From Comamonadaceae bacterium (lineage in GTDB: Bacteria; Pseudomonadota; Gammaproteobacteria; Burkholderiales; Burkholderiaceae_C): DNA of 64,000 bases. The notes beneath the pieces are model-generated. The model ran no database searches, had not been told where the DNA came from, and saw nothing but the letters and a program-made list of their open reading frames with translations. The stretch lies in assembly GCA_027485235.1 (NCBI GenBank), contig JAIXRJ010000017.1:62001-126000 (forward strand), read 5' to 3'. Positions 1 to 64,000 of this stretch are shown here, piece by piece. A program made the translations under genes and the position numbers. The number at the start of each line of letters is the position of its first letter. The first letter of the stretch is position 1.

Positions 1-611
1 AAGTCCTGAAAGCCGTAGCGGGCTTGTGCCGCTTCGGCCAGGCGCACCACGGCGTCGGCGGTCATGGCTTTTTCGTGGCGCAGGCGCAGCCAGTCGTCGG
101 CCTGATCGGGCTCGCTCTTGTACGCCAGGTCGGATTGCTGGCGGTCGCCCACATAAAACAAGTAGCCCAGCATTTGCACACGGCTGCGCTGTTGGCCTTC
201 GCCCAGCAGAGCGCACACAGGCACATTCAGGTGTTGGCCCAGCAGGTCGAGCAGGGCGCTTTCCACGGCGGTGACGGCGTGGATGGTCGTGCGCAGGTCA
301 AAGGTTTGTTGGCCCCGGCCACCGCTGTCGCGGTCGGCAAACTGCTGGCGCATGGCGCTGAGCACGCGGTTGTACTGGCCAATGGGCAGGCCTTCGACCA
401 GGGGGCGGGCGTCTTCCAGGGTTTGGCGGATTTTTTCGCCACCGGGCACTTCGCCCAGGCCGGTGTGGCCCGACGAGTCGGTCAGGATGACGATGTTGCG
501 GGTGAAGAAGGGGCCGTGGGCACCGCTGAGGTTCATCAGCATGTCGTCGTGGCCCGCTACAGGGATCACCTGCATGCGCGTGACAACAGGGGTGGGGGGG
601 GGCTGAGACAT
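1..611 (-). CDS. gudD: Glucarate dehydratase (partial; N-terminal 203 codons, 3' end beyond window)
   Basis: Glucarate dehydratase removes water from D-glucarate to give 5-keto-4-deoxy-D-glucarate in the cytoplasm. Reading the minus strand from the ATG at 611 gives an uninterrupted frame to the left edge. It contains [20 protein letters not shown] near residues 15-34, [14 protein letters not shown] and [18 protein letters not shown], which are typical of the GudD N-terminal enolase domain. The barrel with the catalytic residues lies outside the window. The family is about 445 residues long, so nearly half is visible. It is transcribed away from the GntR regulator's 3' side, and aldarate genes follow, which agrees with the call. 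A run of nine C residues lies at codons 4-6. Confidence 0.93.
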
Positions 612-637
612 GGGTGAATTGGCTGTTGATTTGACAG

Positions 638-648
638 ACATCGTACAA
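638..648. promoter_or_regulatory. Candidate FadR-type operator upstream of gudD
   Basis: The sequence ACATCGTACAA lies 27 bases upstream of the gudD start. Its core TCGTACAA is the exact reverse complement of the core TTGTACGA at 1476-1483, in front of the adjacent GntR-family regulator and the lactonase gene. FadR/FCD regulators bind short palindromes of the TnGTnnnACnA type. Assignment to the neighbouring regulator is inference. Confidence 0.4.
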
Positions 649-693
649 CTCAAACCCGCATTGGGTGATGCGTGTTAACCCTTGGCGCGGGTG

Positions 694-1443
694 TCAGTGG
701 TGACTCGAAGCGCCTTTTTTGTGTCGGTCGCGGCTGTTGGACAGGTGGGTGCGCATGGCGGCGCGGGCCGATTCGGCGTCTTGTGCGGCAATCGCATTCA
801 AGATGTTTTCATGCTCCTGGTGCACCCGCCGCAAATAGGCCAACCGGGTCGCATCGACAACGGGGGCGGACTCGAGTCGGGCGCGCGGGATGGACTGCGC
901 CCCGAGCGAATTCATCATGTCGGCGAAGTGGTTGTTTTGCGTGGCGCGGGCGATTTCGTGGTGAAACTGAAAGTCGGCGGCAATGGCATCGCGGCCTTCT
1001 TCGATGGCCCCAGAAAACGCGTTCATGGCATCTTGCATCACGCTCAAATTGGCTTCGGTGCGGCGCACAGCGGCCAGTGCTGAGGCTTCGGTCTCGATGC
1101 TGATGCGCAATTCGAGCAGGGCGATCACATCGTGCAGGGTACTCAGCTGGCTGGGGTTGATGCGAAAAGACGGAGACTCCGATGGCGTCAGTACAAAGGT
1201 GCCGATGCCGTGCCGCGTCTCGACCAGGCCGGCTGCTTGCAGCTTGGAAATCGCTTCTCGCACCACCGTGCGGCTCACGCCAAAGCGTTCCATGATGGCT
1301 GCTTCGGTCGGCAGTTTTTGGCCGCTGCTCAGGGTGCCGTTTTGGATTTGAGCGCTCAGCTGATCGACCAATTCATAGGTCAGGCTGCGTGATTTGCGTT
1401 TTTCTGGATCGGCTTGCGGGGTCTTCATCGGGTAAATACGCAT
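694..1443 (-). CDS. GntR-family transcriptional regulator, FadR subfamily (FCD domain)
   Basis: This 249-residue protein has an N-terminal winged helix (about residues 22-86, with the recognition segment MERFGVSRTVVREAISKLQA and the wing GLVETRHGIGTFVL). An all-helical FCD effector domain follows (about 105-235, with DFQFHHEIARATQN). Such regulators usually repress sugar-acid catabolism and release DNA when they bind a metabolite. It sits between gudD and the divergent lactonase/TRAP/garD genes, so aldarates or their keto-deoxy products are plausible effectors. A second ATG at codon 6 (1428) is possible. Family assignment is firm; the target is inferred from context and from the shared motif at 638 and 1476. 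Confidence 0.9.
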   Translation of the reverse strand: MRIYPMKTPQADPEKRKSRSLTYELVDQLSAQIQNGTLSSGQKLPTEAAIMERFGVSRTVVREAISKLQAAGLVETRHGIGTFVLTPSESPSFRINPSQLSTLHDVIALLELRISIETEASALAAVRRTEANLSVMQDAMNAFSGAIEEGRDAIAADFQFHHEIARATQNNHFADMMNSLGAQSIPRARLESAPVVDATRLAYLRRVHQEHENILNAIAAQDAESARAAMRTHLSNSRDRHKKGASSHH

Positions 1444-1475
1444 TCCAGTTTGGACGGAGGGCTTTCACAATTAAC

Positions 1476-1486
1476 TTGTACGACAA
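1476..1486. promoter_or_regulatory. Candidate FadR-type operator in the divergent GntR / lactonase promoter
   Basis: TTGTACGACAA is a near-perfect palindrome (TTGT-ACG-ACAA) that fits the FCD-family TnGTnnnACnA pattern. It lies in the 104-base gap between the divergently transcribed regulator and SMP-30 genes, a usual position for autoregulation plus control of the neighbour. Confidence 0.5.
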
Positions 1487-1547
1487 CTGATCACATCAGG
1501 CATTTGGCCGAATGTAGCAGAACACCGCAGACCATGGCCACTTTTTC

Positions 1548-2456
1548 ATGAACGCATACCGAACCATTGCAGACACCTCCGACCGCGTGGGCGAATCCCC
1601 TGTTTGGGATGTGCGCGCCCAGCGTTTGTGGTGGGTGGACATCGAGGGCGCCTGCATCCGCAGCACCGTTTTGGGCGCCGCCGATGCTGTGCAGTCCTGG
1701 CACATGCCTGAGCGCGTAGGCTGCATCGCGCTCACGGCGGTGCAGGGTCAATTGATCGCCGCCATGGAAACCGGTATCGCCAACGTCACCCTGCAAGAAG
1801 GCGGGCAAGTGGGCATCGATTGGCTGGCCCACATCCAACATCCTGCCCCCGGCATGCGCTTCAACGATGGGCGATGCGACGCCAGTGGCCGCCTGTGGGT
1901 GGGCACCATGGTGATGGACATGTCTTTGGCTTGCGACTTGGGCGGTCTGTATTGCTTGGATGAGCGGGGCCTGACGGGTCCGCACGTCACCGGTTTGCTC
2001 ACCCCCAATGGCTTGGGGCTCAGCCCCGATGGACGCACCTTGTATTTGTCGGACTCGCACCCCAAGGTACAAAAAATTTGGGCCTTTGATTTGGAGGCCA
2101 CGAGCGGCACTTTGACGAACCGCCGTTTGTTTGTGGACATGAACGACTGGCCTGGCCGACCCGATGGCGCGGCGGTCGATGCGCAAGGGCATTACTGGAT
2201 CTGTGGCAACGACGCCGGCCAGATCCACGCCTTTGACGCGCAAGGCCAATGGTGTCAATCGCTCACGGTGCCCATGCCCAAGCCGTCGATGTGTGCCTTC
2301 GGTGGCGCCGATCTCGACCAAATGTTGGTGACCTCGATCATCCCGGCGCACACCACAGAGGCCATGCGTGGCAGCAGCGGTTCTGTCATTGCCCTGCAGC
2401 CCGGTGTGCAGGGTTTGCCCGAGCCTGTCTTTTCCCGTTTTCCCGCTAGTGTGTAA
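1548..2456 (+). CDS. SMP-30/gluconolactonase/LRE family sugar lactonase
   Basis: This predicted cytoplasmic six-bladed propeller lactonase would open an aldonolactone or aldarolactone to the free acid. Metal ligands expected for SMP-30 are visible: E16 (RVGESPVWD), N106 (MRFNDGRCDASG), N154 (LTPNGLGLSPDG) and D206 (RPDGAAVDAQG). The length of 302 residues matches the family. It is the first gene of a plus-strand set followed by a TRAP transporter and garD. Hydrolysis of glucaro- or galactarolactone made by a uronate dehydrogenase therefore fits, though no such dehydrogenase is in the window. Exact substrate is inferred. Confidence 0.88.
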   Translation: MNAYRTIADTSDRVGESPVWDVRAQRLWWVDIEGACIRSTVLGAADAVQSWHMPERVGCIALTAVQGQLIAAMETGIANVTLQEGGQVGIDWLAHIQHPAPGMRFNDGRCDASGRLWVGTMVMDMSLACDLGGLYCLDERGLTGPHVTGLLTPNGLGLSPDGRTLYLSDSHPKVQKIWAFDLEATSGTLTNRRLFVDMNDWPGRPDGAAVDAQGHYWICGNDAGQIHAFDAQGQWCQSLTVPMPKPSMCAFGGADLDQMLVTSIIPAHTTEAMRGSSGSVIALQPGVQGLPEPVFSRFPASV

Positions 2457-2492
2457 CGTGTTTTTCAAAAACTTAACCCTGGAGACAAGACC

Positions 2493-3455
2493 ATGAAACT
2501 CAACAAATCCCTGATGGCCATCGCTGCTGCTGTGGCCTTTTCTGCGCAAGCGACCGAGTTCCGTTCGGCCGACATCCACAACGCCGATGACTACCCGACC
2601 GTGGTCGCGGTCAAGCACATGAGCACGGTGCTGGAGAGGCTTTCAGGTGGCAAGCACAAGATCAAGGTCTTCAACAAAGGCGCACTGGGTTCTGAAAAAG
2701 AAACCATCGACCAGGTCAAGATCGGCGCGCTGGACTTGGTGCGTGTGAACGTGGCCCCCATGAATGGTGTCTGCCCCATGACCATGGTGCCCACCATGCC
2801 TTTCCTCTTCAGCTCGGTGGACCACATGCGCAAATCGCTGGACGGCCCCGTTGGCGCTGAGATCCTCAAGAGCTGCGAGTCCGTGGGCTATGTGGGTTTG
2901 GCCTTTTACGACAGCGGTGCCCGCTCCATCTATGCCAAAAAGCCCATCAAAACCGTGGCCGATGCCAAGGGCTTGAAGATCCGCGTGCAGCAGTCCGACC
3001 TGTGGGTCGCCCTGGTCAGCGCCATGGGTGCCAACGCCACCCCCATGCCTTATGGCGAGGTGTACACGGCCCTCAAAACGGGCCTGATCGATGCGGCTGA
3101 AAACAACATCCCTTCTTTTGACACCGCCAAGCACGTCGAGGCCGTGAAGGTTTACTCCAGAACTGAACACTCCATGGCCCCCGAGATTTTGGTGATGTCC
3201 AAAGTGGTGTGGGACAAGTTGCCCGCCAACGAGCAAGCCATGGTCCGTCAAGCCGCCAAAGAGTCGGTGGCGGTTCAGCGCAAGGCTTGGGATGAAGCCG
3301 AAGGCAAATCGCTGGCCAATGTGAAAGCCGCAGGCGCCGAAATCGTTGACGTGGACAAGCGTTCCTTCCAGGCCGTGATGGGACCGGTGTACGACAAGTT
3401 CATGACCACGCCCGATATGAAGCGTGCCATCAAAGCGATCCAAGACACCAAGTGA
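2493..3455 (+). CDS. TRAP transporter solute-binding protein (DctP family)
   Basis: This periplasmic receptor of a tripartite TRAP importer has a Sec signal peptide at residues 1-20 ending AFSAQA, and a mature domain of about 300 residues. The conserved carboxylate-binding arginine is R164 in [12 protein letters not shown], and [21 protein letters not shown] is the usual hinge region. A strong ribosome site GGAGAC lies 8 bases before the ATG. It is followed by its permease genes and by garD, so an aldarate or uronate is the likely ligand. The ligand cannot be read from the sequence alone. Confidence 0.9.
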
Positions 3456-3483
3456 TCGGCTGAGTCTTTTTGTGCATCCCAAT

Positions 3484-3506
3484 GCCCCTGGCACGGCGCC
3501 AGGGGC
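3484..3506 (+). other. Intercistronic hairpin between TRAP binding protein and permease genes
   Basis: GCCCCTGGC and GCCAGGGGC form a perfect 9-bp stem around a 5-base loop, with no following T run. It lies in the gap between the binding-protein stop and the small permease start. Such structures often protect the upstream mRNA or partly stop transcription, so that the binding protein is made in excess. Confidence 0.6.
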
Positions 3507-3517
3507 TGGAGCGTTCC

Positions 3518-4006
3518 ATGTTCACCAAATTTTGTGCCGCCATCTCCAAGGTCTGTTTGGTCCTGGCCGTGATCGGCCTGCTCGCCGTGATCTTGTGCGT
3601 GCAGTGGCAGGTGTTTGGTCGTTATGTGCTCAACGACACCCCCACTTGGGCCGAAGCACTGGCCATGCTGATCGTGCTGTTTGTCACCGCCTTTGGCCTG
3701 GCCGTCGGGGTGCGTGATGCGGGCCACATCGGCCTGGAGTCGCTGGTCGTCTTGCTGCCCGAAAAGTGGCAGCACCGCATCGAAGTGTTGATCCACGCGC
3801 TGGTGGCCTTGTTTGGCTTCTTGATGGTGCAAGGCGGCTGGCTGTGGGCCTCTGCCAAATGGGCCGAGAAAAAACCCATGCTGCCGGTGCCCGATGGCAT
3901 CGACTATGTGCCGGTGATCATTGCCGGCGCCTTGATTGTGTTGTTCTCCCTGGAGCACATCGTGGCACTGCTGCGGGGTGAAGTCGTGAAGCCTGTTTGG
4001 GATTGA
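3518..4006 (+). CDS. TRAP transporter small permease subunit (DctQ family)
   Basis: This 162-residue inner-membrane protein has four predicted hydrophobic segments (about residues 10-32, 47-67, 85-105 and 130-150). The DctQ-type sequence VFGRYVLNDTPTWAEALAM occurs early on. The start chosen is the ATG at 3518, which has GGAG a few bases upstream; a longer frame begins earlier but would add a non-conserved tail running through the hairpin. The subunit pairs with the large permease that follows four bases after its stop. Confidence 0.9.
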   Translation: MFTKFCAAISKVCLVLAVIGLLAVILCVQWQVFGRYVLNDTPTWAEALAMLIVLFVTAFGLAVGVRDAGHIGLESLVVLLPEKWQHRIEVLIHALVALFGFLMVQGGWLWASAKWAEKKPMLPVPDGIDYVPVIIAGALIVLFSLEHIVALLRGEVVKPVWD

Positions 4007-4010
4007 AGCC

Positions 4011-5300
4011 ATGGAATTGACTGTTCTTGCCCTGAGCTTCACCTTGCTCTTGATCTTGGGTGTGCCAGTGGCTTTTGCCATTGGCCTGTCCTCGGTGGCC
4101 ACCATCATCGCGGCGGGTTTGCCGGTGGCCATGGTTTTTCAAAAAATGGTCGGCGGCATGCAGGTGTTCTCCTTCTTGGCCATTCCGTTTTTTGTGTTTG
4201 CGGGTGAGCTGATGCTCTACGGCGGCATTGCCGACCGCATCGTGCGTTTTGCCAACAGCCTGGTGGGCCATGTGCGCGGCGGCTTGGGCATGAGCAACGT
4301 GGTCGGCTGCACCATCTTTGGTGGCGTGGCCGGTTCGCCATTGGCCGATGTCTCGGCCATGGGCTCGGTCATGATCCCGCTCATGAAGAAAGAGGGTTAC
4401 GACGCCGACTACGCGGTGAACGTGACCACGCACGCGTCCTTGGTGGGGGCCATCATGCCCACCTCGCACAACATGATCATCTTCACGCTGGCCGCTTCAG
4501 GCCTGGCCTCGGTGAGTGTGCTGGGTTTGATCTTGGCGGGCCTGGTGCCGGCCATCATCTTGACGCTGTGCAATTTGGGCGCGGCTTACTGGGTGGCGGT
4601 GCGCCGCGGTTACCCCGTGCACGGCAATTTCCCCGGCTGGCTCGAAGTGATCAAGTCCTTTGGTGCGGCTTTGCCCGGGCTGTTTGTGGTGGTCATCATT
4701 TTGGGCGGCATCTTGTCGGGCGCATTCACGGCCACCGAGTCGGCCTCTATTGCGGTGGCTTGGGCGCTGTTTGTCACGGTGATCGTTTACCGCACCATGA
4801 CGCTGCAAAACTTCCTCAAGGCTTGTTCCAAAGCCTGCAAGACCACGGGCGTGGTGCTGCTTTTGATCGGCATTTCCAACGCCTTTGGTTATTTCATGGC
4901 CTTGTATGAAGTCCCCCAGATGACGGGTGCTTTGATGCAAAAAATCAGCACCGAGCCTTGGGTGATTTTCTTGATGATCAACATCTTGCTGTTCATCCTG
5001 GGCACCTTCCTCGACATGGCCGCGACCATCCTGATCTGCACGCCCATCTTCATGCCGATTGCGATGCACTTTGGCATGGACCCCATGCAGTTCGGCATCA
5101 TGCTGTTGATCAACTGCGCGCTGGGCTTGAACACGCCGCCCGTGGGGTCGGTGCAATTTGTGGGTTGCGCGATTGGTGGCATTTCGGTGGGGCAGGTCAT
5201 GCGCACCATCGCGCCTTTTTATGGGGCCTTGACCGTGGCCGTGCTGTTGGTGACCTATGTGCCCCTGTTCACGCTGTGGTTGCCGAATTTGCTGAAGTAA
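4011..5300 (+). CDS. TRAP transporter large permease subunit (DctM family)
   Basis: The 429-residue multi-spanning protein (about 12 hydrophobic segments) forms the ion-coupled translocation unit. Typical DctM elements are [13 protein letters not shown] near the start, [13 protein letters not shown]-like text around residue 107-118 ([15 protein letters not shown]) and [16 protein letters not shown] near residue 365. Length is standard. It belongs with the upstream DctP and DctQ genes and precedes garD by 11 bases, so transporter and dehydratase are probably one transcript. Confidence 0.93.
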
Positions 5301-5311
5301 GAAACCTGTCC

Positions 5312-6889
5312 ATGAGCTCTGTCCGCGCGCCTTTGGCCATTCGAATGCACGCTGCCGACAACGTGGCCATCATCGCCAATGACGGTGGCTTGCCTGCCGG
5401 CACCGTCATGCCCGAAGGGGTTGCCGCAGGCCTGGTCTTGCGCGACAAGGTGCCGCAAGGCCACAAAGTCGCGCTTTGCGATATCGCGCCAGGCCAAGCC
5501 GTGCTGCGCTACAACGTGCCGGTGGGCTTTGCACGCACGGCCATCCCGGGGGGCAGTTGGGTGCACGAGCGTTTGCTCGACATTCCGCCCGCGCGTGAGT
5601 TGCAAGGCCTGCCCATGGCCACCGCTCAGCCTTCGCCGCAAGCCCCTTTGGAGGGCTTCAGCTTTGAAGGCTATGTCAACGCCGATGGCTCGGTCGGCAC
5701 ACGCAACCTGCTGGCCATCACCACCACAGTGCAGTGCGTGGCCGGTGTGGTGAAAATTGCCGTGGAGCGCATCGAGCGCGAGTTGTTGACGCTGTATCCC
5801 CATGTCGATGGCGTGGTGGGTTTGGAACACAGCTATGGCTGCGGCGTGGCGATCGAGGCGCCTGGGGCCGAGATCCCGATTCGAACTTTGCGCCACATCA
5901 GCCTGAACCCCAACTTTGGCGGCGAGGTGATGTTGGTCAGCCTGGGCTGCGAAAAACTGCAGCCTGATCGCTTGCTGCCACCGGGCAGCTTCCCCATCCA
6001 CGGTGCGCGAGAGAAAGACCCAGGGCTGGACCTGGTTTGCCTGCAAGACGATGCGCATGTGGGCTTCATGTCCATGATCGAGCACATCGTGCAAAGCGCC
6101 CGCCCGCACCTGGAACGCCTGAACGCGCGCCGCCGTCAGACGGTGCCTGCCAGCGCGCTGGTGGTGGGGGTGCAGTGCGGTGGCAGCGACGCGTTTTCCG
6201 GCGTGACCGCCAACCCGGCGGTGGGTTACATGGCCGACCTCATCGTGCGTTCCGGTGGCACCGTGATGTTTTCGGAAAACACCGAAGTGCGCGATGCCGT
6301 GGAGCAACTCACCAGCCGCGCCGCCAGCCCCCAAGTGGCCGAAGCCATCGTGCGCGAACTCGGCTGGTACGACCAGTACCTCGAACGCGGCCGTGTGGAT
6401 CGCAGCGCCAACACCACACCGGGCAACAAGGCGGGCGGCTTGTCCAATATCGCCGAAAAAGCCATGGGCTCCATCATCAAGAGCGGCAGCTCGGCCATTG
6501 CCAGCGTGCTGGCCCCGGGCGACAAGCTCAAGGCGGATCAAAAAGGCCTTGTGTTCGCCGCCACGCCCGCCAGCGATTTCATCTGCGGCACGCTGCAGCT
6601 GGCCGCGGGCATGAACGTGCATGTGTTCACGACCGGGCGCGGCACGCCTTATGGTTTGCAGGCTTGCCCCGTGGTCAAGGTCGCCACCCGCACCGATTTG
6701 GCACGTCGCTGGCACGACCTGATGGACATGAACGCCGGGCGCATTGCCGATGGCGAGATCAGCATCGAAGAAGCAGGGTGGGAGTTGTTTCACCTGCTGC
6801 TGGATGTGGCCAGTGGCCGCAAAACCTGGGCCGAGCACTGGAAACTGCACAATGCGCTGGTGCTGTTCAACCCAGCACCCATCACCTGA
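5312..6889 (+). CDS. garD: Galactarate dehydratase
   Basis: This enzyme dehydrates galactarate (mucate) to 5-keto-4-deoxy-D-glucarate, the same product as GudD. The 525-residue protein has an N-terminal SAF-like domain (about 10-95, [19 protein letters not shown]) and the large UxaA/GarD domain with [51 protein letters not shown]-like text ([16 protein letters not shown]) and [17 protein letters not shown]. It is colinear with the E. coli GarD sequence I recall, over its whole length. The start is the ATG at 5312; the open frame extends upstream but overlaps the permease. With gudD nearby, both aldarates converge on one intermediate. Confidence 0.94.
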
Positions 6890-6918
6890 ACCATCTGTTC
6901 ACAAAGAGGAGACACGCC

Positions 6919-7914
6919 ATGACACACCGCCGCCAATTTATCCAGTCCGCCGTGGCCTGCGCCGCAGCCACCATGGCACCTGCGGCCTTCAGCCAGACCG
7001 CGCCTTGGCCGGCCAAGCCGATCAATTATTTGGTCGCTTTCCCGCCCGGCGGCACCACCGACATCCTGGCCCGTGTGGTCTCGCAAAAGCTGGGCACGGC
7101 CCTTGGCACCACGCTCGTCATTGAGAACAAAGGCGGTGCGGGCGGCAGTGTGGGCTCCGAGATCGCCGCACGCGCCCCGGCCGACGGTTACAACCTGCTG
7201 GGCGGCACCATCAGTTCGCACGCCATCAACGTGAGTCTGTACCCCAAGTTGGGCTATGACCCCATCAAATCGTTCACCCCGGTGTACCTGTACGGCACCA
7301 ACCCGGTGGTGTTGGTGGTGGCCGCCAACAGCCCTTACAAAACACTCAGAGACCTGTTGACGGCGGCCAAAGCCAACCCCGGCAAACTCTCGGGTGCATC
7401 GGCGGGCAACGGCACATCGCAACACTTGGCGCAAGAGCTGTTGGCGTTCAAAGGCGATGTCAAATTCACCCATGTGCCCTACAAGGGCAGTGCGCCCGCC
7501 ATCCAAGACGTGATGAGCGGCCAGGTGGACTTCATGTTCGACACCACCGTGGTGGCCGGTGCCCACATCCAAAGCGGCAAGCTGCGTGCTTTGGCGGTGA
7601 CCTCTGGCAAGCGCTTGACGGACACCTTGACCGATGTGCCCACCGTGAGCGAATCGGGCTGGCCCGGCACCGCCGGTTTTGAAGTGGTTTCATGGCAAGC
7701 GCTGTTTGCACCCGCCGGCACGCCCAAGCCCATCGTGGACAAACTGCATGCCGAAATTTTGAAGATCATTCAGAGTCCTGAAATGCAAGAGCGCATCAAA
7801 GGGCTGGGCATGCAACCTTCGGTGCTGACCCCAGAGCAGGTTCAGGCTTTCCAAAAGGCTGAAATCGAAAAATGGGCCCAAGTGATCAAAGCCGCCAACA
7901 TCAAACTCGACTGA
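6919..7914 (+). CDS. Bug family (TctC-like) tripartite tricarboxylate solute-binding protein
   Basis: This 331-residue periplasmic binding protein has a twin-arginine-like signal (RRQFIQSAVACAAATMAPA, cut near residue 25) and the Bug landmarks WPAKPINYLVAFPPGGTTD, IENKGGAGGSVGSE and VPYKGSAPAIQDVMSGQVD. A clear AGGAGA site precedes the ATG at 6919. No TctA/TctB membrane genes adjoin it, which is usual for Bug proteins in Burkholderiales. The garD context suggests a sugar-acid ligand, but this is inference. Confidence 0.92.
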   Translation: MTHRRQFIQSAVACAAATMAPAAFSQTAPWPAKPINYLVAFPPGGTTDILARVVSQKLGTALGTTLVIENKGGAGGSVGSEIAARAPADGYNLLGGTISSHAINVSLYPKLGYDPIKSFTPVYLYGTNPVVLVVAANSPYKTLRDLLTAAKANPGKLSGASAGNGTSQHLAQELLAFKGDVKFTHVPYKGSAPAIQDVMSGQVDFMFDTTVVAGAHIQSGKLRALAVTSGKRLTDTLTDVPTVSESGWPGTAGFEVVSWQALFAPAGTPKPIVDKLHAEILKIIQSPEMQERIKGLGMQPSVLTPEQVQAFQKAEIEKWAQVIKAANIKLD

Positions 7915-7923
7915 GGTTCAACC

Positions 7924-8892
7924 ATGTTCAAAATTCTTATCTCTGCCTTGGCTGCTGTCACCCTCTGTGGTGCAGCACAGGCCCAAACACCGGTGGTCTA
8001 TCCCAACAAGCCGATCAAAATTGTGGTGCCTTTCCCTGCGGGTGGCACCTCGGACGTGTTGGCCCGCATGCTGGGCCAGAAGATGACCGAGAGCTGGGGT
8101 CAGCCTGTGGTCATTGAAAACAAACCCGGCTCCAGCGGCAACCTGGGTGCCGACGCGGTGGCCAAGTCGGCGGCGGACGGCTACACCTTGGTGCTGATGG
8201 ACGTGGGCAATCTTGTGATCAGCCCTGCCTTGTTCAAGTTGCCCTTCAACGTGGCCAACGACTTTGCGCCGGTGGCCATGGTGGCTTACTCGCCGCACCT
8301 GTTGGCCGTGAGCACCAAGGTGCCCGCCAACACCCCGGCCGAGCTGGTGGCGTACTCCAAAGCGCAAAAGGGCAAGCTCAACTATGCGGTGGCCGCAGGC
8401 ATGGGCAGCGCCTCGCACTTGGCGGGCGTCATGTACGCACAGCGCAACGGCATCGAGTGGGGTTATGTGCCTTACAAAGGCGGTGCACAAGCCATCTCCG
8501 ATTTGATTGGCGGCCAGGTGGACGTCATGTTCAACGGCATGGTCGCCACCTACCCGCATGTGAAGGCGGGCAAGATCAAACTGATCGCCATCTCGAGCGC
8601 CAAGCGCAATGCCCAAACACCCGAGACCCCCACGGTGGCCGAAAGCTTGCCTGGCTTTTTGACGGGCAGTTTTCAGGGGCTGCTGGCCCCTGCAGGCACA
8701 CCCAAAGCCGTCATTGACAAAGTGCATGCCGAAGTGCAGCGCATTGCCGCATTGCCGGATGTGCGTGAACGTTTGACCACGCTGGGCGCAGAGCCCTCGG
8801 CCATGAGCCCGGCCGATTTTGGCAATTGGCTCAAGGCCGAGATCCCTGCCATGGCCAAGATCGTGAAAGACGAGAAGATCACGGTGGAGTGA
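7924..8892 (+). CDS. Second Bug family solute-binding protein
   Basis: This 322-residue protein has a Sec signal peptide (residues 1-20, ending CGAAQA) and the Bug motifs YPNKPIKIVVPFPAGGTSD, IENKPGSSGNLGADAVAKSA and VPYKGGAQAISDLIGGQVD. It starts 9 bases after the previous Bug gene yet differs clearly from it, so it is not a recent duplicate. Two receptors may widen the substrate range of a transporter encoded elsewhere. Ligand unknown. Confidence 0.92.
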   Translation: MFKILISALAAVTLCGAAQAQTPVVYPNKPIKIVVPFPAGGTSDVLARMLGQKMTESWGQPVVIENKPGSSGNLGADAVAKSAADGYTLVLMDVGNLVISPALFKLPFNVANDFAPVAMVAYSPHLLAVSTKVPANTPAELVAYSKAQKGKLNYAVAAGMGSASHLAGVMYAQRNGIEWGYVPYKGGAQAISDLIGGQVDVMFNGMVATYPHVKAGKIKLIAISSAKRNAQTPETPTVAESLPGFLTGSFQGLLAPAGTPKAVIDKVHAEVQRIAALPDVRERLTTLGAEPSAMSPADFGNWLKAEIPAMAKIVKDEKITVE

Positions 8893-9030
8893 GTCGTCAT
8901 GCGGGGGGCTATGGTTTGAAGCTGCTTGCAAAGGGCTGCTTACGGCCTTGGGGTGAAGCGGCTCTTGCATCCCACATGGCGCCTTCCATTCGGACCGTTC
9001 GGCATCGGGTTTGTACGAATGTTCAACTTT

Positions 9031-9048
9031 ATTGGACAAGCGTTCAAT
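9031..9048. promoter_or_regulatory. Candidate TetR operator overlapping the regulator's start
   Basis: ATTGGACAAGCGTTCAAT is an inverted repeat (ATTGGAC / GTTCAAT, 6 of 7 paired) around four bases. A further GTTCAAC at 9021-9027 lies exactly 21 bases, two helical turns, before the GTTCAAT arm. The position at the 5' end of the regulator gene suits autoregulation. Confidence 0.4.
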
Positions 9049-9766
9049 GGTTTTCATGAACACGGCAGTCCACCCTTTGCCTCGATCAAGGGCACGCAAA
9101 AGTGCCTCGCCATTGCGCACAGATCGCAAGGGACAAATTTTGTTGGCCGCCGAACGCTTGTTCGCCAAGTACGGGTTTCATGCGGTCTCGATTCGCCAAA
9201 TCGCTCAAGAAGCCCAGGTGCCTCTGGCATTGGTGGGCTACCACTTTGGGCAAAAGCAAGCGCTTTTCCATGCGATCTTTGAGCACTGGTCCGCCACGAT
9301 TGAAGAACGGCTAGAGGGCTTGAGAACCCTGCAAGAACAAGCGCATTCAAAACAAAAATTACAGCGCATTGTTGAAGCGTTCATCTCCCCCGTGATCAAG
9401 CTTCGCTCAAGTCCTGAGGGGCAGTCTTATGCCATTTTGATCACCAAAGGCTTGAGTCCACAAAGTGATGAGGCCGATGCCGTCTTGCGTGATTTTTTTG
9501 ATCCCATGGCCGAAGCCTTCATTTCGGCTTTGCACGAAACCTTGGCGGCCGAATTCCCCCTGGCACAGGTCTCGCGCGGCACGGCCGCTTGGTGCTACCA
9601 ATTCAGTCTCGGTGTTTTGCTTCACCATTTGATCGACGACCGCGTGGCTCGGCTGTCCCATGGTGAATGCACGCCCAGCGACCCTGCAGTCCAATCGCAT
9701 TTGGTTCAGTTCATCGTGCACGGCATACGGGGAGCCGTGCAATCGTTTCACCCCCCGCTCGACTAA
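9047..9766 (+). CDS. TetR/AcrR-family transcriptional regulator
   Basis: An N-terminal TetR helix-turn-helix is clear (RKGQILLAAERLFAKYGFHAVSIRQIAQEAQVPLALVGYHFGQKQALF, about residues 28-74). A ligand-binding C-terminal domain of about 150 residues follows. The start is the ATG at 9047 or the ATG three codons on; an in-frame TTG further upstream is less likely. It leads a run of genes on the same strand (ABC importer, hydrolase, fumarylacetoacetase, Bug, Rieske oxygenase) and probably controls them. Effector unknown. Confidence 0.85.
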   Translation: MVFMNTAVHPLPRSRARKSASPLRTDRKGQILLAAERLFAKYGFHAVSIRQIAQEAQVPLALVGYHFGQKQALFHAIFEHWSATIEERLEGLRTLQEQAHSKQKLQRIVEAFISPVIKLRSSPEGQSYAILITKGLSPQSDEADAVLRDFFDPMAEAFISALHETLAAEFPLAQVSRGTAAWCYQFSLGVLLHHLIDDRVARLSHGECTPSDPAVQSHLVQFIVHGIRGAVQSFHPPLD

Positions 9767-9778
9767 CAGGAGACATTC

Positions 9779-10738
9779 ATGACCACCACTTTGGGTTTTT
9801 CTCGCCGCCAATTCCTCAGCCTCACAGCCACGGCGGTCGGTGCTTCCGTCTTGCCCTCACAAGCACAATCCACCACCAAAATCGTTTTTGGCTTCACGGC
9901 GGTCAATGATTTTGCGTCCGTCTTCGTGGCCAAAGAAGAAGGCTATTTCAGCAAACGAGGTCTGGACGTCGAGCCCAAGTTTATCCCACTGAACCCCTCC
10001 ATTCCTGCCGCCATCCAATCGGATTCCTTGCAAATGGGTGGCCCCACACCTTCGGTTTTTTTGCAAGCGGTCGACGGTGGGCTGGACCACGTGGTGGTCG
10101 GCGGCGGTGGCATGACCAGCAAAAGCGTCACGGGTGTGGGCTTCGTGGCCCGTGCGGGCAGTGGCATCCGTACAGCGCAAGACTGTGTGGGTAAAAAAAT
10201 CGGTGTGCCAGGCTTGGGCGCTTACTTGCACGTGACCTTTCGCGCATGGCTCAAACTCAATGGCGTTGACCCCACCAAGGTCAATTTCATCGAAGCCTCC
10301 TTCCCGCAGCACAGTGATTTGCTGCGTTCGGGTTCGCTCGATGGTGTGGTGACCGGAGACCCCTTCATGGCACGCATCTTGGCCAGCGGCACGGGCTATG
10401 TGGCGTCTTATTACACGACTTTTCAGCCCGATGGCATGCCCAGCATTCTGTATACCGCCCGTCGCGATTGGGTGGCCAAAAACGCCAGCGCCGTCAAAGC
10501 CTTCCAGGAAGCCATCATCGAGGGGGCCAACTTCATCCGAAAACCCGCCAACGATGGTGCCGTGCGTGCGCACATCGGCAAATACATCAAGCTCCCACCA
10601 GAGGTGCTGGCCAGCATGCAATTGAATCCGCCCACCCCCGTGATCAGCGAAAAGCAACTCAACTATTGGGTGGACATGATGAACGACCAGAAGATGCTCA
10701 AGGCCTCGCCCAAAGTGACCTCACTCATCGTCAAATGA
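9779..10738 (+). CDS. NitT/TauT-type ABC transporter substrate-binding protein
   Basis: This 319-residue periplasmic protein has a Tat-style signal (SRRQFLSLTATAVGASVLP, cut near residue 30). The SsuA/TauA fold is indicated by GFTAVNDFASVFVAKEEGYF, DSLQMGGPTPSVFLQAVDGG and GKKIGVPGLGAYLHVTFRAW. A ribosome site AGGAGA precedes it. Its stop overlaps the ATPase start as ATGA. The family takes up sulfonates, nitrate, cyanate, aromatic acids and pyrimidine precursors; the surrounding catabolic genes favour an aromatic or related acid. Confidence 0.88.
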   Translation: MTTTLGFSRRQFLSLTATAVGASVLPSQAQSTTKIVFGFTAVNDFASVFVAKEEGYFSKRGLDVEPKFIPLNPSIPAAIQSDSLQMGGPTPSVFLQAVDGGLDHVVVGGGGMTSKSVTGVGFVARAGSGIRTAQDCVGKKIGVPGLGAYLHVTFRAWLKLNGVDPTKVNFIEASFPQHSDLLRSGSLDGVVTGDPFMARILASGTGYVASYYTTFQPDGMPSILYTARRDWVAKNASAVKAFQEAIIEGANFIRKPANDGAVRAHIGKYIKLPPEVLASMQLNPPTPVISEKQLNYWVDMMNDQKMLKASPKVTSLIVK

Positions 10739-11508
10739 GTTCCGAAAGTTTGCTGTCGTTTGAAGGCCTGGGTATTCACCTCGGTGGGCGAGAAATTCTC
10801 TCGCCCACCTCTTTCGAAGTAGCACGGGGAGAGTTTGTCTGCATCATTGGCCCCTCGGGCTGCGGCAAAACCACTTTGCTGCGGGCGGCAGCGGGTTTTG
10901 TGCAGGCCAGCGTTGGCCAAATTCGCCGCAACGGACAGATTGTCCAGCGGCCCTCGCGCGAAGTGGCTTTTGTTTTTCAGGACTACACCCGTGCCTTGCT
11001 GCCGTGGCGAACGGTCGAAGGCAATGTCATGCTGGCCTTGGAGGCGGCGGATGTGCCGGTGGCCGAAAGGGCAGGCCGGGTGCAAAAAGTTTTGGAAACG
11101 GTCAACCTGCAAGCGCACATGCACAAGTTCCCTGCGCAGTTGTCGGGGGGGATGCAGCAACGTTTGCAAATTGCACGCTGCCTGGCGCAGTCCCCGGATG
11201 TGCTGATGATGGACGAACCCTTTGGCGCTTTGGATGCCATGACACGCGAAGCCTTGCAAGACGAATTGTCCCGGCTGGTGCGTGAGCAAGGCCTCACGGT
11301 GCTCTTTGTCACCCATGATCTGGAAGAGGCCATCTATTTGGGTGATCGCGTGGTGGCCTTGCGCACCAACCCCACGCCCGAGCAGCCCAGCTTGGCCGCT
11401 GTGATTGATGTGCCGATCGCCCATCCACGCGACCAACTCAGCGTGAAAGAACACCCTGAATTCTTGCGTTTGCGCCGTGAGCTGTATCACTACCTGGGGC
11501 ATGCCTGA
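10735..11508 (+). CDS. NitT/TauT-type ABC transporter ATP-binding protein
   Basis: This 257-residue ATPase shows Walker A GPSGCGKTT (residues 39-47), Q-loop FQDYTRALLPW, signature LSGGMQQR (136-143), Walker B VLMMDEPFGALD (156-167) and the switch histidine H194 (VTHDLEEA). The ATG at 10735 overlaps the preceding stop, so translation is coupled. It energises the two permeases that follow. Confidence 0.92.
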   Translation: MSSESLLSFEGLGIHLGGREILSPTSFEVARGEFVCIIGPSGCGKTTLLRAAAGFVQASVGQIRRNGQIVQRPSREVAFVFQDYTRALLPWRTVEGNVMLALEAADVPVAERAGRVQKVLETVNLQAHMHKFPAQLSGGMQQRLQIARCLAQSPDVLMMDEPFGALDAMTREALQDELSRLVREQGLTVLFVTHDLEEAIYLGDRVVALRTNPTPEQPSLAAVIDVPIAHPRDQLSVKEHPEFLRLRRELYHYLGHA

Positions 11509-12295
11509 GATGTGGTCACGCTTGCGCCCTTGGGTGTTTCCTGTGCTCTTGTTGTCGGTCATGGAGCTGTATGTGCGCAGCGTGGCAGACAGCAGCGATG
11601 CTTTGGCCACGCCGACTCAGGCACTCAAGGCTTGGTGGTCACTGCTGTGGTTGAACACCGATGAGGGTTTGTGGCGGGTGACTGGCTTCACGTTGGGCAC
11701 CGCCGCTTTGGGCTTGTTGTTGGGGGCTTTGGGCGGTTTGGTGATGGGCCTGGTTTTGGGGCTGTCTCAACGTGCCGGACGCATGGGGTTTTTGACCATC
11801 GAAATTTTGCGGCCCATCCCATCGGTGGCGCTCATCCCATTGGCCATGCTGGTGTTTGGATTTGGTGTTCGGATGGAGTTGAGTGTGGTGGCCTTTGCCA
11901 CCTTCTGGCCCATGCTCATCTTGACCCAAGCGGCAGCAAGGCAAGTGGAGCCACGTTTGTTGGAAGTTTCTTCTGCGCTGGGATTGAGTGCATGGCAGCG
12001 CACCAAGTGGATCGTTTTCCCCGCCATGATCCCGCGCTTGTTTGTGGCTTTGCGGCTGGGCGTGGCGGTGGCGCTGGTGGTGGCTGTAACGGTGGAGATC
12101 GCGGCCAACCCCCATGGCATGGGTTACGCCATGATGATCGCGCAGCAAAGCATGGAGCCTGCCCGCATGTTGGCTTGGTTGTTCTGGATTGGTGTGGTGG
12201 GGATGCTCATCAATGTGCTGACGCTGCGTGCCCAGCACTGGGTGTTTGTGCGCATGGGCGGAGCGGTGCTTGAAACTTCAAAGGTGAGCACATGA
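11501..12295 (+). CDS. ABC transporter permease (BPD_transp_1), first of pair
   Basis: This 264-residue inner-membrane protein has about six hydrophobic segments and a cytoplasmic coupling loop EVSSALGLSAWQRTKWIVFPAMIPR near residues 158-182 (the EAA-type motif). The chosen ATG at 11501 overlaps the ATPase stop by 8 bases; an ATG three codons later is also possible. It forms a heterodimer with the next gene. Confidence 0.87.
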   Translation: MPEMWSRLRPWVFPVLLLSVMELYVRSVADSSDALATPTQALKAWWSLLWLNTDEGLWRVTGFTLGTAALGLLLGALGGLVMGLVLGLSQRAGRMGFLTIEILRPIPSVALIPLAMLVFGFGVRMELSVVAFATFWPMLILTQAAARQVEPRLLEVSSALGLSAWQRTKWIVFPAMIPRLFVALRLGVAVALVVAVTVEIAANPHGMGYAMMIAQQSMEPARMLAWLFWIGVVGMLINVLTLRAQHWVFVRMGGAVLETSKVST

Positions 12296-13077
12296 CGAGC
12301 AAGCCATTGACCATGACCCAATGGATCGAGCCCGTGGCCGTGCTCATGGCTTTTGTGGTTCTTTGGTGGATGGCCAGCCATGGCGAATGGGTCAGCCGTG
12401 TTTTCTTGCCCACGCCCGAAGCCACCTGGGAAAGCCTGGTCAAAGGGTTTTCAAATCAGCCAGGCGCAGACAGCGCAGACCTGGCCGTGGCGAGTGGGCA
12501 GACCCTGCTGCGCATGCTGCTGGGCTGGGGCCTGGCCTCCCTCATCGGTGTGGCATTGGGCGCTTTGATTGGCATGTCGCTGATAGCCAGGCAGTGGATT
12601 GCCCCCACTTTGGAGTTTTTGCGACCTTTGCCTGCCTCAGCGGTTTTGCCCTTGGCTATCTCAATTTTTGGATTGAGCTCGGGCATGGTCTTGTTTGTGG
12701 TGTCCTTTGGTGCCATGTGGCCGGTGCTGCTGGCCACCGTGCAAGGTTTGGCAAATGTGGAGCCTCGGCTGCGTGAAGTGGCCTCTGGCTTGCAAATGTC
12801 GCGCACCGCCTTTGCCTGGAAGATCGGCTTGCCAGCCACCATGCCCGACATTTTGGCCGGCATGCGCTTGTCGATGACGGTGTCTCTGATCGTGGCGGTT
12901 GTTGGCGAGATGATCGCCTCCCAAGCCGGTTTGGGCCAAGCCATTTTGCTGGCCGCCCGTTCATTTCGCGCCAGTGAGTTGTTCGCTGGCATTGTGCTGT
13001 TGGGCGCTATCGGATTCGCCAGCAATGCTGTGCTGGCAGGACTTGAACACCGATTGTTGCGCTGGCAGCGGCCTTGA
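12292..13077 (+). CDS. ABC transporter permease (BPD_transp_1), second of pair
   Basis: A 261-residue protein with about six membrane segments and an EAA-type loop EVASGLQMSRTAFAWKIGLPA near residues 162-182. Its ATG overlaps the preceding stop as ATGA. Having two distinct permease genes in one NitT/TauT operon implies a heterodimeric channel. Confidence 0.87.
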   Translation: MTSKPLTMTQWIEPVAVLMAFVVLWWMASHGEWVSRVFLPTPEATWESLVKGFSNQPGADSADLAVASGQTLLRMLLGWGLASLIGVALGALIGMSLIARQWIAPTLEFLRPLPASAVLPLAISIFGLSSGMVLFVVSFGAMWPVLLATVQGLANVEPRLREVASGLQMSRTAFAWKIGLPATMPDILAGMRLSMTVSLIVAVVGEMIASQAGLGQAILLAARSFRASELFAGIVLLGAIGFASNAVLAGLEHRLLRWQRP

Positions 13078-13103
13078 TTTCACCCTCAAACCAGGAGACC
13101 ATG

Positions 13104-13910
13104 ATGACCCGAAAATTTGTTGATTTGTCCATCTTTCTCGAAAACGATGTGTTGAGCGATCCACCTGCTTTTGCGCCCAAGATCGAGTATTTCACGCACG
13201 AAAACACTTACGAGCAAATCGAGCCTTTTTTCCCCGGCCTCAAAAAAGAAGACCTGCCCGACGGGGAGGGTTGGGCCGTGGAGCTGGTGCAACTGTCGAC
13301 GCACAACGGGACACACCTAGATGCGCCGTACCACTTTCACTCCACCATGGACAAAGCGCTGGGCGAGAAAAAGCCCGCCATTGCCATCCACGATGTGCCC
13401 CTTGAGTGGTGCTTTCAGCCGGGTGTGAAACTCGACTTTCGCCACTTCGCCGATGGTTATGTGGTGACCGCTGCCGATGTGGAAGCGGAGCTCCAACGCA
13501 TTGGGCACACGCTCAAGCCGCTGGAGATCGTGATCGTGAACACCGCCGCCGGCATGCGCTATGGCCACCCCAATTACGTGGCCAGTGGCTGCGGTATGGG
13601 TTACGAGGCCACCATGTATTTGCTCGAGCGGGGCGTGCGACTGACCGGCACAGACGCCTGGAGTTGGGATGCCCCCTTCGTGCACACCGCACAGAAGTAT
13701 GGCGAGACCCAGGATGCCTCCTTGATTTGGGAAGGGCACAAAGCCGGACGCGATATTGGTTATTGCCACATCGAAAAACTGCACAACCTCGAGGTGTTGC
13801 CGCCGGCGGGTTTTTACATCAGCTGCTTTCCACACAAGATCCGGGGTGCATCGGCAGGTTGGACCCGTGCGGTGGCCATCTTTGACGATGCCTTGATGGC
13901 CTCATCTTGA
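13104..13910 (+). CDS. Cyclase-fold metal-dependent hydrolase (kynurenine formamidase-like)
   Basis: This 268-residue protein carries the cyclase/KynB metal motif HNGTHLDAPYHF, giving H67, H71, D73 and H77, and an N-terminal VDLSIFLENDV. These enzymes hydrolyse amides, lactones or ester-like bonds (N-formylkynurenine, isatin, some ring-opened lactones). The start at 13104 lies 6 bases after AGGAG; the ATG at 13101 is equally readable. It sits between the ABC importer and fumarylacetoacetase, so it probably acts on an intermediate of the same pathway. The substrate cannot be named. Confidence 0.82.
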   Translation: MTRKFVDLSIFLENDVLSDPPAFAPKIEYFTHENTYEQIEPFFPGLKKEDLPDGEGWAVELVQLSTHNGTHLDAPYHFHSTMDKALGEKKPAIAIHDVPLEWCFQPGVKLDFRHFADGYVVTAADVEAELQRIGHTLKPLEIVIVNTAAGMRYGHPNYVASGCGMGYEATMYLLERGVRLTGTDAWSWDAPFVHTAQKYGETQDASLIWEGHKAGRDIGYCHIEKLHNLEVLPPAGFYISCFPHKIRGASAGWTRAVAIFDDALMASS

Positions 13911-13923
13911 AGGGCTGTGGACC

Positions 13924-15258
13924 ATGAACAGTTTGAACCTGACCCACGACCCCAAAGCCCGAAGTTGGTTGGCCAGCGCCAATGGCAGTGATTTCCCGAT
14001 TCAGAACTTGCCTTATGGCCGATGCAGACGCCTGGGCAGACAAGAAGCTTGGCGCTGCTGCGTGGCCATTGGCGATCAGGTGCTTGATCTGACGCTTTTG
14101 GCCACCCAATCGGCTTGGTTGAGTGTGCCGGGTGTGAACACCGCGCTGGCCGCGGCTGCGGTGCAAGCTGCCAGCCGTGATTTGCGTGATTTGATGCGCA
14201 TGGGGACTGATGCTTGGCATGCGCTGCGCGTGGCGATGTTTCTGGCACTGCGCGAAGACGCATCGTCTGACGTGCAGCAGCAGCTCAAAACCGCATTGCT
14301 CGCTCAGTCGGAGGCAGAAATTGGCATGCCCGTTCAGGTGGGCGAGTACACCGATTTTTACACCTCGCTGCACCACGCACGCAATGTGGGCATGGCCATT
14401 GGCAACGGTGGTCAAGTCGCGCCCAACTTTTTTTGGATGCCGATTGCCTACCATGGCCGTGCATCGAGTTTGGGCGTGCAGCAGCGCTTGCACAGACCCA
14501 TGGGCCAAGCCATCGCACCCGGTCAAGAGCAACCCACCTATGGTCCCAGCCAGCGTTTGGACTATGAATTGGAAATGGCCATTTATATCGGTCAAGACAA
14601 CGACTGGGGCAGTCCTGTGGCGATGGATCGCGCTGAGTCGCACATCTTTGGCATGGGCCTGCTCAACGATTGGTCAGCCCGCGATATCCAATTTTGGGAA
14701 ATGGCCCCTTTGGGACCTTTTCAGGGTAAAAATTTCGCCACATCGCTGTCGCCGTGGATCGTGACGATGGAGGCGCTGGCCCCATTTCGCCTCCCGTTCT
14801 CGCGGGCAGACGAACACCCTCAGCCCTTGCCTTACCTGGATGGACAAGACCTGCGTTCCCACGGGGGTCTGGACATCGGCTTGTCGGTGTCATTGCAAAC
14901 CGCCAAGATGCGTGAGCTGGGAAGCCCCGCTCAAGAAATCTCCAAGACCAACTTCAAATACCAGCATTGGTGTGTCTCTCAAATGGTGGTGCAGCACACC
15001 GCGGGCGGATGCAATCTGCACGCAGGCGATGTGCTGGGCACAGGCACCGTTTCTGGTCCCACAGCGCCAGAAGCGGGTGCCATCATCGAACTGGCCAAGG
15101 CCGGCAAAGAACCCATCACCTTGGGCAACGGCGAGCAGCGAAGTTTCTTGCTCGATGGTGATGCGATTGTCTTGCGTGGTGTCTGCGAACGCGAAGGCCA
15201 TGTTCGCATTGGATTCGGCGAATGCGTGGGTGAAGTCTTGCCCGCGGAGACGAACTGA
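13924..15258 (+). CDS. fahA: Fumarylacetoacetase
   Basis: The enzyme splits fumarylacetoacetate, or a close analogue, into fumarate and an acetoacetate-type acid. At 444 residues it is full length, with an SH3-like N domain and a catalytic C domain. The metal and catalytic residues are all present: D144 and H151 (YTDFYTSLHHARN), E215 and E217 (DYELEMAIYIG) and D249 (LLNDWSARDIQ). Homogentisate dioxygenase and maleylacetoacetate isomerase are not adjacent. It may therefore serve an analogous intermediate made by the neighbouring hydrolase and Rieske oxygenase. Confidence 0.9.
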   Translation: MNSLNLTHDPKARSWLASANGSDFPIQNLPYGRCRRLGRQEAWRCCVAIGDQVLDLTLLATQSAWLSVPGVNTALAAAAVQAASRDLRDLMRMGTDAWHALRVAMFLALREDASSDVQQQLKTALLAQSEAEIGMPVQVGEYTDFYTSLHHARNVGMAIGNGGQVAPNFFWMPIAYHGRASSLGVQQRLHRPMGQAIAPGQEQPTYGPSQRLDYELEMAIYIGQDNDWGSPVAMDRAESHIFGMGLLNDWSARDIQFWEMAPLGPFQGKNFATSLSPWIVTMEALAPFRLPFSRADEHPQPLPYLDGQDLRSHGGLDIGLSVSLQTAKMRELGSPAQEISKTNFKYQHWCVSQMVVQHTAGGCNLHAGDVLGTGTVSGPTAPEAGAIIELAKAGKEPITLGNGEQRSFLLDGDAIVLRGVCEREGHVRIGFGECVGEVLPAETN

Positions 15259-15288
15259 TCTGGTCATTTATTTTTTTGGAGACGGTCC

Positions 15289-16260
15289 ATGCTGCTTTCA
15301 CGTCGAACGCTTCTTTGCACCATGGGGGCCCTGGCTGCGGCATCCGGCATGGCCCAGTCAACGGGATTTCCCAATCGCCCGATCAAGATCGTGCCTTTTG
15401 GCACCGCTGGCGGCCCCATTGACAGCCTGGCCCGCATTTATGGCGACAAACTCCAGCAGCGCTGGGGACAAGCCATCGTGGTCGACCCCAAACCCGGCGC
15501 CAGCGGCATCATTGCAGCAGATTACGTGGCCAAGGCCGCACCGGATGGCTACACGGTCATGATGACTTTGCCCTTGACCCATGTGAACAATGCCATCCTT
15601 CAAGCCAAGCTGCCCTACGACCCCGTTAAAAGTTTCAGTCCTTTGAGCATGCTGGCCGTTGGCGGCCCCATGCTGGTGGTGCGATCCAATGCACCCCTCA
15701 ACAACCTGAAAGACCTGGTGGACCATGCCAAGAGGAAAGGCAGCCTGAGCTACGGGACCTGGGGCAATGGATCGTCGGCCCATCTGTTTGGTGAACTGCT
15801 GGCCCAGCAAACGGGCTCCAAGCTGGTCCATGCAGCCTACAAGTCTGAGGCGGCCGCGCACAACGACTTGTTGGGTGAGTTGCTCGACTTTGCATGGGCC
15901 AACCCTTCGACCGCACGCGCGCAAACACAAGGCGGAAAAATGAAAGTGCTGGGCGTTGCGGGCACGCGTCGGGTGTCCACCATGCCGCAGATCGCCACTT
16001 TTTCAGAGCAAGGATTCAAGGGCTTCGATCTGGACAGTTGGATCGGGATGTATGCACCAGCCAATTTGCATGGGGACCTTCAAAACACCTGGGTGAGCGC
16101 CTTGCGCGAAATCACCGCCATGCCGGATGTCCAAGCCAAATTGATCAGCTTTGGTTTTGAGCCGCTGGGCAACACGCCTCAGCAGTTCATGGAGGTCTTC
16201 AAGGCTGACTTTCCGCGTGTCACCGAGCTGATCAAAGCCGCTGGTGTTCCAAGCAATTGA
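15289..16260 (+). CDS. Bug family solute-binding protein (third in window)
   Basis: This 323-residue periplasmic protein has an arginine-pair signal (SRRTLLCTMGALAAASGMA) and Bug motifs FPNRPIKIVPFGTAGGPID, KPGASGIIAADYVAKAAPDG and a SYGTWGNGSSAHLFGELLA segment. It departs from the usual VPYKG motif (here HAAYKSEAAAHNDLL), which suggests an unusual ligand. GGAG precedes the start. It lies between fahA and a Rieske oxygenase on the same strand. Confidence 0.88.
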   Translation: MLLSRRTLLCTMGALAAASGMAQSTGFPNRPIKIVPFGTAGGPIDSLARIYGDKLQQRWGQAIVVDPKPGASGIIAADYVAKAAPDGYTVMMTLPLTHVNNAILQAKLPYDPVKSFSPLSMLAVGGPMLVVRSNAPLNNLKDLVDHAKRKGSLSYGTWGNGSSAHLFGELLAQQTGSKLVHAAYKSEAAAHNDLLGELLDFAWANPSTARAQTQGGKMKVLGVAGTRRVSTMPQIATFSEQGFKGFDLDSWIGMYAPANLHGDLQNTWVSALREITAMPDVQAKLISFGFEPLGNTPQQFMEVFKADFPRVTELIKAAGVPSN

Positions 16261-16270
16261 TGGCCAATTC

Positions 16271-17476
16271 ATGAGCGACTCTCAACGCACCATACCGATC
16301 CACATCGATACGGGCACGGCCTACAACAAGCGCCCGGCGACCTCGAATTTGGAAATGACCCAAGTCGGGCGTGGTACCCCCATGGGTGAATTGCTGCGCC
16401 GCTATTGGCACCCCATTGGCGTGTGCAGCGATGCGAACACCACACCGCGCAAAGTGCGCGTTTTGGGTGAAGATTTGATTTTGTTTCGCGATAAAAAAGG
16501 TCGTCCTGGCTTGGTCTACCCGCATTGCGCACACCGAGGTACCTCTTTGTTTTACGGCAAAGTAGAAGAAGAAGGCATCCGATGCTGCTACCACGGTTGG
16601 CTTTTCGACGCCGAAGGCCACTGCAAGCAAAGACCTTGTGAGCCCGGCGAGGACCTGAACCGCCAAAATGTCCGCCAGCCTTGGTACCCTTTGCAAGAGC
16701 TCTATGGCCTGATCTGGGCCTACTTGGGGCCTCCCGAGAAAAAACCGGTTTTGCCACGCTACGAGTGTCTTGAAACCTTGGAGGACGGGGAGTTTCTGGA
16801 AGTCAATGACAACAGCATTGGTGGCGGTGGGCCGCCCATCATTCCCTGCAATTGGTTGCAACATTACGAAAATCTGGTCGACCCTTTCCATGTCGTCATC
16901 CTGCACTCGTCATTCAGCGGCACACAGTTCGTGGAGCAAATGGCGCTGATGCCCCAGGTCACCTGGGAAACCCAAGAGCACAGCGTGCGCACAGTCTCTT
17001 TGCGTCAACTGCCCGATGGTCAAACGCTTCGCCGCATCAGTGAAGCCGGCTTGCCGACACTGCGCGTGATCCCCAGTCCCCGCATCGGCCGGTATGGCAT
17101 GGTCGAATCATTGGGTTGGATCTTGCCCATCGATGACCACTCATTTCGGATCTATGTGGTGGGTCGTGTCAAAGAAGAGGGCGAACTTGTCAAGATGCGC
17201 TCACGACTGAACGGCAAATTGTGGGAAGAGTTGACGGAAGAAGAGCACCAACAATTTCCAGGCGACTATGAAGCCATGGTCAGCCAAGGTGTGATTGCCC
17301 ACCACTCGGAAGAGCACTTGGCCAAATCCGACATTGGCATCGTCAAGTTGCGCCGCTTGCTACAACAACAATTGCAACGCATCCAGGATGGCCTCGATCC
17401 TGCCGGCGTGAGTTTTGACCCGAGCAGTCCCTCCGTCCAATTCACGGCCGGGAACTTCCTTGTTCCCGGGCCTTGA
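16271..17476 (+). CDS. Rieske non-haem iron ring-hydroxylating oxygenase, catalytic subunit
   Basis: A 401-residue oxygenase of the phthalate/vanillate-type group. The Rieske cluster ligands are C86 and H88 (CAHRG) and C105 and H108 (CCYHGW). The mononuclear iron motif is N201-D204-H207-H212 (NLVDPFHVVILH). The ATG at 16271 is preferred over an in-frame GTG nine codons upstream that would overlap the Bug gene. No reductase or ferredoxin adjoins, so electrons must come from elsewhere. As the only oxygenase of this island it probably performs an initial hydroxylation or O-demethylation. Confidence 0.88.
   Translation: MSDSQRTIPIHIDTGTAYNKRPATSNLEMTQVGRGTPMGELLRRYWHPIGVCSDANTTPRKVRVLGEDLILFRDKKGRPGLVYPHCAHRGTSLFYGKVEEEGIRCCYHGWLFDAEGHCKQRPCEPGEDLNRQNVRQPWYPLQELYGLIWAYLGPPEKKPVLPRYECLETLEDGEFLEVNDNSIGGGGPPIIPCNWLQHYENLVDPFHVVILHSSFSGTQFVEQMALMPQVTWETQEHSVRTVSLRQLPDGQTLRRISEAGLPTLRVIPSPRIGRYGMVESLGWILPIDDHSFRIYVVGRVKEEGELVKMRSRLNGKLWEELTEEEHQQFPGDYEAMVSQGVIAHHSEEHLAKSDIGIVKLRRLLQQQLQRIQDGLDPAGVSFDPSSPSVQFTAGNFLVPGP
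17448..17469. terminator. Hairpin at the convergent end of the Rieske gene
   Basis: CCGGGAAC and GTTCCCGG make an 8-bp perfect stem with a 6-base loop inside the last codons of the oxygenase gene, four codons before its stop. The converging membrane-protein gene ends five bases beyond that stop. There is no T run, so intrinsic termination is only a possibility. Confidence 0.35.
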
Positions 17477-17480
17477 GGGG

Positions 17481-18272
17481 TCAGGCTGCAACAGCAAACC
17501 AGGTCATCACTCCCCAAGCCAGCACATAAACGGCAGACCCAGCGCCCAGGGCTTGCAAGGCGTGACTGCCAAAGCAGCGTTCTCCAATCAAGCCCCACAG
17601 GGGGATGAGTTGCTGGGCGTGTACGCCCAAAAAATGCGCAGGGCGAATGTCTTGGTGCAGATGCCAGCCCACCAGCGGCAAGCCTTGGCCCGCTGGGGGT
17701 TGATGGCCCCCCAGCATGAAGCCACTCACGGTGGACAGGACGAAGGTGAAGACCAAGCCCACCACCACACCCCAGGCCGTGACAGACAAACCGTGGGGCC
17801 CACGCGCCGACCAGATCTCCCAAGCCAGCCAGGCTTGCGAGGCAGTGAGCCCGACCGCTGCCAGGCCCATCAGGCCAAACATGAAGGCGTGAAACGGGTC
17901 GCTGGTGTTGTAGTGCGACGCTGCCCCTCGCGAAGCCTGGTAGCTGATGTAGACCACTTCAAACAAGGAGGTGAGGACGATCAGCAGGCAGATGCCTTGG
18001 TAGGCATGGCCTTGCGCCACAGCCGGGTTGGCCCATTCGCTGAGCCACACGGTGGTCCAGACAAAGAGGGCGGTGGCGGCCATGAATTTCATGGGTTTGA
18101 CCCAAATGCCCACCTCTCGCAGGGTGCGGGCATCGCTGAGTGACATCAGACAGGTGAGCCCCAACGCAAGCCACATCAAGCCACCATAGATCAACAATGC
18201 CTTGGAGGCGAAAGAAAACCCATTCAGACTTTCAAGTGATTCCAAGCTTGATGCCCACAAATCATTTTTCAT
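17481..18272 (-). CDS. Conserved integral membrane protein of unknown function
   Basis: I do not recognise a characterised family. The 263-residue protein has about seven hydrophobic segments, a charged loop VGIWVKPMKFMAATALFVWT around residues 53-72, and histidines in GHQPPAGQGLPLVGWHLHQD and HFLGVHAQQLIPLWG that could bind metal or haem. The ATG at 18272 has AAGGA five bases upstream; a GTG precedes it directly. It follows chrA by 9 bases, so it is probably the last gene of that operon. Confidence 0.75.
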   Translation of the reverse strand: MKNDLWASSLESLESLNGFSFASKALLIYGGLMWLALGLTCLMSLSDARTLREVGIWVKPMKFMAATALFVWTTVWLSEWANPAVAQGHAYQGICLLIVLTSLFEVVYISYQASRGAASHYNTSDPFHAFMFGLMGLAAVGLTASQAWLAWEIWSARGPHGLSVTAWGVVVGLVFTFVLSTVSGFMLGGHQPPAGQGLPLVGWHLHQDIRPAHFLGVHAQQLIPLWGLIGERCFGSHALQALGAGSAVYVLAWGVMTWFAVAA

Positions 18273-18281
18273 CACAGTCCT

Positions 18282-19613
18282 TCACGTCAGTGCCCGTACC
18301 ACCAACCCCACCCCCGCACACAGCCCCAGCACCTGCATCACGCTGCGCTGCTGGCCGATCAGCAGCCATGCCGCCACCGCCGTCAGTGCGATGGCCCTGA
18401 AGTCGGGGCTTTGGCTCCAGCCTTGTGGCCACCAGCTGGCGTAGGCAAACACGCCAGCCAAGTGCAGCACCACACCGATCACGGCGGCCGTGATGGCTTG
18501 CAGGGGTCCGGCCAAGGTGGGCATCTGGCGTGTGGCTTCCACCAGCGGGCCACCGGCCAGGATGAACACGAACGAGGGCAAGAAGGTGAACCAGGTCACC
18601 ACGCAAGCCGCTGCGATACCGCCCAGCAAGGGGTGGCCCAAGAGGGCCTGGCTGTGCCCGCCGATGAAGCCCACAAAGGCCACCACGATGATGAGCGGTC
18701 CCGGTGTGCTTTCGCCCAAGGCCAAGCCGTCCATCATTTGTGGGGCCGTGAGCCAGCCGAAGTGTGTGACGGCCGCTTGTGTCACAAAGGGCAGCACCGC
18801 ATAAGCGCCGCCAAAGGTCAGCAAGGCCGCTTGTGTGAAAAAGCCGCCCATCTGCGTGAGCGTGTGGGTGGTGCCCAGCAGCAGGGCAATGCCCCCCAAA
18901 CTGATGGCCCAAAGCCCCACGCCCAGCAGCAAGGCACGCACCAGGCGGGTAGGGCTGTAATGGGTGTGCCCGGGTTGAGGCGTGTCGTCGTCCAGCCAAG
19001 CAGGGGCGTCGGGTGCTGTGCTGCCTGCGCCATGGGATGCCGCAGCCACGGGGCGATGGCGTGCCATCACGTCACCACAAAGTGCCGCGCCCAAGATGAT
19101 CCACGGAAAAGACAAGCCCCACAGCGTGCCCATGAGCGAGGCCACAGCCAGCGCCCACAGCCAAGGCGCTTTGAGCGTGCGTTTGGCCATGCGGTGCACC
19201 GCTTGCAGCACCAGCGCGGTCACGGCGGGCTTGAGGCTCCAGAGCAGCGCCTGGCCCCAAGGGTGTTGGCCCCACACGGTGTAGGCCCAGCTCAGACCAA
19301 TCAGCAGCACCAAGGATGGCAGCACAAACAGGGCACCGGCTGCGATGCCGCCGCGTGTGCCGTGCATCAGCCAGCCGGTGTAGGTGGCCAGTTGTTGTGC
19401 CTCGGGGCCGGGCAGCAGCATGCAGTAGTGCAGCGCGTGCAGGTAGCGCTGTTCAGAAATCCAGCGGCGGCGCAACACCAGCTCTTCGTGCATCAGGGCG
19501 ATCTGGCCTGCCGGACCACCAAAGCTGATACAGCCCAGCCACAACCAGAACTTCAGGGCCTGTACAAAGCTGACCGGGGCAGGGCGTACCGGGGTTTCAG
19601 GCGCGTCGTTCAT
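18282..19613 (-). CDS. chrA: Chromate ion transporter (CHR family, long two-domain form)
   Basis: A 443-residue membrane protein with two homologous halves. The first contains KFWLWLGCISFGGPAGQIALMHEE and LLPGPEAQQLATYTGW; the second contains FFTQAALLTFGGAYAVLPFV and LALGESTPGPLIIVVAFVGF. These are the paired FGGP / PGP motifs of CHR antiporters, which export chromate against sulfate. A charged linker of about 40 residues joins the halves. Its ATG overlaps the stop of the upstream small gene. Whether the substrate is chromate or another oxyanion is not shown by sequence. Confidence 0.9.
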   Translation of the reverse strand: MNDAPETPVRPAPVSFVQALKFWLWLGCISFGGPAGQIALMHEELVLRRRWISEQRYLHALHYCMLLPGPEAQQLATYTGWLMHGTRGGIAAGALFVLPSLVLLIGLSWAYTVWGQHPWGQALLWSLKPAVTALVLQAVHRMAKRTLKAPWLWALAVASLMGTLWGLSFPWIILGAALCGDVMARHRPVAAASHGAGSTAPDAPAWLDDDTPQPGHTHYSPTRLVRALLLGVGLWAISLGGIALLLGTTHTLTQMGGFFTQAALLTFGGAYAVLPFVTQAAVTHFGWLTAPQMMDGLALGESTPGPLIIVVAFVGFIGGHSQALLGHPLLGGIAAACVVTWFTFLPSFVFILAGGPLVEATRQMPTLAGPLQAITAAVIGVVLHLAGVFAYASWWPQGWSQSPDFRAIALTAVAAWLLIGQQRSVMQVLGLCAGVGLVVRALT

Positions 19614-19975
19614 GGGGCGTCCCAGTGATCGCGAAAGGCCTTGGCAAATGATGGGGTGCCACTGATGCTCAGGCTCAAAGTGATCTCGTCACCGGTCAAG
19701 GCATGAGGCGACAGGCGCAGCTTTTCATGTGCACTGTCCCAATGGGCGGATATGGGCGCGTTGGCCTTGTGGATGTGCAGATCAAAGTCCCACTCCGCGC
19801 CGTCTTCCAAGGGGCCAGGGGCTTGCGGGCTCGAGCGGTGGCCCCAGGCCAGCAGTTGCGTCACTTCCTGCAGCAAAGCGCTGGTGTGGCGGGCGGCGGG
19901 TTGGGCCAGCGCATCCCAGCAGACCACGCCTTCGCTGTCTTCGCTGCAGTCGAATTCCAAAAATTGCAAGTTCAT
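19610..19975 (-). CDS. Small conserved hypothetical protein coupled to chrA
   Basis: The 121-residue protein begins MNLQFLEFDCSEDSEG and ends with a segment ITLSLSISGTPSFAKAFRD. It is acidic, has no membrane segment and no recognised domain. From memory, similar short proteins sit beside chrA in other Comamonadaceae. Its stop overlaps the chrA start by ATGA, implying coupled translation and a linked role. The open frame extends 58 codons upstream, but the conserved-looking part begins at 19975. Confidence 0.7.
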   Translation of the reverse strand: MNLQFLEFDCSEDSEGVVCWDALAQPAARHTSALLQEVTQLLAWGHRSSPQAPGPLEDGAEWDFDLHIHKANAPISAHWDSAHEKLRLSPHALTGDEITLSLSISGTPSFAKAFRDHWDAP

Positions 19976-20378
19976 GCCTTGTATTTCATTCCATGCCGAG
20001 ATTGTCCCCGCAGTTCCTGGGCTGTCTCGCTGGATACAGTCAATCGGTTTGTGGCCTGAAATTTGAGTGAAGATCGGTTTCCCAAAGGTTTGACGAGAAT
20101 AAACAAATCCGATTGTGGACGCTCGGGCGCGTGCAGGAACTGTCCCCACGCCTTGACGAACGCAATAGGGTCAGAATCACCAGCGAAGAGGGCCTTTCAG
20201 CCAGTATCGTGGAGCAGCACCCGCAAGCGATCCTGAAGATCTGCCACAGCTTGGTGTCGTTGGAGTTTGGCCATGGGGTGCCCGCCAGCGATGCCGCCGC
20301 ACCGTGTGAGAAGCCCCCAATTGTTGGACACACTGCGGGGCTTGGCCCGCAAGCTTTGAATTAGAAAGGAAGGACAAC
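19976..20378. other. Intergenic stretch between divergent chrA operon and vanA
   Basis: About 400 bases without a supported gene. It must hold the promoters of the leftward chrA unit and rightward vanA. A short plus-strand frame (about 20113-20364; ends with TAG just before the vanA ribosome site AAGGAAGG) has a plausible codon pattern in part (RITSEEGLSASIVEQHPQAI) but no match I recognise and no good start. It may be a relic of an upstream regulator. No convincing -35/-10 pair was found. Confidence 0.4.
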
Positions 20379-21431
20379 ATGTTCATCACAAACACTTGGT
20401 ATGTGGCCTGCACCATCAGCGAACTCGAGGCCTTGGGCGACAAGCCCCTGGGCCGCACCATCTGCAACGAGAAGATGGCGTTCTTCAAAGGCCCGGATGG
20501 CCGAGTGGCGGCGGTCGAGGACTTTTGCCCGCACCGCGGCGCCCCCTTGTCGCTGGGCAAGGTGTGCAAAGGCCATTTGCAGTGCGGCTACCACGGCTTG
20601 GAAATGGGCGTGGACGGCAAAACCGTGCAGATGCCCGGTCAGCGTGTGAAGGGCTTTCCGGCCATCAAAGCGTTTGCCGTGGTCGAGCGATATGGTTTTG
20701 TCTGGGTTTGGCCCGGCGACCCCTCCAAGGCCGATGAATCGCAGATGCCAGTGTTCGAATTTTTTGAAAACCCGGCTTGGGCCTACGGTGGCGGGCTCTA
20801 CCACGTCAAGGCCGACTACCGCTTGATGATCGACAACCTGATGGACCTGACACACGAGACCTATGTGCACGCCACCAGCATCGGTCAGCCCGAAATCGAC
20901 GAGACGCCTTGCACCACCTCGGTAGAGGATGACCAAGTCATTTTGCAGCGCCACATGCAAGGCATTCAGGCGCCGCCGTTTTGGCAAATGGCCATGCGCG
21001 CCAATGGTCTGGACCCCCAGGCCAAGGTCGACCGTTGGCAAATTTGCCGCTTCACGCCGCCCACCCACATCATGATCGACGTGGGCGTGGCGCTGGCGGG
21101 CAAGGGCGGCTTTGACGCGGCACCGGAGCACAAGGCCTACAGCGTGGTGGTGGACTTCATCACACCCGAAACCGAAACCTCGCATTGGTACCATTGGGGC
21201 ATGGCCCGCCAGTTCAAGCCCGATGATGCGGCGCTGACCGACCAAATTCGGGCTGGCCAAGGCGGCATCTTCCATGAGGACATGGAGATGCTGCAATTGC
21301 AACAAGCCAACATCGACCAATGGCCTGACCGAAAACTGCTCATGCTCAACATCGATTCGGGCGGCGTGCAGTCTCGCCGCATCATCGACCGTTTGCTGGC
21401 CCAAGAACACAACAAGGAAGTCACCGCATGA
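20379..21431 (+). CDS. vanA: Vanillate O-demethylase, oxygenase subunit
   Basis: VanA demethylates vanillate to protocatechuate and formaldehyde. The 350-residue protein has Rieske ligands C50, H52, C69 and H72 (FCPHRGAPLSLG, QCGYHGLEMG) and iron ligands N153, D156, H159 and H164 (MIDNLMDLTHETYVHATS). Highly typical VanA segments run throughout: WYVACTISELEALGDKPLGR, YGGGLYHVKADYRLMIDN and LLMLNIDSGGVQSRRIIDR. Its stop overlaps the next start as ATGA. Its product feeds the lig genes downstream. A close paralogue acting on another methoxy- or carboxy-benzoate cannot be excluded. Confidence 0.88.
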   Translation: MFITNTWYVACTISELEALGDKPLGRTICNEKMAFFKGPDGRVAAVEDFCPHRGAPLSLGKVCKGHLQCGYHGLEMGVDGKTVQMPGQRVKGFPAIKAFAVVERYGFVWVWPGDPSKADESQMPVFEFFENPAWAYGGGLYHVKADYRLMIDNLMDLTHETYVHATSIGQPEIDETPCTTSVEDDQVILQRHMQGIQAPPFWQMAMRANGLDPQAKVDRWQICRFTPPTHIMIDVGVALAGKGGFDAAPEHKAYSVVVDFITPETETSHWYHWGMARQFKPDDAALTDQIRAGQGGIFHEDMEMLQLQQANIDQWPDRKLLMLNIDSGGVQSRRIIDRLLAQEHNKEVTA

Positions 21432-21736
21432 GTTCTGTAGACCTCACCCAAACCCCCATCTCTGCCGACGGCAGTTTTGAAGTTCAGCTGCAAAAAAGCG
21501 GTCTGACCTTGAAGGTCAGCAAAGACGAATCCATCCTGAAAGTCCTCCAGGATGCGGGGCACGATGTGCCGTTCTCTTGTTCAGAAGGCATTTGTGGCAC
21601 CTGTACCACCCGTGTGCTGGCGGGCCAACCCGACCACTGGGACATGTACCTGACCCCTGACGAGCAGGCAAAGGGCGATTGCATGATGGTCTGCTGCTCG
21701 CGCAGTCAGACAGCCCGCTTGGTGCTGGATTTGTAA
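21428..21736 (+). CDS. Stand-alone plant-type [2Fe-2S] ferredoxin (equals the C-terminal domain of VanB)
   Basis: At 102 residues it corresponds only to the ferredoxin domain of phthalate-dioxygenase-reductase-type proteins. Cluster ligands are C51, C56 and C59 (CSEGICGTC) and C89 (VCCSRS). The ending SRSQTARLVLDL closely resembles the end of VanB. The FMN and NAD(H) domains normally fused in front (about 220 residues) are absent here and on either side. It is translationally coupled to vanA, so it is probably the electron donor to VanA, reduced by an enzyme encoded elsewhere. Confidence 0.88.
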   Translation: MSSVDLTQTPISADGSFEVQLQKSGLTLKVSKDESILKVLQDAGHDVPFSCSEGICGTCTTRVLAGQPDHWDMYLTPDEQAKGDCMMVCCSRSQTARLVLDL

Positions 21737-21745
21737 GTCTGACTC

Positions 21746-21775
21746 TTGCAGGAGTCGCACCCTGTGCGCGAAGCC
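21746..21775. repeat. REP-like palindromic element (short or decayed)
   Basis: TTGCAGGAGTCGCAC followed by CCT and GTGCGCGA resembles the GTAGGAGC-type REP elements of proteobacteria. The TTGCAGGAG head recurs at 55140. Stem TCGCAC/GTGCG is 5-6 bp. It lies just after the ferredoxin stop. Confidence 0.45.
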
Positions 21776-21797
21776 AGGCCATTCAGCGACCCTCACC

Positions 21798-22751
21798 ATG
21801 AATTCCACCCTCCACATTCTGGGCATCACCGGCCCTATTTATCTGGCGATTGCGCTGGGTTATGGTTTTACCCGCAGTGGGCTGTTCGCCAAAGCCGATC
21901 TGCAGGTCATGGGTAAATTTGTCCTGAACCTGGCCTTGCCCGCCTTGTTGTTCAATTCGCTGGCTGAGCGTCGCTTGGCTGAAATCCTCAATGCGCATTA
22001 CCTCTTGGCCTATGCACTGGGGTCCTTGCTGGTGGGGCTGGGCGGCTTGTTGTGGGCGCGTCAAGTCAAACAGCACAGCTTGAGTTACAGCAGCATGATG
22101 GCCATGGGCATGTCGTGCCCCAACAGTGGCTTTGTCGGGTATCCGATCATGCTCTTGACCTTGGGCCCGGTCGCTGGGGTCGCCCTGGCGCTGAACATGG
22201 TGGTCGAGAACCTGCTGATCATTCCCTTGATGCTGGCGGTGGCCGATGCCGAAGGTGGGCTGCGCGGGCACTGGCGGCGGGTGCTCGTGCAATCTCTCGA
22301 GAACCTGGCAAAAAACCCGATGATCTGGGGCATTGCCGGCGGCTTTCTTTTTTCCTGGTTTGACCTTGAGTTGTTGCCACCGCTGGCCCGCACGGTCAAT
22401 TTGTTTGCGCAGGCCAGCGCGGTACTGGCCTTGTTTGTCATCGGTGGTTCGCTGGTGGGCCTGAAGGTCGAGGGCCTGCAGAGCACGGTCTCTCAGATCA
22501 CCTTTGGCAAATTGTTGGTTCACCCTTTGGCCATTTTTCTGGTGCTGACATGGGTTGTGCCTGTGACCGATCCGGCGTTGCGCTCAGCGGCTTTGCTGTC
22601 GGGGGCCTTGCCCATGTTGAGCATCTTCACCATCCTTTACCAGCGCCATGGCCATGGCGCCATCAGTGCGGCGGCCTTGTTGGTGACCACGGTGGTGTCT
22701 TTCTTCTCACTCAGCGCTTTGTTGTGGGTGATGCAGAACGGCTATGTTTGA
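21798..22751 (+). CDS. AEC (auxin efflux carrier) family permease
   Basis: A 317-residue membrane protein with about ten hydrophobic segments and AEC features: LGYGFTRSGLFAKADLQVMGKFVLNLALPALLF at the start and MGMSCPNSGFVGYPIM in the middle. Bacterial AEC proteins move organic acids such as malate or malonate. Its place after vanA and the ferredoxin suggests uptake of vanillate or another aromatic acid, but this is inference. Confidence 0.85.
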   Translation: MNSTLHILGITGPIYLAIALGYGFTRSGLFAKADLQVMGKFVLNLALPALLFNSLAERRLAEILNAHYLLAYALGSLLVGLGGLLWARQVKQHSLSYSSMMAMGMSCPNSGFVGYPIMLLTLGPVAGVALALNMVVENLLIIPLMLAVADAEGGLRGHWRRVLVQSLENLAKNPMIWGIAGGFLFSWFDLELLPPLARTVNLFAQASAVLALFVIGGSLVGLKVEGLQSTVSQITFGKLLVHPLAIFLVLTWVVPVTDPALRSAALLSGALPMLSIFTILYQRHGHGAISAAALLVTTVVSFFSLSALLWVMQNGYV

Positions 22752-22756
22752 TGCGA

Positions 22757-23665
22757 TCAGGGTGTCAGCCAGCGACTGGCCACCTCGGTGATCAAGTCGA
22801 GTGTGGCTTGCTGGGTGAGGGTGGCCGGGCGCAGTGAGCTGACGGCGGTGTTGAGCTGGATGGTCAGGGCGGGGCCTGAGATTGGTCGCACCGAAAACGC
22901 CGATGGACGCACCGAACGCATGACGGCATTGCGCGACAAGATGGCATAGCCTGCGCCGTCGGCCACCAGGTCAAGGATGGCACTCACGCCGTCGATCTCC
23001 AGCGCGATGAGTGGGCGGCAGCCGATGGCGGCCATTTCAGACTCCACATGCATGCGGATCGCATTGGGGCGGGTGGGGATCACCAAGGGCAGGCTGGCCA
23101 CTTCTTTCAAAGGGATGGCCGCGGGCGGCGGGTCTTCTTGCAGGCCGGCTGGGCGCGGTTGTACCCACAACAATTCTTCTTTGACCAAGGGACTGTGTGC
23201 GATCCCTGGGATCGGGCTGGGGTTGTAGAGCAGCGCAATGTCCAAGCGGCCGTTTTGCAGGTTTTCCTGCATGGCGCTGGACAGGCCTTCGCTGATGGAC
23301 AACTGGGCTTCGGGCATCTTGGTGCGGAAGGCCCGCGTCAAGGGCACGGTGATCACTCGGGCCACGCTGGGCGGCATCCCCAAGGCCACGCGACCTGTCA
23401 GGCCACTGCGCACCCGGCCCAGTTCCTCTCGTGCCCGCTCGACCTGGTGCAAGATGCCCCGGCCGTGCTCCAGCAGCAGCTGCCCGGCTTGGGTCGGCGT
23501 GGCACCCCGGCCATTGCGCACCAGCAGGTTTTGCCGGAGCTCCACTTCGAGCAGGCGCACTTGGCGGCTGAGTGCGGGTTGTGCGATGTTCAAGGCTTGG
23601 GCGGCGCGGGTGAAGCTGCCCAGTTCGGCCACACGCACAAAGTATTCGAGCTGTTTGAGGTCCAT
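22757..23665 (-). CDS. LysR-family transcriptional regulator, likely controlling the lig operon
   Basis: A 302-residue regulator with an N-terminal winged helix-turn-helix (MDLKQLEYFVRVAELGSFTRAAQALNIAQPALSRQVRLLE, residues 1-40) and a periplasmic-binding-like effector domain. It diverges from ligJ across a 147-base gap, the classic arrangement for a LysR activator of the adjacent pathway. Likely effectors are protocatechuate or a ring-cleavage product. It ends five bases from the converging AEC gene. Confidence 0.9.
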   Translation of the reverse strand: MDLKQLEYFVRVAELGSFTRAAQALNIAQPALSRQVRLLEVELRQNLLVRNGRGATPTQAGQLLLEHGRGILHQVERAREELGRVRSGLTGRVALGMPPSVARVITVPLTRAFRTKMPEAQLSISEGLSSAMQENLQNGRLDIALLYNPSPIPGIAHSPLVKEELLWVQPRPAGLQEDPPPAAIPLKEVASLPLVIPTRPNAIRMHVESEMAAIGCRPLIALEIDGVSAILDLVADGAGYAILSRNAVMRSVRPSAFSVRPISGPALTIQLNTAVSSLRPATLTQQATLDLITEVASRWLTP

Positions 23666-23689
23666 GGGAGGCTTTCAGTGAGCATGATT

Positions 23690-23723
23690 TTGTCATACCC
23701 ATCGCTTTGTTATACAAATTTGT
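23690..23723. promoter_or_regulatory. Candidate LysR binding region for the lig operon
   Basis: Two near-identical decamers, TTTGTCATAC (23690-23699) and TTTGTTATAC (23706-23715), are 16 bases apart. They are followed by the perfect palindrome ACAAATTTGT (23714-23723). The region sits in the lysR-ligJ gap, where LysR recognition and activation sites are expected. Confidence 0.5.
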
Positions 23724-23812
23724 TCTAGCTGGTAGAGGGTGCGCTGGCTGGGTCAGCGCAGGGGCAGACTGCACAATAGAGGGCAGACACCAGACCCACT
23801 TAGGAATCCGCC

Positions 23813-24859
23813 ATGAGCCAAACCCAGCCCTTGATCATCGACGTGCACGGTCACTACACCACCGCCCCCAAGGCGCTGGAAGACTGGCGCAACCGCCAGA
23901 TCGCGGGCATCAAGGACCATGCGTCCATGCCCAAAGTGTCCGAGCTGAAAATCAGCGACGACGAGTTGCGCGAGACCATCGAGACCAACCAACTGGCCAA
24001 GATGAAAGAGCGTGGCTCGGACATCACCATCTTCAGCCCCCGCGCCAGCTTCATGGCCCACCACATTGGCGACTTCAATGTCTCGTCCACCTGGGCGGCG
24101 ATCTGCAACGAACTCTGCTACCGCGTGGCGCAACTCTTCCCCGACCACTTTGTGCCTGCGGCCATGCTGCCCCAGTCGCCTGGCGTGGACCCGGCAACTT
24201 GCATCCCTGAGCTGGTCAAGTGCGTGGCGCAATACGGCAACGTCGGCATCAACCTGAACCCTGACCCGTCGGGCGGTCACTGGACATCGCCGCCATTGAG
24301 CGACAAGGCCTGGTATCCCATATACGAAAAGATGGTTGAGTACGACATCCCCGCGATGATCCATGTGAGCACCAGCTGCAACAGCTGCTTTCACACCACG
24401 GGCGCGCATTACCTGAACGCCGACACCACCGCCTTCATGCAGTGCCTGACCAGCGATTTGTTCAAGGACTTCCCGACATTGAAGTTTTTGATCCCACACG
24501 GCGGCGGTGCAGTGCCTTACCACTGGGGCCGTTTCCGTGGCTTGGCGCAGGAGATCAAAAAGCCTTTGTTGTCCGAGCACCTGCTGAACAACATCTTCTT
24601 TGACACCTGCGTGTACCACCAGCCCGGCATTGACCTGCTGACCAAAGTCATTCCGGTCAAGAACATCCTGTTCGCCTCCGAGATGATCGGCGCGGTGCGG
24701 GGTATTGACCCCGAAACTGGCCATTACTTCGACGACACCAAGCGCTATGTGCAAGCCACGGCCAACCTGAACGACGAAGAGCGTTACATGGTCTACGAAG
24801 GCAATGCGCGTCGCGTGTTCAAGCGTTTGGACGACCAGCTCAAGGCCAAAGGCCAATAA
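23813..24859 (+). CDS. ligJ: 4-Oxalomesaconate hydratase
   Basis: The enzyme hydrates 4-oxalomesaconate to 4-carboxy-4-hydroxy-2-oxoadipate, the penultimate step of protocatechuate 4,5-cleavage. It belongs to the amidohydrolase superfamily; metal ligands begin with D10-H12-H14 (IIDVHGHY). Further landmarks are [20 protein letters not shown] and [19 protein letters not shown]. The 348-residue length fits. It leads the six-gene lig set on this strand. Confidence 0.9.
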
Positions 24860-24887
24860 GTCACTTCAAGAAATTCAGGAGAAAACC

Positions 24888-25571
24888 ATGTACGAACTCG
24901 GCGTTGTTTACCGCAACATCACCCGCGCTGACCGCGCTGCCACCGACGGTTTGGCTGCTTTGGGCTCGGCCACCGTGCACGAAGCCATGGGCCGTGTTGG
25001 CCTCATGCAGCCTTACATGCGCCCCATCTATCCAGGTGCTCAGGTGTCCGGCACGGCCGTCACCGTGTTGCTGCACCCCGGCGACAACTGGATGATGCAT
25101 GTGGCCGCTGAACAGATTCAGCCCGGCGACATCGTGGTCGCAGCCATCACCGCCGAATGCACCGACGGTTATTTTGGCGACTTGTTGGCCACTTCATTCA
25201 TGGCCCGAGGCGCACGCGCCTTGATCATCGATGCCGGTGTGCGCGATGTGAAAGAGCTGACCCGCATGGGCTTTCCCGCTTGGAGCAAAGCCATCAGCAG
25301 CAAGGGCACGATCAAGGCGACGGTGGGCTCGGTCAATATACCGGTGGTATGCGCCGGCATGATTGTCCAGCCCGGCGACGCGATCGTGGCCGACGACGAC
25401 GGTGTGGTTTGTGTCCCCAAGGCCCTGGTGGCCAAGACGCTGCAGGACGCCCAGGCGCGCGAAGCCAACGAAGGCGCCAAGCGCGAAAAATTGGCACAAG
25501 GCGTGTTGGGTCTGGACATGTACAAGATGCGCGAGCCGCTGGCGGCAGCAGGTTTGAAATACATCGATTGA
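24888..25571 (+). CDS. ligK: 4-Carboxy-4-hydroxy-2-oxoadipate aldolase
   Basis: This class II, metal-dependent aldolase of the HMG/CHA family splits CHA to pyruvate and oxaloacetate, finishing the pathway. The 227-residue protein has [22 protein letters not shown] and the active-site arginine and aspartate R119-D120 ([16 protein letters not shown]), then [20 protein letters not shown] precedes the ATG at 24888; the frame stays open further upstream but would overlap ligJ. Confidence 0.92.
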
Positions 25572-25581
25572 GGCGCAGACC

Positions 25582-26517
25582 ATGACAAAACCCACGACCG
25601 GTGACTTCACCAAAACCGCAGGCTGGATGGACTGGTACACCGGTCCTGCCAAGCCCCGATTCCAATTGCCCGCAGGCGCGGTCGACGCGCACTGCCACGT
25701 GTTCGGCCCCGGTGCCGAGTTTCCCTATGCACCCGAGCGCAAATACACACCCTGCGACGCTTCCAAGCACCAGCTGTACGCGTTGCGGGACCACCTGGGC
25801 TTTGCCCGCAACGTGGTGGTGCAAGCCACTTGCCATGGCGCTGACAACCGCGCCATGGTCGATGCCTTGGTCAACTCCGGCGGCAAGGCCCGTGGCGTGG
25901 CCACCGTCAAACGCAGCGTGACCGACCAGGAAATTCAAGCCATGCACGACGCCGGTGTGCGTGGTGTGCGCTTCAATTTCGTCAAGCGCCTGGTGGACTT
26001 CACACCCAAGGACGAGTTGCTGGAAATCGCCAGCCGCATCGCCCAATGGGGCTGGCATGTGGTCATCTATTTTGAAGCCGTGGACTTGCCCGAGCTGTGG
26101 GACTTTTTCACCGCACTGCCCACCACCGTGGTGGTGGACCACATGGGCCGCCCCGATGTCTCGTTGCCGGTGGATGGGCCGCAGTTCGCGCTGTTCCAGA
26201 AGTTCATGCGCGAACACCAGAACGTGTGGAGCAAAGTGTCTTGCCCTGAGCGTTTGTCCGTCACGGGCCCCAAGGCACTCAACGGCGAGCAGAACGCTTA
26301 CCAGGACGTGATCCCGTTTGCCCAGCGCATCGTGCAGGAGTTCCCCGATCGCGTGCTCTGGGGTACCGACTGGCCCCACCCCAACTTGAAGGACCACATG
26401 CCCGACGATGGCTTGTTGGTGGACTTCATCCCGCACATCGCGCCGACTGCCGAGTTACAACAGAAACTGCTGGTGGACAACCCGATGCGCTTGTATTGGC
26501 CTGAGGAGTCAAACTGA
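25582..26517 (+). CDS. ligI: 2-Pyrone-4,6-dicarboxylate hydrolase
   Basis: LigI opens the lactone PDC to 4-oxalomesaconate. The 311-residue amidohydrolase shows H37 and H39 (VDAHCHVFGPG), the PDC-binding ATVKRSVTD segment, DHMGRPD and the barrel-end aspartate in WGTDWPHPNLKDHMPDDG. Its TGA shares one base with the ligA ATG (TGATG). Confidence 0.92.
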   Translation: MTKPTTGDFTKTAGWMDWYTGPAKPRFQLPAGAVDAHCHVFGPGAEFPYAPERKYTPCDASKHQLYALRDHLGFARNVVVQATCHGADNRAMVDALVNSGGKARGVATVKRSVTDQEIQAMHDAGVRGVRFNFVKRLVDFTPKDELLEIASRIAQWGWHVVIYFEAVDLPELWDFFTALPTTVVVDHMGRPDVSLPVDGPQFALFQKFMREHQNVWSKVSCPERLSVTGPKALNGEQNAYQDVIPFAQRIVQEFPDRVLWGTDWPHPNLKDHMPDDGLLVDFIPHIAPTAELQQKLLVDNPMRLYWPEESN

Positions 26518-26954
26518 TGGCACTCGACAAACCTTACACCGATGTGCCCGGCACGATCATCTTTGACGCCGAGCAATCGCGCAAAGGCTACTGGCTGAAC
26601 CAGTTTTGCATGTCGCTCATGAAGGCCGGGAACCGTGAAAAGTTCAAAGCCGACGAGCGGGCTTACTTGGACGAGTGGCCCATGAGCGAAGAGCAAAAGC
26701 AGGCCGTGCTGGCGCGTGACCTGAACTGGTGCATGCGCACCGGCGGCAATATTTATTTCCTCGCCAAAATTGGCGCGACCGACGGCAAGAGCTTCCAGCA
26801 AATGGCCGGCTCCATGACCGGCATGACCGAAGAGGAATACCGCAACATGATGATCGCCGGCGGCCGCAGCGTGGAAGGCAACCGTTACATCGGCGAAAAC
26901 GGCAGCGCCCAAGCCCAGAACCAACCGCAAGGCGCAGCCGGCAAGAAACCTTGA
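26517..26954 (+). CDS. ligA: Protocatechuate 4,5-dioxygenase, alpha subunit
   Basis: The small subunit of the ring-cleaving extradiol dioxygenase forms part of the active-site lid. The 145-residue protein has the LigA segments DVPGTIIFDAEQSRKGYWLN, DLNWCMRTGGNIYFLAKIGA and GSMTGMTEEEYRNMMIAGGR. The alanine- and glutamine-rich tail after residue 125 is not conserved. It is followed by ligB after 36 bases containing a small hairpin. Confidence 0.94.
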   Translation: MALDKPYTDVPGTIIFDAEQSRKGYWLNQFCMSLMKAGNREKFKADERAYLDEWPMSEEQKQAVLARDLNWCMRTGGNIYFLAKIGATDGKSFQQMAGSMTGMTEEEYRNMMIAGGRSVEGNRYIGENGSAQAQNQPQGAAGKKP

Positions 26955-27869
<915 letters not shown>

Positions 27870-27883
27870 ACATCGGAGAGAAC

Positions 27884-28843
27884 ATGAGCAAAACCATCAA
27901 AGTCGCCCTCGCTGGCGCAGGTGCCTTCGGCATCAAACACCTGGACGGCATTCAAAACATCGACGGCGTGGAAGTCGTCTCCTTGATCGGCCGCGAGTTC
28001 GCCAAGACCCAAGAGGTCGCCAACAAGTACGGCATTGGCCATGTCACCACCGACCTGAACGACTCGCTGGCCCTCCAAGAGGTGGACGCCGTGATTCTGT
28101 GCACCCCCACCCAGATGCACGCCAGCCAAACGCTGGCTTGCCTGAAGGCCGGCAAGCATGTGCAGGTGGAAATTCCGCTGTGCGATGTGTACAAGGAAGG
28201 CCAAGAAGTCCTGCGCGTCCAAAAGGAAACCGGTCTGGTGGCCATGGTGGGCCACACCCGCCGTTTCAACCCCAGCCATCAGTGGGTCAACCACAAGATC
28301 AAGGCCGGTGAGTTCAACATCCAGCAAATGGATGTGCAGACCTACTTTTTCCGCCGCACCAACATGAACGCGCTGGGCCAGGCCCGCAGCTGGACCGACC
28401 ACCTGCTGTGGCACCACTCGGCCCATACCGTGGACCTGTTCGCCTACCAGTGCGGCAGCCCGATTGTCAAAGCCAATGCGGTGCAAGGCCCGATCCACCC
28501 GGGTTTGGGCATTGCCATGGACATGAGCATCCAGCTGCAGGCGGCCAACGGTGCGATCTGCACGCTGAGCTTGAGCTTCAACAACGACGGCCCGCTGGGC
28601 ACTTACTTCCGCTACATCGGCGACACCGGCACCTACTTGGCCCGCTACGACGACCTGTTCACCGGCAAGGAAGAAAAGATCGACGTGTCCCAAGTGGCGG
28701 TGTCGATGAACGGCATTGAGCTGCAGGACCGGGAGTTCTTCGCGGCGATCCGCGAAGGCCGTGAACCCAACAGCGCGATCGCCCAAGTGTTGCCTTGCTA
28801 CCAGGTCTTGCACGATCTGGAACAACAATTGACCACCGGATGA
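27884..28843 (+). CDS. ligC: 4-Carboxy-2-hydroxymuconate-6-semialdehyde dehydrogenase
   Basis: This Gfo/Idh/MocA-fold, NADP-dependent enzyme oxidises the hemiacetal of the ring-cleavage product to 2-pyrone-4,6-dicarboxylate. The 319-residue protein has the nucleotide motif GAGAFG (residues 11-16), and VGHTRRFNPSHQWVN and SWTDHLLWHHSAHTVDLFAYQ, both typical of LigC. GGAGAG precedes the ATG. Its stop overlaps the transporter gene as ATGA. Confidence 0.92.
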   Translation: MSKTIKVALAGAGAFGIKHLDGIQNIDGVEVVSLIGREFAKTQEVANKYGIGHVTTDLNDSLALQEVDAVILCTPTQMHASQTLACLKAGKHVQVEIPLCDVYKEGQEVLRVQKETGLVAMVGHTRRFNPSHQWVNHKIKAGEFNIQQMDVQTYFFRRTNMNALGQARSWTDHLLWHHSAHTVDLFAYQCGSPIVKANAVQGPIHPGLGIAMDMSIQLQAANGAICTLSLSFNNDGPLGTYFRYIGDTGTYLARYDDLFTGKEEKIDVSQVAVSMNGIELQDREFFAAIREGREPNSAIAQVLPCYQVLHDLEQQLTTG

Positions 28844-30015
28844 CCGACGCGGCCAAGGCTGAGCGCCACAGCCTGCGGGTCATGGCGCTGGCTGGTTTTT
28901 CCAGCATGGCGTCCATGCGCATGTGCGATTCCATGCTGGTGGTGCTGGGGCAAGAGTTCCAGGTGAGCACCGGCGAAGCCTCGCAGGTGGTGTCGGTGTT
29001 TGCGGTGGTGTATGGCCTGATGCAATTGTTGTATGGCCCTTTGGGTGACCGTTTCGGCAAGCTGCGCGTGATTTCACTCGCGGCCACGGCGTGTGCCGTG
29101 TTCAGCGTCCTCACCAGCCTGGCGTCCAGCCTGACGATGCTGGTGCTCATGCGTGTCCTGATGGCGGCGGCAGCGGCGGGCATCATTCCGCTGTCTTTGG
29201 CGTGGATCGGTGACCAAGTGGCTTACGACCGCCGCCAAGAAACCTTGGCCAAGCTGATGGGGGCCACCGTCAGCGGCATGATGGTGGGCCTGTGGTTCGG
29301 TGGTTTTGCTGCTGAGAACCTGGGCTGGCGGACGGCTTTTGTGGTGGTGTCCGGGTGCTTTGCCATCGCGGCTGTTTTTTTATGGCGCAAGGTCCTCAGC
29401 ATGCCCGCTCCAGCACTTTCCAAAACGGGCTTCATGGGGGCATTTGCCAACACCTTTGAGTTGCTCCGCAACCGCCGCGTTCGGATGGTTTTGAGCGCCA
29501 GCATTTTGGAAGGCGCTTTGATTTTTGGCGCCATGGCGTTCATCCCGACCCACTTGCATGAGCAGTTCGACATGAGTGTGGTTTTTGCCGGCACCGTCAT
29601 GATGTTGTACGGGGTGGGCGGTCTGGCTTACAGCCAGTTCGCCCGTCGCTGGTTGGGCTGGCTGGGGGGTGAACGGGGTTTGGTGCGCACGGGTGCCAGC
29701 CTGGTTGTGCTGGGCTTGTTGATGTTGGCTTGGACCCACCAACAGGCTTTGGGTATGCTGGCTTGCCTGAGCACCGGCTTCGGTTTTTACATGGTGCACA
29801 ACACCTTGCAGACGCAGGCGACCCAAATGGCGCCCCATGCACGCGGCACGGCCGTGACGCTGTTTGCCTGCATGTTGTTCTTCGGACAGTCTGTGGGCGT
29901 GGTGGCCATGTCTTTTGCGGTGGACCAAGACTGGCTGACCTACGGCTTCAGCCTGTGTGCCTTGGGGGTGGCGTTTTTAGGGGCCTTTGTTTACCGACTG
30001 GTTGGGCAGCACTGA
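28840..30015 (+). CDS. Major facilitator superfamily permease, likely protocatechuate or aromatic acid importer
   Basis: A 391-residue protein with twelve predicted membrane segments and the MFS loop 2-3 motif GPLGDRFGKLRV near residues 65-76. Its ATG overlaps the ligC stop, so it is the last gene of the lig operon. By position it probably brings in protocatechuate or an aromatic acid converted to it. It is not clearly of the PcaK/AAHS sequence type, so substrate is inferred. Confidence 0.85.
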   Translation: MTDAAKAERHSLRVMALAGFSSMASMRMCDSMLVVLGQEFQVSTGEASQVVSVFAVVYGLMQLLYGPLGDRFGKLRVISLAATACAVFSVLTSLASSLTMLVLMRVLMAAAAAGIIPLSLAWIGDQVAYDRRQETLAKLMGATVSGMMVGLWFGGFAAENLGWRTAFVVVSGCFAIAAVFLWRKVLSMPAPALSKTGFMGAFANTFELLRNRRVRMVLSASILEGALIFGAMAFIPTHLHEQFDMSVVFAGTVMMLYGVGGLAYSQFARRWLGWLGGERGLVRTGASLVVLGLLMLAWTHQQALGMLACLSTGFGFYMVHNTLQTQATQMAPHARGTAVTLFACMLFFGQSVGVVAMSFAVDQDWLTYGFSLCALGVAFLGAFVYRLVGQH

Positions 30016-30028
30016 AGCGCATCCTGGG

Positions 30029-30047
30029 CCGCTGTGCGGTTTTTTTT
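30029..30047 (+). terminator. Probable rho-independent terminator of the lig operon
   Basis: CCGC-TGT-GCGG forms a short GC stem followed by eight T residues, starting 14 bases after the MFS stop. The stem is only 4 bp, so efficiency may be modest, but position and T run fit. Confidence 0.5.
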
Positions 30048-30071
30048 GAGCTTTTGTGCCCAAGTCGACAG

Positions 30072-30905
30072 TCAATCGTCCCAGCCGAACAAGCGCCGGG
30101 GGGTGTCCCACAAGACGGCTCGGCGGTCGGTCGCATCGGGCAGCCAATCCCTGACCAAGGCCCGCAGCGGGCCGTAGTCGGTGCGGGCCGGTGCCCGCAA
30201 AAACGGCCAGTCCGAGGCCCAGACCAGTGCCTGCGGCGTGAAGGCTTTGATCAAGGCATGCACATAAGGCAGGGCATCGGCATGGGGAAAGGGCCGGGCC
30301 GCAAACTTGGCGCAGCCAGAGAGCTTGACGCCAGCGCGGCCCGTGTCTGCCCAATCCAGCAAGGTTTGAAACCCGGCTTGCTGCAGTCCCGCAGCGGCGT
30401 TGGGACGACCGCAGTGGTCAAACAAAACCTGGACACCACTGTCTTTCAGCAAAGCGTTCAAGGCCACCAGTTGATCACCTTCCACCTGCACTTGCGCCCA
30501 CATGTCCAAATCACGCAGGCGCTGCAAAAGGGGTCCGGTGTCGGCATAAAAATCGGTGCCCAGCAGCGCGGCATTGAAGGCCACCCCCACCACACCTGCA
30601 GCTCGCAGGTCTTGCAATTCGGTCAGGCTGGCGTCGTTCTTGACCACGGCGATGCCCTTGTAACGCCCGTGGCCTTGCGCCAAAGTGTCCAGCAAACACC
30701 GGTTGTCCAGCCCATAACCCGAGTTGGGGCCAACCACCAGGGCGTGCCGAACACCGTGCACGTTCAGCACTTCGTCGAGCAGGGTTGGGGTGCCGGTCTC
30801 AGCTGGCGAGGGCACGTACCCCGCATCTGGCGCATAGGCGAAGCGCAGCGGGTCGAAGACATGCACGTGGCAGTCGACGGCAAGTTCATCAGAGGTCATG
30901 GTCAT
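30072..30905 (-). CDS. Amidohydrolase-2 family protein (PDC hydrolase-like, COG3618 type)
   Basis: A 277-residue metal-dependent hydrolase related to LigI. H13 and H15 are in VDCHVHVFDP, then VLFDHCGRPNAA and the terminal-strand aspartate in LVWASDWPFLRAP. The start at 30905 (MTMTSDEL) follows the family N terminus; ATG 30899 is an alternative. It is divergent from and close to aroE. A lactonase role on a pyrone- or muconolactone-like compound is plausible; it may overlap with LigI or serve another branch. Confidence 0.82.
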   Translation of the reverse strand: MTMTSDELAVDCHVHVFDPLRFAYAPDAGYVPSPAETGTPTLLDEVLNVHGVRHALVVGPNSGYGLDNRCLLDTLAQGHGRYKGIAVVKNDASLTELQDLRAAGVVGVAFNAALLGTDFYADTGPLLQRLRDLDMWAQVQVEGDQLVALNALLKDSGVQVLFDHCGRPNAAAGLQQAGFQTLLDWADTGRAGVKLSGCAKFAARPFPHADALPYVHALIKAFTPQALVWASDWPFLRAPARTDYGPLRALVRDWLPDATDRRAVLWDTPRRLFGWDD

Positions 30906-30996
30906 GTTCGATCGACAAAATGGCATTGTCATGGGTTTGGCCCTCGTTTCGGTCTTTGGCGGCGATAAGATGAGCGGATTGATTGCTGGACACCCC

Positions 30997-31830
30997 ATGA
31001 CAGACCGTTACGCCGTGATCGGCAACCCCATCGAGCAGAGCAAGTCGCCGCTCATCCACACCGCTTTTGCCCAGGTGACCGGGCAGGACATGGACTACGC
31101 CCGGGTGCTTGGCCCTTTGGGCGAGTTTGCCCGGACGGTGGACGCTTTTCGCGCAACCGGCGGGCGGGGCATGAATGTGACCGCGCCTTTCAAGCTGGAT
31201 GCTTTTGCCTATGCGACCGATCTGGCCCCCAGCGCGCAAATGGCCGGAGCGGTGAATGCCCTGAAGTTTGAGGGCAACAAGGTTTACGCAGAGAACTTTG
31301 ACGGCGTGGGTTTGGTGCGCGATGTGGTGCACAACTTGGCCTTCCCACTGCAAGGAAAGCGTGTTTTGATTTTGGGTGCGGGAGGCGCGACGCGCGGGGC
31401 TTTGTTGCCGATGCTGGCGCAAGGTCCTGCCGAGGTGCTGATCGTTAACCGCACCGTGGCCAAGGCCGAGGAGCTGGCCGCTTTGGCTCACCAGCACCAA
31501 AGCGGCCTGCTGCCGGTGCGGGGCGTGGCTTATGCCGATGTGGGTGCGCAGTCGTTTGATGTGGTGTTCAACGCCACGTCGGCCAGCCTCACGGGCGAGC
31601 TGCCGCCGCTGCCGGCCAGAGTGTTTGCGCCGGGCTGCTTGGCTTACGAGCTGGCCTATGGCAAAGGTTTGACACCATTCCTCAAGCTGGCGCAGCAGGC
31701 GGGCGTGACGCGCCTGGCCGATGGTGTGGGCATGCTGGCCGAGCAAGCGGCCGAGGCCTTTGCCTGGTGGCGTGGGGTCAGGCCCGATACCCAGGCCGTG
31801 ATCGCGCAGCTGACGGTGCCGCTGAACTGA
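30997..31830 (+). CDS. aroE: Shikimate dehydrogenase (AroE), canonical-type active site
   Basis: NADP-dependent interconversion of 3-dehydroshikimate and shikimate. The 277-residue protein keeps the substrate motif SKS (residues 15-17, EQSKSPLIH), the catalytic pair K66 (NVTAPFK) and D102 (NFDGVGL), and nucleotide site GAGGATRG. The ATG at 30997 is chosen over a longer in-frame extension that would overlap the divergent gene. Of the three AroE proteins here, this best matches the biosynthetic form. A decayed copy of its 3' end lies at 32323. Confidence 0.88.
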   Translation: MTDRYAVIGNPIEQSKSPLIHTAFAQVTGQDMDYARVLGPLGEFARTVDAFRATGGRGMNVTAPFKLDAFAYATDLAPSAQMAGAVNALKFEGNKVYAENFDGVGLVRDVVHNLAFPLQGKRVLILGAGGATRGALLPMLAQGPAEVLIVNRTVAKAEELAALAHQHQSGLLPVRGVAYADVGAQSFDVVFNATSASLTGELPPLPARVFAPGCLAYELAYGKGLTPFLKLAQQAGVTRLADGVGMLAEQAAEAFAWWRGVRPDTQAVIAQLTVPLN

Positions 31831-31898
31831 GGGCTGATCAGCCTTTCCATGTGCAGCGTTGATCAATTTTTTGACCGATGGAATGAAAGACGACACCC

Positions 31899-32291
31899 AT
31901 GAAAATTTTTTCGCGTTGGCTGCTGGCAGGGCTGTGTGGGGTGGCCTTGCCCGTTTGGGCATCGGGCGAGGAGACTTACAAGGCGGTGTGCGCTGCTTGC
32001 CACGCCCAGGCTGTTCCCAAGTCGCCGCAGGTGGGCAACAAAAAACAATGGGCACCCCTGATTCGTGAGGGCCAAGTCACCCTCACCGCCCATGCTTATG
32101 TGGGGGTCAGGGGCATGCCCGCCAGAGGAGGCCAGCCCGATTTGTCGATCGAGGCGTTTGCTGAAGCCCTCAACCACATGGTCAACCAGTCCGGCGGCAA
32201 CTGGAAAACCCCGGATGCCAAGACTTTGCAGGCGATTCAGGCAGAAGTGGTAAGACGCCAAAAATCCAAAGCCTCCAAACCAGGCGGATAG
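31899..32291 (+). CDS. Small class I cytochrome c
   Basis: A 130-residue periplasmic protein with a Sec signal (residues 1-22, ending PVWA) and one haem-binding motif CAACH (residues 32-36). The axial methionine is probably in [10 protein letters not shown]. The lysine-rich C terminus ([12 protein letters not shown]) is atypical. It lies between aroE and the aroE relic, on the same strand, with no redox partner adjoining. It could serve a nearby flavoprotein dehydrogenase, but that is a guess. Confidence 0.85.
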
Positions 32292-32322
32292 GGCGCGGCC
32301 ACTGCCACTGACACCGCCTTTT

Positions 32323-32457
32323 CAGGGGTGCGGGAGGCACCTGGCCGATGGCGTGCGCATGCTGGCCGAACAAGCGGCCGAGGCGTTTGCTTGGTGGCGC
32401 GGTGTCCGCCCGGATACAGCGGCAGTGATCCAGACATTGACGGTGCCTTGGATTTGA
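32323..32457 (+). pseudogene. Relic of an aroE 3' end (about 44 codons)
   Basis: In frame and ending with TGA at 32455-32457, the translation [20 protein letters not shown] continues as [18 protein letters not shown]. This parallels the end of the aroE protein at 30997-31830 ([20 protein letters not shown], then GVRPDTQAVIAQLTVPLN). Only the last domain helix remains and there is no start. Synonymous differences show it is not a recent copy. The cytochrome gene lies between the two. Confidence 0.75.
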
Positions 32458-32464
32458 AGCCAAG

Positions 32465-34042
32465 TCAGCCGGCCTGGAAGTAGGCACAGTCCATCAACCT
32501 GAGGTCTTGGGCCACCCGCGGCGCAAAGTCCATCTGGTCGAGCACATCGCGTTGCAGGTCGACGCCAGGCGCAATCTCGAAGAGTTCGATGCCTTGGGGC
32601 GTGAGGCGAAAGCTGGCGCGTTCGGTGAGGTACAGCACCTCTTGTTGGCGCACCAAACCTTGCGGGCCTGAAAAGGTGATTTGATCCACTTTCTTGACCA
32701 GTTTTTTGACAGCCCCTTGCGCGCGCACACGCATTTGACCGTCTCCAGTTTCGAGCTTGACGCCCTTGGCGGCCAGCGTGCCGCAGAACACCACTTTCTT
32801 GGCGTTTTGCGCGATGTCGATGAAGCCGCCAGGGCCGACGGTCACGCCGCCCAAGCGCGAGACGTTGACCGAGCCTTCTTCGTCGAATTCGCCAAAGCCC
32901 AGAAAAGCGATGTCCAGACCACCGCCGCCGTAAAAGTCGAACTGCGTGGCGGCGTCCAGCATGGCGGTGGCGTTGCGTGCATAGCCAAACAGCACGCCGT
33001 CCATCAGCGTGCCGCCGTAGGTGCCATGCTCGATGGTTTGGTAGATGCGGTGCTGTTCGTTGCGCGCCGCGATCAGCTTGGCCACCGCGTCGGGCACACC
33101 CACGCCGTAGTTGATGACGGGGCGGGCTTTGTCGGTGTTGAAGAGTTCCTGGTAGGCACGGCGCGCCACAGCCTGGCGTTCGCTGAAGGCCTCTTGCGAG
33201 GCGGCCACTTCTCGGGCTTGGTCTTGGGCCTGGCTGGCTGCCCGTTCAGCGCCCGTCAATGCGCCACTGAAAGCCGGATCAAACGGGATGGCGTAACTGG
33301 CGGATTGCTCTGGATCGACCACGATGGCGTCCACCCAGGCCGAGGGGATGCGCACTTCACGGGCTTTGAGCGCGCCCTTGGGCAGGCGCTCCTTGACCTG
33401 CACGATGACCTTGCCGCCGCTGTTGCGCGCCGCCAGCGCCAGTGATTGGGCGTCCAGGTTGGCCGCCTCGTGTTCAAAGCTGATGTTGCCGTCTTCGTCG
33501 GCGCTGCTGGCGCGCACGATGGCGACATGGATGGGGAAGGGCTTGTAGCGCAACCATTCACGGTCATCGATCGTGATGACCTCGGCCAAGTCGTCCCGGG
33601 CGGCATCGTTCATGCGACCGCCCCCGTGGCGTGGGTCGCACACCGTGCCCAAGCCCACATGGCTGATGAGGCCGGGGCGACCTGCGCCAATCTCGCGCAT
33701 GAGTTGGCTGCTGACACCGCCGGGCAGGATGTAGGCCTCGATCTTGTTGGCCAGGGCCAGTTGTTGCATGGCCGGTGACCAGACCCAATGGCCGCCGATG
33801 ACCCGTTTGACCAGGCCTTCGTGTGCAAAGCAGTTCATGCCTTTGGTTTTCTTGTCGCCAATGCCCAGAGCGTGGATGACGGTGAGGTTCTGGGGGGTTT
33901 GCGTGCTCAGGAAGCGTTCTTGCACGGCTTCAAACAAGTGTGTCGCTTCCATCAGGCCGCCACCGCCGCCCATGAGGCCCACGGTGTCACCGTCTTGAAT
34001 GAGTTGTGCCGCTTGAGCAGCGGTCATGAATTTGGTTTGCAT
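32465..34042 (-). CDS. Acyl-CoA:carboxylate CoA-transferase (propionate/acetate CoA-transferase, YdiF type)
   Basis: It transfers CoA between acyl-CoA and a free acid. At 525 residues the alpha and beta halves are fused. The N half contains DTVGLMGGGGGLMEATHLFE; the C half contains the catalytic glutamate E338 in TIEHGTYGGTLMDGVLFGYA. GRPGLISHVGLGTVCDPRHGG is typical of the family. It is the last gene of the minus-strand set that begins with the Gfo/Idh oxidoreductase, where it could activate or exchange an organic acid. Exact acids unknown. Confidence 0.87.
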   Translation of the reverse strand: MQTKFMTAAQAAQLIQDGDTVGLMGGGGGLMEATHLFEAVQERFLSTQTPQNLTVIHALGIGDKKTKGMNCFAHEGLVKRVIGGHWVWSPAMQQLALANKIEAYILPGGVSSQLMREIGAGRPGLISHVGLGTVCDPRHGGGRMNDAARDDLAEVITIDDREWLRYKPFPIHVAIVRASSADEDGNISFEHEAANLDAQSLALAARNSGGKVIVQVKERLPKGALKAREVRIPSAWVDAIVVDPEQSASYAIPFDPAFSGALTGAERAASQAQDQAREVAASQEAFSERQAVARRAYQELFNTDKARPVINYGVGVPDAVAKLIAARNEQHRIYQTIEHGTYGGTLMDGVLFGYARNATAMLDAATQFDFYGGGGLDIAFLGFGEFDEEGSVNVSRLGGVTVGPGGFIDIAQNAKKVVFCGTLAAKGVKLETGDGQMRVRAQGAVKKLVKKVDQITFSGPQGLVRQQEVLYLTERASFRLTPQGIELFEIAPGVDLQRDVLDQMDFAPRVAQDLRLMDCAYFQAG

Positions 34043-34094
34043 TTTTCAGTCTCGTTTTATCTCTGAGATTGCAATTTGGGGTGTGTGTTGCATC

Positions 34095-34166
34095 GGGGAT
34101 GGCGTGGGGGCCGCGGCCTCATGCTGGGGTACCAGAAAAATCGGCCACGGCCCCCACGCCATCCCC
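34095..34166. repeat. Large inverted repeat between CoA-transferase and acyl-CoA dehydrogenase genes
   Basis: Arms 34095-34113 (GGGGATGGCGTGGGGGCCG) and 34148-34166 pair perfectly over 19 bases, and four more pairs follow after one mismatch. The loop holds a small CTGG/CCAG hairpin. No T run follows on the minus strand. It may be a mobile palindromic repeat or an mRNA-stabilising structure. Confidence 0.75.
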
Positions 34167-34212
34167 TTTGTCCGGCCCGTGATGTGGCAGCAAACGTGAT
34201 CCACCAGAAAGG

Positions 34213-35373
34213 TCAGCGGTTCACGTCAAACAGCACAGCACCTTTTTTCATCGCGCTCTTGGCGATCACGCCGCGATGGATCTCGCTCGTGCCGTCGTAG
34301 ATGCGGTAAATGCGGGCATCGCGGTAATAGCGCTCGATGGACAGCTCTTTGCAAAAGCCCATGCCACCAAACACCTGCACCGCTCGGTCCACCACGCGGC
34401 CCAGGGTCTCTGCGGCGTGCACCTTGACCATGGCGATCTGTTCGCGGGCGTCCATGCCTTGGTCCAGCATCCAGGCGGCGTGGTAGACCATCCAGCGGGC
34501 GGCGTTGATCTCGATCACGCAGTCGGCGATCATCTGTTGCACCATCTGGAAATCACCGATTTTGCTGCCGAATTGTTGGCGCTCATTGGCCCAGTTCAGC
34601 ATCAGCTCACACACATGCGCGGCCTTGCCCACGGCGCGGGCGCCCACCTGGGCCAGGCGCACCACATTGAGCGCGCCCATGGCCAGCTTGAAGCCCTGAC
34701 CGGCCTCGCCCAGCAGGGCGGCGTCTTCGAGTTGCACATTGTCAAAAAACAGCTCCAGGTGCGGCGTGCCGCGCAGGCCCATCATCTTCTGGTCCTTGCC
34801 CACGGTGAAACCGGCCAAGCCTTTGTCTACCATGAACATCGAGATTTCTTTGTCACCGGTCTTGGCCGACACCAAAAAGAAGTCGCTCCACTCGCCGTCA
34901 CTGATGAAGTGCTTGCTGCCATTGAGCACCCAACCTTGCTCGTTTTTCTTGGCGTTGGTTTTGATACCGGCGGCGTCCGATCCTGCGCCTGACTCGGTGA
35001 TGCTGATGGCGCAGGTGCGTGTGCCGGCCACGGCAGGTTTGAGCCAGCGGGCCACTTGCTCACCTTTGCAATGCAGCAGCGGTTCGTACACGTTGCCAAA
35101 AGCACGGCGGATCAAGATGTCGGCAGTGTGGCCGAACTGTTCTTCGCACAGAATACGGTCCATGTTGGACAGGCCGCCACCGCCCAGTTCAGCGGGCATG
35201 TTCATCCCGTAAAGGCCCAGGGCCTTGGCTTTGTCGTGGATGGCCTGGGCTATGGGCTTGTCCAGAAAGCCTTGGTCCTCGATCTCGTCTTCCAAGGGGT
35301 GCAGTTCTTCGGCAATGAAACGGCGCACCGTTTCGATCATCATTTTTTGTTCGTCGTTGAGAGAAAAGTCCAT
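34213..35373 (-). CDS. Acyl-CoA dehydrogenase family protein
   Basis: FAD-dependent alpha,beta-dehydrogenation of an acyl-CoA. The 386-residue protein has the standard three domains: helical N domain (1-115), beta domain with ITESGAGSDAAGIKT (125-139) and NGSKHFISDG, and helical C domain with ERQQFGSKIGDFQMVQQMIAD. In the YDGTSEIHRG motif an aspartate (D360) stands where medium-chain enzymes carry the catalytic glutamate. Substrate unknown; the neighbouring CoA-transferase could supply it. The ATG at 35373 starts the conserved N terminus. Confidence 0.9.
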   Translation of the reverse strand: MDFSLNDEQKMMIETVRRFIAEELHPLEDEIEDQGFLDKPIAQAIHDKAKALGLYGMNMPAELGGGGLSNMDRILCEEQFGHTADILIRRAFGNVYEPLLHCKGEQVARWLKPAVAGTRTCAISITESGAGSDAAGIKTNAKKNEQGWVLNGSKHFISDGEWSDFFLVSAKTGDKEISMFMVDKGLAGFTVGKDQKMMGLRGTPHLELFFDNVQLEDAALLGEAGQGFKLAMGALNVVRLAQVGARAVGKAAHVCELMLNWANERQQFGSKIGDFQMVQQMIADCVIEINAARWMVYHAAWMLDQGMDAREQIAMVKVHAAETLGRVVDRAVQVFGGMGFCKELSIERYYRDARIYRIYDGTSEIHRGVIAKSAMKKGAVLFDVNR

Positions 35374-35393
35374 GGTGTTTCCTTGTGTGTTGT

Positions 35394-35484
35394 GGTCATG
35401 CCGGACTTGATTTGGCAGGCAGTTTGGATGTGTTGAGTGGCCCAGGTCTTCAGCCATGGACCCCGGATCAAGTCCGTGGTGACC
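35394..35484. repeat. Degenerate interspersed inverted repeat (CGGACTTGAT / ATCAAGTCCG type)
   Basis: GGTCATGCCGGACTTGAT (35394-35411) pairs with ATCAAGTCCGTGGTGACC (35467-35484) at 15 of 18 positions. It lies in the 224-base gap between the acyl-CoA dehydrogenase and the barrel enzyme. The core resembles palindromic repeats common in proteobacterial intergenic regions. Confidence 0.55.
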
Positions 35485-35597
35485 GTGGCGGGTTTTCGGA
35501 TTGAAGCCCAGATCTTTGCAATTCATGCACTGCTGAACCAGCGTGCCCCAAAGAAGAAAGGCAGGTGAGAGCGTTTTTCAAAACTGTGGAACATGGC

Positions 35598-36410
35598 TCA
35601 GGCTTCCACAAAAGTGCGGCTCATGGCCAGGCATTCGGTGGCCCAGTCCTGCACCGAGGTGTGGGCTTCTCGGTCCAAGTTCACCACCTCCACGCTCACA
35701 GGCAAGTCGGCAGGCAGGGCGTCGAACAAAGCTTGTACATCGATGTTACCGTCGCCGGGCAGCAAGCGAGCGCAGCGGGCGGTGTGGACCATTTCTTCGG
35801 TCGTGAAATTCAGGCCAGCTTGGGCATCACAAATTTGCGCGTAATGCAGCAGTTCGCGCGGGATGGCGCGGATGTCGTCGAGCGTGGTGGTGGATCGGCC
35901 AAAATGCAGCGCATCGACCAGGATGCCTGCGTTGTCGGGGCTGCCCGCGTTTTGCACGATGCGCAGCGCTGACTTGGCGTCTTTCACAGCGGTCCAGGGC
36001 ATGAACTCCAGGTCTGCCGTCATGCCGAAAGGCTTCATCACTTCGCACAGGCGGGCGTAGTTCTCGGTCAAGCGCGCCTCGTTGGCATCGTCACCGGCCA
36101 CCAAAATGGCTTTGGCTTTCAGGGCGGCGCCCACGTCGTACAGCGCGTCCCAGGTGTGCGGGTCAAAGCTGTCGCCGATGCGGATGATTTCCAGATCGAG
36201 CACGCCCACCCCAGTGTCGCTTTGTGTGGCCAGGGTTTCACACAGGGCCTCTGGCTGGTCCAGCAGTTGTTGTTGCGGCGCGCCGGGGGCGTTGGGCCAC
36301 AGGCGCAGGCCCACAAAGCTGTAGCCGGTCTGCGCCGCGACCTGGATCGCCTCGGCGGGCGTGCAGCGGTGCGAACTGAGGTAGGCGAGGGAGTAAGTGC
36401 GTGGTTTCAT
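35598..36410 (-). CDS. Sugar phosphate isomerase/epimerase-like TIM-barrel enzyme (possible dehydroshikimate-dehydratase-like)
   Basis: A 270-residue member of the xylose-isomerase/AP-endonuclease-2 barrel family. Four residues fit the divalent-metal site of this fold: E135 (ADLEFMPW), D166 (ILVDALHFGRS), Q192 (YAQICDAQ) and E241 (SVEVVN). The same E-D-Q-E set at similar spacing is seen in the dehydroshikimate dehydratase candidate at 56123. It lies in an operon with flavoprotein, acyl-CoA dehydrogenase and CoA-transferase. A dehydratase or isomerase on a hydroxylated ring acid is plausible; reaction not established. Confidence 0.78.
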   Translation of the reverse strand: MKPRTYSLAYLSSHRCTPAEAIQVAAQTGYSFVGLRLWPNAPGAPQQQLLDQPEALCETLATQSDTGVGVLDLEIIRIGDSFDPHTWDALYDVGAALKAKAILVAGDDANEARLTENYARLCEVMKPFGMTADLEFMPWTAVKDAKSALRIVQNAGSPDNAGILVDALHFGRSTTTLDDIRAIPRELLHYAQICDAQAGLNFTTEEMVHTARCARLLPGDGNIDVQALFDALPADLPVSVEVVNLDREAHTSVQDWATECLAMSRTFVEA

Positions 36411-36447
36411 GGGGTCGGATGGTGGGGGCAGCACCCTGGCTGATGTC

Positions 36448-38883
36448 TTATTTCAAGGGCGACACCGCCGTGGGCAGGGCGATGGTCGAAACCATGTTCG
36501 TCGTCAAGTGGGCGGGTCCGCCTTTGGGAGGCCAGATGCCTTGGGCCACCGCTTCGCCGCGGATCTGGCTGCGGGCGTTCAGGCTGTCGTAGGCCCAGAT
36601 GTTGGTGAAACGCAGTGGGCCGTCGAGTGCCACCATGGCCACCACGCATGGCGAGAGCTTGTCTCGTGCGGGCACGTACTGGGCCCACAGGTCGATGGTG
36701 GGCTGCACGCCATCTGGCTTGATCCCGTAAGTGCGGATTTCGTACACCGGTCCGGTGATGCCGGACTCGGCACTGGGTCGCACCGGCTTCATCCACGGGA
36801 AGCCTTTGTAGCTGTGCTGTTCCAGCGTCTGATAGATCTCCCCGCAGCCAAATGGACCCCAAGGGCCGTTTCCTGATTCTGGTCTGGTGCTTTGCTGGGT
36901 GCGCTCGCGTTCGGCCTGCAAGGCTTCGAGCGTGACAAAGCCGCGCAACACGATCATCTGGTTGAGCACGCCGATGTCGGTGAACCAGCAGCCCAGCAAC
37001 TCGCCCTTCGCTTGCGGGGCGGTGGCAAAGGCCTGCACGTTCGTGGCGGCTTGGCCTGCGGTGCCAAAGGGCAGGGTCATGGTGGCGAGTTCGTAATACA
37101 TGGTGTTTTCTTTCGAGGTGTCGGTTGAAGTTGTTGTGATGGGGTATTCGCAGGTGGCGGCGGGGTCGCGGCCAGCCGCGTGGTGTGCGGCGATGAAACC
37201 AAAGGTCATGGCCGGGCCGAGTGTGATGCCGCCCGCCGGGTAGTGGCCGCCCATCATGCTGCTCAGGTCATTGCCGCCAGCGTACAGACCGGGGATGGCT
37301 TGGCCTTGGGCGTTGGTGACTTGGGCGTGGTCGTTCACGCGCAAACCGGCAAACGTGCCCAGGCTGCCCATGACGACTTTGACGGCATAAAAAGGGCCCT
37401 GCTCGATGGGGCCCATGCAGGGGTTGCGCAGACCACGCCGCGTGGCCTTGATGGCGTCGCCCTGGATGCGGTTGTAGGGCGTTTCGCCTTTGCCAAAGTC
37501 GCGGTCTTTGCCGTCTTGCGCCAAGGCGTTGTAGCGCTGCACCGTGGCTTGCAGGGCCTGCGCATCGATGCCACAGACCTGGGCCAACTCAAGCAGCGAT
37601 GGACCGCGTTTCAGATAGCCATTTTTCAGCCAGGGGCCGAGCGGCATGGGGGCCGGTTTGACCGCGCCCAGGCCGTAGCAGCGGATGAAATCGTGGTCGC
37701 AGACCAGCCAGGCTTCTGGCTTTTGACCGGCGGGCGTTGCGGCCAGCAGGTCTTGCATGAAGTCGTGGTACGAATTGGCCTCGTTGGCAAAGCGCAGGCC
37801 TTGCGCCGTGACGGCAATCAGGCCCGGCTTGGCGCGCTCGATCAGGTGCGGAAAGTGCGCCACGCTGCCATCATCGCGAGGTACCAAAGACACAGGGGCC
37901 AGCGCAGCGGCTTGCACCAGATCGCCTGCCACCACACCGCCTGCGGATTCGCCCAGTCGCAGACCGTCGCCCGTGTTGCCGCGGTTGCCCGCCGACCAGT
38001 GCTCATGGCCGGTGGGCGCGTGGTGCAGCAGTTGCTGCTTGCGGGTCGGGTCGTGCGGAAAGCCGCCTGTGGCCAGAACCACGCCGCAGCGGGCTTGGAT
38101 GCTGATTTCCCCCTGAGCCATTTGGACCACGGCGCCCGTGACACGCCCGCCGTCTTGCAGCAAACGCAAGGCTGGGCTGTTCACGCGGATGTCCACCCCC
38201 AGGTCCAGCGCCGATTTGGCCAGTCCGCCGATCAAGGCATTGCCATTGACCAGCCGCGTGCCCCGGCGGTGCACCAACAGGTCACGTGCATGGCGCAGCA
38301 GCAGTTGGGTGACGACCCAGAACGAAGCGGGTTGGCGCAGGACATTCAAAAAGTGGCGCAGCTCCGCACCCGAGGCGATGCCCATGCCCCACAGCGTGGT
38401 TTCTTGCAGCGGGGGCTTGAGGTCGTGCAGGCGCTGGCCCAGCTGGCGGGCGTCAAAAGGTGCGGCGCAGATCGAGCGGCCACCGGTGGCCGCGTCGGTG
38501 GTGTGGCCATGAAAGTCGGGGATGGTGTTGCCGTCGATGAACTGCAGCGCAGTGTGGCGGCGGAAAAACGCAACCATGCGCGGAGCGTTGTTCAGAAAGG
38601 CGAGGGCCCGGGACTCGTCGAACTTCTCGCCCAGCTCGCGGCGCAGGTACGACAGCGGTTTTTCAATGCGCTCCAGCAGACCCGCTTCGACGGCCAGTGG
38701 GTTGCGCGGGACCCACATCCAGCCGCCCGACCAGGCGGTGGTGCCGCCGAATTGCGGTTCTTTCTCGACCACGATGACTTGGAGTCCCAGCTGTGCGGCG
38801 GTCACAGCCGCAGACAGGGCGCCGGCCCCAGAGCCGATGACCAGCAAGTCGCAATTGTTCTCAGTTGTGAAGCTCGAGGGCAT
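36448..38883 (-). CDS. FAD-binding dehydrogenase (ketosteroid dehydrogenase / fumarate reductase flavoprotein type) fused to a C-terminal NIPSNAP domain
   Basis: The single 811-codon frame has two parts. Residues 1 to about 580 are a succinate-dehydrogenase/KSTD-like flavoprotein: VIGSGAGALSAAVTAAQLG, EPQFGGTTAWSGGWMWVP, and near the end GNDLSSMMGGHYPAGGITLG. After a Thr/Ser-rich linker, M595 begins a NIPSNAP-type region with two ferredoxin-like repeats (YYELATMTLPFGTAG and VYEIRTYGIKPDGVQPTID). That Met (37099-37101) is preceded by an AAAGAAAA stretch, so internal initiation is possible. The paralogue at 41705 lacks the tail. Likely chemistry is dehydrogenation of a ring alpha,beta to a carbonyl. 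Confidence 0.82.
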   Translation of the reverse strand: MPSSFTTENNCDLLVIGSGAGALSAAVTAAQLGLQVIVVEKEPQFGGTTAWSGGWMWVPRNPLAVEAGLLERIEKPLSYLRRELGEKFDESRALAFLNNAPRMVAFFRRHTALQFIDGNTIPDFHGHTTDAATGGRSICAAPFDARQLGQRLHDLKPPLQETTLWGMGIASGAELRHFLNVLRQPASFWVVTQLLLRHARDLLVHRRGTRLVNGNALIGGLAKSALDLGVDIRVNSPALRLLQDGGRVTGAVVQMAQGEISIQARCGVVLATGGFPHDPTRKQQLLHHAPTGHEHWSAGNRGNTGDGLRLGESAGGVVAGDLVQAAALAPVSLVPRDDGSVAHFPHLIERAKPGLIAVTAQGLRFANEANSYHDFMQDLLAATPAGQKPEAWLVCDHDFIRCYGLGAVKPAPMPLGPWLKNGYLKRGPSLLELAQVCGIDAQALQATVQRYNALAQDGKDRDFGKGETPYNRIQGDAIKATRRGLRNPCMGPIEQGPFYAVKVVMGSLGTFAGLRVNDHAQVTNAQGQAIPGLYAGGNDLSSMMGGHYPAGGITLGPAMTFGFIAAHHAAGRDPAATCEYPITTTSTDTSKENTMYYELATMTLPFGTAGQAATNVQAFATAPQAKGELLGCWFTDIGVLNQMIVLRGFVTLEALQAERERTQQSTRPESGNGPWGPFGCGEIYQTLEQHSYKGFPWMKPVRPSAESGITGPVYEIRTYGIKPDGVQPTIDLWAQYVPARDKLSPCVVAMVALDGPLRFTNIWAYDSLNARSQIRGEAVAQGIWPPKGGPAHLTTNMVSTIALPTAVSPLK

Positions 38884-38899
38884 GGTCAATCCGCTGGGG

Positions 38900-39733
38900 T
38901 CAGAGCGCGTAAATTGGTTTGCGCCCATCGGTGGGTGCTGGGTTGCCGACCTCAGCGGTCAGGCTGAAAAAGGGCGATGCACCGCTGGACGCGGCCAACT
39001 GTTGCGCGATGTGGATCAGCTCGGGCGCGAGGGCTTGCATTTTTTCGGACGTGAAGCGCACCGTGGGGCCTGCAATCGTCAGCACGCCAAATGCGGGCTG
39101 GCCTGCAAATCGAACCGGCGCTGACATGGCCGACAAGCCAATGCTGTAGGTGTCGGTGGTCATGCTGTAACCGCGCTCGCGGGTTTGGGCGACGGCCTCC
39201 ATCACCGCTTGCAGGTGGGTGGGGGCGGCGGGGCCGAATTGCTCCGGCAGACCCAAGCCTTGTTTGGCCACCAGCGCCAGGGCCGCGTCATCGCTGAGCG
39301 TGGAGAGCAAGGCCCAGCCCGAGGATGAGCAGGACAATCGCGCATCACTGCCCATGTCGGGGTCATAGCGCAGACCCTGGCGGGCGCCTTGGGCGCGGGC
39401 CACCCAAGTCAGGCGTTCGCCATCGACCACCGACAGTCGCACCAGCTCACCCGAACCCTCGGCCAAGCGGTTGAGCAGCGGTTGTGCAATGTCCACGATG
39501 CCGCTGTTGCTGAGGTAGCTCAGGCCCATGGACACCAGCTTGGTGGTCAGCAGGTAGTCGCCGTGGCCGCGTGTCTGGCGCACATAGCCCAGGCGCACCA
39601 GGTCGGTCAGCAGGCGGTGCGTACCGCTGCGGGGGATGTCCAGCCGATCGGCAATGGCGGCCAGCTCCAGGCCTTCACCGTGTTGCGAGAGCAACTCGAG
39701 AATGCCCAGGGTTCTTTCGAGGACGCCGCTCAT
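38900..39733 (-). CDS. IclR-family transcriptional regulator
   Basis: A 277-residue regulator with an N-terminal winged helix (MSGVLERTLGILELLSQHGE, then LAAIADRLDIPRSGTHRLLTDLVRLGYV) and a GAF-like IclR effector domain. It starts at ATG 39733, overlapping the stop of the upstream Gfo/Idh gene, and ends 16 bases before the flavoprotein gene. The likely target is the divergent promoter at 40792-40896. The effector is probably the acid degraded by this cluster. Confidence 0.9.
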   Translation of the reverse strand: MSGVLERTLGILELLSQHGEGLELAAIADRLDIPRSGTHRLLTDLVRLGYVRQTRGHGDYLLTTKLVSMGLSYLSNSGIVDIAQPLLNRLAEGSGELVRLSVVDGERLTWVARAQGARQGLRYDPDMGSDARLSCSSSGWALLSTLSDDAALALVAKQGLGLPEQFGPAAPTHLQAVMEAVAQTRERGYSMTTDTYSIGLSAMSAPVRFAGQPAFGVLTIAGPTVRFTSEKMQALAPELIHIAQQLAASSGASPFFSLTAEVGNPAPTDGRKPIYAL

Positions 39734-40791
39734 GTGTGTTTCCCGGATGCCCCAAAGGTCGGGCAGGTTTGCCGTTGACCTGTGCGGGCCGCCTGCAGCA
39801 AGGCCAAAGTGGCTTGCAGGGTGCGCCAGCCGTCCAGTGCCGAGCAGATAGGCTGTTCGCGCCGCTCTGCCACGGCGCGAAAGTGCCGAAGCTGCTGCAC
39901 GTACACGTCGATCTCGTGTACCCGGCTTTGCTCGCGCATCATTTCGTGGTGCCAGTGGCGCTCGCCCTCGTAGCGCCACAGCGCCAGATCGGGCAGCGAC
40001 AGCGCGCCTTGTGTGCCCGACAAAAAGTGCGACTGCACGTTTTGACGCGGGTACTGACTTTGCTCACCCGCACAAAAATCCCAGCACCAGGGCGAGACGG
40101 CGGTGTCTGACACCGTCATCACGGCTTGCGTGCCGGAAGTCCATTCGAACAAGGCCGAGCCGGTGTCTTCCACTTCAAAACCCCGCACGGCGCTGGACAG
40201 GCAGCCTTGCACCGCGCGCACCTCGCCCAGCATAAACACCAGCATGTCGATGTCGTGGATCAGGTTGATCAGCACCGGCCCGCCGCCGGCTTGGCGACGC
40301 CAGGCCACATCGAAGTAGGCGGCGGGTTTGTAAACGTTGGACATCACATTGGCGCTGAGCACCTGACCCAAGCGACCGTCCGCCACGATTTGGCGAGCCC
40401 TTTGCAAGATCAGGTTGTGGCGGCGGTGGTGGCCCACCAGCACCGGAACGCCCGTGTCCTGTTCGATCTGGATCAGGCGCTCGGCAGCAGCGAGGGTGTC
40501 CGTCACCGGCTTTTCGATCAGCACCGCGATGCCGCGTGCCATGCAGTCGGCCGCCACCTCCAGATGCGTGGCGTTGGGGGTGGCGATCACCACACCCTGG
40601 GGGCGGGTGGCGTCCAGCAAACCGAGGTGGTTTTCAAAAACAGGGATGTTGCGCTCGGTGCACCATTGGCGATGGGCCTCGCCCGGCTCGGCCACGCCCA
40701 CCAATGCGAACTCGGGTGTTTTCAGGATGCGCTCGATGTGCGTGCGGCCAATCACGCCAGCGCCAATCACGGCCAGAGGGAACTTTTGCAT
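39730..40791 (-). CDS. Gfo/Idh/MocA-family oxidoreductase
   Basis: A 353-residue NAD(P)-dependent dehydrogenase with Rossmann motif GAGVIG (10-15), the EKP motif E93-K94-P95 (LIEKPVTDTL) and GGGPVLINLIHDIDML, in which Asn replaces the usual first Asp. The ATG at 40791 is used; ten further in-frame codons begin with TTG and are less likely. It is first in the minus operon, divergent from the AroE-like gene at 40897. It may oxidise a hydroxyl of a polyhydroxy ring or sugar-like acid. Confidence 0.85.
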   Translation of the reverse strand: MQKFPLAVIGAGVIGRTHIERILKTPEFALVGVAEPGEAHRQWCTERNIPVFENHLGLLDATRPQGVVIATPNATHLEVAADCMARGIAVLIEKPVTDTLAAAERLIQIEQDTGVPVLVGHHRRHNLILQRARQIVADGRLGQVLSANVMSNVYKPAAYFDVAWRRQAGGGPVLINLIHDIDMLVFMLGEVRAVQGCLSSAVRGFEVEDTGSALFEWTSGTQAVMTVSDTAVSPWCWDFCAGEQSQYPRQNVQSHFLSGTQGALSLPDLALWRYEGERHWHHEMMREQSRVHEIDVYVQQLRHFRAVAERREQPICSALDGWRTLQATLALLQAARTGQRQTCPTFGASGKHT

Positions 40792-40833
40792 GGGGCTTTG
40801 CAGCGGGCCAGGGGGTTTCAATGCTGCAAGTAT

Positions 40834-40853
40834 ATTGATTTTCGGAAATTAAT
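40834..40853. promoter_or_regulatory. Candidate operator in the divergent promoter of the hydroaromatic-like cluster
   Basis: ATTGATTTTCGGAAATTAAT is an inverted repeat (ATTGATTT / AAATTAAT, 7 of 8 paired, 4-base centre) in the AT-rich 105-base gap between two divergent operons. One of these encodes an IclR regulator. Assignment to that regulator is inference. Confidence 0.45.
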
Positions 40854-40896
40854 TCAAAAATGGAATCTAATTCTGTTTTTATGTATCATCGCAACC

Positions 40897-41703
40897 ATGA
40901 ACCCCACCCAGCCCTTGCACCTGGACGGCGCCTCGCGCATCCATTTCATCGTGGGCGACCCGATTGCCCAAGTCAAATCGCCTGCGGGCGTGAGCCAGGC
41001 TTTTCAGGATGCGGGGCTGAATGCCGTGTGCATCCCGGCCCATGTGGCCCCGGCCGATCTGGCCGCCTGGACGGCGGGTGTGTCCTTGTGCCAAAACGTG
41101 GACGGCATCATCGTCACGGTGCCGCACAAATTCGCTTACTATGATTTGTGCGCCACCACCTCGGAGCGCGGCGCGTTTTTGAAATCCATCAACACCTTGC
41201 GCCGCAATGCCGATGGCTCTTGGCATGGCGACATGTTTGATGGCCAAGCCTATGTGAGGGCGTTGGCTTTGAAAGACGTCAAATTGGTGGGCCAAAAAGC
41301 CTTGCTGGTGGGCGCAGGCGGTGCCGGTTCGGCCATCGCCTATTCGCTGGCCACTGGCGGCTTGCGCGAACTGGCCATCCACGACCAAGACACGGTGCGC
41401 CGCGATGCCTTGGTGCAGCGCCTGGCCTCCTTGGGTCAGTGCCGTGTGGTCGAAGGCAGTCGCGACCCCTCAGGCTTTGACATCGCCATCAACGCCACGC
41501 CGATCGGCATGAAAGAAGGCGATCCGCACCCGATCGATGCTTCGAAGTTCAGGCCGGACATGTTCATCGGTTGCGTGATCACCGCGCCCGCGGTGCCACC
41601 CATGATTGCCGCAGCCCGAGCGCTGGGTTGCAATACCCTGACCGGTACCGAAATGTTTGCCCAAGTCAAAGAACTGATGGTCGAATTTTTGATGGGGAAA
41701 TGA
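40897..41703 (+). CDS. Shikimate/quinate dehydrogenase-like protein (atypical AroE)
   Basis: A 268-residue AroE-fold enzyme with the catalytic pair K78 (VTVPHKFAYYD) and D115 (DMFDGQAYV) and nucleotide site GAGGAGSAIAY. The substrate-carboxylate motif is VKS (26-28) rather than SKS, and the usual Asn before the lysine loop is replaced. This suggests a catabolic enzyme with a different hydroaromatic substrate. The ATG at 40897 is close to the divergent promoter. It is followed by the flavoprotein gene after one base. A housekeeping role is unlikely, as canonical aroE is at 30997. Confidence 0.85.
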   Translation: MNPTQPLHLDGASRIHFIVGDPIAQVKSPAGVSQAFQDAGLNAVCIPAHVAPADLAAWTAGVSLCQNVDGIIVTVPHKFAYYDLCATTSERGAFLKSINTLRRNADGSWHGDMFDGQAYVRALALKDVKLVGQKALLVGAGGAGSAIAYSLATGGLRELAIHDQDTVRRDALVQRLASLGQCRVVEGSRDPSGFDIAINATPIGMKEGDPHPIDASKFRPDMFIGCVITAPAVPPMIAAARALGCNTLTGTEMFAQVKELMVEFLMGK

Positions 41704-41704
41704 G

Positions 41705-43444
41705 ATGCAAGTTCTGAAGAATGGTCTGGATGGCTTGGATGAGGGCACCGAGTTTGACTTGGTGGTCATCGGTGCGGGCGGCGCGGGTTTGTCGGCGGCG
41801 CTGTTTGCCGCCATCGATGGCGCCAAAGTGTTGGTGGTCGAACGCACCGAATATGTGGGCGGCACCACCGCCTGGTCCGCGGGCACCACCTGGGTACCGG
41901 GCACACACCACGCGGCCCCAATCAACCCAAACGACACCTTGGCCGATGTGACAACGTACCTGAACCATGCCGTGGGCACCCAAGCGCCTTCGGCTTTGCG
42001 CGACGCATTTCTGAAGAGCGGCCCCGAGGCCGTGGCCAAAATCGAAGCGCAGTCCTCGGTGAAGTTCCGGCCATACCCCAAGCACCCCGACTACATCAGC
42101 GATCTGCCGGGTTCGTCCTTGAACGGCCGAGCACTGGAGCCGCTGCCTTTTGATGGCCGCTTGCTGGGCGATTTGTTCCCGCTGCTGCGCCCGCCGATCC
42201 CTGAATTCACGGTGCTCGGCGGCATGATGGTGGACCGCACCGACATCAACCACTTGCTGGCCATGACGAAGTCGTGGGCCGCGTTCACATATTCGGCCCG
42301 CATCCTGTGGCGGCACTTGGGTGACCGCTTGACGCACGCACGCGGCACGCGTTTGGTGATGGGCAATGCGCTGGTGGGCCGATTGTTCCATGCTTTGTCG
42401 CAACACCCGCAAGCCACCCTGGCACTCAAGACTTCGGTCCATGGGCTCGAGCGCGACGCCCACGGCCGCGTGGAGGCGGTGTGTTTGAGCAGTGCCACCG
42501 GCAAGGCCCGCGTGTTGGCCAAGCATGGCGTGGTGCTGGCCAGTGGCGGTTTCAACCGCGACCCGGCTTTGCGCGCCGAAAAATTGCCCGGCATTCCCGC
42601 CGAGTGGTGCCCCGCCGCCCCCGGCCACACCGGCGAGGCGCTGGCCTTGGCGCGCGGTCTGGGCGCCGTCGAAGGGCAGGGCGCACAAAGCCCCGCCTTC
42701 TGGGCGCCAGTGTCTTTGCGCCAACGTGCCGATGGCAGCACGGCCGTGTTCCCGCATTTCGTGATGGACCGCGCCAAGCCCGGCATGATCACCGTCAACC
42801 AGGCGGGTGAGCGCTTTGTCAATGAAAGCACCTCTTACCACCTGTTTGCGCTGGGCATGCAGGCGGCCCAGCAAGCCATTCCCGCTTACTTGATCGCCGA
42901 TGCCAAAGCCCTGCGCCAATATGGCATGGGCATGGTTCGCCCTGGCGGTAAAGGCCTGTCACCGTTTCTGGCCGATGGCTACCTCACCGAAGGCCAGAGC
43001 TTGCAAGCCTTGGCGAACAAGCTGGGCATTTCAGACGATGGCTTGGCCCAAGCGGTGGCGAACAACAACGCATTCGCCCAAAGCGGTGTGGACACCCAGT
43101 TCCAGCGCGGCGTGACGGCGTATCAGCAGAACATTGGCGATGCCGCAGCCGGTGGTCGCAACCCCAACTTGGGCACGATCAGCGAAGGCCCTTACTACGC
43201 CGTCAAGCTCTACCCCGGTGACATCGGCGCGGCGCAAGGCCTGCAGACCAATGAACACGCGCAGGTGCTCAATGCACAAGGCCAAGCGATTGACGGTTTG
43301 TATGCCGTGGGCAATGACATGAATTCCATCATGGGCGGTGTGTACCCCGCCCCTGGCATCACGATCGGCCCAGGCTTGGTGTTCGCCTTTTTGGCGGCGC
43401 GGCATGCTTTGGCTTCCTTCACGACCCTCGGGTCTAACCCTTGA
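41705..43444 (+). CDS. FAD-binding dehydrogenase (ketosteroid dehydrogenase / fumarate reductase flavoprotein type)
   Basis: A 579-residue flavoprotein with VIGAGGAGLSAALFAAIDGA (FAD ADP-binding fold, about 21-40), TEYVGGTTAWSAGTTWVPG and, near the end, GNDMNSIMGGVYPAPGITIG. It is clearly paralogous to the N-terminal part of the fusion protein at 36448 but has no NIPSNAP tail. The family inserts C=C bonds next to ring ketones or reduces enoates. The pairing with an AroE-like dehydrogenase suggests ketone formation followed by ring desaturation. Confidence 0.85.
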   Translation: MQVLKNGLDGLDEGTEFDLVVIGAGGAGLSAALFAAIDGAKVLVVERTEYVGGTTAWSAGTTWVPGTHHAAPINPNDTLADVTTYLNHAVGTQAPSALRDAFLKSGPEAVAKIEAQSSVKFRPYPKHPDYISDLPGSSLNGRALEPLPFDGRLLGDLFPLLRPPIPEFTVLGGMMVDRTDINHLLAMTKSWAAFTYSARILWRHLGDRLTHARGTRLVMGNALVGRLFHALSQHPQATLALKTSVHGLERDAHGRVEAVCLSSATGKARVLAKHGVVLASGGFNRDPALRAEKLPGIPAEWCPAAPGHTGEALALARGLGAVEGQGAQSPAFWAPVSLRQRADGSTAVFPHFVMDRAKPGMITVNQAGERFVNESTSYHLFALGMQAAQQAIPAYLIADAKALRQYGMGMVRPGGKGLSPFLADGYLTEGQSLQALANKLGISDDGLAQAVANNNAFAQSGVDTQFQRGVTAYQQNIGDAAAGGRNPNLGTISEGPYYAVKLYPGDIGAAQGLQTNEHAQVLNAQGQAIDGLYAVGNDMNSIMGGVYPAPGITIGPGLVFAFLAARHALASFTTLGSNP

Positions 43445-43617
43445 TACGTTCGTTCATCGCGCGTTGTTGATCGATGATTGAACCTTGTGCGCCTGCTGGC
43501 TTGAAAAGAACAGGGCATTGACCTCTACATTTCCACTACCTTGCCCAGCATGGGTAAACGTTTTTTCAACCCCTTGGCCGTGCACGCTGGCCTGATTCCA
43601 CCAACGAGGAGACCTCT

Positions 43618-44748
43618 GTGAAAGCAACCCTGAAAACCCTGGCCGTCTGCGCCGCATTGGCTGTGACTGGCGTATCCCAAGCTCAAGACATCAAAATTGC
43701 CAACATCGTTGAATTGTCTGGCCCTGGCACAACAGCCGGTACGCTTTTCAAGAACGGTACCGAATTGGCCATCAAGGAAATCAACGCGGCAGGCGGTATC
43801 CTGGGCAGAAAAATCACTTACACCACCGAAGACACCCAGACCAACCCTGGCGTGGCCAAGGGCTTGACACAAAAAGCAGTAGACAACGATGTGTTTGCCA
43901 TTTTTGGCCCTGTCTATTCTGGGTCCATCATGGTTTCCATGGCCGAATCCAAGCGCGGTGAAACGCCCAACTTCACCGGCGGTGAAGCTGCTGCGGTCAC
44001 GGCACAAGGCAACCCCTATGTCTTCCGCACCGCTTTCGGCCAGAGCGTGTCTTTCCCCAAATTGGCCAAGTTCATCAACAGCAAAGCCAAAACCTTGGCT
44101 GTGATTTACGTCAACAACGACTTTGGCAAGGGTGGCCGTGACACCATCACCAAGCTGCTCGAAGGCACCAGCACCAAAATTGTGGCCGACATTTCGACCG
44201 ATGCAGGTCAGGTGGACTTTTCTGCGGCCGTCCTCAAAGCCAAGCAAACCGATGCCGATGCGATCTTTGTGTACACCAACGAAGAAGAGTCTGCCCGCGC
44301 ACTGCGTGAATTTCGCAAGCAAGGCGTGAAGAAAATGCTGATCGGCGAAACCACGCTGACCGGCCAAAAAGTGATCGAGCTGGCGGGTGAAGCCGCCAAC
44401 GGTGCCCTGGCCCACGTGGGTCTGACCGTCGATGCGCCTGCGCTCAAGGCTTTCGGTGCCAAGTACAAGGCCGAATACAAGAGCGAGTCTGATCACAACG
44501 GCATCAAGGGCTATACCGGCATGTACGTGCTCAAAGCGGCCATCGAGAAAGCCGGCAAGATCGACCGCAAAGCGGCCGCTGCTGCGATCCGCAACAGCTG
44601 CTTCAGTGCCAAACAACACCCCGGTATCCTGATGGACGTGTGTTTTGACGACAAGGGCGATCTGGACCGCGAGAGCTACCTCATCGAGGTGAAAGGCGGT
44701 CAGCCCGTCATCAACGCGACCCTGCCTCCTCTGAACGCCAAGAAGTAA
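43618..44748 (+). CDS. Branched-chain amino acid-type ABC transporter substrate-binding protein (LivJ-like)
   Basis: A 376-residue periplasmic protein with a Sec signal ending VTGVSQAQ (about residue 22) and the type I fold landmarks IKIANIVELSGPGTTAGT, NGTELAIKEINAAGGILGRK and AIFGPVYSGSIMVSMAESK. The start codon is GTG at 43618, with GAGGAG upstream. In aromatic-degrading bacteria, such receptors often bind aromatic or hydroaromatic acids rather than amino acids; the neighbours favour that here. A terminator-like hairpin follows. Confidence 0.9.
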   Translation: MKATLKTLAVCAALAVTGVSQAQDIKIANIVELSGPGTTAGTLFKNGTELAIKEINAAGGILGRKITYTTEDTQTNPGVAKGLTQKAVDNDVFAIFGPVYSGSIMVSMAESKRGETPNFTGGEAAAVTAQGNPYVFRTAFGQSVSFPKLAKFINSKAKTLAVIYVNNDFGKGGRDTITKLLEGTSTKIVADISTDAGQVDFSAAVLKAKQTDADAIFVYTNEEESARALREFRKQGVKKMLIGETTLTGQKVIELAGEAANGALAHVGLTVDAPALKAFGAKYKAEYKSESDHNGIKGYTGMYVLKAAIEKAGKIDRKAAAAAIRNSCFSAKQHPGILMDVCFDDKGDLDRESYLIEVKGGQPVINATLPPLNAKK

Positions 44749-44764
44749 TCGACTTTTTGAAAAC

Positions 44765-44795
44765 AAAGCGGACTCCTGTGGGGTCCGCTTTTTTT
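44765..44795 (+). terminator. Rho-independent terminator or attenuator after the LivJ-like gene
   Basis: AGCGGACTCC-TGT-GGGGTCCGCT pairs over ten positions including one wobble, then seven T residues. It lies between the binding-protein gene and its permease genes, so it should let the receptor be made in excess with partial read-through. Confidence 0.8.
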
Positions 44796-44838
44796 CAGGC
44801 CCAGCGGGAGGTCCAGCCCGTGTTTTCGGAGTTCACCC

Positions 44839-45714
44839 ATGACCGATTTTTTGCAACTCTTCTTCAGTGGTTTGGCCACTGGCAGCATCTATGCCTTGGT
44901 GGCCCTGGGCTTCACCTTGCTGTGGCAGGCTTCTGGGACCATCAACTTCGCGCAAGGTGAATTTGTGATGCTGCCAGCCTTCATGATGGTGATGCTGCTG
45001 GGCTCTGGTTTGTCGCTGTATTTCGCCTTTGCACTGACCATTGTGTTGTCGGTCGTGACTTTGGGATGGTTGTTCAAGCGCGGTTTGGTGGATCCTTTGT
45101 TCAAGTTCGGCATGATGCCGATCGTCGTCGCCACCATTGGCCTGTCCATCGCCATGCGCAACGGGGTGCGGGCTGGTTACAGCGCCGAGCCCCATCCATT
45201 TCCGCAGGTCTTCCCCGATGTTATTTTTGACGTGGCCGGTGTGACTTTTTCCGCCAGCGACGTCGGCACTTTCGCGTTCGCTATGTTCTTGGTGCTGGTG
45301 ACGCAAGCCTTTCTGAGCAAGACCGTCACAGGCCGTGCCATGCAAGCCGTGGCACAAAACACCGAAAGTGCTTCGGTTTTGGGCATCAACGTGCCACGCA
45401 TGATTTTCTACACCTTCGCCATCAACGCGATCTTGGCTGCCGCAGCAGCCCTGCTGGTGACGCCGACTTATTTGGCCAAGTTCGACATGGGGGAGGGTTT
45501 GGGCACCAAAGCCTTCTTTGCGGCCATCATTGGTGGTTTCACCAATTCTCGCGGCGCCTTGTTGGGAGGGTTGCTGGTGGGAGTCAGTGAAAACCTCGCT
45601 GCAGCCTACATTTCTTCAGCTTACAAAGACGCTGTGGCATTGATCATTTTCATGGTCGTGATCCTGTTCAAGCCACAAGGATTGCTGGGTAAAAAAGAGG
45701 AGCGCAAAGTATGA
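44839..45714 (+). CDS. livH: Branched-chain-type ABC transporter permease, LivH-like
   Basis: A 291-residue membrane protein with about eight hydrophobic segments and LivH features: GSIYALVALGFTLLWQASGTINFAQGEF at the N terminus and RAMQAVAQNTESASVLGINV as the coupling loop. Its stop overlaps livM as ATGA. The symbol denotes family only; the transported acid is unknown. Confidence 0.88.
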   Translation: MTDFLQLFFSGLATGSIYALVALGFTLLWQASGTINFAQGEFVMLPAFMMVMLLGSGLSLYFAFALTIVLSVVTLGWLFKRGLVDPLFKFGMMPIVVATIGLSIAMRNGVRAGYSAEPHPFPQVFPDVIFDVAGVTFSASDVGTFAFAMFLVLVTQAFLSKTVTGRAMQAVAQNTESASVLGINVPRMIFYTFAINAILAAAAALLVTPTYLAKFDMGEGLGTKAFFAAIIGGFTNSRGALLGGLLVGVSENLAAAYISSAYKDAVALIIFMVVILFKPQGLLGKKEERKV

Positions 45715-46694
45715 AAAAGCTCAACCTGTTGTTGGCCGTGCTCGCTCTGGCCGCGCTGATTGTGGTGCCCAACTTCCTCAAGAACTACGGCATCCACATC
45801 TTCACGACCTGGTTGGTGTTCATCATCGCCACCATGGGCTTGAATTTGACGGTGGGTTATGCCGGTCAAAAGTCTTTGGGCCATGCGGCCTTTTTTGGCA
45901 TCGGTGCTTACACCGTGGCCATCTTTTTGAAGGCAGGCCTGAGTTTTTGGTTGGGTTTGCCCGTGGCGGCCCTGTTCTGTTTCTTGGTCGGGCTGGCGCT
46001 GGGCTTTCCGGCCTTGCGGGTGCAGACCATCTATCTGGCCTTTGCCACCCTGGGCTTCAATACCGCCTTGTGGTTGGTGATGCGCAACGAAGAGTGGCTC
46101 ACCGGCGGTACCTTCGGCATCAACAACATCGCACGCCCCAGCCTGGGCGGCATCAGCTTTGAAGGCAACCTCGCCTATTACTACTTGGTGTTGGGTTTCA
46201 CCATCGTGCTGGCACTGCTGCTCTGGGGCTTGCTCCGATCACCTTGGGGCAAGGCTTTCACGGCGCTGCGTGACAACGCCATCCGTGCCGAGAGCCTGGG
46301 CATCGACACCCGCGGCTACACGCTGCTGAGCTTTGCCATCGGGGCCGTTTATGCCGGTGTCGCCGGTGGTCTGTATGCCTCACAAGTGCAGTTCATTGAC
46401 CCGGCCCTGTTCACCGTTGGCGCGTCCATCATGATGTACCTGATGGTGGTGGTCGGTGGTCCGGGCTACTTTTTAGGCCCCGTGCTGGGTTCGGCGGTGG
46501 GCGTGGTCTTGCCCGAGTGGCTGCGTTTTGCCCAAGCCTGGTATTTGTTTGTCTTTGGCACAGCGGTTGTGGTGCTCATGATCTGGCTGCCCGATGGCTT
46601 GCTCAGCATTCCTGACCGCATCAAGGCCCGTCGCCAATCGCGTGCAGCCTCTGCCGACCGCGCTGCTGCTGCTGGTCAAGGAGCTAAAACATGA
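45711..46694 (+). CDS. livM: Branched-chain-type ABC transporter permease, LivM-like
   Basis: A 327-residue membrane protein with NLTVGYAGQKSLGHAAFFGIGAY and the coupling segment GKAFTALRDNAIRAESLGID, both standard for LivM. The last 25 residues are basic and alanine-rich. It overlaps livG by ATGA. Confidence 0.88.
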   Translation: MKKLNLLLAVLALAALIVVPNFLKNYGIHIFTTWLVFIIATMGLNLTVGYAGQKSLGHAAFFGIGAYTVAIFLKAGLSFWLGLPVAALFCFLVGLALGFPALRVQTIYLAFATLGFNTALWLVMRNEEWLTGGTFGINNIARPSLGGISFEGNLAYYYLVLGFTIVLALLLWGLLRSPWGKAFTALRDNAIRAESLGIDTRGYTLLSFAIGAVYAGVAGGLYASQVQFIDPALFTVGASIMMYLMVVVGGPGYFLGPVLGSAVGVVLPEWLRFAQAWYLFVFGTAVVVLMIWLPDGLLSIPDRIKARRQSRAASADRAAAAGQGAKT

Positions 46695-47437
46695 CTCAGC
46701 CCGTCCTCAAAGTCACCAACATGAAAAAGGCTTATGGCGCGATTCAGGCCGTGGGCGGTGTCTCATTTGAAGTGTATCCAGGCGAAATCTTTGGCGTGAT
46801 CGGCCCCAATGGTTCGGGCAAGACCACTTTGTTCAACAGCATGCTCGGCCAGATCGCCCCCGATGAGGGCCGAATCGAACTCAATGGTCAGGACGTGACC
46901 CAACTCGGTCCTTTGGCCTTGAACCGCCTTGGCGTGGGTCGCACCTTTCAAACGCTGCAGGTGTTCGGCAAGATGACCGTGCGCGACAACCTGATCGTGG
47001 CCGCGCAAGAGCACCAAGGCAGCATGTTCAGCCGCATGTTCGCACCCAGCGAGTCCGGGCTCGGTGACAAGGCGGACGCCCTGATTGACCAGTTCCGCAT
47101 TCGCCATGTGGCCGACAAGAAAGCCGGTGAGTTGAGCTATGGCCAACAAAAATTGGTGGACATTGCCATGGCTTTCATGAGCGAGCCCGATCTGGTCTTG
47201 CTCGATGAGCCTTGCGCCGGGGTGAACCCGGCTTTGGTGGGTGGCATCAGCACATTGCTCAAGGCCTTGAACCGCACGCGCAAGGGCAGTTTCGTGGTGA
47301 TTGAGCACAACATGGACTTTGTGATGGACGTTTGCCACCGCATCATGGTCATGGTGGAAGGCCAGGTTTTGGCCATTGGCACACCCCATGAAATCCGTGC
47401 CAACAAGCAGGTGCTCGACGCCTATTTGGGGAACTGA
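46691..47437 (+). CDS. livG: Branched-chain-type ABC transporter ATPase, LivG-like
   Basis: A 248-residue ATPase: Walker A GPNGSGKTT (about 38-46), the LivG insertion with GVGRTFQTLQVFGKMTVRDN, signature LSYGQQKL, Walker B LVLLDEPCAGVNP and switch histidine in VIEHNMDFV. It forms a pair with LivF. Confidence 0.91.
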   Translation: MTQPVLKVTNMKKAYGAIQAVGGVSFEVYPGEIFGVIGPNGSGKTTLFNSMLGQIAPDEGRIELNGQDVTQLGPLALNRLGVGRTFQTLQVFGKMTVRDNLIVAAQEHQGSMFSRMFAPSESGLGDKADALIDQFRIRHVADKKAGELSYGQQKLVDIAMAFMSEPDLVLLDEPCAGVNPALVGGISTLLKALNRTRKGSFVVIEHNMDFVMDVCHRIMVMVEGQVLAIGTPHEIRANKQVLDAYLGN

Positions 47438-47438
47438 A

Positions 47439-48200
47439 ATGACAGCGCACACCACATCAGACACCTGCATTGAATTCGACAATGTGATTGCAGGCTACAA
47501 GGATTTCATGATCCTGAACAACTTGTCTTTCAAAGTGCCCAGAGGTTCGATCACCCTGCTCATCGGCCCCAACGGCGCTGGCAAGTCCACCGTGCTCAAG
47601 ACCTTGTTTGGCTTGCTCAAGCCCCGTCAGGGCAAGGTGTACCTCAACGGCAAGGACATCACGGGCGCTTCGCAAAAAGACTTGCTGGCCGCTGGCATCG
47701 CTTTTGTGCCGCAAGGCCGCAACCTGTTTGGTCAGTTGAGTGTTTATGAGAACCTGGAGTTGGGCGGGATCACGCTGGGCATGAAGACCACGCACGAACG
47801 CATTCCACAAATTCTGGACTTCTTTCCCCGCGTCAAAGAGCGCATGAATTCGCGTGCTTCGGCCTTATCGGGGGGGGAACAAAAGCAACTCGAAATCGGC
47901 CGCGCCTTGTTGTTGCGCCCCAAGGTCTTGTTGATCGATGAGCCCTCTATTGGACTGTCGCCGATTGTGGTGCAAGACGTTTTCAAATTGTTGCGCAAAC
48001 TGGCCGATCAAGGCACCACGGTGCTGATGGTCGAGCAAAACGTCAAGAGTGCGCTCAAGTACTCCGATACTGCCATTGCCTTGGAGTCCGGTCGTCTGGT
48101 GCTCTACAAATCGGCCGCAGAAATTCTTGCAGATCCTCAGATGGAGCGGCTGTTTCTGGGCGGGGCGCACACCACCACGGCGGCGATCAGCATGCCTTGA
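47439..48200 (+). CDS. livF: Branched-chain-type ABC transporter ATPase, LivF-like
   Basis: A 253-residue ATPase: Walker A GPNGAGKST, VPQGRNLFGQLSVYENLELGG (LivF-specific), signature LSGGEQKQ, Walker B VLLIDEPSIGLSP and VEQNVKSAL. The ATG at 47439 follows the livG stop by one base. It is the last gene of the plus-strand transport set. Confidence 0.9.
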   Translation: MTAHTTSDTCIEFDNVIAGYKDFMILNNLSFKVPRGSITLLIGPNGAGKSTVLKTLFGLLKPRQGKVYLNGKDITGASQKDLLAAGIAFVPQGRNLFGQLSVYENLELGGITLGMKTTHERIPQILDFFPRVKERMNSRASALSGGEQKQLEIGRALLLRPKVLLIDEPSIGLSPIVVQDVFKLLRKLADQGTTVLMVEQNVKSALKYSDTAIALESGRLVLYKSAAEILADPQMERLFLGGAHTTTAAISMP

Positions 48201-48213
48201 CTGCGGGCCTGAG

Positions 48214-48246
48214 TTCAGCCGTGGTCTGCGCCGGGAGATGGCTGAA
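48214..48246. terminator. Hairpin between converging livF and IclR genes
   Basis: TTCAGCC and GGCTGAA form a 7-bp stem around a 19-base loop in the 57-base convergent gap. No clear T run on either strand, so a bidirectional terminator role is uncertain. Confidence 0.3.
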
Positions 48247-48257
48247 CCCCGTCTGAT

Positions 48258-49031
48258 TCAAAGCAGTGGCCGAAGGCTGTGGGCGGCTTCTTGCAGCACT
48301 TGCAAAACCCTTTTGAGCGCGTGGTCGGTTTCTTCCCGGTTGATCGGCATGGTGATGCTGATGGCCCCAAGAACCTTGTTGTGTCGGTCCATCAGTGGCA
48401 CGGCGATGCCCCTGAAGTTGAGTTCCAGTTGCTGCTCGGAAACAGCCCATCCTTGGCGTCTGAAGCTCACCAGGGTCTCACGCAGTTCGGTCTTGCTGGA
48501 CAGGGTGAAAGAGGTGAAAGCCTGCAAGTCATAGGTCTGCATCCAGTCATCGATGAACGCCTCGTCGCTGTAAGCCAGCATGACCATGCCGGCTGCGGTG
48601 ACCTGTGTGGGGACCCGGGTTCCTGTCATGTACCCGCTGGCCATGTGCCGTTGCAGACCGCTGCGGGCAATGAAAACGGTGTCTCCGCCATCCAGAACGC
48701 CCAGGTATGCGATTTCTTCGGTGCCCGCTGTGATGCGTTGCAAAAAGGGCTGAACCAGGCGTGGCAAACGTGCCGACTCCAGGTAAGCGTGACCGAGCCG
48801 CAGGATACGCGGCATCAGCCAGTACAACTTGCCGTCTGTGGCCGCGTAGCCCAGATGTACCAGGGTTTTCAGGTAGCGGCGAGCGGCCGTGCGGGTCATC
48901 CCGCAGCGCTCTCCCATTTCGGTGGCCGTGAGGCGCGGGTGCCCGGCGTCGAAGGCTTCAATGATGTGCAGACCTTTTTGAAGTCCCGCAATCCAGTCGC
49001 GAGGATCCAGTGCTTCGTGATCGGTTGACAT
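48258..49031 (-). CDS. IclR-family transcriptional regulator (PcaR/PobR-like)
   Basis: A 257-residue protein with helix-turn-helix LTATEMGERCGMTRTAARRYLKTLVHLGYA (about 34-63) and the effector-domain segment GTRVPTQVTAAGMVMLAYSDE. The PcaR-type 'AARRYL' helix is typical of regulators of aromatic catabolism. The ATG at 49031 is used. It follows a dehydrogenase gene after 6 bases on the same strand, so both may be one transcript. The target is probably the adjacent liv or quinate genes. Confidence 0.88.
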   Translation of the reverse strand: MSTDHEALDPRDWIAGLQKGLHIIEAFDAGHPRLTATEMGERCGMTRTAARRYLKTLVHLGYAATDGKLYWLMPRILRLGHAYLESARLPRLVQPFLQRITAGTEEIAYLGVLDGGDTVFIARSGLQRHMASGYMTGTRVPTQVTAAGMVMLAYSDEAFIDDWMQTYDLQAFTSFTLSSKTELRETLVSFRRQGWAVSEQQLELNFRGIAVPLMDRHNKVLGAISITMPINREETDHALKRVLQVLQEAAHSLRPLL

Positions 49032-49037
49032 CAATCT

Positions 49038-49919
49038 TCAGGCCTTTCGGCGTTTGACCAGCCGCTCAATCAACTCTGGCACCAGCCCATTCGGATCGCC
49101 TTCCTGGCAGGCCGCGTCCAGCGTAGCTTTGACGGCCTGCGCCACCGTGTGGTCGGCCTGCGTGTCGATGGCCATCTGGTTGTAATAGCTCAAGTCCTTG
49201 AGCGCGTTGCTCATGCTGAACCGCAAGCCCGATGTGTCGCCATTGGCCAGTGTGGGCTTGAGGCGATCCAGTGCGGCACCCCAGCCCCCGCCTTTGGACA
49301 GCACTTCCACAAAAGTGTGCGCGTCCACGCCTGCACGTTGGGCGCAGGCTGCGGCTTCGGCCAGCAAGGTGACGGTGCCCAGCGACACGTAGTTGTGCAA
49401 GAGCTTCATGCGGTGGCCCGAGCCAATCGGACCGGTGTGCACGATGTTTTCGGCAAAGCAGGCCAGGATGGGTTTGCAGATGTCGAACAAGGCCGCATCA
49501 CCACCCACCAGCAAGTTCAAGCGGCCTTCGGCGGCTTCCTTGGGGGTGCGCGTCATGGGCGAATCGAGAAATTGACCGCCCTGGGCGATGACCAGAGCCG
49601 CGACCTTTTCGGTGGAAGTGGGCACAGCCGTGGAGCAGTCGATGACGATGGTGCCCGGGCGCATGCCCTTGAGCACACCGTTTTCGCCCAGCAGAACCGC
49701 TTCCACTTGCGGCGTGCCGGTCACGCACAAGATGATCACGTCCGACTGTGCCGCGAGGACCTGGGGCGTGGTGCAGGTGCGTGCCCCTGCGGCCACCAAG
49801 GCGTCCAGTGGCTGGTTGCCAGGGTGCTCCAGCACCGTCAGGCTTTGCCCGTGCTTGAGCAAATTGCTCGCGATGCCATGGCCCATCATGCCAATGCCGA
49901 TCATGCCGATTGTTTTCAT
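49038..49919 (-). CDS. NAD(P)-dependent beta-hydroxyacid dehydrogenase (3-hydroxyisobutyrate dehydrogenase family)
   Basis: A 293-residue enzyme with nucleotide motif GIGMMG (8-13), substrate-side DSPMTRTPKEAAEGRLNLLVGG, and the catalytic lysine K172 with N176 (RMKLLHNYVSL). The family oxidises beta-hydroxyacids or reduces semialdehydes such as tartronate semialdehyde. A link to glycerate formation from the aldarate pathway is possible but distant; the neighbouring IclR and quinate genes give no clear substrate. Confidence 0.85.
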   Translation of the reverse strand: MKTIGMIGIGMMGHGIASNLLKHGQSLTVLEHPGNQPLDALVAAGARTCTTPQVLAAQSDVIILCVTGTPQVEAVLLGENGVLKGMRPGTIVIDCSTAVPTSTEKVAALVIAQGGQFLDSPMTRTPKEAAEGRLNLLVGGDAALFDICKPILACFAENIVHTGPIGSGHRMKLLHNYVSLGTVTLLAEAAACAQRAGVDAHTFVEVLSKGGGWGAALDRLKPTLANGDTSGLRFSMSNALKDLSYYNQMAIDTQADHTVAQAVKATLDAACQEGDPNGLVPELIERLVKRRKA

Positions 49920-50016
49920 GGGTGCTTTCTAAGGGTGAAGTGTCTCAATGCTCAATATAACCACCGAACCACCCCAGTCAGGGCTTGTCCTGATAAGAAG
50001 GTGACAGCGGGCCGCC

Positions 50017-50050
50017 TATACTCGCCAAATGAACCAAATGGTACATTCTG
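50017..50050 (+). promoter_or_regulatory. tetR promoter with candidate operator overlapping the start codon
   Basis: TATACT (50017-50022) is a good -10 only seven bases before the ATG at 50029, though no good -35 is seen. The motif AACCAAATGGTACATTCTG (50032-50050) overlaps the first codons and matches 15 of 19 bases of a motif at 50776 in front of the TRAP operon. A leaderless or very short-leader transcript under autoregulation is suggested. Confidence 0.45.
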
Positions 50051-50721
50051 CAAAAACCACCCCGAATGACTTGGAAGCTGCCAAGGAGACCGGCCGCACC
50101 AACGACCCAGCCCGCACCATGGCCGAGATTCTGGCGGTGGCCACCCACGAGTTTGCCGACAAGGGTTTGACGGGCGCGCGCATCGACGAGATCGCCGCCG
50201 CCACGCGCACCAGCAAGCGCATGATCTATTACTACTTCGGCAGCAAAGACGGCCTGTATTTGGCGGTCCTCGAAGAGGCCTACCGCCGCATGCGGGCCAT
50301 CGAGTCGGACTTGCACTTGGACGATTTGCCGCCTATGGAGGCCCTGCAAAAGCTGGTGACGTTCACCTATGACCACCACCGCGACAACGAAGACTTCATC
50401 CGGCTGGTGATGAATGAGAACATCCAGCGTGGCGACTATTTGCGTCAGAGCAAAAACATCCAGTCGCTCAACTCCAATGCCATCGAATCGGTGCAGTCCG
50501 TGTATGCCCGTGGGGTTGTGCAGGGGGTGTTCAGGCCGGGGCTGGATCCGGTGGACATCCATTCGGCGATTTCAGCCTTCACCTTTTTCAATGTGTCCAA
50601 CCGCCACACTTTCGGACTGATCTTCAAGGACAAAGCCAGCCAGGGCAAGGCCGAGACGCTCAAGCGCGAGCAGGTGGTTGAGCTGGTTTTGCGCTTTGTC
50701 AGTCATTCCATTTCGGCATAA
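50029..50721 (+). CDS. TetR-family regulator of the quinate/shikimate-like operon
   Basis: A 230-residue regulator with helix-turn-helix FADKGLTGARIDEIAAATRTSKRMIYYYFGSKDGLYLAVLEEAYRRM around residues 43-90 and a helical C-terminal ligand domain. It precedes a TRAP transporter and the dehydroquinase/dehydrogenase/dehydratase genes on the same strand. A repeated 19-base motif at its own start and in the TRAP promoter supports control of that operon. An ATG at codon 4 (50038) is an alternative start. Confidence 0.88.
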   Translation: MNQMVHSAKTTPNDLEAAKETGRTNDPARTMAEILAVATHEFADKGLTGARIDEIAAATRTSKRMIYYYFGSKDGLYLAVLEEAYRRMRAIESDLHLDDLPPMEALQKLVTFTYDHHRDNEDFIRLVMNENIQRGDYLRQSKNIQSLNSNAIESVQSVYARGVVQGVFRPGLDPVDIHSAISAFTFFNVSNRHTFGLIFKDKASQGKAETLKREQVVELVLRFVSHSISA

Positions 50722-50775
50722 CTGATAGGTGGCGGGTGAATTTAAAAGTCAGGGTAAGTACCAGTCTTTAAAAAC

Positions 50776-50796
50776 TAACCAGTTCGTACATTATGA
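50776..50796 (+). promoter_or_regulatory. TRAP/quinate operon promoter with overlapping TetR motif
   Basis: AACCAGTTCGTACATTATG (50776-50794) repeats the motif at 50032. It overlaps a -10-like TATGAT at 50791-50796, 23 bases before the small-permease ATG. Occupation by a repressor here would block transcription. Confidence 0.5.
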
Positions 50797-50818
50797 TCGT
50801 CTCGTCTTTGGAATTTGC

Positions 50819-51358
50819 ATGTTGAAAAAAATCATCGAGGGTTACTGCCAAGTCCTCAACCTCATCACGGCGATCGCGCTGGCGATCATGGTCGTCCTCG
50901 TGTTCGGCAATGTGCTCATGCGTTACGGTTTCAACTCGGGCATCACCATGTCAGAAGAGTTGTCGCGCTGGTTGTTTGTGTGGCTGACCTTTTTGGGGGC
51001 CATCGTGGCCATGAAGGACGGCGCGCATCTGGGATCGGACACGCTGGTTTCGCGTTTGCCTTTGGCCGGTAAGAAGCTGTTCATGCTCATTGGCCATGTC
51101 TTGATGCTGTTCGTGTGCTGGCTGCTGTTCAAAGGTTCTTACGAACAAGCGCTCATCAATCTGGAAACGACCAGCGCCGTCATGGAGGCCTCCATGGCTA
51201 TTTTTTACGGTTGCGGCATGGTCACTGCGGTGTCGATCGCGGTGATTTTGCTCAACAAACTGTGGCGTTTGGCCACGGGTGATTTGTCTGAAAACGAATT
51301 GGTGGGGGTGCGCGAGTCGGAAGAAGAACCGATCGATGTGCCGGCGCCTTTGAAATAA
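50819..51358 (+). CDS. TRAP transporter small permease (DctQ family), second system
   Basis: A 179-residue membrane protein with four hydrophobic segments and the DctQ pattern VFGNVLMRYGFNSGITMSEELSRWLFVWLTFLG. The ATG at 50819 is chosen because upstream in-frame codons run through the promoter motif. The acidic C-terminal tail (SENELVGVRESEEEPIDVP) is cytoplasmic. It is the first gene of the transport and catabolic set. Confidence 0.9.
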   Translation: MLKKIIEGYCQVLNLITAIALAIMVVLVFGNVLMRYGFNSGITMSEELSRWLFVWLTFLGAIVAMKDGAHLGSDTLVSRLPLAGKKLFMLIGHVLMLFVCWLLFKGSYEQALINLETTSAVMEASMAIFYGCGMVTAVSIAVILLNKLWRLATGDLSENELVGVRESEEEPIDVPAPLK

Positions 51359-51373
51359 GAAACACGAAAAGCC

Positions 51374-52651
51374 ATGACCATCGCCGTTTTCCTGGGTTCT
51401 TTGCTCGCTGCCATGGCGCTGGGCATCCCGATTGCCTTCTCTTTGCTCTTGTGTGGCGTGGCCCTGATGTGGCACATGAACATGTTCGATGCGCAGATCC
51501 TGGCGCAAAACCTGATCGAAGGCTCCAACAGCTTTCCCTTGTTGGCCGTGCCGTTCTTCATGCTGGCCGGTGAAATCATGAACACGGGGGGCTTGTCGCG
51601 CCGAATTGTGGACTTCGCCATGGCGCTGGTGGGGCACATCCGGGGTGGTTTGGGTTATGTGACCATCGTGGCCGCTTGCTTGTTGTCCGCCCTGTCGGGC
51701 TCTGCTGTGGCCGATGCCGCGGCATTGACCGCCTTGCTTTTGCCCATGATGGTCAAAGCAGGCCATGACAAAGCGCGCAGCGCAGGGTTGATCGCCTCGT
51801 GCGGTGTGATCGGCCCGATCATTCCCCCTTCGATTGGTTTTGTGATCTTTGGTGTGGCCGCCAACGTGTCGATCAGCAAATTGTTTTTGGCGGGCATTTT
51901 CCCGGGCATCGTGCTGAGCGCGGGCTTGTGGATCACCTGGGGCTGGTTGACACGCAAAGAAAAGCTGACGCCGCCGCCACGCAAGCCTTTGCCCGAAATT
52001 TTGGCTGCATTGCGCCGCGCCACTTGGGCCTTGATGCTGCCGGTGATCATTTTGGTGGGCTTGCGCATGGGGGTCTTCACCCCCACCGAGGCCGCTGTGG
52101 TGGCTGCCGTATATGCCCTGTTTGTGGCGGGTGTGATTTACGGTGAATTGAGTTGGAAGCAACTTTTTAGCGTGTTTCAGGCGGCGGCCAAGACCACCTC
52201 GGTGGTGATGTTCCTGGTGGCTGCGGCCATGGTGTCGGCTTGGTTGATCACGGTGGCCAATTTGCCACAACAGGTCATCACTTTGCTGGAGCCTTTGCTG
52301 AGCAGCCCCACTTTGCTGATGTTTGCCATCATGGTCTTGTGCATGATCGTGGGCACGGCCATGGACATGACGCCGACCATTTTGATTCTGACGCCTGTGC
52401 TGATGCCTTTGGTGACGGCTGCAGGCATTGACCCGGTTTATTTTGGCGTCATGTTCATCATCAACAATTCCATCGGTTTGGTCACGCCCCCTGTGGGCAC
52501 GGTGCTCAACGTGGTGGCGGGTGTGGGCCGCATGCGCATGGACGATGTGACGCGTGGCGTCCTGCCTTTCATGGCGGTTCAGTTTGTGGTGATGTTCCTG
52601 ATGGTGCTTTTCCCGCAAATCGTGATGGTGCCAGCGCGCTGGTTCTATTGA
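51374..52651 (+). CDS. TRAP transporter large permease (DctM family), second system
   Basis: A 425-residue protein with about 12 membrane segments; LGIPIAFSLLLCGVALM, SALSGSAVADAAALTALLLPMM and NNSIGLVTPPVGTVLNVVAGVG are standard DctM elements. It starts 15 bases after the small permease. With dehydroquinase and dehydratase genes downstream, quinate, shikimate or dehydroshikimate uptake is the best guess. Confidence 0.93.
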   Translation: MTIAVFLGSLLAAMALGIPIAFSLLLCGVALMWHMNMFDAQILAQNLIEGSNSFPLLAVPFFMLAGEIMNTGGLSRRIVDFAMALVGHIRGGLGYVTIVAACLLSALSGSAVADAAALTALLLPMMVKAGHDKARSAGLIASCGVIGPIIPPSIGFVIFGVAANVSISKLFLAGIFPGIVLSAGLWITWGWLTRKEKLTPPPRKPLPEILAALRRATWALMLPVIILVGLRMGVFTPTEAAVVAAVYALFVAGVIYGELSWKQLFSVFQAAAKTTSVVMFLVAAAMVSAWLITVANLPQQVITLLEPLLSSPTLLMFAIMVLCMIVGTAMDMTPTILILTPVLMPLVTAAGIDPVYFGVMFIINNSIGLVTPPVGTVLNVVAGVGRMRMDDVTRGVLPFMAVQFVVMFLMVLFPQIVMVPARWFY

Positions 52652-52659
52652 TTCCTGGC

Positions 52660-52692
52660 CTTGTTGTCTGACCGGGTACGCCAGACAACAAG
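52660..52692 (+). other. Intercistronic hairpin between TRAP permease and binding-protein genes
   Basis: CTTGTTGTCTG and CAGACAACAAG form a perfect 11-bp stem with an 11-base loop, nine bases after the permease stop. A run of ten T residues follows 24 bases later, just before the next ribosome site. It could stabilise the 3' end of the permease mRNA or the 5' end of the receptor mRNA. Confidence 0.65.
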
Positions 52693-52737
52693 CCTCCTGA
52701 TGGCAAGCGTACGACCTTTTTTTTTTGGAGACAACCC

Positions 52738-53769
52738 ATGAAACGTGTGTTCATCAAGACCTTGATCGCGACAGTCGCCTTGGCCGCTGTGGGCGTGGCT
52801 TCGGCCCAAGACAAAACCATCAAATTCGCCAACCAGAATGCGGCGGGTCACCCCATCATCTTGGGCATGGAAAAGTTCAAGGAAATCGTCGAGAAAAACT
52901 CTGGCGGCAAGATCAAGGTCAATGTGTTCCCGGGTGGTGCCTTGGGCAGTGACCAGGCCAACGTGTCAGCCATTCAAGGGGGTTCGCTCGAAATGGCGTC
53001 CATGAACTCCGGCATCTTTGCCGCACAGGTCAAAGAGTTCGCTATTTTCGATTTCCCCTTCATGTTCGGCACGGGCAAAGAAGCCGACGCTGCGGTGGAT
53101 GGCCCCTTTGGCAAAAAGCTGCACGCCAAGTTGGATGAAAAAGGCCTGATCGGCCTGGCTTATTACGAACTGGGTTTTCGCAACATCACCAACAGCAAGC
53201 GCGCCATCAACAAAGTGGAAGACCTGGAAGGCCTGAAGCTGCGCGTCATCCCCAACCCGATCAACGTGGACTGGGTCAAGGCCTTGGGCGCCAACCCCAC
53301 ACCGCTGCCTTTCCCAGAGTTGTATGCGGCTTTGGACCAAAAAGCCGTGGACGGCCAGGAAAACCCGGTGGCCACCATCAACGGTGCCAAGCTGTACGAA
53401 GTGCAAAAGCACCTGGCTTTGACCGGCCACCAGTACAACCCCCAGTCGGTTGTCATCAGCAAGAAGTTCTGGGAAAAGCTGTCGGCTGCCGAGAAAAAAA
53501 TTGTGGCCGATGCCGCCACCGAATCGGCCAAATTCCAGCGTGAAAAAGCCCGTGCTCTGGAAGCCAGCATTCTGGACAACTTGAAGAAAAATGGCATGCA
53601 AGTGACCCAGTTGCCCGAAGCCGAAATGGCCAAGCTGCGCGACAAGATGCGCCCTGTGACCGCCAAGTACGGCGTGACCGTGGGCCAGGACCTGGTCAAG
53701 GAACTGCAAGGCGAAATCGAGAAGGCGCGCACCGCGGCAGCAGCGCCCGCCAAGAAGTCGGGCAAGTAA
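52738..53769 (+). CDS. TRAP transporter solute-binding protein (DctP family), second system
   Basis: A 343-residue periplasmic receptor with a Sec signal (residues 1-22, ending VGVASAQ) and DctP features GHPIILGMEKFKEIVEKNSGGKIKV, the carboxylate-binding arginine in LKLRVIPNPINVDW and LPFPELYAALDQKAVDGQENP. GGAGAC precedes the ATG. Gene order (Q, M, P) is the reverse of the aldarate TRAP system at 2493-5300, so the two systems are not recent copies. The tail is alanine- and lysine-rich. Confidence 0.91.
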   Translation: MKRVFIKTLIATVALAAVGVASAQDKTIKFANQNAAGHPIILGMEKFKEIVEKNSGGKIKVNVFPGGALGSDQANVSAIQGGSLEMASMNSGIFAAQVKEFAIFDFPFMFGTGKEADAAVDGPFGKKLHAKLDEKGLIGLAYYELGFRNITNSKRAINKVEDLEGLKLRVIPNPINVDWVKALGANPTPLPFPELYAALDQKAVDGQENPVATINGAKLYEVQKHLALTGHQYNPQSVVISKKFWEKLSAAEKKIVADAATESAKFQREKARALEASILDNLKKNGMQVTQLPEAEMAKLRDKMRPVTAKYGVTVGQDLVKELQGEIEKARTAAAAPAKKSGK

Positions 53770-53782
53770 TTGTCTGGTGTGA

Positions 53783-53810
53783 AGACCTTGCCGCTGGTGT
53801 GGCGAGGTCT
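53783..53810 (+). other. Hairpin between the TRAP receptor gene and aroQ
   Basis: AGACCTTGCC and GGCGAGGTCT pair over ten positions with one wobble and an 8-base loop. CGTTTGTTG follows, a weak T-rich tract. It may partly terminate or stabilise receptor mRNA. Confidence 0.5.
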
Positions 53811-53835
53811 CGTTTGTTGAATGAAAGGAATGGCC

Positions 53836-54276
53836 ATGAAAGTCTTGATGTTGCACGGGGTGAACCACAACATGTTTGGCAAACGCGACCCCCTGCAATA
53901 CGGCACCATCACGCTCGATGAGATCAATGCCAGTTTGCACAAATTGGGTCAAGAGCTGGGTGCCCAGGTCGAGTGCTACCAAACCAACCACGAAGGCGAG
54001 ATGTGTGAGCGCATTCATCAGGCCTTCTTTGACAAGGTCGACGCCGTGTTGATCAACGCCGGTGCCTGGACCCATTACAGCTATGCCATTCGCGATGCCT
54101 TGGCCGTGCTCACTTGCCCCATCGTGGAGTTGCACATGTCCAACATCCATGCGCGCGAAGAATTCCGTCACAAGTCGGTGTTTGCCGAAATCGTCAAAGG
54201 CCAGATCTGTGGCTTTGGCGCTGACAGCTATTTGCTGGCACTGCGTGCCGGCGTGTCGGCTGCTCAATCTGTCTGA
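53836..54276 (+). CDS. aroQ: 3-Dehydroquinate dehydratase, type II
   Basis: It interconverts 3-dehydroquinate and 3-dehydroshikimate. The 146-residue protein has the type II motifs with R17 and Y22 (GKRDPLQYG), N74 (LINAGAWTH), H100 and H105 (ELHMSNIHAREEFRHKS) and R111. The usual GPNLNLLG near the start is altered to GVNHNMFG. The ATG at 53836 has AAAGGA six bases upstream; earlier in-frame ATGs overlap that site. Its position after a TRAP transporter points to a catabolic role in quinate use. Confidence 0.9.
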   Translation: MKVLMLHGVNHNMFGKRDPLQYGTITLDEINASLHKLGQELGAQVECYQTNHEGEMCERIHQAFFDKVDAVLINAGAWTHYSYAIRDALAVLTCPIVELHMSNIHAREEFRHKSVFAEIVKGQICGFGADSYLLALRAGVSAAQSV

Positions 54277-54296
54277 ATGCCCCCAACATTGTCCAC

Positions 54297-55136
54297 ATGA
54301 TCAACGGCAACACCGAGCTCATCGCCCACATCGGCTACCCCACGCACACCTTCAAGTCGCCGATGATTTACAACCCGTACTTCGAAGAGGCGGGCATCAA
54401 CGCGGTGGTGGTGCCCATGGGCTGCACGGGTGAAAATTACCCGACTTTCCTGCGGTCCGTGTTCACACTCGAGAACATCCGGGGCGCTTTGATCACCATG
54501 CCGCACAAGGTCAGCACCGTGGACTTGCTCGACGAAGTAACTGCCGCAGTGCGCGTGGCCGGAGCTTGCAACGCGGTCAAGCGCTTGCCCGATGGGCGTT
54601 TGGTGGGGGACATGTTTGACGGCGCCGGTTTTGTGCGCGGCGTTCAGCGCAAAGGGTTCGCGCTGACCGGCAAGCGGGTCTTGGTTGTGGGCACAGGCGG
54701 TGTGGGCAGTGCGATCGCGGCCTCATTGGCGGGTGCGGGCATTGCCGCCATCAGTTTGTTCGATGTGAACCCTGCCAGTTGCCATGCTTTGGCCCAGCGG
54801 CTGAAAGAAAACCACCCCCAGATCGAGGTGCGCACCGGATCAAACGATCCAGCAGACCACGACTTGGTGGTCAACGCCACGCCCATGGGCATGAGCGACG
54901 GCGATCCTTTGCCCCTGGATGTCTCACGCTTGTCCTCCGACACGTTTGTCGGAGAAGTGGTGATGAAGCGCGAGACCACCGCATTTTTGGCCGCTGCGCA
55001 AGCGCGTGGCTGCCGCACGCAAGTGGGCACCGACATGCTGTTCGAACAAATTCCTGCTTACCTCGAATATTTTGCTTTACCGACCACCACCGCTGATGTC
55101 TTGCGCCGAGTGGCCCAGCTGAGCGATGGCGCATGA
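54297..55136 (+). CDS. Shikimate/quinate dehydrogenase-like protein (atypical AroE)
   Basis: A 279-residue AroE-fold enzyme with catalytic K71 (LITMPHKVST) and D108 (DMFDGAGFV) and nucleotide site GTGGVGSAIAAS. The first serine of the SKS substrate motif is replaced (TFKS, residues 18-21), as in the paralogue at 40897. In this operon it most likely oxidises shikimate or quinate to the dehydro-acid. Twenty bases separate it from aroQ, and no good ribosome site is seen before the ATG. Confidence 0.86.
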   Translation: MINGNTELIAHIGYPTHTFKSPMIYNPYFEEAGINAVVVPMGCTGENYPTFLRSVFTLENIRGALITMPHKVSTVDLLDEVTAAVRVAGACNAVKRLPDGRLVGDMFDGAGFVRGVQRKGFALTGKRVLVVGTGGVGSAIAASLAGAGIAAISLFDVNPASCHALAQRLKENHPQIEVRTGSNDPADHDLVVNATPMGMSDGDPLPLDVSRLSSDTFVGEVVMKRETTAFLAAAQARGCRTQVGTDMLFEQIPAYLEYFALPTTTADVLRRVAQLSDGA

Positions 55137-55139
55137 TGC

Positions 55140-55211
55140 TTGCAGGAGCCCCACCCGGTGGGCGATGGGCGTGGCACACGCCCTCAAAACCATCGCCCAA
55201 AGGCTTGGGCT
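55140..55211. repeat. REP-like element with nested stems
   Basis: It begins TTGCAGGAGCC and ends GGGCTTCTACA, whose arms pair at about nine of eleven positions. Inside, TGGGCGATGG (55159-55168) and CCATCGCCCA (55190-55199) form a perfect 10-bp stem, with GCGTG/CACGC inside it, and GCCCAA/TTGGGC beside it. The TTGCAGGAG head recurs at 21746 and the GGCGATGG stem at 61128. It lies wholly between two operon genes. Confidence 0.65.
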
Positions 55212-55238
55212 TCTACAAACCACAAGGAGAGCCTTGAG

Positions 55239-56126
55239 ATGAACCTGAACCCCATTGACCGCGAAGCTGTACCGGAAATGCCTAACCGTTTGGGCATTGC
55301 GGGCATTGAATTCATCGAATACGCCACCAGCCGTCCACAAGCGCTGGGACAGGTGCTCGAGAACATGGGTTTTCGCCCGGTGGCTCGTCACCGTTCGCGT
55401 GAGGTCACACTTTATCGCCAAGGCGGCATGAATTTGGTGGTCAACGCCAGCCCTGATGATGCCCGCGTCAGTGGCACGGTGGATGGTCAGCCTGTGATTT
55501 CGGCGGTGGCTTTTCGGGTGCAGGACGCTTTGAAGGCGCACACCCGCAGCCTGGACCTGGGCGCCTGGAGCGTGGGCAGCCACGCGCAGGCGATGGAACT
55601 GCATATTCCGGGCATCCACGGACCGGGGGGCAGCCGTTTTTATTTTGTGGACCGCTGGCAAGAGTTTTCGATCTACGACATCGATTTCAAGCCCATTCCC
55701 ACGGTGGACCTGAACCCACCTGCATTGGCGGGCATGAGCTACTTTGGCGTGGTGCAGTACATCGGTGCAGCTCGGAGCGCCGATTGGCAGACCTATTTCG
55801 AACACATGTTCGACTTCACCGCGATGCCCGACGAACAACGTTTTGGCATCTTGCCCAAAGGCAAGTTGATGAAAAGCCCTTGCGGCAGTTTTTTGTGGCA
55901 GCTGATCGAGCCCGAGCCCTGGATGGATGCCGACGACAGCCCCGAATGCCTGCAAAGGATTGGCTTTGGCGTGCCCGATGTGGGGCAAGCGGTGGCCGCA
56001 CTCAAGGCCCGCGGCGTCGAATTTGTCGAGTCCACCCGTTTGCACCCCGAGGATCGGGGCGCATTGACCCGCGCGACCTTGGGCTCGGTCGCTTTTGAAC
56101 TCGTCCACCAGCGAGCACCTTTATGA
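55239..56126 (+). CDS. 4-Hydroxyphenylpyruvate dioxygenase-like (double VOC) protein; counterpart of the C-terminal QuiC1 domain
   Basis: A 295-residue two-domain vicinal-oxygen-chelate protein: FIEYATSRPQALGQVLENMGF in the first half and GIHGPGGSRFYFVDRW and AVAALKARGVEFVEST in the second. In pseudomonad QuiC1 such a region is fused behind the dehydroshikimate dehydratase barrel; here it is a separate gene placed before the barrel gene, with ATGA overlap. By eye, two of the three HPPD iron ligands are replaced (SYFGV for DH, LQRIGF for QHI) while the glutamate in FELVH remains, so dioxygenase activity is doubtful. Confidence 0.78.
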   Translation: MNLNPIDREAVPEMPNRLGIAGIEFIEYATSRPQALGQVLENMGFRPVARHRSREVTLYRQGGMNLVVNASPDDARVSGTVDGQPVISAVAFRVQDALKAHTRSLDLGAWSVGSHAQAMELHIPGIHGPGGSRFYFVDRWQEFSIYDIDFKPIPTVDLNPPALAGMSYFGVVQYIGAARSADWQTYFEHMFDFTAMPDEQRFGILPKGKLMKSPCGSFLWQLIEPEPWMDADDSPECLQRIGFGVPDVGQAVAALKARGVEFVESTRLHPEDRGALTRATLGSVAFELVHQRAPL

Positions 56127-57043
56127 ACTTGCTCGACGGTTACGGCATGGACACCATCACCATGGCGGGCTCCCTGGAGTCCAAGCTGGCCGCCATGCAA
56201 GGGGCTGGATTTTCGCAAGTGATGCTCATGGCCCGCGACTTGGTCACGCACCCCGGTGGCGTGACGGCAGCGGTCGAGGCTGTGCGTCAAAGCGGCATGA
56301 GGCCGACTGGCTTTCAGGTGCTGCGCGACTTCGAGGGCTTGTCGGGCCACCTGCACAGCTACAAGTTGGACATCGCGAAAGCCATGCTGGAGATGTGCGC
56401 AGCCACCGGCAGCCAAGTTTTGTTGGCCTGTTCGTCCACTTCACGCCACGCCACGCAAGATCTGGACGCCATTGCCGCGGACTTGAAAAAGCTCGCCATG
56501 CTGGCGCTGCCTTTGGGGATCAAGATCGCTTACGAAGCACTGTCTTGGGGTCGCACCGTCAACGAATTCACCACCAGCTGGGACGTGGTCTGCCGCGCTG
56601 ACTGCCCCAATTTGGGCTTGGGCATTGATTCTTTCCATATCTTTGCCGCCAACACACCTTTGGATGCGATCGAGGAGCTCGATCCGTCCAAGGTCTTTTT
56701 GGTGCAACTGTCAGACTTCATGTGGCAAGAAACCCCCACTTTTGAAGAGCGTATGACCACGGCCCGGACATTTCGGGTGTTCCCGGGCGAGGGCGTGCAC
56801 AGCGAGCAGTTGGCCGATCTGGTGTTGCGCCTGGACCGCATGGGTTACCGGGGCGACTACAGTTTTGAGGTGTTCAACGACGACTACCAACAGTTGCCAT
56901 TGGAGACTGTGGCTGGGCGTGCCCGCGAAAGCGCGATATGGCTCCACCAAGACGTGCTGCACAAAGCCACACCACTGCCGCAGTGGGCGTCGCAGCGGGA
57001 CGGACCGTCCGGCCCACTCGCCAAGAGTCGGTCCATGGCCTGA
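56123..57043 (+). CDS. quiC: 3-Dehydroshikimate dehydratase (xylose-isomerase-like barrel), stand-alone
   Basis: It would dehydrate 3-dehydroshikimate to protocatechuate, linking quinate/shikimate to the lig pathway. The 306-residue barrel carries a metal tetrad E138 (KIAYEALSWGR), D169 (LGIDSFHI), Q195 (FLVQLSDF) and E249 (YSFEVFND). The segments LSWGRTVNEFTTSWDVV and FRVFPGEGVHSEQLADLV resemble the N-terminal domain of QuiC1. Its start overlaps the VOC gene's stop. The family is about 280-300 residues without the second domain, matching the size seen. Confidence 0.84.
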   Translation: MNLLDGYGMDTITMAGSLESKLAAMQGAGFSQVMLMARDLVTHPGGVTAAVEAVRQSGMRPTGFQVLRDFEGLSGHLHSYKLDIAKAMLEMCAATGSQVLLACSSTSRHATQDLDAIAADLKKLAMLALPLGIKIAYEALSWGRTVNEFTTSWDVVCRADCPNLGLGIDSFHIFAANTPLDAIEELDPSKVFLVQLSDFMWQETPTFEERMTTARTFRVFPGEGVHSEQLADLVLRLDRMGYRGDYSFEVFNDDYQQLPLETVAGRARESAIWLHQDVLHKATPLPQWASQRDGPSGPLAKSRSMA

Positions 57044-57245
57044 CTTTGCCGGCTCTTCGGCCCTCAAAGGGTATAGGCGCACATGTGTAGTCAATTACGC
57101 CATGTGATCAATGGCGCGAAACGACCCTTTCCATGACCATGAGATCCATGTGAACGGCGCCTTGGGCGTTCGTTCTGTGTTTCACAACACACAGTCCCCG
57201 CAAGTTTTGAATTGTTGGGGGCTTGTGGCGGATCGAAGGACTCGT

Positions 57246-58598
57246 ATGACTTACCCCATGGCGGACAGTGCGCGTCACAACCGAATTTTGGCGGGTATCC
57301 CGATGGACCATTACGTGCGCATGGCCGAGCACCTGAAGCCGGTGGATCTGGCGTGCGGTGATGTCATTTGTGAAGCCGGCGAAAGCATGGACTTTGTGTA
57401 TTTCCCGACCACCTGCACCAGCTCCCTGGTCTCGCACACCCAAGAGGGGGACTCGTCGGAGTTGGCCATGATCGGGCGAGGTGGCATGGTGGGTGTGCCT
57501 TTGGTGCTGGGGGCCAAGACCATGAACCACCGGGTGGTGGTGCAGTGCGCCGGACAGGCTTACCGCATGCCTGCGCACGTCTTTGTGCACGAACTTTCAC
57601 AGTGCAGCGAGTTGCAACAAATGGCCCTGTGTTACGTGCAGACCCTGATCACCCAAATGTCACAAAGCATTGTGTGCATCGGGCACCACAGCGTCAGCGA
57701 GCGTGTCTGCTACTGGCTCCTGTGCAACGCCGATGCCTTGCGCTCCGAGCAGTTGAAAGTGACCCACGAAACGATCGCCAACTTGTTGGGCGTGCGCCGG
57801 GAGTCCGTCACGCAAGCACTGGGCAAACTCCAGGCGGCAGGATGGGTGGGCAGCGGGCGCGGCCGGATCTCCATACTGAACCGTGAAGGGTTGATGGCCA
57901 GTGTTTGTGAATGTTTTTCTTTGGTGTCGCAAGAGACTCAGCGCTTGTTTGACAGCGCGGGCGGTTTGCCGAACAACTTGCCGGCCACCGTGCCTGCAGA
58001 GGATAGCAGCGGCGGCATGCAACTGCAGCGCTACCAGGATGCGTATGATTTCGCGCCCGTGGGCTTTGTCAGCATCGATGCGGATGCCCATGTGGTGCAA
58101 ACCAATTTGGCCGGAGCCATCTTGTTGGGCATCCAGCGTTCGCAACCACAAGCCCATGACTTTTTGAATTTCTTGATGCCCTCGGACCGTGCGACCTTCG
58201 CTGCGTTCCATCAGGAAGTGCTGAGTGGAAAATGCCGTCGCCATTGCGAGGTTCGCTTGCAAGGCGGTGAGCGGCGAGGGGAGCTGTTTGTGCGCATTGA
58301 TGCAACGCTGGACGAGGAGGGTTCCGAGTGTCAATTGGTGCTGATCGACGTGACCGAGGAAAAGCAACGCGCAGCGCAAACCCTTGAGCACGAAAGGCAG
58401 CAGCAAGAGATGTTGGCCAAACAGCCCTACATGCTGTGGTTCAAGGACCCAGAGGGCCATTTGATCTCGGCCAATTCCAGGCTGATTGAAAACGCCTATG
58501 GGGTTGGAGACGATGTGCGGTTGGAAAAAATCGATGCGCAAACCATGCCTTGGCATTTCCAAGGCGTGCCAGCGGCGGTCGCGAGCCCCAAAGCTTGA
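57246..58598 (+). CDS. Crp/Fnr-type regulator with C-terminal PAS domains
   Basis: A 450-residue protein: cyclic-nucleotide-binding-like domain (about 20-120), helix-turn-helix (170-205, THETIANLLGVRRESVTQALGKLQAAGWV), then a PAS domain (265-372, YDFAPVGFVSIDADAHVVQTNLAG) and the start of a second PAS (390-450, YMLWFKDPEGHLISANSRLIE) that is cut short. The ATG at 57246 has AAGGA five bases upstream; the frame is open for 45 more codons. Crp proteins seldom carry PAS after the DNA-binding domain. Targets unknown; the preceding 200 bases hold its promoter but no site I can assign. Confidence 0.8.
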   Translation: MTYPMADSARHNRILAGIPMDHYVRMAEHLKPVDLACGDVICEAGESMDFVYFPTTCTSSLVSHTQEGDSSELAMIGRGGMVGVPLVLGAKTMNHRVVVQCAGQAYRMPAHVFVHELSQCSELQQMALCYVQTLITQMSQSIVCIGHHSVSERVCYWLLCNADALRSEQLKVTHETIANLLGVRRESVTQALGKLQAAGWVGSGRGRISILNREGLMASVCECFSLVSQETQRLFDSAGGLPNNLPATVPAEDSSGGMQLQRYQDAYDFAPVGFVSIDADAHVVQTNLAGAILLGIQRSQPQAHDFLNFLMPSDRATFAAFHQEVLSGKCRRHCEVRLQGGERRGELFVRIDATLDEEGSECQLVLIDVTEEKQRAAQTLEHERQQQEMLAKQPYMLWFKDPEGHLISANSRLIENAYGVGDDVRLEKIDAQTMPWHFQGVPAAVASPKA

Positions 58599-58667
58599 AA
58601 GCCTGAATCAGGGGTTTCAGGGAGACGAGTCTTTGGTGGCCAGCGCATTGCCACTAAGATCGGGGGC

Positions 58668-59669
58668 ATGAAACACCGACAACTGGGCCCTTTCCAAGTC
58701 AGCGCCATTGGCCTCGGCTGCATGAACCTCAGCCACGCCTATGGCCCCCCCGTCACTGCTGAACAAGGCGAACGGGTCCTGCTGACAGCGCTGGACCACG
58801 GGGTGGACTTTTTTGACACGGCCGCCTTGTACGGGTTTGGCAGCAACGAAACCCTGCTGGGCAAAGTGATGAAGGCACACCGCAGCCGGTTCACGCTGGC
58901 CAGCAAATGCGGCATGCAAGGCGTTGAGCAAAGCGATGGCAGCAAGGTGCGTGTGATCGACGGTCGTGCCGAGACGATCAAAAAAACCTGCGAAGACGCA
59001 CTGCGCCGTTTACAGACCGATGTCATTGATTTGTATTACCTGCACCGCTGGGACAAGCAAGTGCCCATTGAAGACAGTGTGGGCGCTCTGAGCGACTTGG
59101 TGCGCCAAGGCAAGATCCAGACTATTGGTCTGTCTGAAGTGTCGGCCAGCACGCTGCGCAAAGCCCACGCGGTGCACCCGATTGCTGCGGTTCAAACCGA
59201 ATATTCGTTGTGGACCCGTAACCCGGAAATCGCGGTGCTGCAAGCCTGCCGCGAATTGGGCGCAGCCTTCGTGGCCTTCAGCCCGGTGGCGCGGGGCTTT
59301 TTGTGTGGGCCCCTGGACCTCGCCAATCTGGACGCCAAAGACATCCGCCGCAGCATGCCGCGCTTTGCGCCGGACAACTACGCCGCCAATCTGAAGCTCT
59401 TGCCCGCCTACAACGCGCTGGCCCAAGAGGCCGCTTGCAGCCCATCGCAGCTGGCATTGGCTTGGTTGCTGCACAAGGGTGAGGACATCTTGCCGATTCC
59501 GGGCACCACCTCGGTCGACCATTTGCTGGACGATCTGGCCGCGGTCGATGTTCGGCTCGATGCTGACTTGATGGCCCGCTTGGAAGGACTCATCAACCAG
59601 AACACGGTGGTCGGCAACCGCTACAACGACCAGGCCAACAGCGAAGTGGACACGGAAGTGTTTGCCTGA
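58668..59669 (+). CDS. Aldo/keto reductase
   Basis: A 333-residue NADPH-dependent barrel reductase with the catalytic set in FFDTAALYG (D and Y), K near residue 84 (LASKCGM) and H in YYLHRWD; RLGPFQVSAIGLGCMNLS-type start (RQLGPFQVSAIGLGCMN) and PGTTSVDHLLDDLAAV bind the coenzyme phosphate. Substrate unknown. It stands alone between the regulator and the gentisate genes, converging with the latter. Confidence 0.88.
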   Translation: MKHRQLGPFQVSAIGLGCMNLSHAYGPPVTAEQGERVLLTALDHGVDFFDTAALYGFGSNETLLGKVMKAHRSRFTLASKCGMQGVEQSDGSKVRVIDGRAETIKKTCEDALRRLQTDVIDLYYLHRWDKQVPIEDSVGALSDLVRQGKIQTIGLSEVSASTLRKAHAVHPIAAVQTEYSLWTRNPEIAVLQACRELGAAFVAFSPVARGFLCGPLDLANLDAKDIRRSMPRFAPDNYAANLKLLPAYNALAQEAACSPSQLALAWLLHKGEDILPIPGTTSVDHLLDDLAAVDVRLDADLMARLEGLINQNTVVGNRYNDQANSEVDTEVFA

Positions 59670-59679
59670 CCCTGCTGTC

Positions 59680-59702
59680 ATCCTCGGGCTAGAGCCGAGG
59701 AT
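59680..59702. repeat. Interspersed palindromic repeat between convergent genes
   Basis: ATCCTCGG and CCGAGGAT form an 8-bp perfect stem around seven bases. It resembles the CATCCTCGGG...CCGAGGAT repeats common in proteobacterial intergenic DNA. It lies ten bases after the aldo/keto reductase stop and could also act in termination. Confidence 0.55.
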
Positions 59703-59742
59703 CCTTGGATGCCCCGACAGCCCGGGCACAAGCACCGATCCC

Positions 59743-60378
59743 TCAAGCGTCAGGCTGTGCCAAGGGCACCGAGCTTTTGAACGCGTCCAGTTCGCTGCAA
59801 GCTTGGTCGATGGCGCTGATCAAGGGCCAGCGGGCGATGTCCACGTTGAAGCGGCGGGCGCTTTCGACTTGCGGAATCAAATACACATCGGCCAGTGTTG
59901 GCGTGTCGCCAAAGCTGAAACGGCCACGGCTTGTATCCGCGGCCATCAGGGCTTCGTAGGCATCAAATCCTTCGCTGACCCACATCCCGCACCAGGCGTT
60001 GATGGTTTCTTCGTTAGCGCCAAACTGCTTGCGCAGCGTTTGCAAAATACGGCGGTTGTTGACGGGGTGGATGTCGCAGCCCACGATGGAGGCCAAGGCC
60101 CGCACATGGGCACGTGCATCAGCACCCTTGGGCAACAACGCGGGCTCAGGGTGCGTTTCTTCCAGCCACTCGATGATCGCGGTGGACTGGACCATCACCT
60201 TCTCGCCGGTGTCCAGCGCCGGCACCAAGCCCTGCGGGTTGACGGCCTTGAAGCCCTCTCTTTGTTGCTCGTCCACACGCAGGTCCACCGCCACGTAGTC
60301 GGTGGCAATGCCTTTGAGCTTGAGCGCGATACGCAGGCGGTGCGAGGTGCTGCTGCGGAAAAAGTTGTAAAGCTTCAT
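59743..60378 (-). CDS. nagL: Maleylpyruvate isomerase (zeta-class glutathione S-transferase fold)
   Basis: It isomerises maleylpyruvate to fumarylpyruvate in the gentisate pathway. The 211-residue protein has the GST N domain with SSTSHRLRIALKLKG (residues 9-23; the zeta-class SSCS motif with Thr in place of Cys), STAIIEWLEETHPEPALLP and a C domain with TLADVYLIPQVESARRFN. Maleylacetoacetate isomerase is the alternative, but the gentisate dioxygenase and fumarylpyruvate hydrolase neighbours favour this call. It lies 5 bases after the hydrolase gene. Confidence 0.87.
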   Translation of the reverse strand: MKLYNFFRSSTSHRLRIALKLKGIATDYVAVDLRVDEQQREGFKAVNPQGLVPALDTGEKVMVQSTAIIEWLEETHPEPALLPKGADARAHVRALASIVGCDIHPVNNRRILQTLRKQFGANEETINAWCGMWVSEGFDAYEALMAADTSRGRFSFGDTPTLADVYLIPQVESARRFNVDIARWPLISAIDQACSELDAFKSSVPLAQPDA

Positions 60379-60383
60379 GGGTG

Positions 60384-61085
60384 TTACTCCGCTGCACCGA
60401 TGGTCAGTGCAAGTTCAGCCACGCCTTCGACACGGCCCGTGATCTGATCGCCCGAGACCACCGCGCCCACACCTTCAGGTGTGCCGGTGTAGATCAGGTC
60501 GCCGGGTTGCAGGTGGTAGTAGGTGGACAGGTCGGCGATGATTTCTCGGATGTTCCAGATCAACTTGTCCACGTTGGACGACTGCTTGGTGCTGCCGTTG
60601 ACTTCCAGGGCAATTGCGCCGTTTTCAATGACCACGCCGGGCATGGGCACGATTTCGCTGCAGACCGAGCCTTGCTCGATGTCCTTGCCGGTGTCCCATG
60701 GGCGGCCTTTGTCGCGTGCCACCAGTTGCAGGTCGCGGCGGGTCATGTCCAGGCCTGCGCCGTAGCCATAGACCAGTTCATGCGCGTTGGCTTCGCTCAC
60801 GCGGAAACCTGCTTGGCCAATGGCCAGCACCAGTTCCATCTCGAAGTGGTAGTTGCTGGTGCGCGGGGGGTAAGCCACCGTGGCACCGCTTTCCACCAGG
60901 GTCTGGGGCGACTTGGTGAAGTAAAAAGCTTGCTCGACGCTCTTGTCGACAGGGCGGCCCATTTCGACCGCGTGCGCGTGGTAGTTGCGGCCCACACAAA
61001 AGATCCGGTTGATCGGGAAGCGCTCGGTTTGGCCACGGATGGGCAGGGATTGAACGGCGGGTGGGGTGAAGAGGTATTGGGTCAT
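60384..61085 (-). CDS. nagK: Fumarylpyruvate hydrolase
   Basis: It splits fumarylpyruvate to fumarate and pyruvate. The 233-residue FAH-fold protein has metal ligands E82 and E84 (YHFEMELVLAIG) and D113 (GLDMTRRDLQ), plus FCVGRNYHAHAVEMG and DLIYTGTPEGVGAV. The short form without the FAH N-terminal domain is usual for this enzyme. Confidence 0.9.
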   Translation of the reverse strand: MTQYLFTPPAVQSLPIRGQTERFPINRIFCVGRNYHAHAVEMGRPVDKSVEQAFYFTKSPQTLVESGATVAYPPRTSNYHFEMELVLAIGQAGFRVSEANAHELVYGYGAGLDMTRRDLQLVARDKGRPWDTGKDIEQGSVCSEIVPMPGVVIENGAIALEVNGSTKQSSNVDKLIWNIREIIADLSTYYHLQPGDLIYTGTPEGVGAVVSGDQITGRVEGVAELALTIGAAE

Positions 61086-61127
61086 GGTGAGGTCAGGGTT
61101 GTGGATGGGGGTAGGCGTCAGGCTTCT

Positions 61128-61163
61128 GGCGATGGAAGCGCTTGCGGTTTGCAGGCCATCGCC
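61128..61163. repeat. Hairpin between gentisate dioxygenase and fumarylpyruvate hydrolase genes
   Basis: GGCGATGG (61128-61135) and CCATCGCC (61156-61163) form a perfect 8-bp stem around 20 bases, in the 106-base gap. The same stem core occurs in the REP-like element at 55160, so it may be a member of the same family. Confidence 0.5.
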
Positions 61164-61191
61164 GAAAGCAGTTCAGCGCCTGCGAAACGGG

Positions 61192-62229
61192 TCAGCCGCG
61201 GTTTTCGTAAACGCCCAGCTTGCGGTGCAAGGGCGATTCGTCAGCGATGAACACAAAAGCGGGCTGGTTGGCATTCAAGTTGGTCAGCGTCACGGCCTCG
61301 TAGCCGGGCGCGCAGCAGGTGTCGGCTTCGGCCAGGGTGAAGGTGCTGGCCACGATCTGCGCTTGCACCGCGCCTTCGATGACGTGGAACACTTGCGCGG
61401 GCGAGCGGGCGGGCAAGCGCAGTGTTTGGCCTGGGCGCAGCATGAGTGCGTAAAAGCCCAAGATGTTTTCCGCGTCGCCACCGGTTTCGGGGTTGGTGTA
61501 GGTGACTTGCACCTGCTCCAAACCGGCGTCGTCAGACGCCAGCGATTCGAGCGCGGCTTTGGCGTCTTTCCAGGCGTAACGCAGCATGGGGTAGGCCTTT
61601 TTGCTGCGGTCAAACACATGCGAGGGCACCACGCCGCCACGGGCGTATTGTTGGTCGCTGCGGCCTGGCTGCACGGTCTGTCGGTCGCCGTTGATGTGGT
61701 AGCTGGCCTCCATGTAATACACCAGTGGCAAGTCCAGCACATCCAGCCAGATGACGGGGTCGGTGCCGTCGTGGCCGTGTTCGTGCCACAGGCCTGTGGG
61801 CGTCAGGATCAAGTCGCCCCGGCTCATGGGACACTTCTCGCCGTTTACCGTGGTCCATGCGCCTTCGCCTTCCACCACCATGCGCACCGCGTTGGGCGTG
61901 TGGCGGTGGCTGGGCGCCCACTCGCCGGGCATGAGCAGTTGCATGCCCAAATACATGGCGGCAGAGGCCTGCATTTTGTCCAGACCATGGCCAGGATTGG
62001 CCAGCACCAGCACGCGGCGCTCGGCTTTTTCAATCGGGGTCAGCTCACCTGCTTTGAGCAGCAGGGGCTTGATGTCTTTGTAGGCCCAGCAAGTGGGCTG
62101 GGTCTGGCGCGCGGGCACTTTGGGTGGCAGCACGCCGCGCAGACTGGGCCACAGGGGCACCAGGTTCACATTGCGCAGGTTCTGCACATAGTCTTGGGGC
62201 AGGTCTTCGATGCGTCCGAGGTCGTTCAT
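61192..62229 (-). CDS. nagI: Gentisate 1,2-dioxygenase
   Basis: It cleaves gentisate to maleylpyruvate with ferrous iron. The 345-residue bicupin has first-cupin iron ligands H108 and H110 (PSHRHTPNAVRMVVEG) and H149 (GLWHEHGHDG). MPGEWAPSHRH and WLDVLDLPLVYYMEASY are typical. The start at 62229 has an upstream GGAGACAC. It is the second gene of the minus-strand gentisate set. Confidence 0.93.
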   Translation of the reverse strand: MNDLGRIEDLPQDYVQNLRNVNLVPLWPSLRGVLPPKVPARQTQPTCWAYKDIKPLLLKAGELTPIEKAERRVLVLANPGHGLDKMQASAAMYLGMQLLMPGEWAPSHRHTPNAVRMVVEGEGAWTTVNGEKCPMSRGDLILTPTGLWHEHGHDGTDPVIWLDVLDLPLVYYMEASYHINGDRQTVQPGRSDQQYARGGVVPSHVFDRSKKAYPMLRYAWKDAKAALESLASDDAGLEQVQVTYTNPETGGDAENILGFYALMLRPGQTLRLPARSPAQVFHVIEGAVQAQIVASTFTLAEADTCCAPGYEAVTLTNLNANQPAFVFIADESPLHRKLGVYENRG

Positions 62230-62243
62230 GTTGTGTCTCCAAT

Positions 62244-63458
62244 TTATGCGTTGTGTTGCGCGGCATCGAGGCAGTTGCCCACGTTCCAGCCGTACAGCCA
62301 TGCCATCGCATCATAAAAGCGCTCGGGGCTGCGGCCGCGCCAAAGGTCATTGCGCACCAAGCGTTCGACGCCTTTGGCGTGGTAGATGCGGCCCATCTCG
62401 CGGCTGGAGAGCACGATGCGGGCCGTGCGGGCCACGCGGGCGCGTTGGTACATGTCCAGAGCCTTCGGCCAGTCGTTGCTGTGCACGCGCAGGGCTTCGC
62501 CGAGGGTCACGGCGTCTTCCATGGCCATGCACCCGCCTTGCGCCATGTATTGGGTGGTGGGGTGGGCGGCGTCGCCCAGCAGGGTCACGCGGCCATAGGT
62601 CCATTGGCCAATCGGTTCACGGTCAGCCGTGGCCCAGCGCTTCCAGCTCTTGGGCAGGTCGATCAACTGTCGTGCTTTGGGGCAAATGCCCTGAAAGTAA
62701 CTTTGTACTTCTTCCTTGCTGCCTTCGGTCACGCCCCATTCTTCGGTCTCGCGGCTGTGGAAGGTGACCACCACGTTGTACTGCTCACCGCCGCGCAGCG
62801 GGTAGTGCACCAAATGGCAGTTGGGGCCGACCCAGATGGCGGCGGCGTTCCATTGCAAGTCGGCCGGAAAGTCTTTTTTGTCGACCACGGCGCGGTAGAC
62901 CACATGGCCCGTCACGCGGGCGGGGTCGCCCACAAATTGTTCGCGCACTACCGACTTCACGCCGTCAGCGCCAATCAGGGCGCAGCCCTGAAAAGCTTTG
63001 CCGTTTTGGTCCCACACGGTCACGCTGTGCGCGTCTTGTTCGATGCGCCCCACGCGGGTGTTGGTATGAAACTGCACTTGACCGGTATCTTGGGCGCCCT
63101 CCAGCAAGGACACATGCACATCGGCCCGGTGGATCACGGCATAGGGGTTGCCAAAGCGCTCGCGGAATTTTTCGTCGGTGGGGATCTTGCCCACCTGGTA
63201 TTCGTCGATGGCGTCGTGCATCACCATGTAGTCGGTGTAGACCGCACGGCCACGCGCTTTGTCACCAATGCCCAAGGCATCAAAGGCGTGAAAGCCGTTG
63301 GGGCCGAGCTGGATGCCCGCGCCGATTTCACCGATCTCGGGGGCTTGTTCCAGCACGGTGACGGCAAAGCCTTGGCGCACCAAAGCGAGAGCAGCGGCCA
63401 AGCCGCCAATACCGCCGCCGGCAACCAAGACGGGAAGTTGAGAAGTCGCAATGCCCAT
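62244..63458 (-). CDS. 3-Hydroxybenzoate 6-hydroxylase (FAD monooxygenase)
   Basis: It hydroxylates 3-hydroxybenzoate to gentisate. The 404-residue group A flavin monooxygenase has the FAD motif GGGIGG (14-19), YAVIHRADVHVSLLEGAQ with the NAD(P)H-side DG motif in IGADGVKSVVREQF, and GDAAHPTTQYMAQGGCMAMEDA. It is adjacent to gentisate dioxygenase (14 bases). Salicylate 5-hydroxylation uses multi-component enzymes, so 3-hydroxybenzoate is the most likely substrate. The ATG at 63458 has GGAGAC upstream. Confidence 0.88.
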   Translation of the reverse strand: MGIATSQLPVLVAGGGIGGLAAALALVRQGFAVTVLEQAPEIGEIGAGIQLGPNGFHAFDALGIGDKARGRAVYTDYMVMHDAIDEYQVGKIPTDEKFRERFGNPYAVIHRADVHVSLLEGAQDTGQVQFHTNTRVGRIEQDAHSVTVWDQNGKAFQGCALIGADGVKSVVREQFVGDPARVTGHVVYRAVVDKKDFPADLQWNAAAIWVGPNCHLVHYPLRGGEQYNVVVTFHSRETEEWGVTEGSKEEVQSYFQGICPKARQLIDLPKSWKRWATADREPIGQWTYGRVTLLGDAAHPTTQYMAQGGCMAMEDAVTLGEALRVHSNDWPKALDMYQRARVARTARIVLSSREMGRIYHAKGVERLVRNDLWRGRSPERFYDAMAWLYGWNVGNCLDAAQHNA

Positions 63459-63603
63459 GAGGTCTCCAACCCTTGACCATGAAGAGAATGGTGAGATTAT
63501 ATGCATGCTTATTAATCCTCTGAAACCCCGCTCAACTGCTTTTCGGGGTGAAACCCTCCAATAAATCGTGAAGGGCCGATTGGGACAAAGCGACTAGAAT
63601 TCG

Positions 63604-63619
63604 CCGACCGCTCGGTTGG
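63604..63619. promoter_or_regulatory. Candidate TetR-type operator upstream of paaZ
   Basis: CCGACCGCTCGGTTGG is an inverted repeat (CCGACCG / CGGTTGG, 6 of 7 paired, 2-base centre) in the 207-base gap between the divergent gentisate operon and paaZ. It resembles the ACCGACCG-type sites I associate with TetR repressors of phenylacetate genes. No such regulator is in view. Confidence 0.45.
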
Positions 63620-63665
63620 TTAATGTGTACACATCGGGTTTGTACTTCTCGGAAGGCGCTTCACC

Positions 63666-64000
63666 ATGTCCCAAGTCCTGCAAAGTTTCATCGGTGGCCA
63701 ATGGATCGGCCTGCAAGGTGCGCAAGCCCTGCGCAGCGCCATCAACGGCCAGACGGTTTACCAAACCCACGCCGAGGCACTCGACTTTGGCGATGCGGTG
63801 CATTACGCCCGCACGGTGGGCCTGCCCAACTTGCTCAAGCTCGACTTTCAAGAACGTGCCCAGCGCCTCAAGGCCTTGGCCAAATACTTGGGAGAGCACA
63901 AAGAGCAGCTGTACGCCATCTCGGCCCACACGGGTGCGACGCGTGCCGACAGCTGGGTGGACATCGAAGGCGGTGCAGGCACGCTGTTCGCGTACTCGGG
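63666..64000 (+). CDS. paaZ: PaaZ, phenylacetate-pathway aldehyde dehydrogenase / enoyl-CoA hydratase (partial; first 111 codons)
   Basis: PaaZ opens the oxepin-CoA ring and oxidises the semialdehyde in aerobic phenylacetate degradation. The visible part has SFIGGQWIGLQGAQALRSAI, LKLDFQERAQRLKALAKYL and SAHTGATRADSWVDIEGGAG; the last is nearly identical to the E. coli PaaZ segment I recall. The gene runs off the right edge, so the catalytic cysteine and the hydratase domain are not seen. A PaaN-type paralogue cannot be ruled out. Confidence 0.88.
   Translation, partial: MSQVLQSFIGGQWIGLQGAQALRSAINGQTVYQTHAEALDFGDAVHYARTVGLPNLLKLDFQERAQRLKALAKYLGEHKEQLYAISAHTGATRADSWVDIEGGAGTLFAYS

Follow-up and report, generated by a model that had tools for sequence, protein, structure and literature searches.

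A putative stand-alone dehydroshikimate dehydratase and a separately encoded HPPD-fold VOC protein with a replaced iron site in a Limnohabitans operon

Introduction

Pseudomonas putida QuiC1 (PDB 5hmq) and Corynebacterium glutamicum QsuB are two-domain 3-dehydroshikimate dehydratases, with an N-terminal barrel and a C-terminal HPPD-like part in one chain. Their active-site positions are listed in PMC7442255 as R64, L97, E134, L136, D165, H168, Q191, S206, R210 and E239. The role of the HPPD-like part in the bacterial enzymes is unsettled according to the available sections of PMC7442255 and PMC9324987, the latter of which also presents AsbF as an anabolic enzyme of petrobactin synthesis. Here we describe an operon in which a barrel and an HPPD-like VOC protein are encoded separately.

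Results

Organization of the operon

The window, namely the whole 64,000-nt stretch of DNA analysed, contains a one-strand operon whose TetR, TRAP, type II dehydroquinase (DHQase), AroE-like, VOC and barrel genes lie in one direction, as the initial annotation had stated, and were all found on the plus strand:

50029..50721, plus strand, TetR-type regulator (TetR_N + TetR_C_29)
50816..51358, plus strand, TRAP small permease DctQ (ATG start; longer if started from GTG 50729)
51374..52651, plus strand, TRAP large permease DctM (top model YiaN, score under the model cut-off)
52738..53769, plus strand, TRAP solute-binding protein DctP
53783..53810, plus strand, 12-pair hairpin in the dctP-DHQase intergenic region (found by consensus match alone)
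53821..54276, plus strand, type II 3-dehydroquinate dehydratase (182.3 bits, above the TIGR01088 cut-off of 169.85)
54297..55136, plus strand, AroE-like shikimate/quinate dehydrogenase (closest solved structure 4k28)
55239..56126, plus strand, VOC protein, an HPPD-fold relative (ATG 55239 preceded by AAGGAG)
56123..56126, plus strand, ATGA shared by the VOC stop and the barrel start
56123..57043, plus strand, stand-alone xylose-isomerase-like barrel, predicted 3-dehydroshikimate dehydratase

The VOC and barrel genes are separate and share 4 nt, with VOC first and the barrel second. As the barrel matches the N-terminal part of the single QuiC1 chain and VOC its C-terminal part, the order is reversed relative to QuiC1, again in agreement with the initial annotation. 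The longest VOC frame, which would begin at TTG 55140, probably overextends the gene. The AroE-like protein belongs to the AroE family by its Shikimate_dh_N score (58.8 bits against a gathering score of 27) and falls under every AroE model cut-off among the 25 matches listed. No second copy of the type II DHQase was found in the assembly. Promoter scanning was uninformative, with two sites compared to a mean of 1.8 in shuffled sequences; terminator-like sites numbered 25 compared to 10.0 in shuffles, and only the dctP-DHQase hairpin is listed above. The host is a Limnohabitans genome, a genus of freshwater bacteria.

Pathway context

Further genes that bear on the pathway lie elsewhere in the window:

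25582..28843, plus strand, putative protocatechuate 4,5-cleavage block, comprising the next four genes
25582-26517, plus strand, amidohydrolase
26517-26954, plus strand, LigA
26955-27869, plus strand, LigB
27884-28843, plus strand, GFO/IDH/MocA dehydrogenase
30898..31830, plus strand, second AroE (exceeds the TIGR00507 cut-off)
48258..49034, minus strand, IclR-type regulator

The IclR-type regulator is a member of a cluster present at 38 of the 72 longer loci of the VOC-barrel pair; the cluster representative has PcaR/PcaU/PobR as its top model, at 235.7 bits under a cut-off of 284.75. The same loci encode AroE-like proteins of the P0003 type (40), DctM (25), DHQase (24), LigA (5) and LigB (5), as counted from crude gene calls that recovered VOC itself in 67 loci and the barrel in 62. 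A fused QuiC occupies a TRAP-AroE-type operon in Ensifer and also within the family, for example in L092 and L095. Together with the active-site residues and the gene context, this interchange in like operons supports the earlier prediction of a pathway from shikimate or quinate to protocatechuate. Quinate is the less certain substrate of the two, because no match to the PQQ-type quinate dehydrogenase model (TIGR03074) was found in the assembly.

The barrel resembles the catalytic domain of QuiC1

The barrel aligns with the QuiC1 N-terminal domain at 132 bits and matches NF042435 over the N-terminal part of the model. Its structure model (pLDDT 86) has 5hmq as the top fold match, with a Z-score of 35.8 and an rmsd of 2.2 over 280 aligned residues. 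Nine of the ten QuiC1/QsuB active-site positions are kept (R64, L97, E134, L136, D165, H168, Q191, R210 and E239), and S206 is replaced by Ala, likewise in 8 of 14 fused QuiCs. Compared to the two-domain dehydratases, the one-chain, barrel-first layout is absent, with two overlapping genes in reversed order in its place, and the scores for NF042435 (barrel 152 bits, VOC 77 bits) fall below its cut-off of 1200 bits. No structure named AsbF occurred among the three sequence matches at E <= 0.001 or the best 50 fold matches listed.

The residues, the operon context and the interchange with fused QuiC all favour the predicted 3-dehydroshikimate dehydratase activity that the initial annotation had assigned. 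It is very improbable that the barrel is some other isomerase or epimerase of the same fold. IolI and further sugar isomerases do share this fold, and the missed QuiC equivalog cut-off points the same way, albeit set for the whole two-domain protein; however, the identity at nine active-site residues, QuiC1 as the top match in both structure and sequence, and the operon context argue for the dehydratase.

The VOC protein has a replaced iron site

As judged from the alignments, VOC is an HPPD-fold protein whose iron site has been replaced while the surrounding residues stayed fixed. At the iron-ligand positions it has Gly, Arg and Glu, each in 143 of 143 sequences, such that both His are replaced and the Glu is kept. 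By contrast, the HPPDs (n=29) have His/His/Glu with both iron His present, and among the QuiC C-domains 14 have the first iron His and 12 the second. F169, G170, Q173, G208, Q221, P225 and R240, which include ligand positions and their neighbours, are among the residues that are near-invariant in VOC and different in HPPD. Moreover, VOC lacks a C-terminal segment of HPPD. Its structure model is poor (pLDDT 52) and was used for fold assignment only. The ligand replacements, together with a score of 75.8 bits against the TIGR01263 cut-off of 277, rule out VOC as an HPPD; an HPPD with all three ligands is encoded elsewhere in the same genome (C26). Both annotated plasmid copies examined are named HPPD in their records, which points to a misannotation, given the loss of two of the three iron ligands.

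Two trees placed VOC, HPPD and the QuiC C-domains in three separate clades. Support was 100/100 for VOC in both trees and 100/100 and 100/97 for the QuiC C-domains in the first and second, respectively; the HPPD clade was weakly supported in the second (85/46), and long branches meet in the first, a caution on its grouping. VOC also scores higher against HPPD (128-129 bits) than against the QuiC C-terminal part (73 bits). The notion of a split QuiC in the initial annotation is thus not upheld, as VOC lies outside the sampled QuiC C-domain clade, is nearer to HPPD by score and lacks two of three iron ligands. The trees likewise give no support to a recently detached QuiC C-domain; a sister grouping of VOC and the QuiC C-domains was not rejected by the AU test (p 0.38).

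VOC and the barrel are strictly linked

VOC is present in 133 of 399 family genomes. In all 146 VOC-bearing genomes parsed, which belong to a single taxonomic order, VOC and the barrel lie close together on one strand, which argues that the arrangement is not due to chance. In G902, VOC is interrupted by an in-frame stop next to an intact barrel, and two barrels without VOC were found (G020 and G1012, 44-45% identity); both observations count against the main proposal given below. The strict linkage fits the earlier suggestion that VOC is an independent subunit; a pure catalytic helper, however, would be expected to lose its conserved positions once the barrel is dead, and VOC retains them, albeit with faster evolution in two such genera. 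The separate pair was absent from the titles and abstract starts of open-licence papers among the matches listed.

Barrels have lost catalytic residues in several lineages

After three genomes with cut barrels (G985, G1023 and G074) were dropped, 143 of 146 genomes were scorable. Metal-site or core residues of the barrel are lost in 11 of them, corresponding to six changes when mapped onto the tree. The Gly/Arg/Glu/Gln signature of VOC is retained by all 11 partner proteins, and all 11 pairs have open, full-length frames separated by gaps of -4 to 29 nt. The retained signature and open frames suggest a role of VOC beyond barrel catalysis, and the former disfavours a mere catalytic helper.

Within the altered lineages (G017, G299 and G459 left out), dN/dS is below 1, reaching 0.09-0.13 among three Curvibacter, and is lower for VOC than for the barrel in 12 of 12 comparisons, compared to 4 of 8 control pairs. 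In two altered genera, the VOC values rise to 0.23-0.36, compared to 0.02-0.16 in the eight control pairs, and the barrels reach 0.36-0.56. A joint slow decay is therefore possible. Mean identity to the reference panel is 0.49 for the barrel and 0.59 for VOC in altered genomes with a fused QuiC, and 0.70 and 0.62, respectively, in intact genomes without one.

A fused QuiC is also present in 8 of the 11 altered genomes. Altered barrels occur in 8 of 18 genomes with a fused QuiC and 3 of 125 without (Fisher p 1.7e-6 over 143 genomes, kinship ignored); fused status in 25 of the 146 genomes came solely from a search scoring at most five candidates per genome, and that of the first-drawn genomes outside the subset taken up in the Discussion came from one other search. 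On eight independent pairs, a mean of 1.4 went the expected way and none the opposite (sign test, median p 1). As the genomes are related and the link is not significant after this correction, we do not claim fused QuiC as a cause of active-site loss. No early relaxation was seen in the intact barrels of fused-QuiC genomes (Mann-Whitney p 0.84).

Discussion

We propose, at about even chances, that the operon leads to protocatechuate via a stand-alone barrel, and that VOC is a metal-free partner with a role of its own. The TRAP transporter would import an acid of the shikimate/quinate type. By family, the AroE-like enzyme would convert shikimate, and the type II DHQase 3-dehydroquinate, to 3-dehydroshikimate, which the free-standing, metal-dependent barrel would dehydrate to protocatechuate; LigAB-type enzymes of the same window could then open the ring. 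VOC most likely binds a pathway acid and the barrel, and its role may extend past support of barrel catalysis. A broader version, which we consider rather unlikely, sees a two-protein Burkholderiales module of shikimate/quinate breakdown in which VOC would be the constant member and have a function of its own (as a sensor, a carrier or a catalyst of new chemistry on a pathway acid). The barrel, a dehydratase by origin, would have turned several times into a partner devoid of catalysis, with the module itself retained.

VOC might instead be a structural subunit only, building or stabilizing oligomers as proposed for the QuiC1/QsuB C-domain, with neither ligand nor role of its own. The strict linkage and the 4-nt gene overlap in the window would fit, as would the properties of QsuB, which is mostly octameric in full length and mostly monomeric minus its C-domain, a domain with no observed activity on protocatechuate (the available sections of PMC7442255). 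The persistence of the VOC signature where the barrel metal ligands are lost, and the position of VOC outside the QuiC C-domain clade, make this unlikely. An enzymatic VOC, whose chemistry would be new to the HPPD fold and whose substrate would be 3-dehydroshikimate, protocatechuate or a neighbouring intermediate, appears quite improbable. Such an enzyme, metal-free or differently liganded, would explain why residues peculiar to VOC are almost invariant in and near the lost iron site, and why VOC is retained in quinate/shikimate surroundings even with an altered barrel; nevertheless, only one of three HPPD metal ligands remains, the searches point to no substrate, and binding alone accounts for the same conservation.

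The altered barrels could also be genes in slow decay that a fused QuiC or loss of the pathway has rendered useless, with VOC following more slowly. The raised VOC dN/dS in two altered genera strengthens this explanation and weakens our main proposal. Consistent with decay, sequence change is faster in the altered barrels than in the accompanying VOCs, and in the subset examined a fused QuiC accompanies 9 of 12 altered compared to 7 of 68 intact genomes. However, all frames remain open, at full length and with short gaps, the dN/dS values stay below 1, at 0.09-0.13 among three Curvibacter, a fused QuiC is missing from three altered genomes, and the link to fused QuiC is not significant on independent pairs. 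Altogether, we regard decay as somewhat unlikely. Lineages exist in which the barrel lost its catalytic residues and VOC kept its conserved ones, and encoding by two genes allows each part to be deleted, purified and assayed alone.

Compared to QuiC1 and QsuB, the present system shares the barrel fold, the residues for metal and substrate, and the pathway context, and an HPPD-like protein likewise accompanies the barrel. It differs in having two genes in reverse order and a VOC of a separate clade, which lacks the two iron His and the C-terminal segment of HPPD. Compared to HPPD, VOC has about 40% identity in its N-terminal part and, as far as the poor model indicates, a similar overall fold, whereas the His-His-Glu iron site is missing, the C-terminus is shorter and the operon is different. 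Similar to the bacterial AsbF and the fungal Qa-4, classes defined in PMC9324987, the barrel is single-domain; it is set apart from both, by description only, in having a separate HPPD-like partner, which the available sections of that paper describe for neither.

Organization of the operon and its pathway genes

The gene run at window 50029-57043 lies wholly on the plus strand and encodes a TetR regulator, the TRAP components DctQ/DctM/DctP, a type II dehydroquinase, an AroE-like dehydrogenase, an HPPD-like protein (VOC) and a xylose-isomerase-like barrel. The window gene calls bear out the gene set, the single direction and the overlapping VOC-then-barrel order proposed in the initial annotation. 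The VOC gene starts at ATG 55239, preceded by AAGGAG; there is a four-base overlap between its stop and the start of the barrel gene. The window belongs to a Limnohabitans genome, its VOC sharing up to 95% identity with named records of this genus.

Features of the operon and its surroundings
30898-31830, second AroE
43618-48200, branched-chain-amino-acid-type ABC transporter, just upstream of the operon
48258-49034, IclR regulator, just upstream of the operon
53821-54276, +, type II dehydroquinase
55239-56126, +, VOC
56123-57043, +, barrel

Same-cluster ABC transporter genes accompany the pair in 29 of 72 other loci, 22 of them without TRAP; thus, the transporter of pair loci may be exchangeable. 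Same-cluster IclR genes lie near the pair in 38/72 loci.

LigA and LigB, for protocatechuate 4,5-cleavage, are present within the same window, and the natural reading of these genes, whose activities are all assigned from family membership, would be a route from shikimate via 3-dehydroshikimate and protocatechuate to ring opening. A PQQ-type quinate dehydrogenase was not found in the assembly (95.85% complete); quinate would perhaps enter by a dehydrogenase of another type. The operon dehydroquinase is the only type II copy found in the assembly, so it may double as the enzyme of aromatic biosynthesis; alternatively, the housekeeping copy may be of type I or lie in an assembly gap. The operon region of L. 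radicicola (locus L104) gave no match to this enzyme. Separately, a second island (window 32465-43444) may represent a further route for cyclohexane-type acids.

Genes of the second island
CoA transferase
acyl-CoA dehydrogenase
35598-36434, -, another xylose-isomerase-like barrel
36448-38928, -, FAD_binding_2 protein with NIPSNAP end
IclR regulator
40126-41703, AroE-like domain, second half of a 525-residue frame
another FAD_binding_2 protein

The barrel as a predicted dehydratase

The barrel matches the N-domain of QuiC1, the fused dehydroshikimate dehydratase of Pseudomonas putida, with 132 bits, and keeps nine of the ten active-site residues listed for QuiC1 and QsuB in the available part of PMC7442255. 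The exception, Ser206 to Ala, recurs in 8 of 14 fused QuiCs. Moreover, the best solved structural match to its predicted structure (pLDDT 86, a good model) is QuiC1, with a Z-score of 35.8 and an RMSD of 2.2 over 280 aligned residues. The barrel is most likely a 3-dehydroshikimate dehydratase. More distant barrels (44-45% identity) with no VOC match occur at locus L090 of genome G020 (7637-8506) and at G1012:C36:20560-21396; that of L090 is flanked by AroE-like genes, and its active site is conserved.

Distribution and linkage of the pair

The VOC was found in 47 of 150 genomes of Burkholderiaceae_C (133 of 399 in a larger draw), in 17/349 drawn from Burkholderiales, and in 5/398 drawn from the phylum, all five belonging to this order. 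We parsed 146 VOC-bearing genomes, 133 from the family and 13 from elsewhere in the order. Every one of them has a barrel downstream of the VOC on the same strand, no more than 1.2 kb away; three of these barrels are cut by a contig end. An AroE-type gene separates the two in G354, G156, G373 and G324, which belong to other families. A close barrel without VOC match appeared in 3/399 genomes (G1047, G1098 and G995); these are not counted as VOC losses, because one of the barrels is a fragment and the other two start ~110 bases or less from a contig end. Two metagenome genomes carry frame breaks, either real or assembly errors: one at the VOC/barrel junction (L165, 3733-5443), the other inside the barrel (L173, 4560-6370), where the second part runs into an aldo/keto-reductase-like frame.

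Barrels with an altered active site

In 11 of the 143 genomes that could be scored, the barrel departs from the active site at between two and five of the seven core residues considered (R64, E134, D165, H168, Q191, R210 and E239). On the VOC tree, this altered state requires six changes.

Genomes with altered barrels
G022, G856
G052, G874, G950, G1018
Curvibacter: G899, G1093; also locus L200 (outside the 146)
Singly: G017; G299; G459

All 11 altered pairs have open, full-length frames with gaps of -4 to 29 nt, and every VOC partner keeps the Gly/Arg/Glu/Gln/Gln signature. Across the whole set the signature is kept in 145/146; the sole exception is G902, where an in-frame stop interrupts the VOC and the neighbouring barrel is intact. 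In addition, at least one pathway-type gene (AroE-like, DHQase, shikimate-type MFS, TRAP or IclR) lies near the altered pair in 11/11 loci examined, DctP being the only one at L121.

We compared dN/dS in the G052, G022/G856 and Curvibacter groups of altered lineages. Pairwise values for altered barrels were 0.36-0.56 within the genus of G052/G874/G950/G1018 and that of G022/G856. The three Curvibacter barrels of L199-L201 gave 0.09-0.13 when compared with one another and 0.37-0.40 against L202/G1093; the barrels of eight control pairs gave 0.02-0.18. The VOC partners of the altered barrels gave 0.03-0.13 in Curvibacter and 0.23-0.36 in the other two genera, the latter above control VOCs (0.02-0.16). 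The VOC value was below that of its own barrel in 12/12 comparisons within altered lineages, versus 4/8 in controls. Therefore, purifying selection still acts on both genes in the altered lineages compared: in Curvibacter the VOC is constrained to the same degree as control VOCs, and in the other two genera both genes are relaxed, the barrel more than the VOC.

A fused QuiC is present in 9/12 altered-barrel genomes (L200 included) versus 7/68 intact-barrel genomes, counts that come from related genomes; on independent pairs the link is a one-sided trend, far from significant. This looks like redundancy, and we regard it as a lead. On a Massilia putida plasmid (L125), a fused QuiC and a split pair whose barrel keeps the core residues lie ~5 kb apart.

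The VOC and its relatives

The VOC scores higher against HPPD (128-129 bits) than against the QuiC1 C-domain (73 bits), and plasmid records of Vitreoscilla and Massilia annotate it as HPPD. A tree of 51 VOCs, 24 HPPDs and 14 QuiC C-domains, in which long branches meet, resolved three separate clades (support 100/100, 97/86 and 100/100). With a Streptomyces HPPD outgroup, the VOC groups with HPPD (99/95), the HPPD clade itself being weak (85/46); in this rooted analysis, a grouping of the VOC with QuiC C-domains was not rejected (AU p 0.38).

In 143/143 VOC sequences, some representing the same species via two collections, the first iron-ligand His is Gly, the second is Arg and the Glu is kept. 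Sequence comparison found no VOC counterpart of a C-terminal HPPD segment that includes the closing helix and a catalytic Gln. We read the VOC as a separate HPPD-fold protein whose site is rebuilt without two of the iron ligands. It is tied to the barrel and probably has a role of its own; candidate roles are a new reaction, binding, sensing and keeping the barrel in a complex.

Comparison with known systems

In contrast to the Gly/Arg/Glu of the VOC, HPPDs carry all three iron ligands (29/29), and among 14 QuiC C-domains the first His is kept in 14, the second in 12 and the Glu in 13. Dehydroshikimate dehydratases fall into four classes, none having a separate HPPD-like partner in the available parts of PMC7442255 and PMC9324987, and among the titles and abstract openings found in literature searches, none describes a separate VOC/barrel pair. 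A similar TRAP-dehydrogenase operon of Ensifer has a fused QuiC at the position of the barrel, and a fused QuiC likewise sits there in members of the family such as those at loci L092 and L095.
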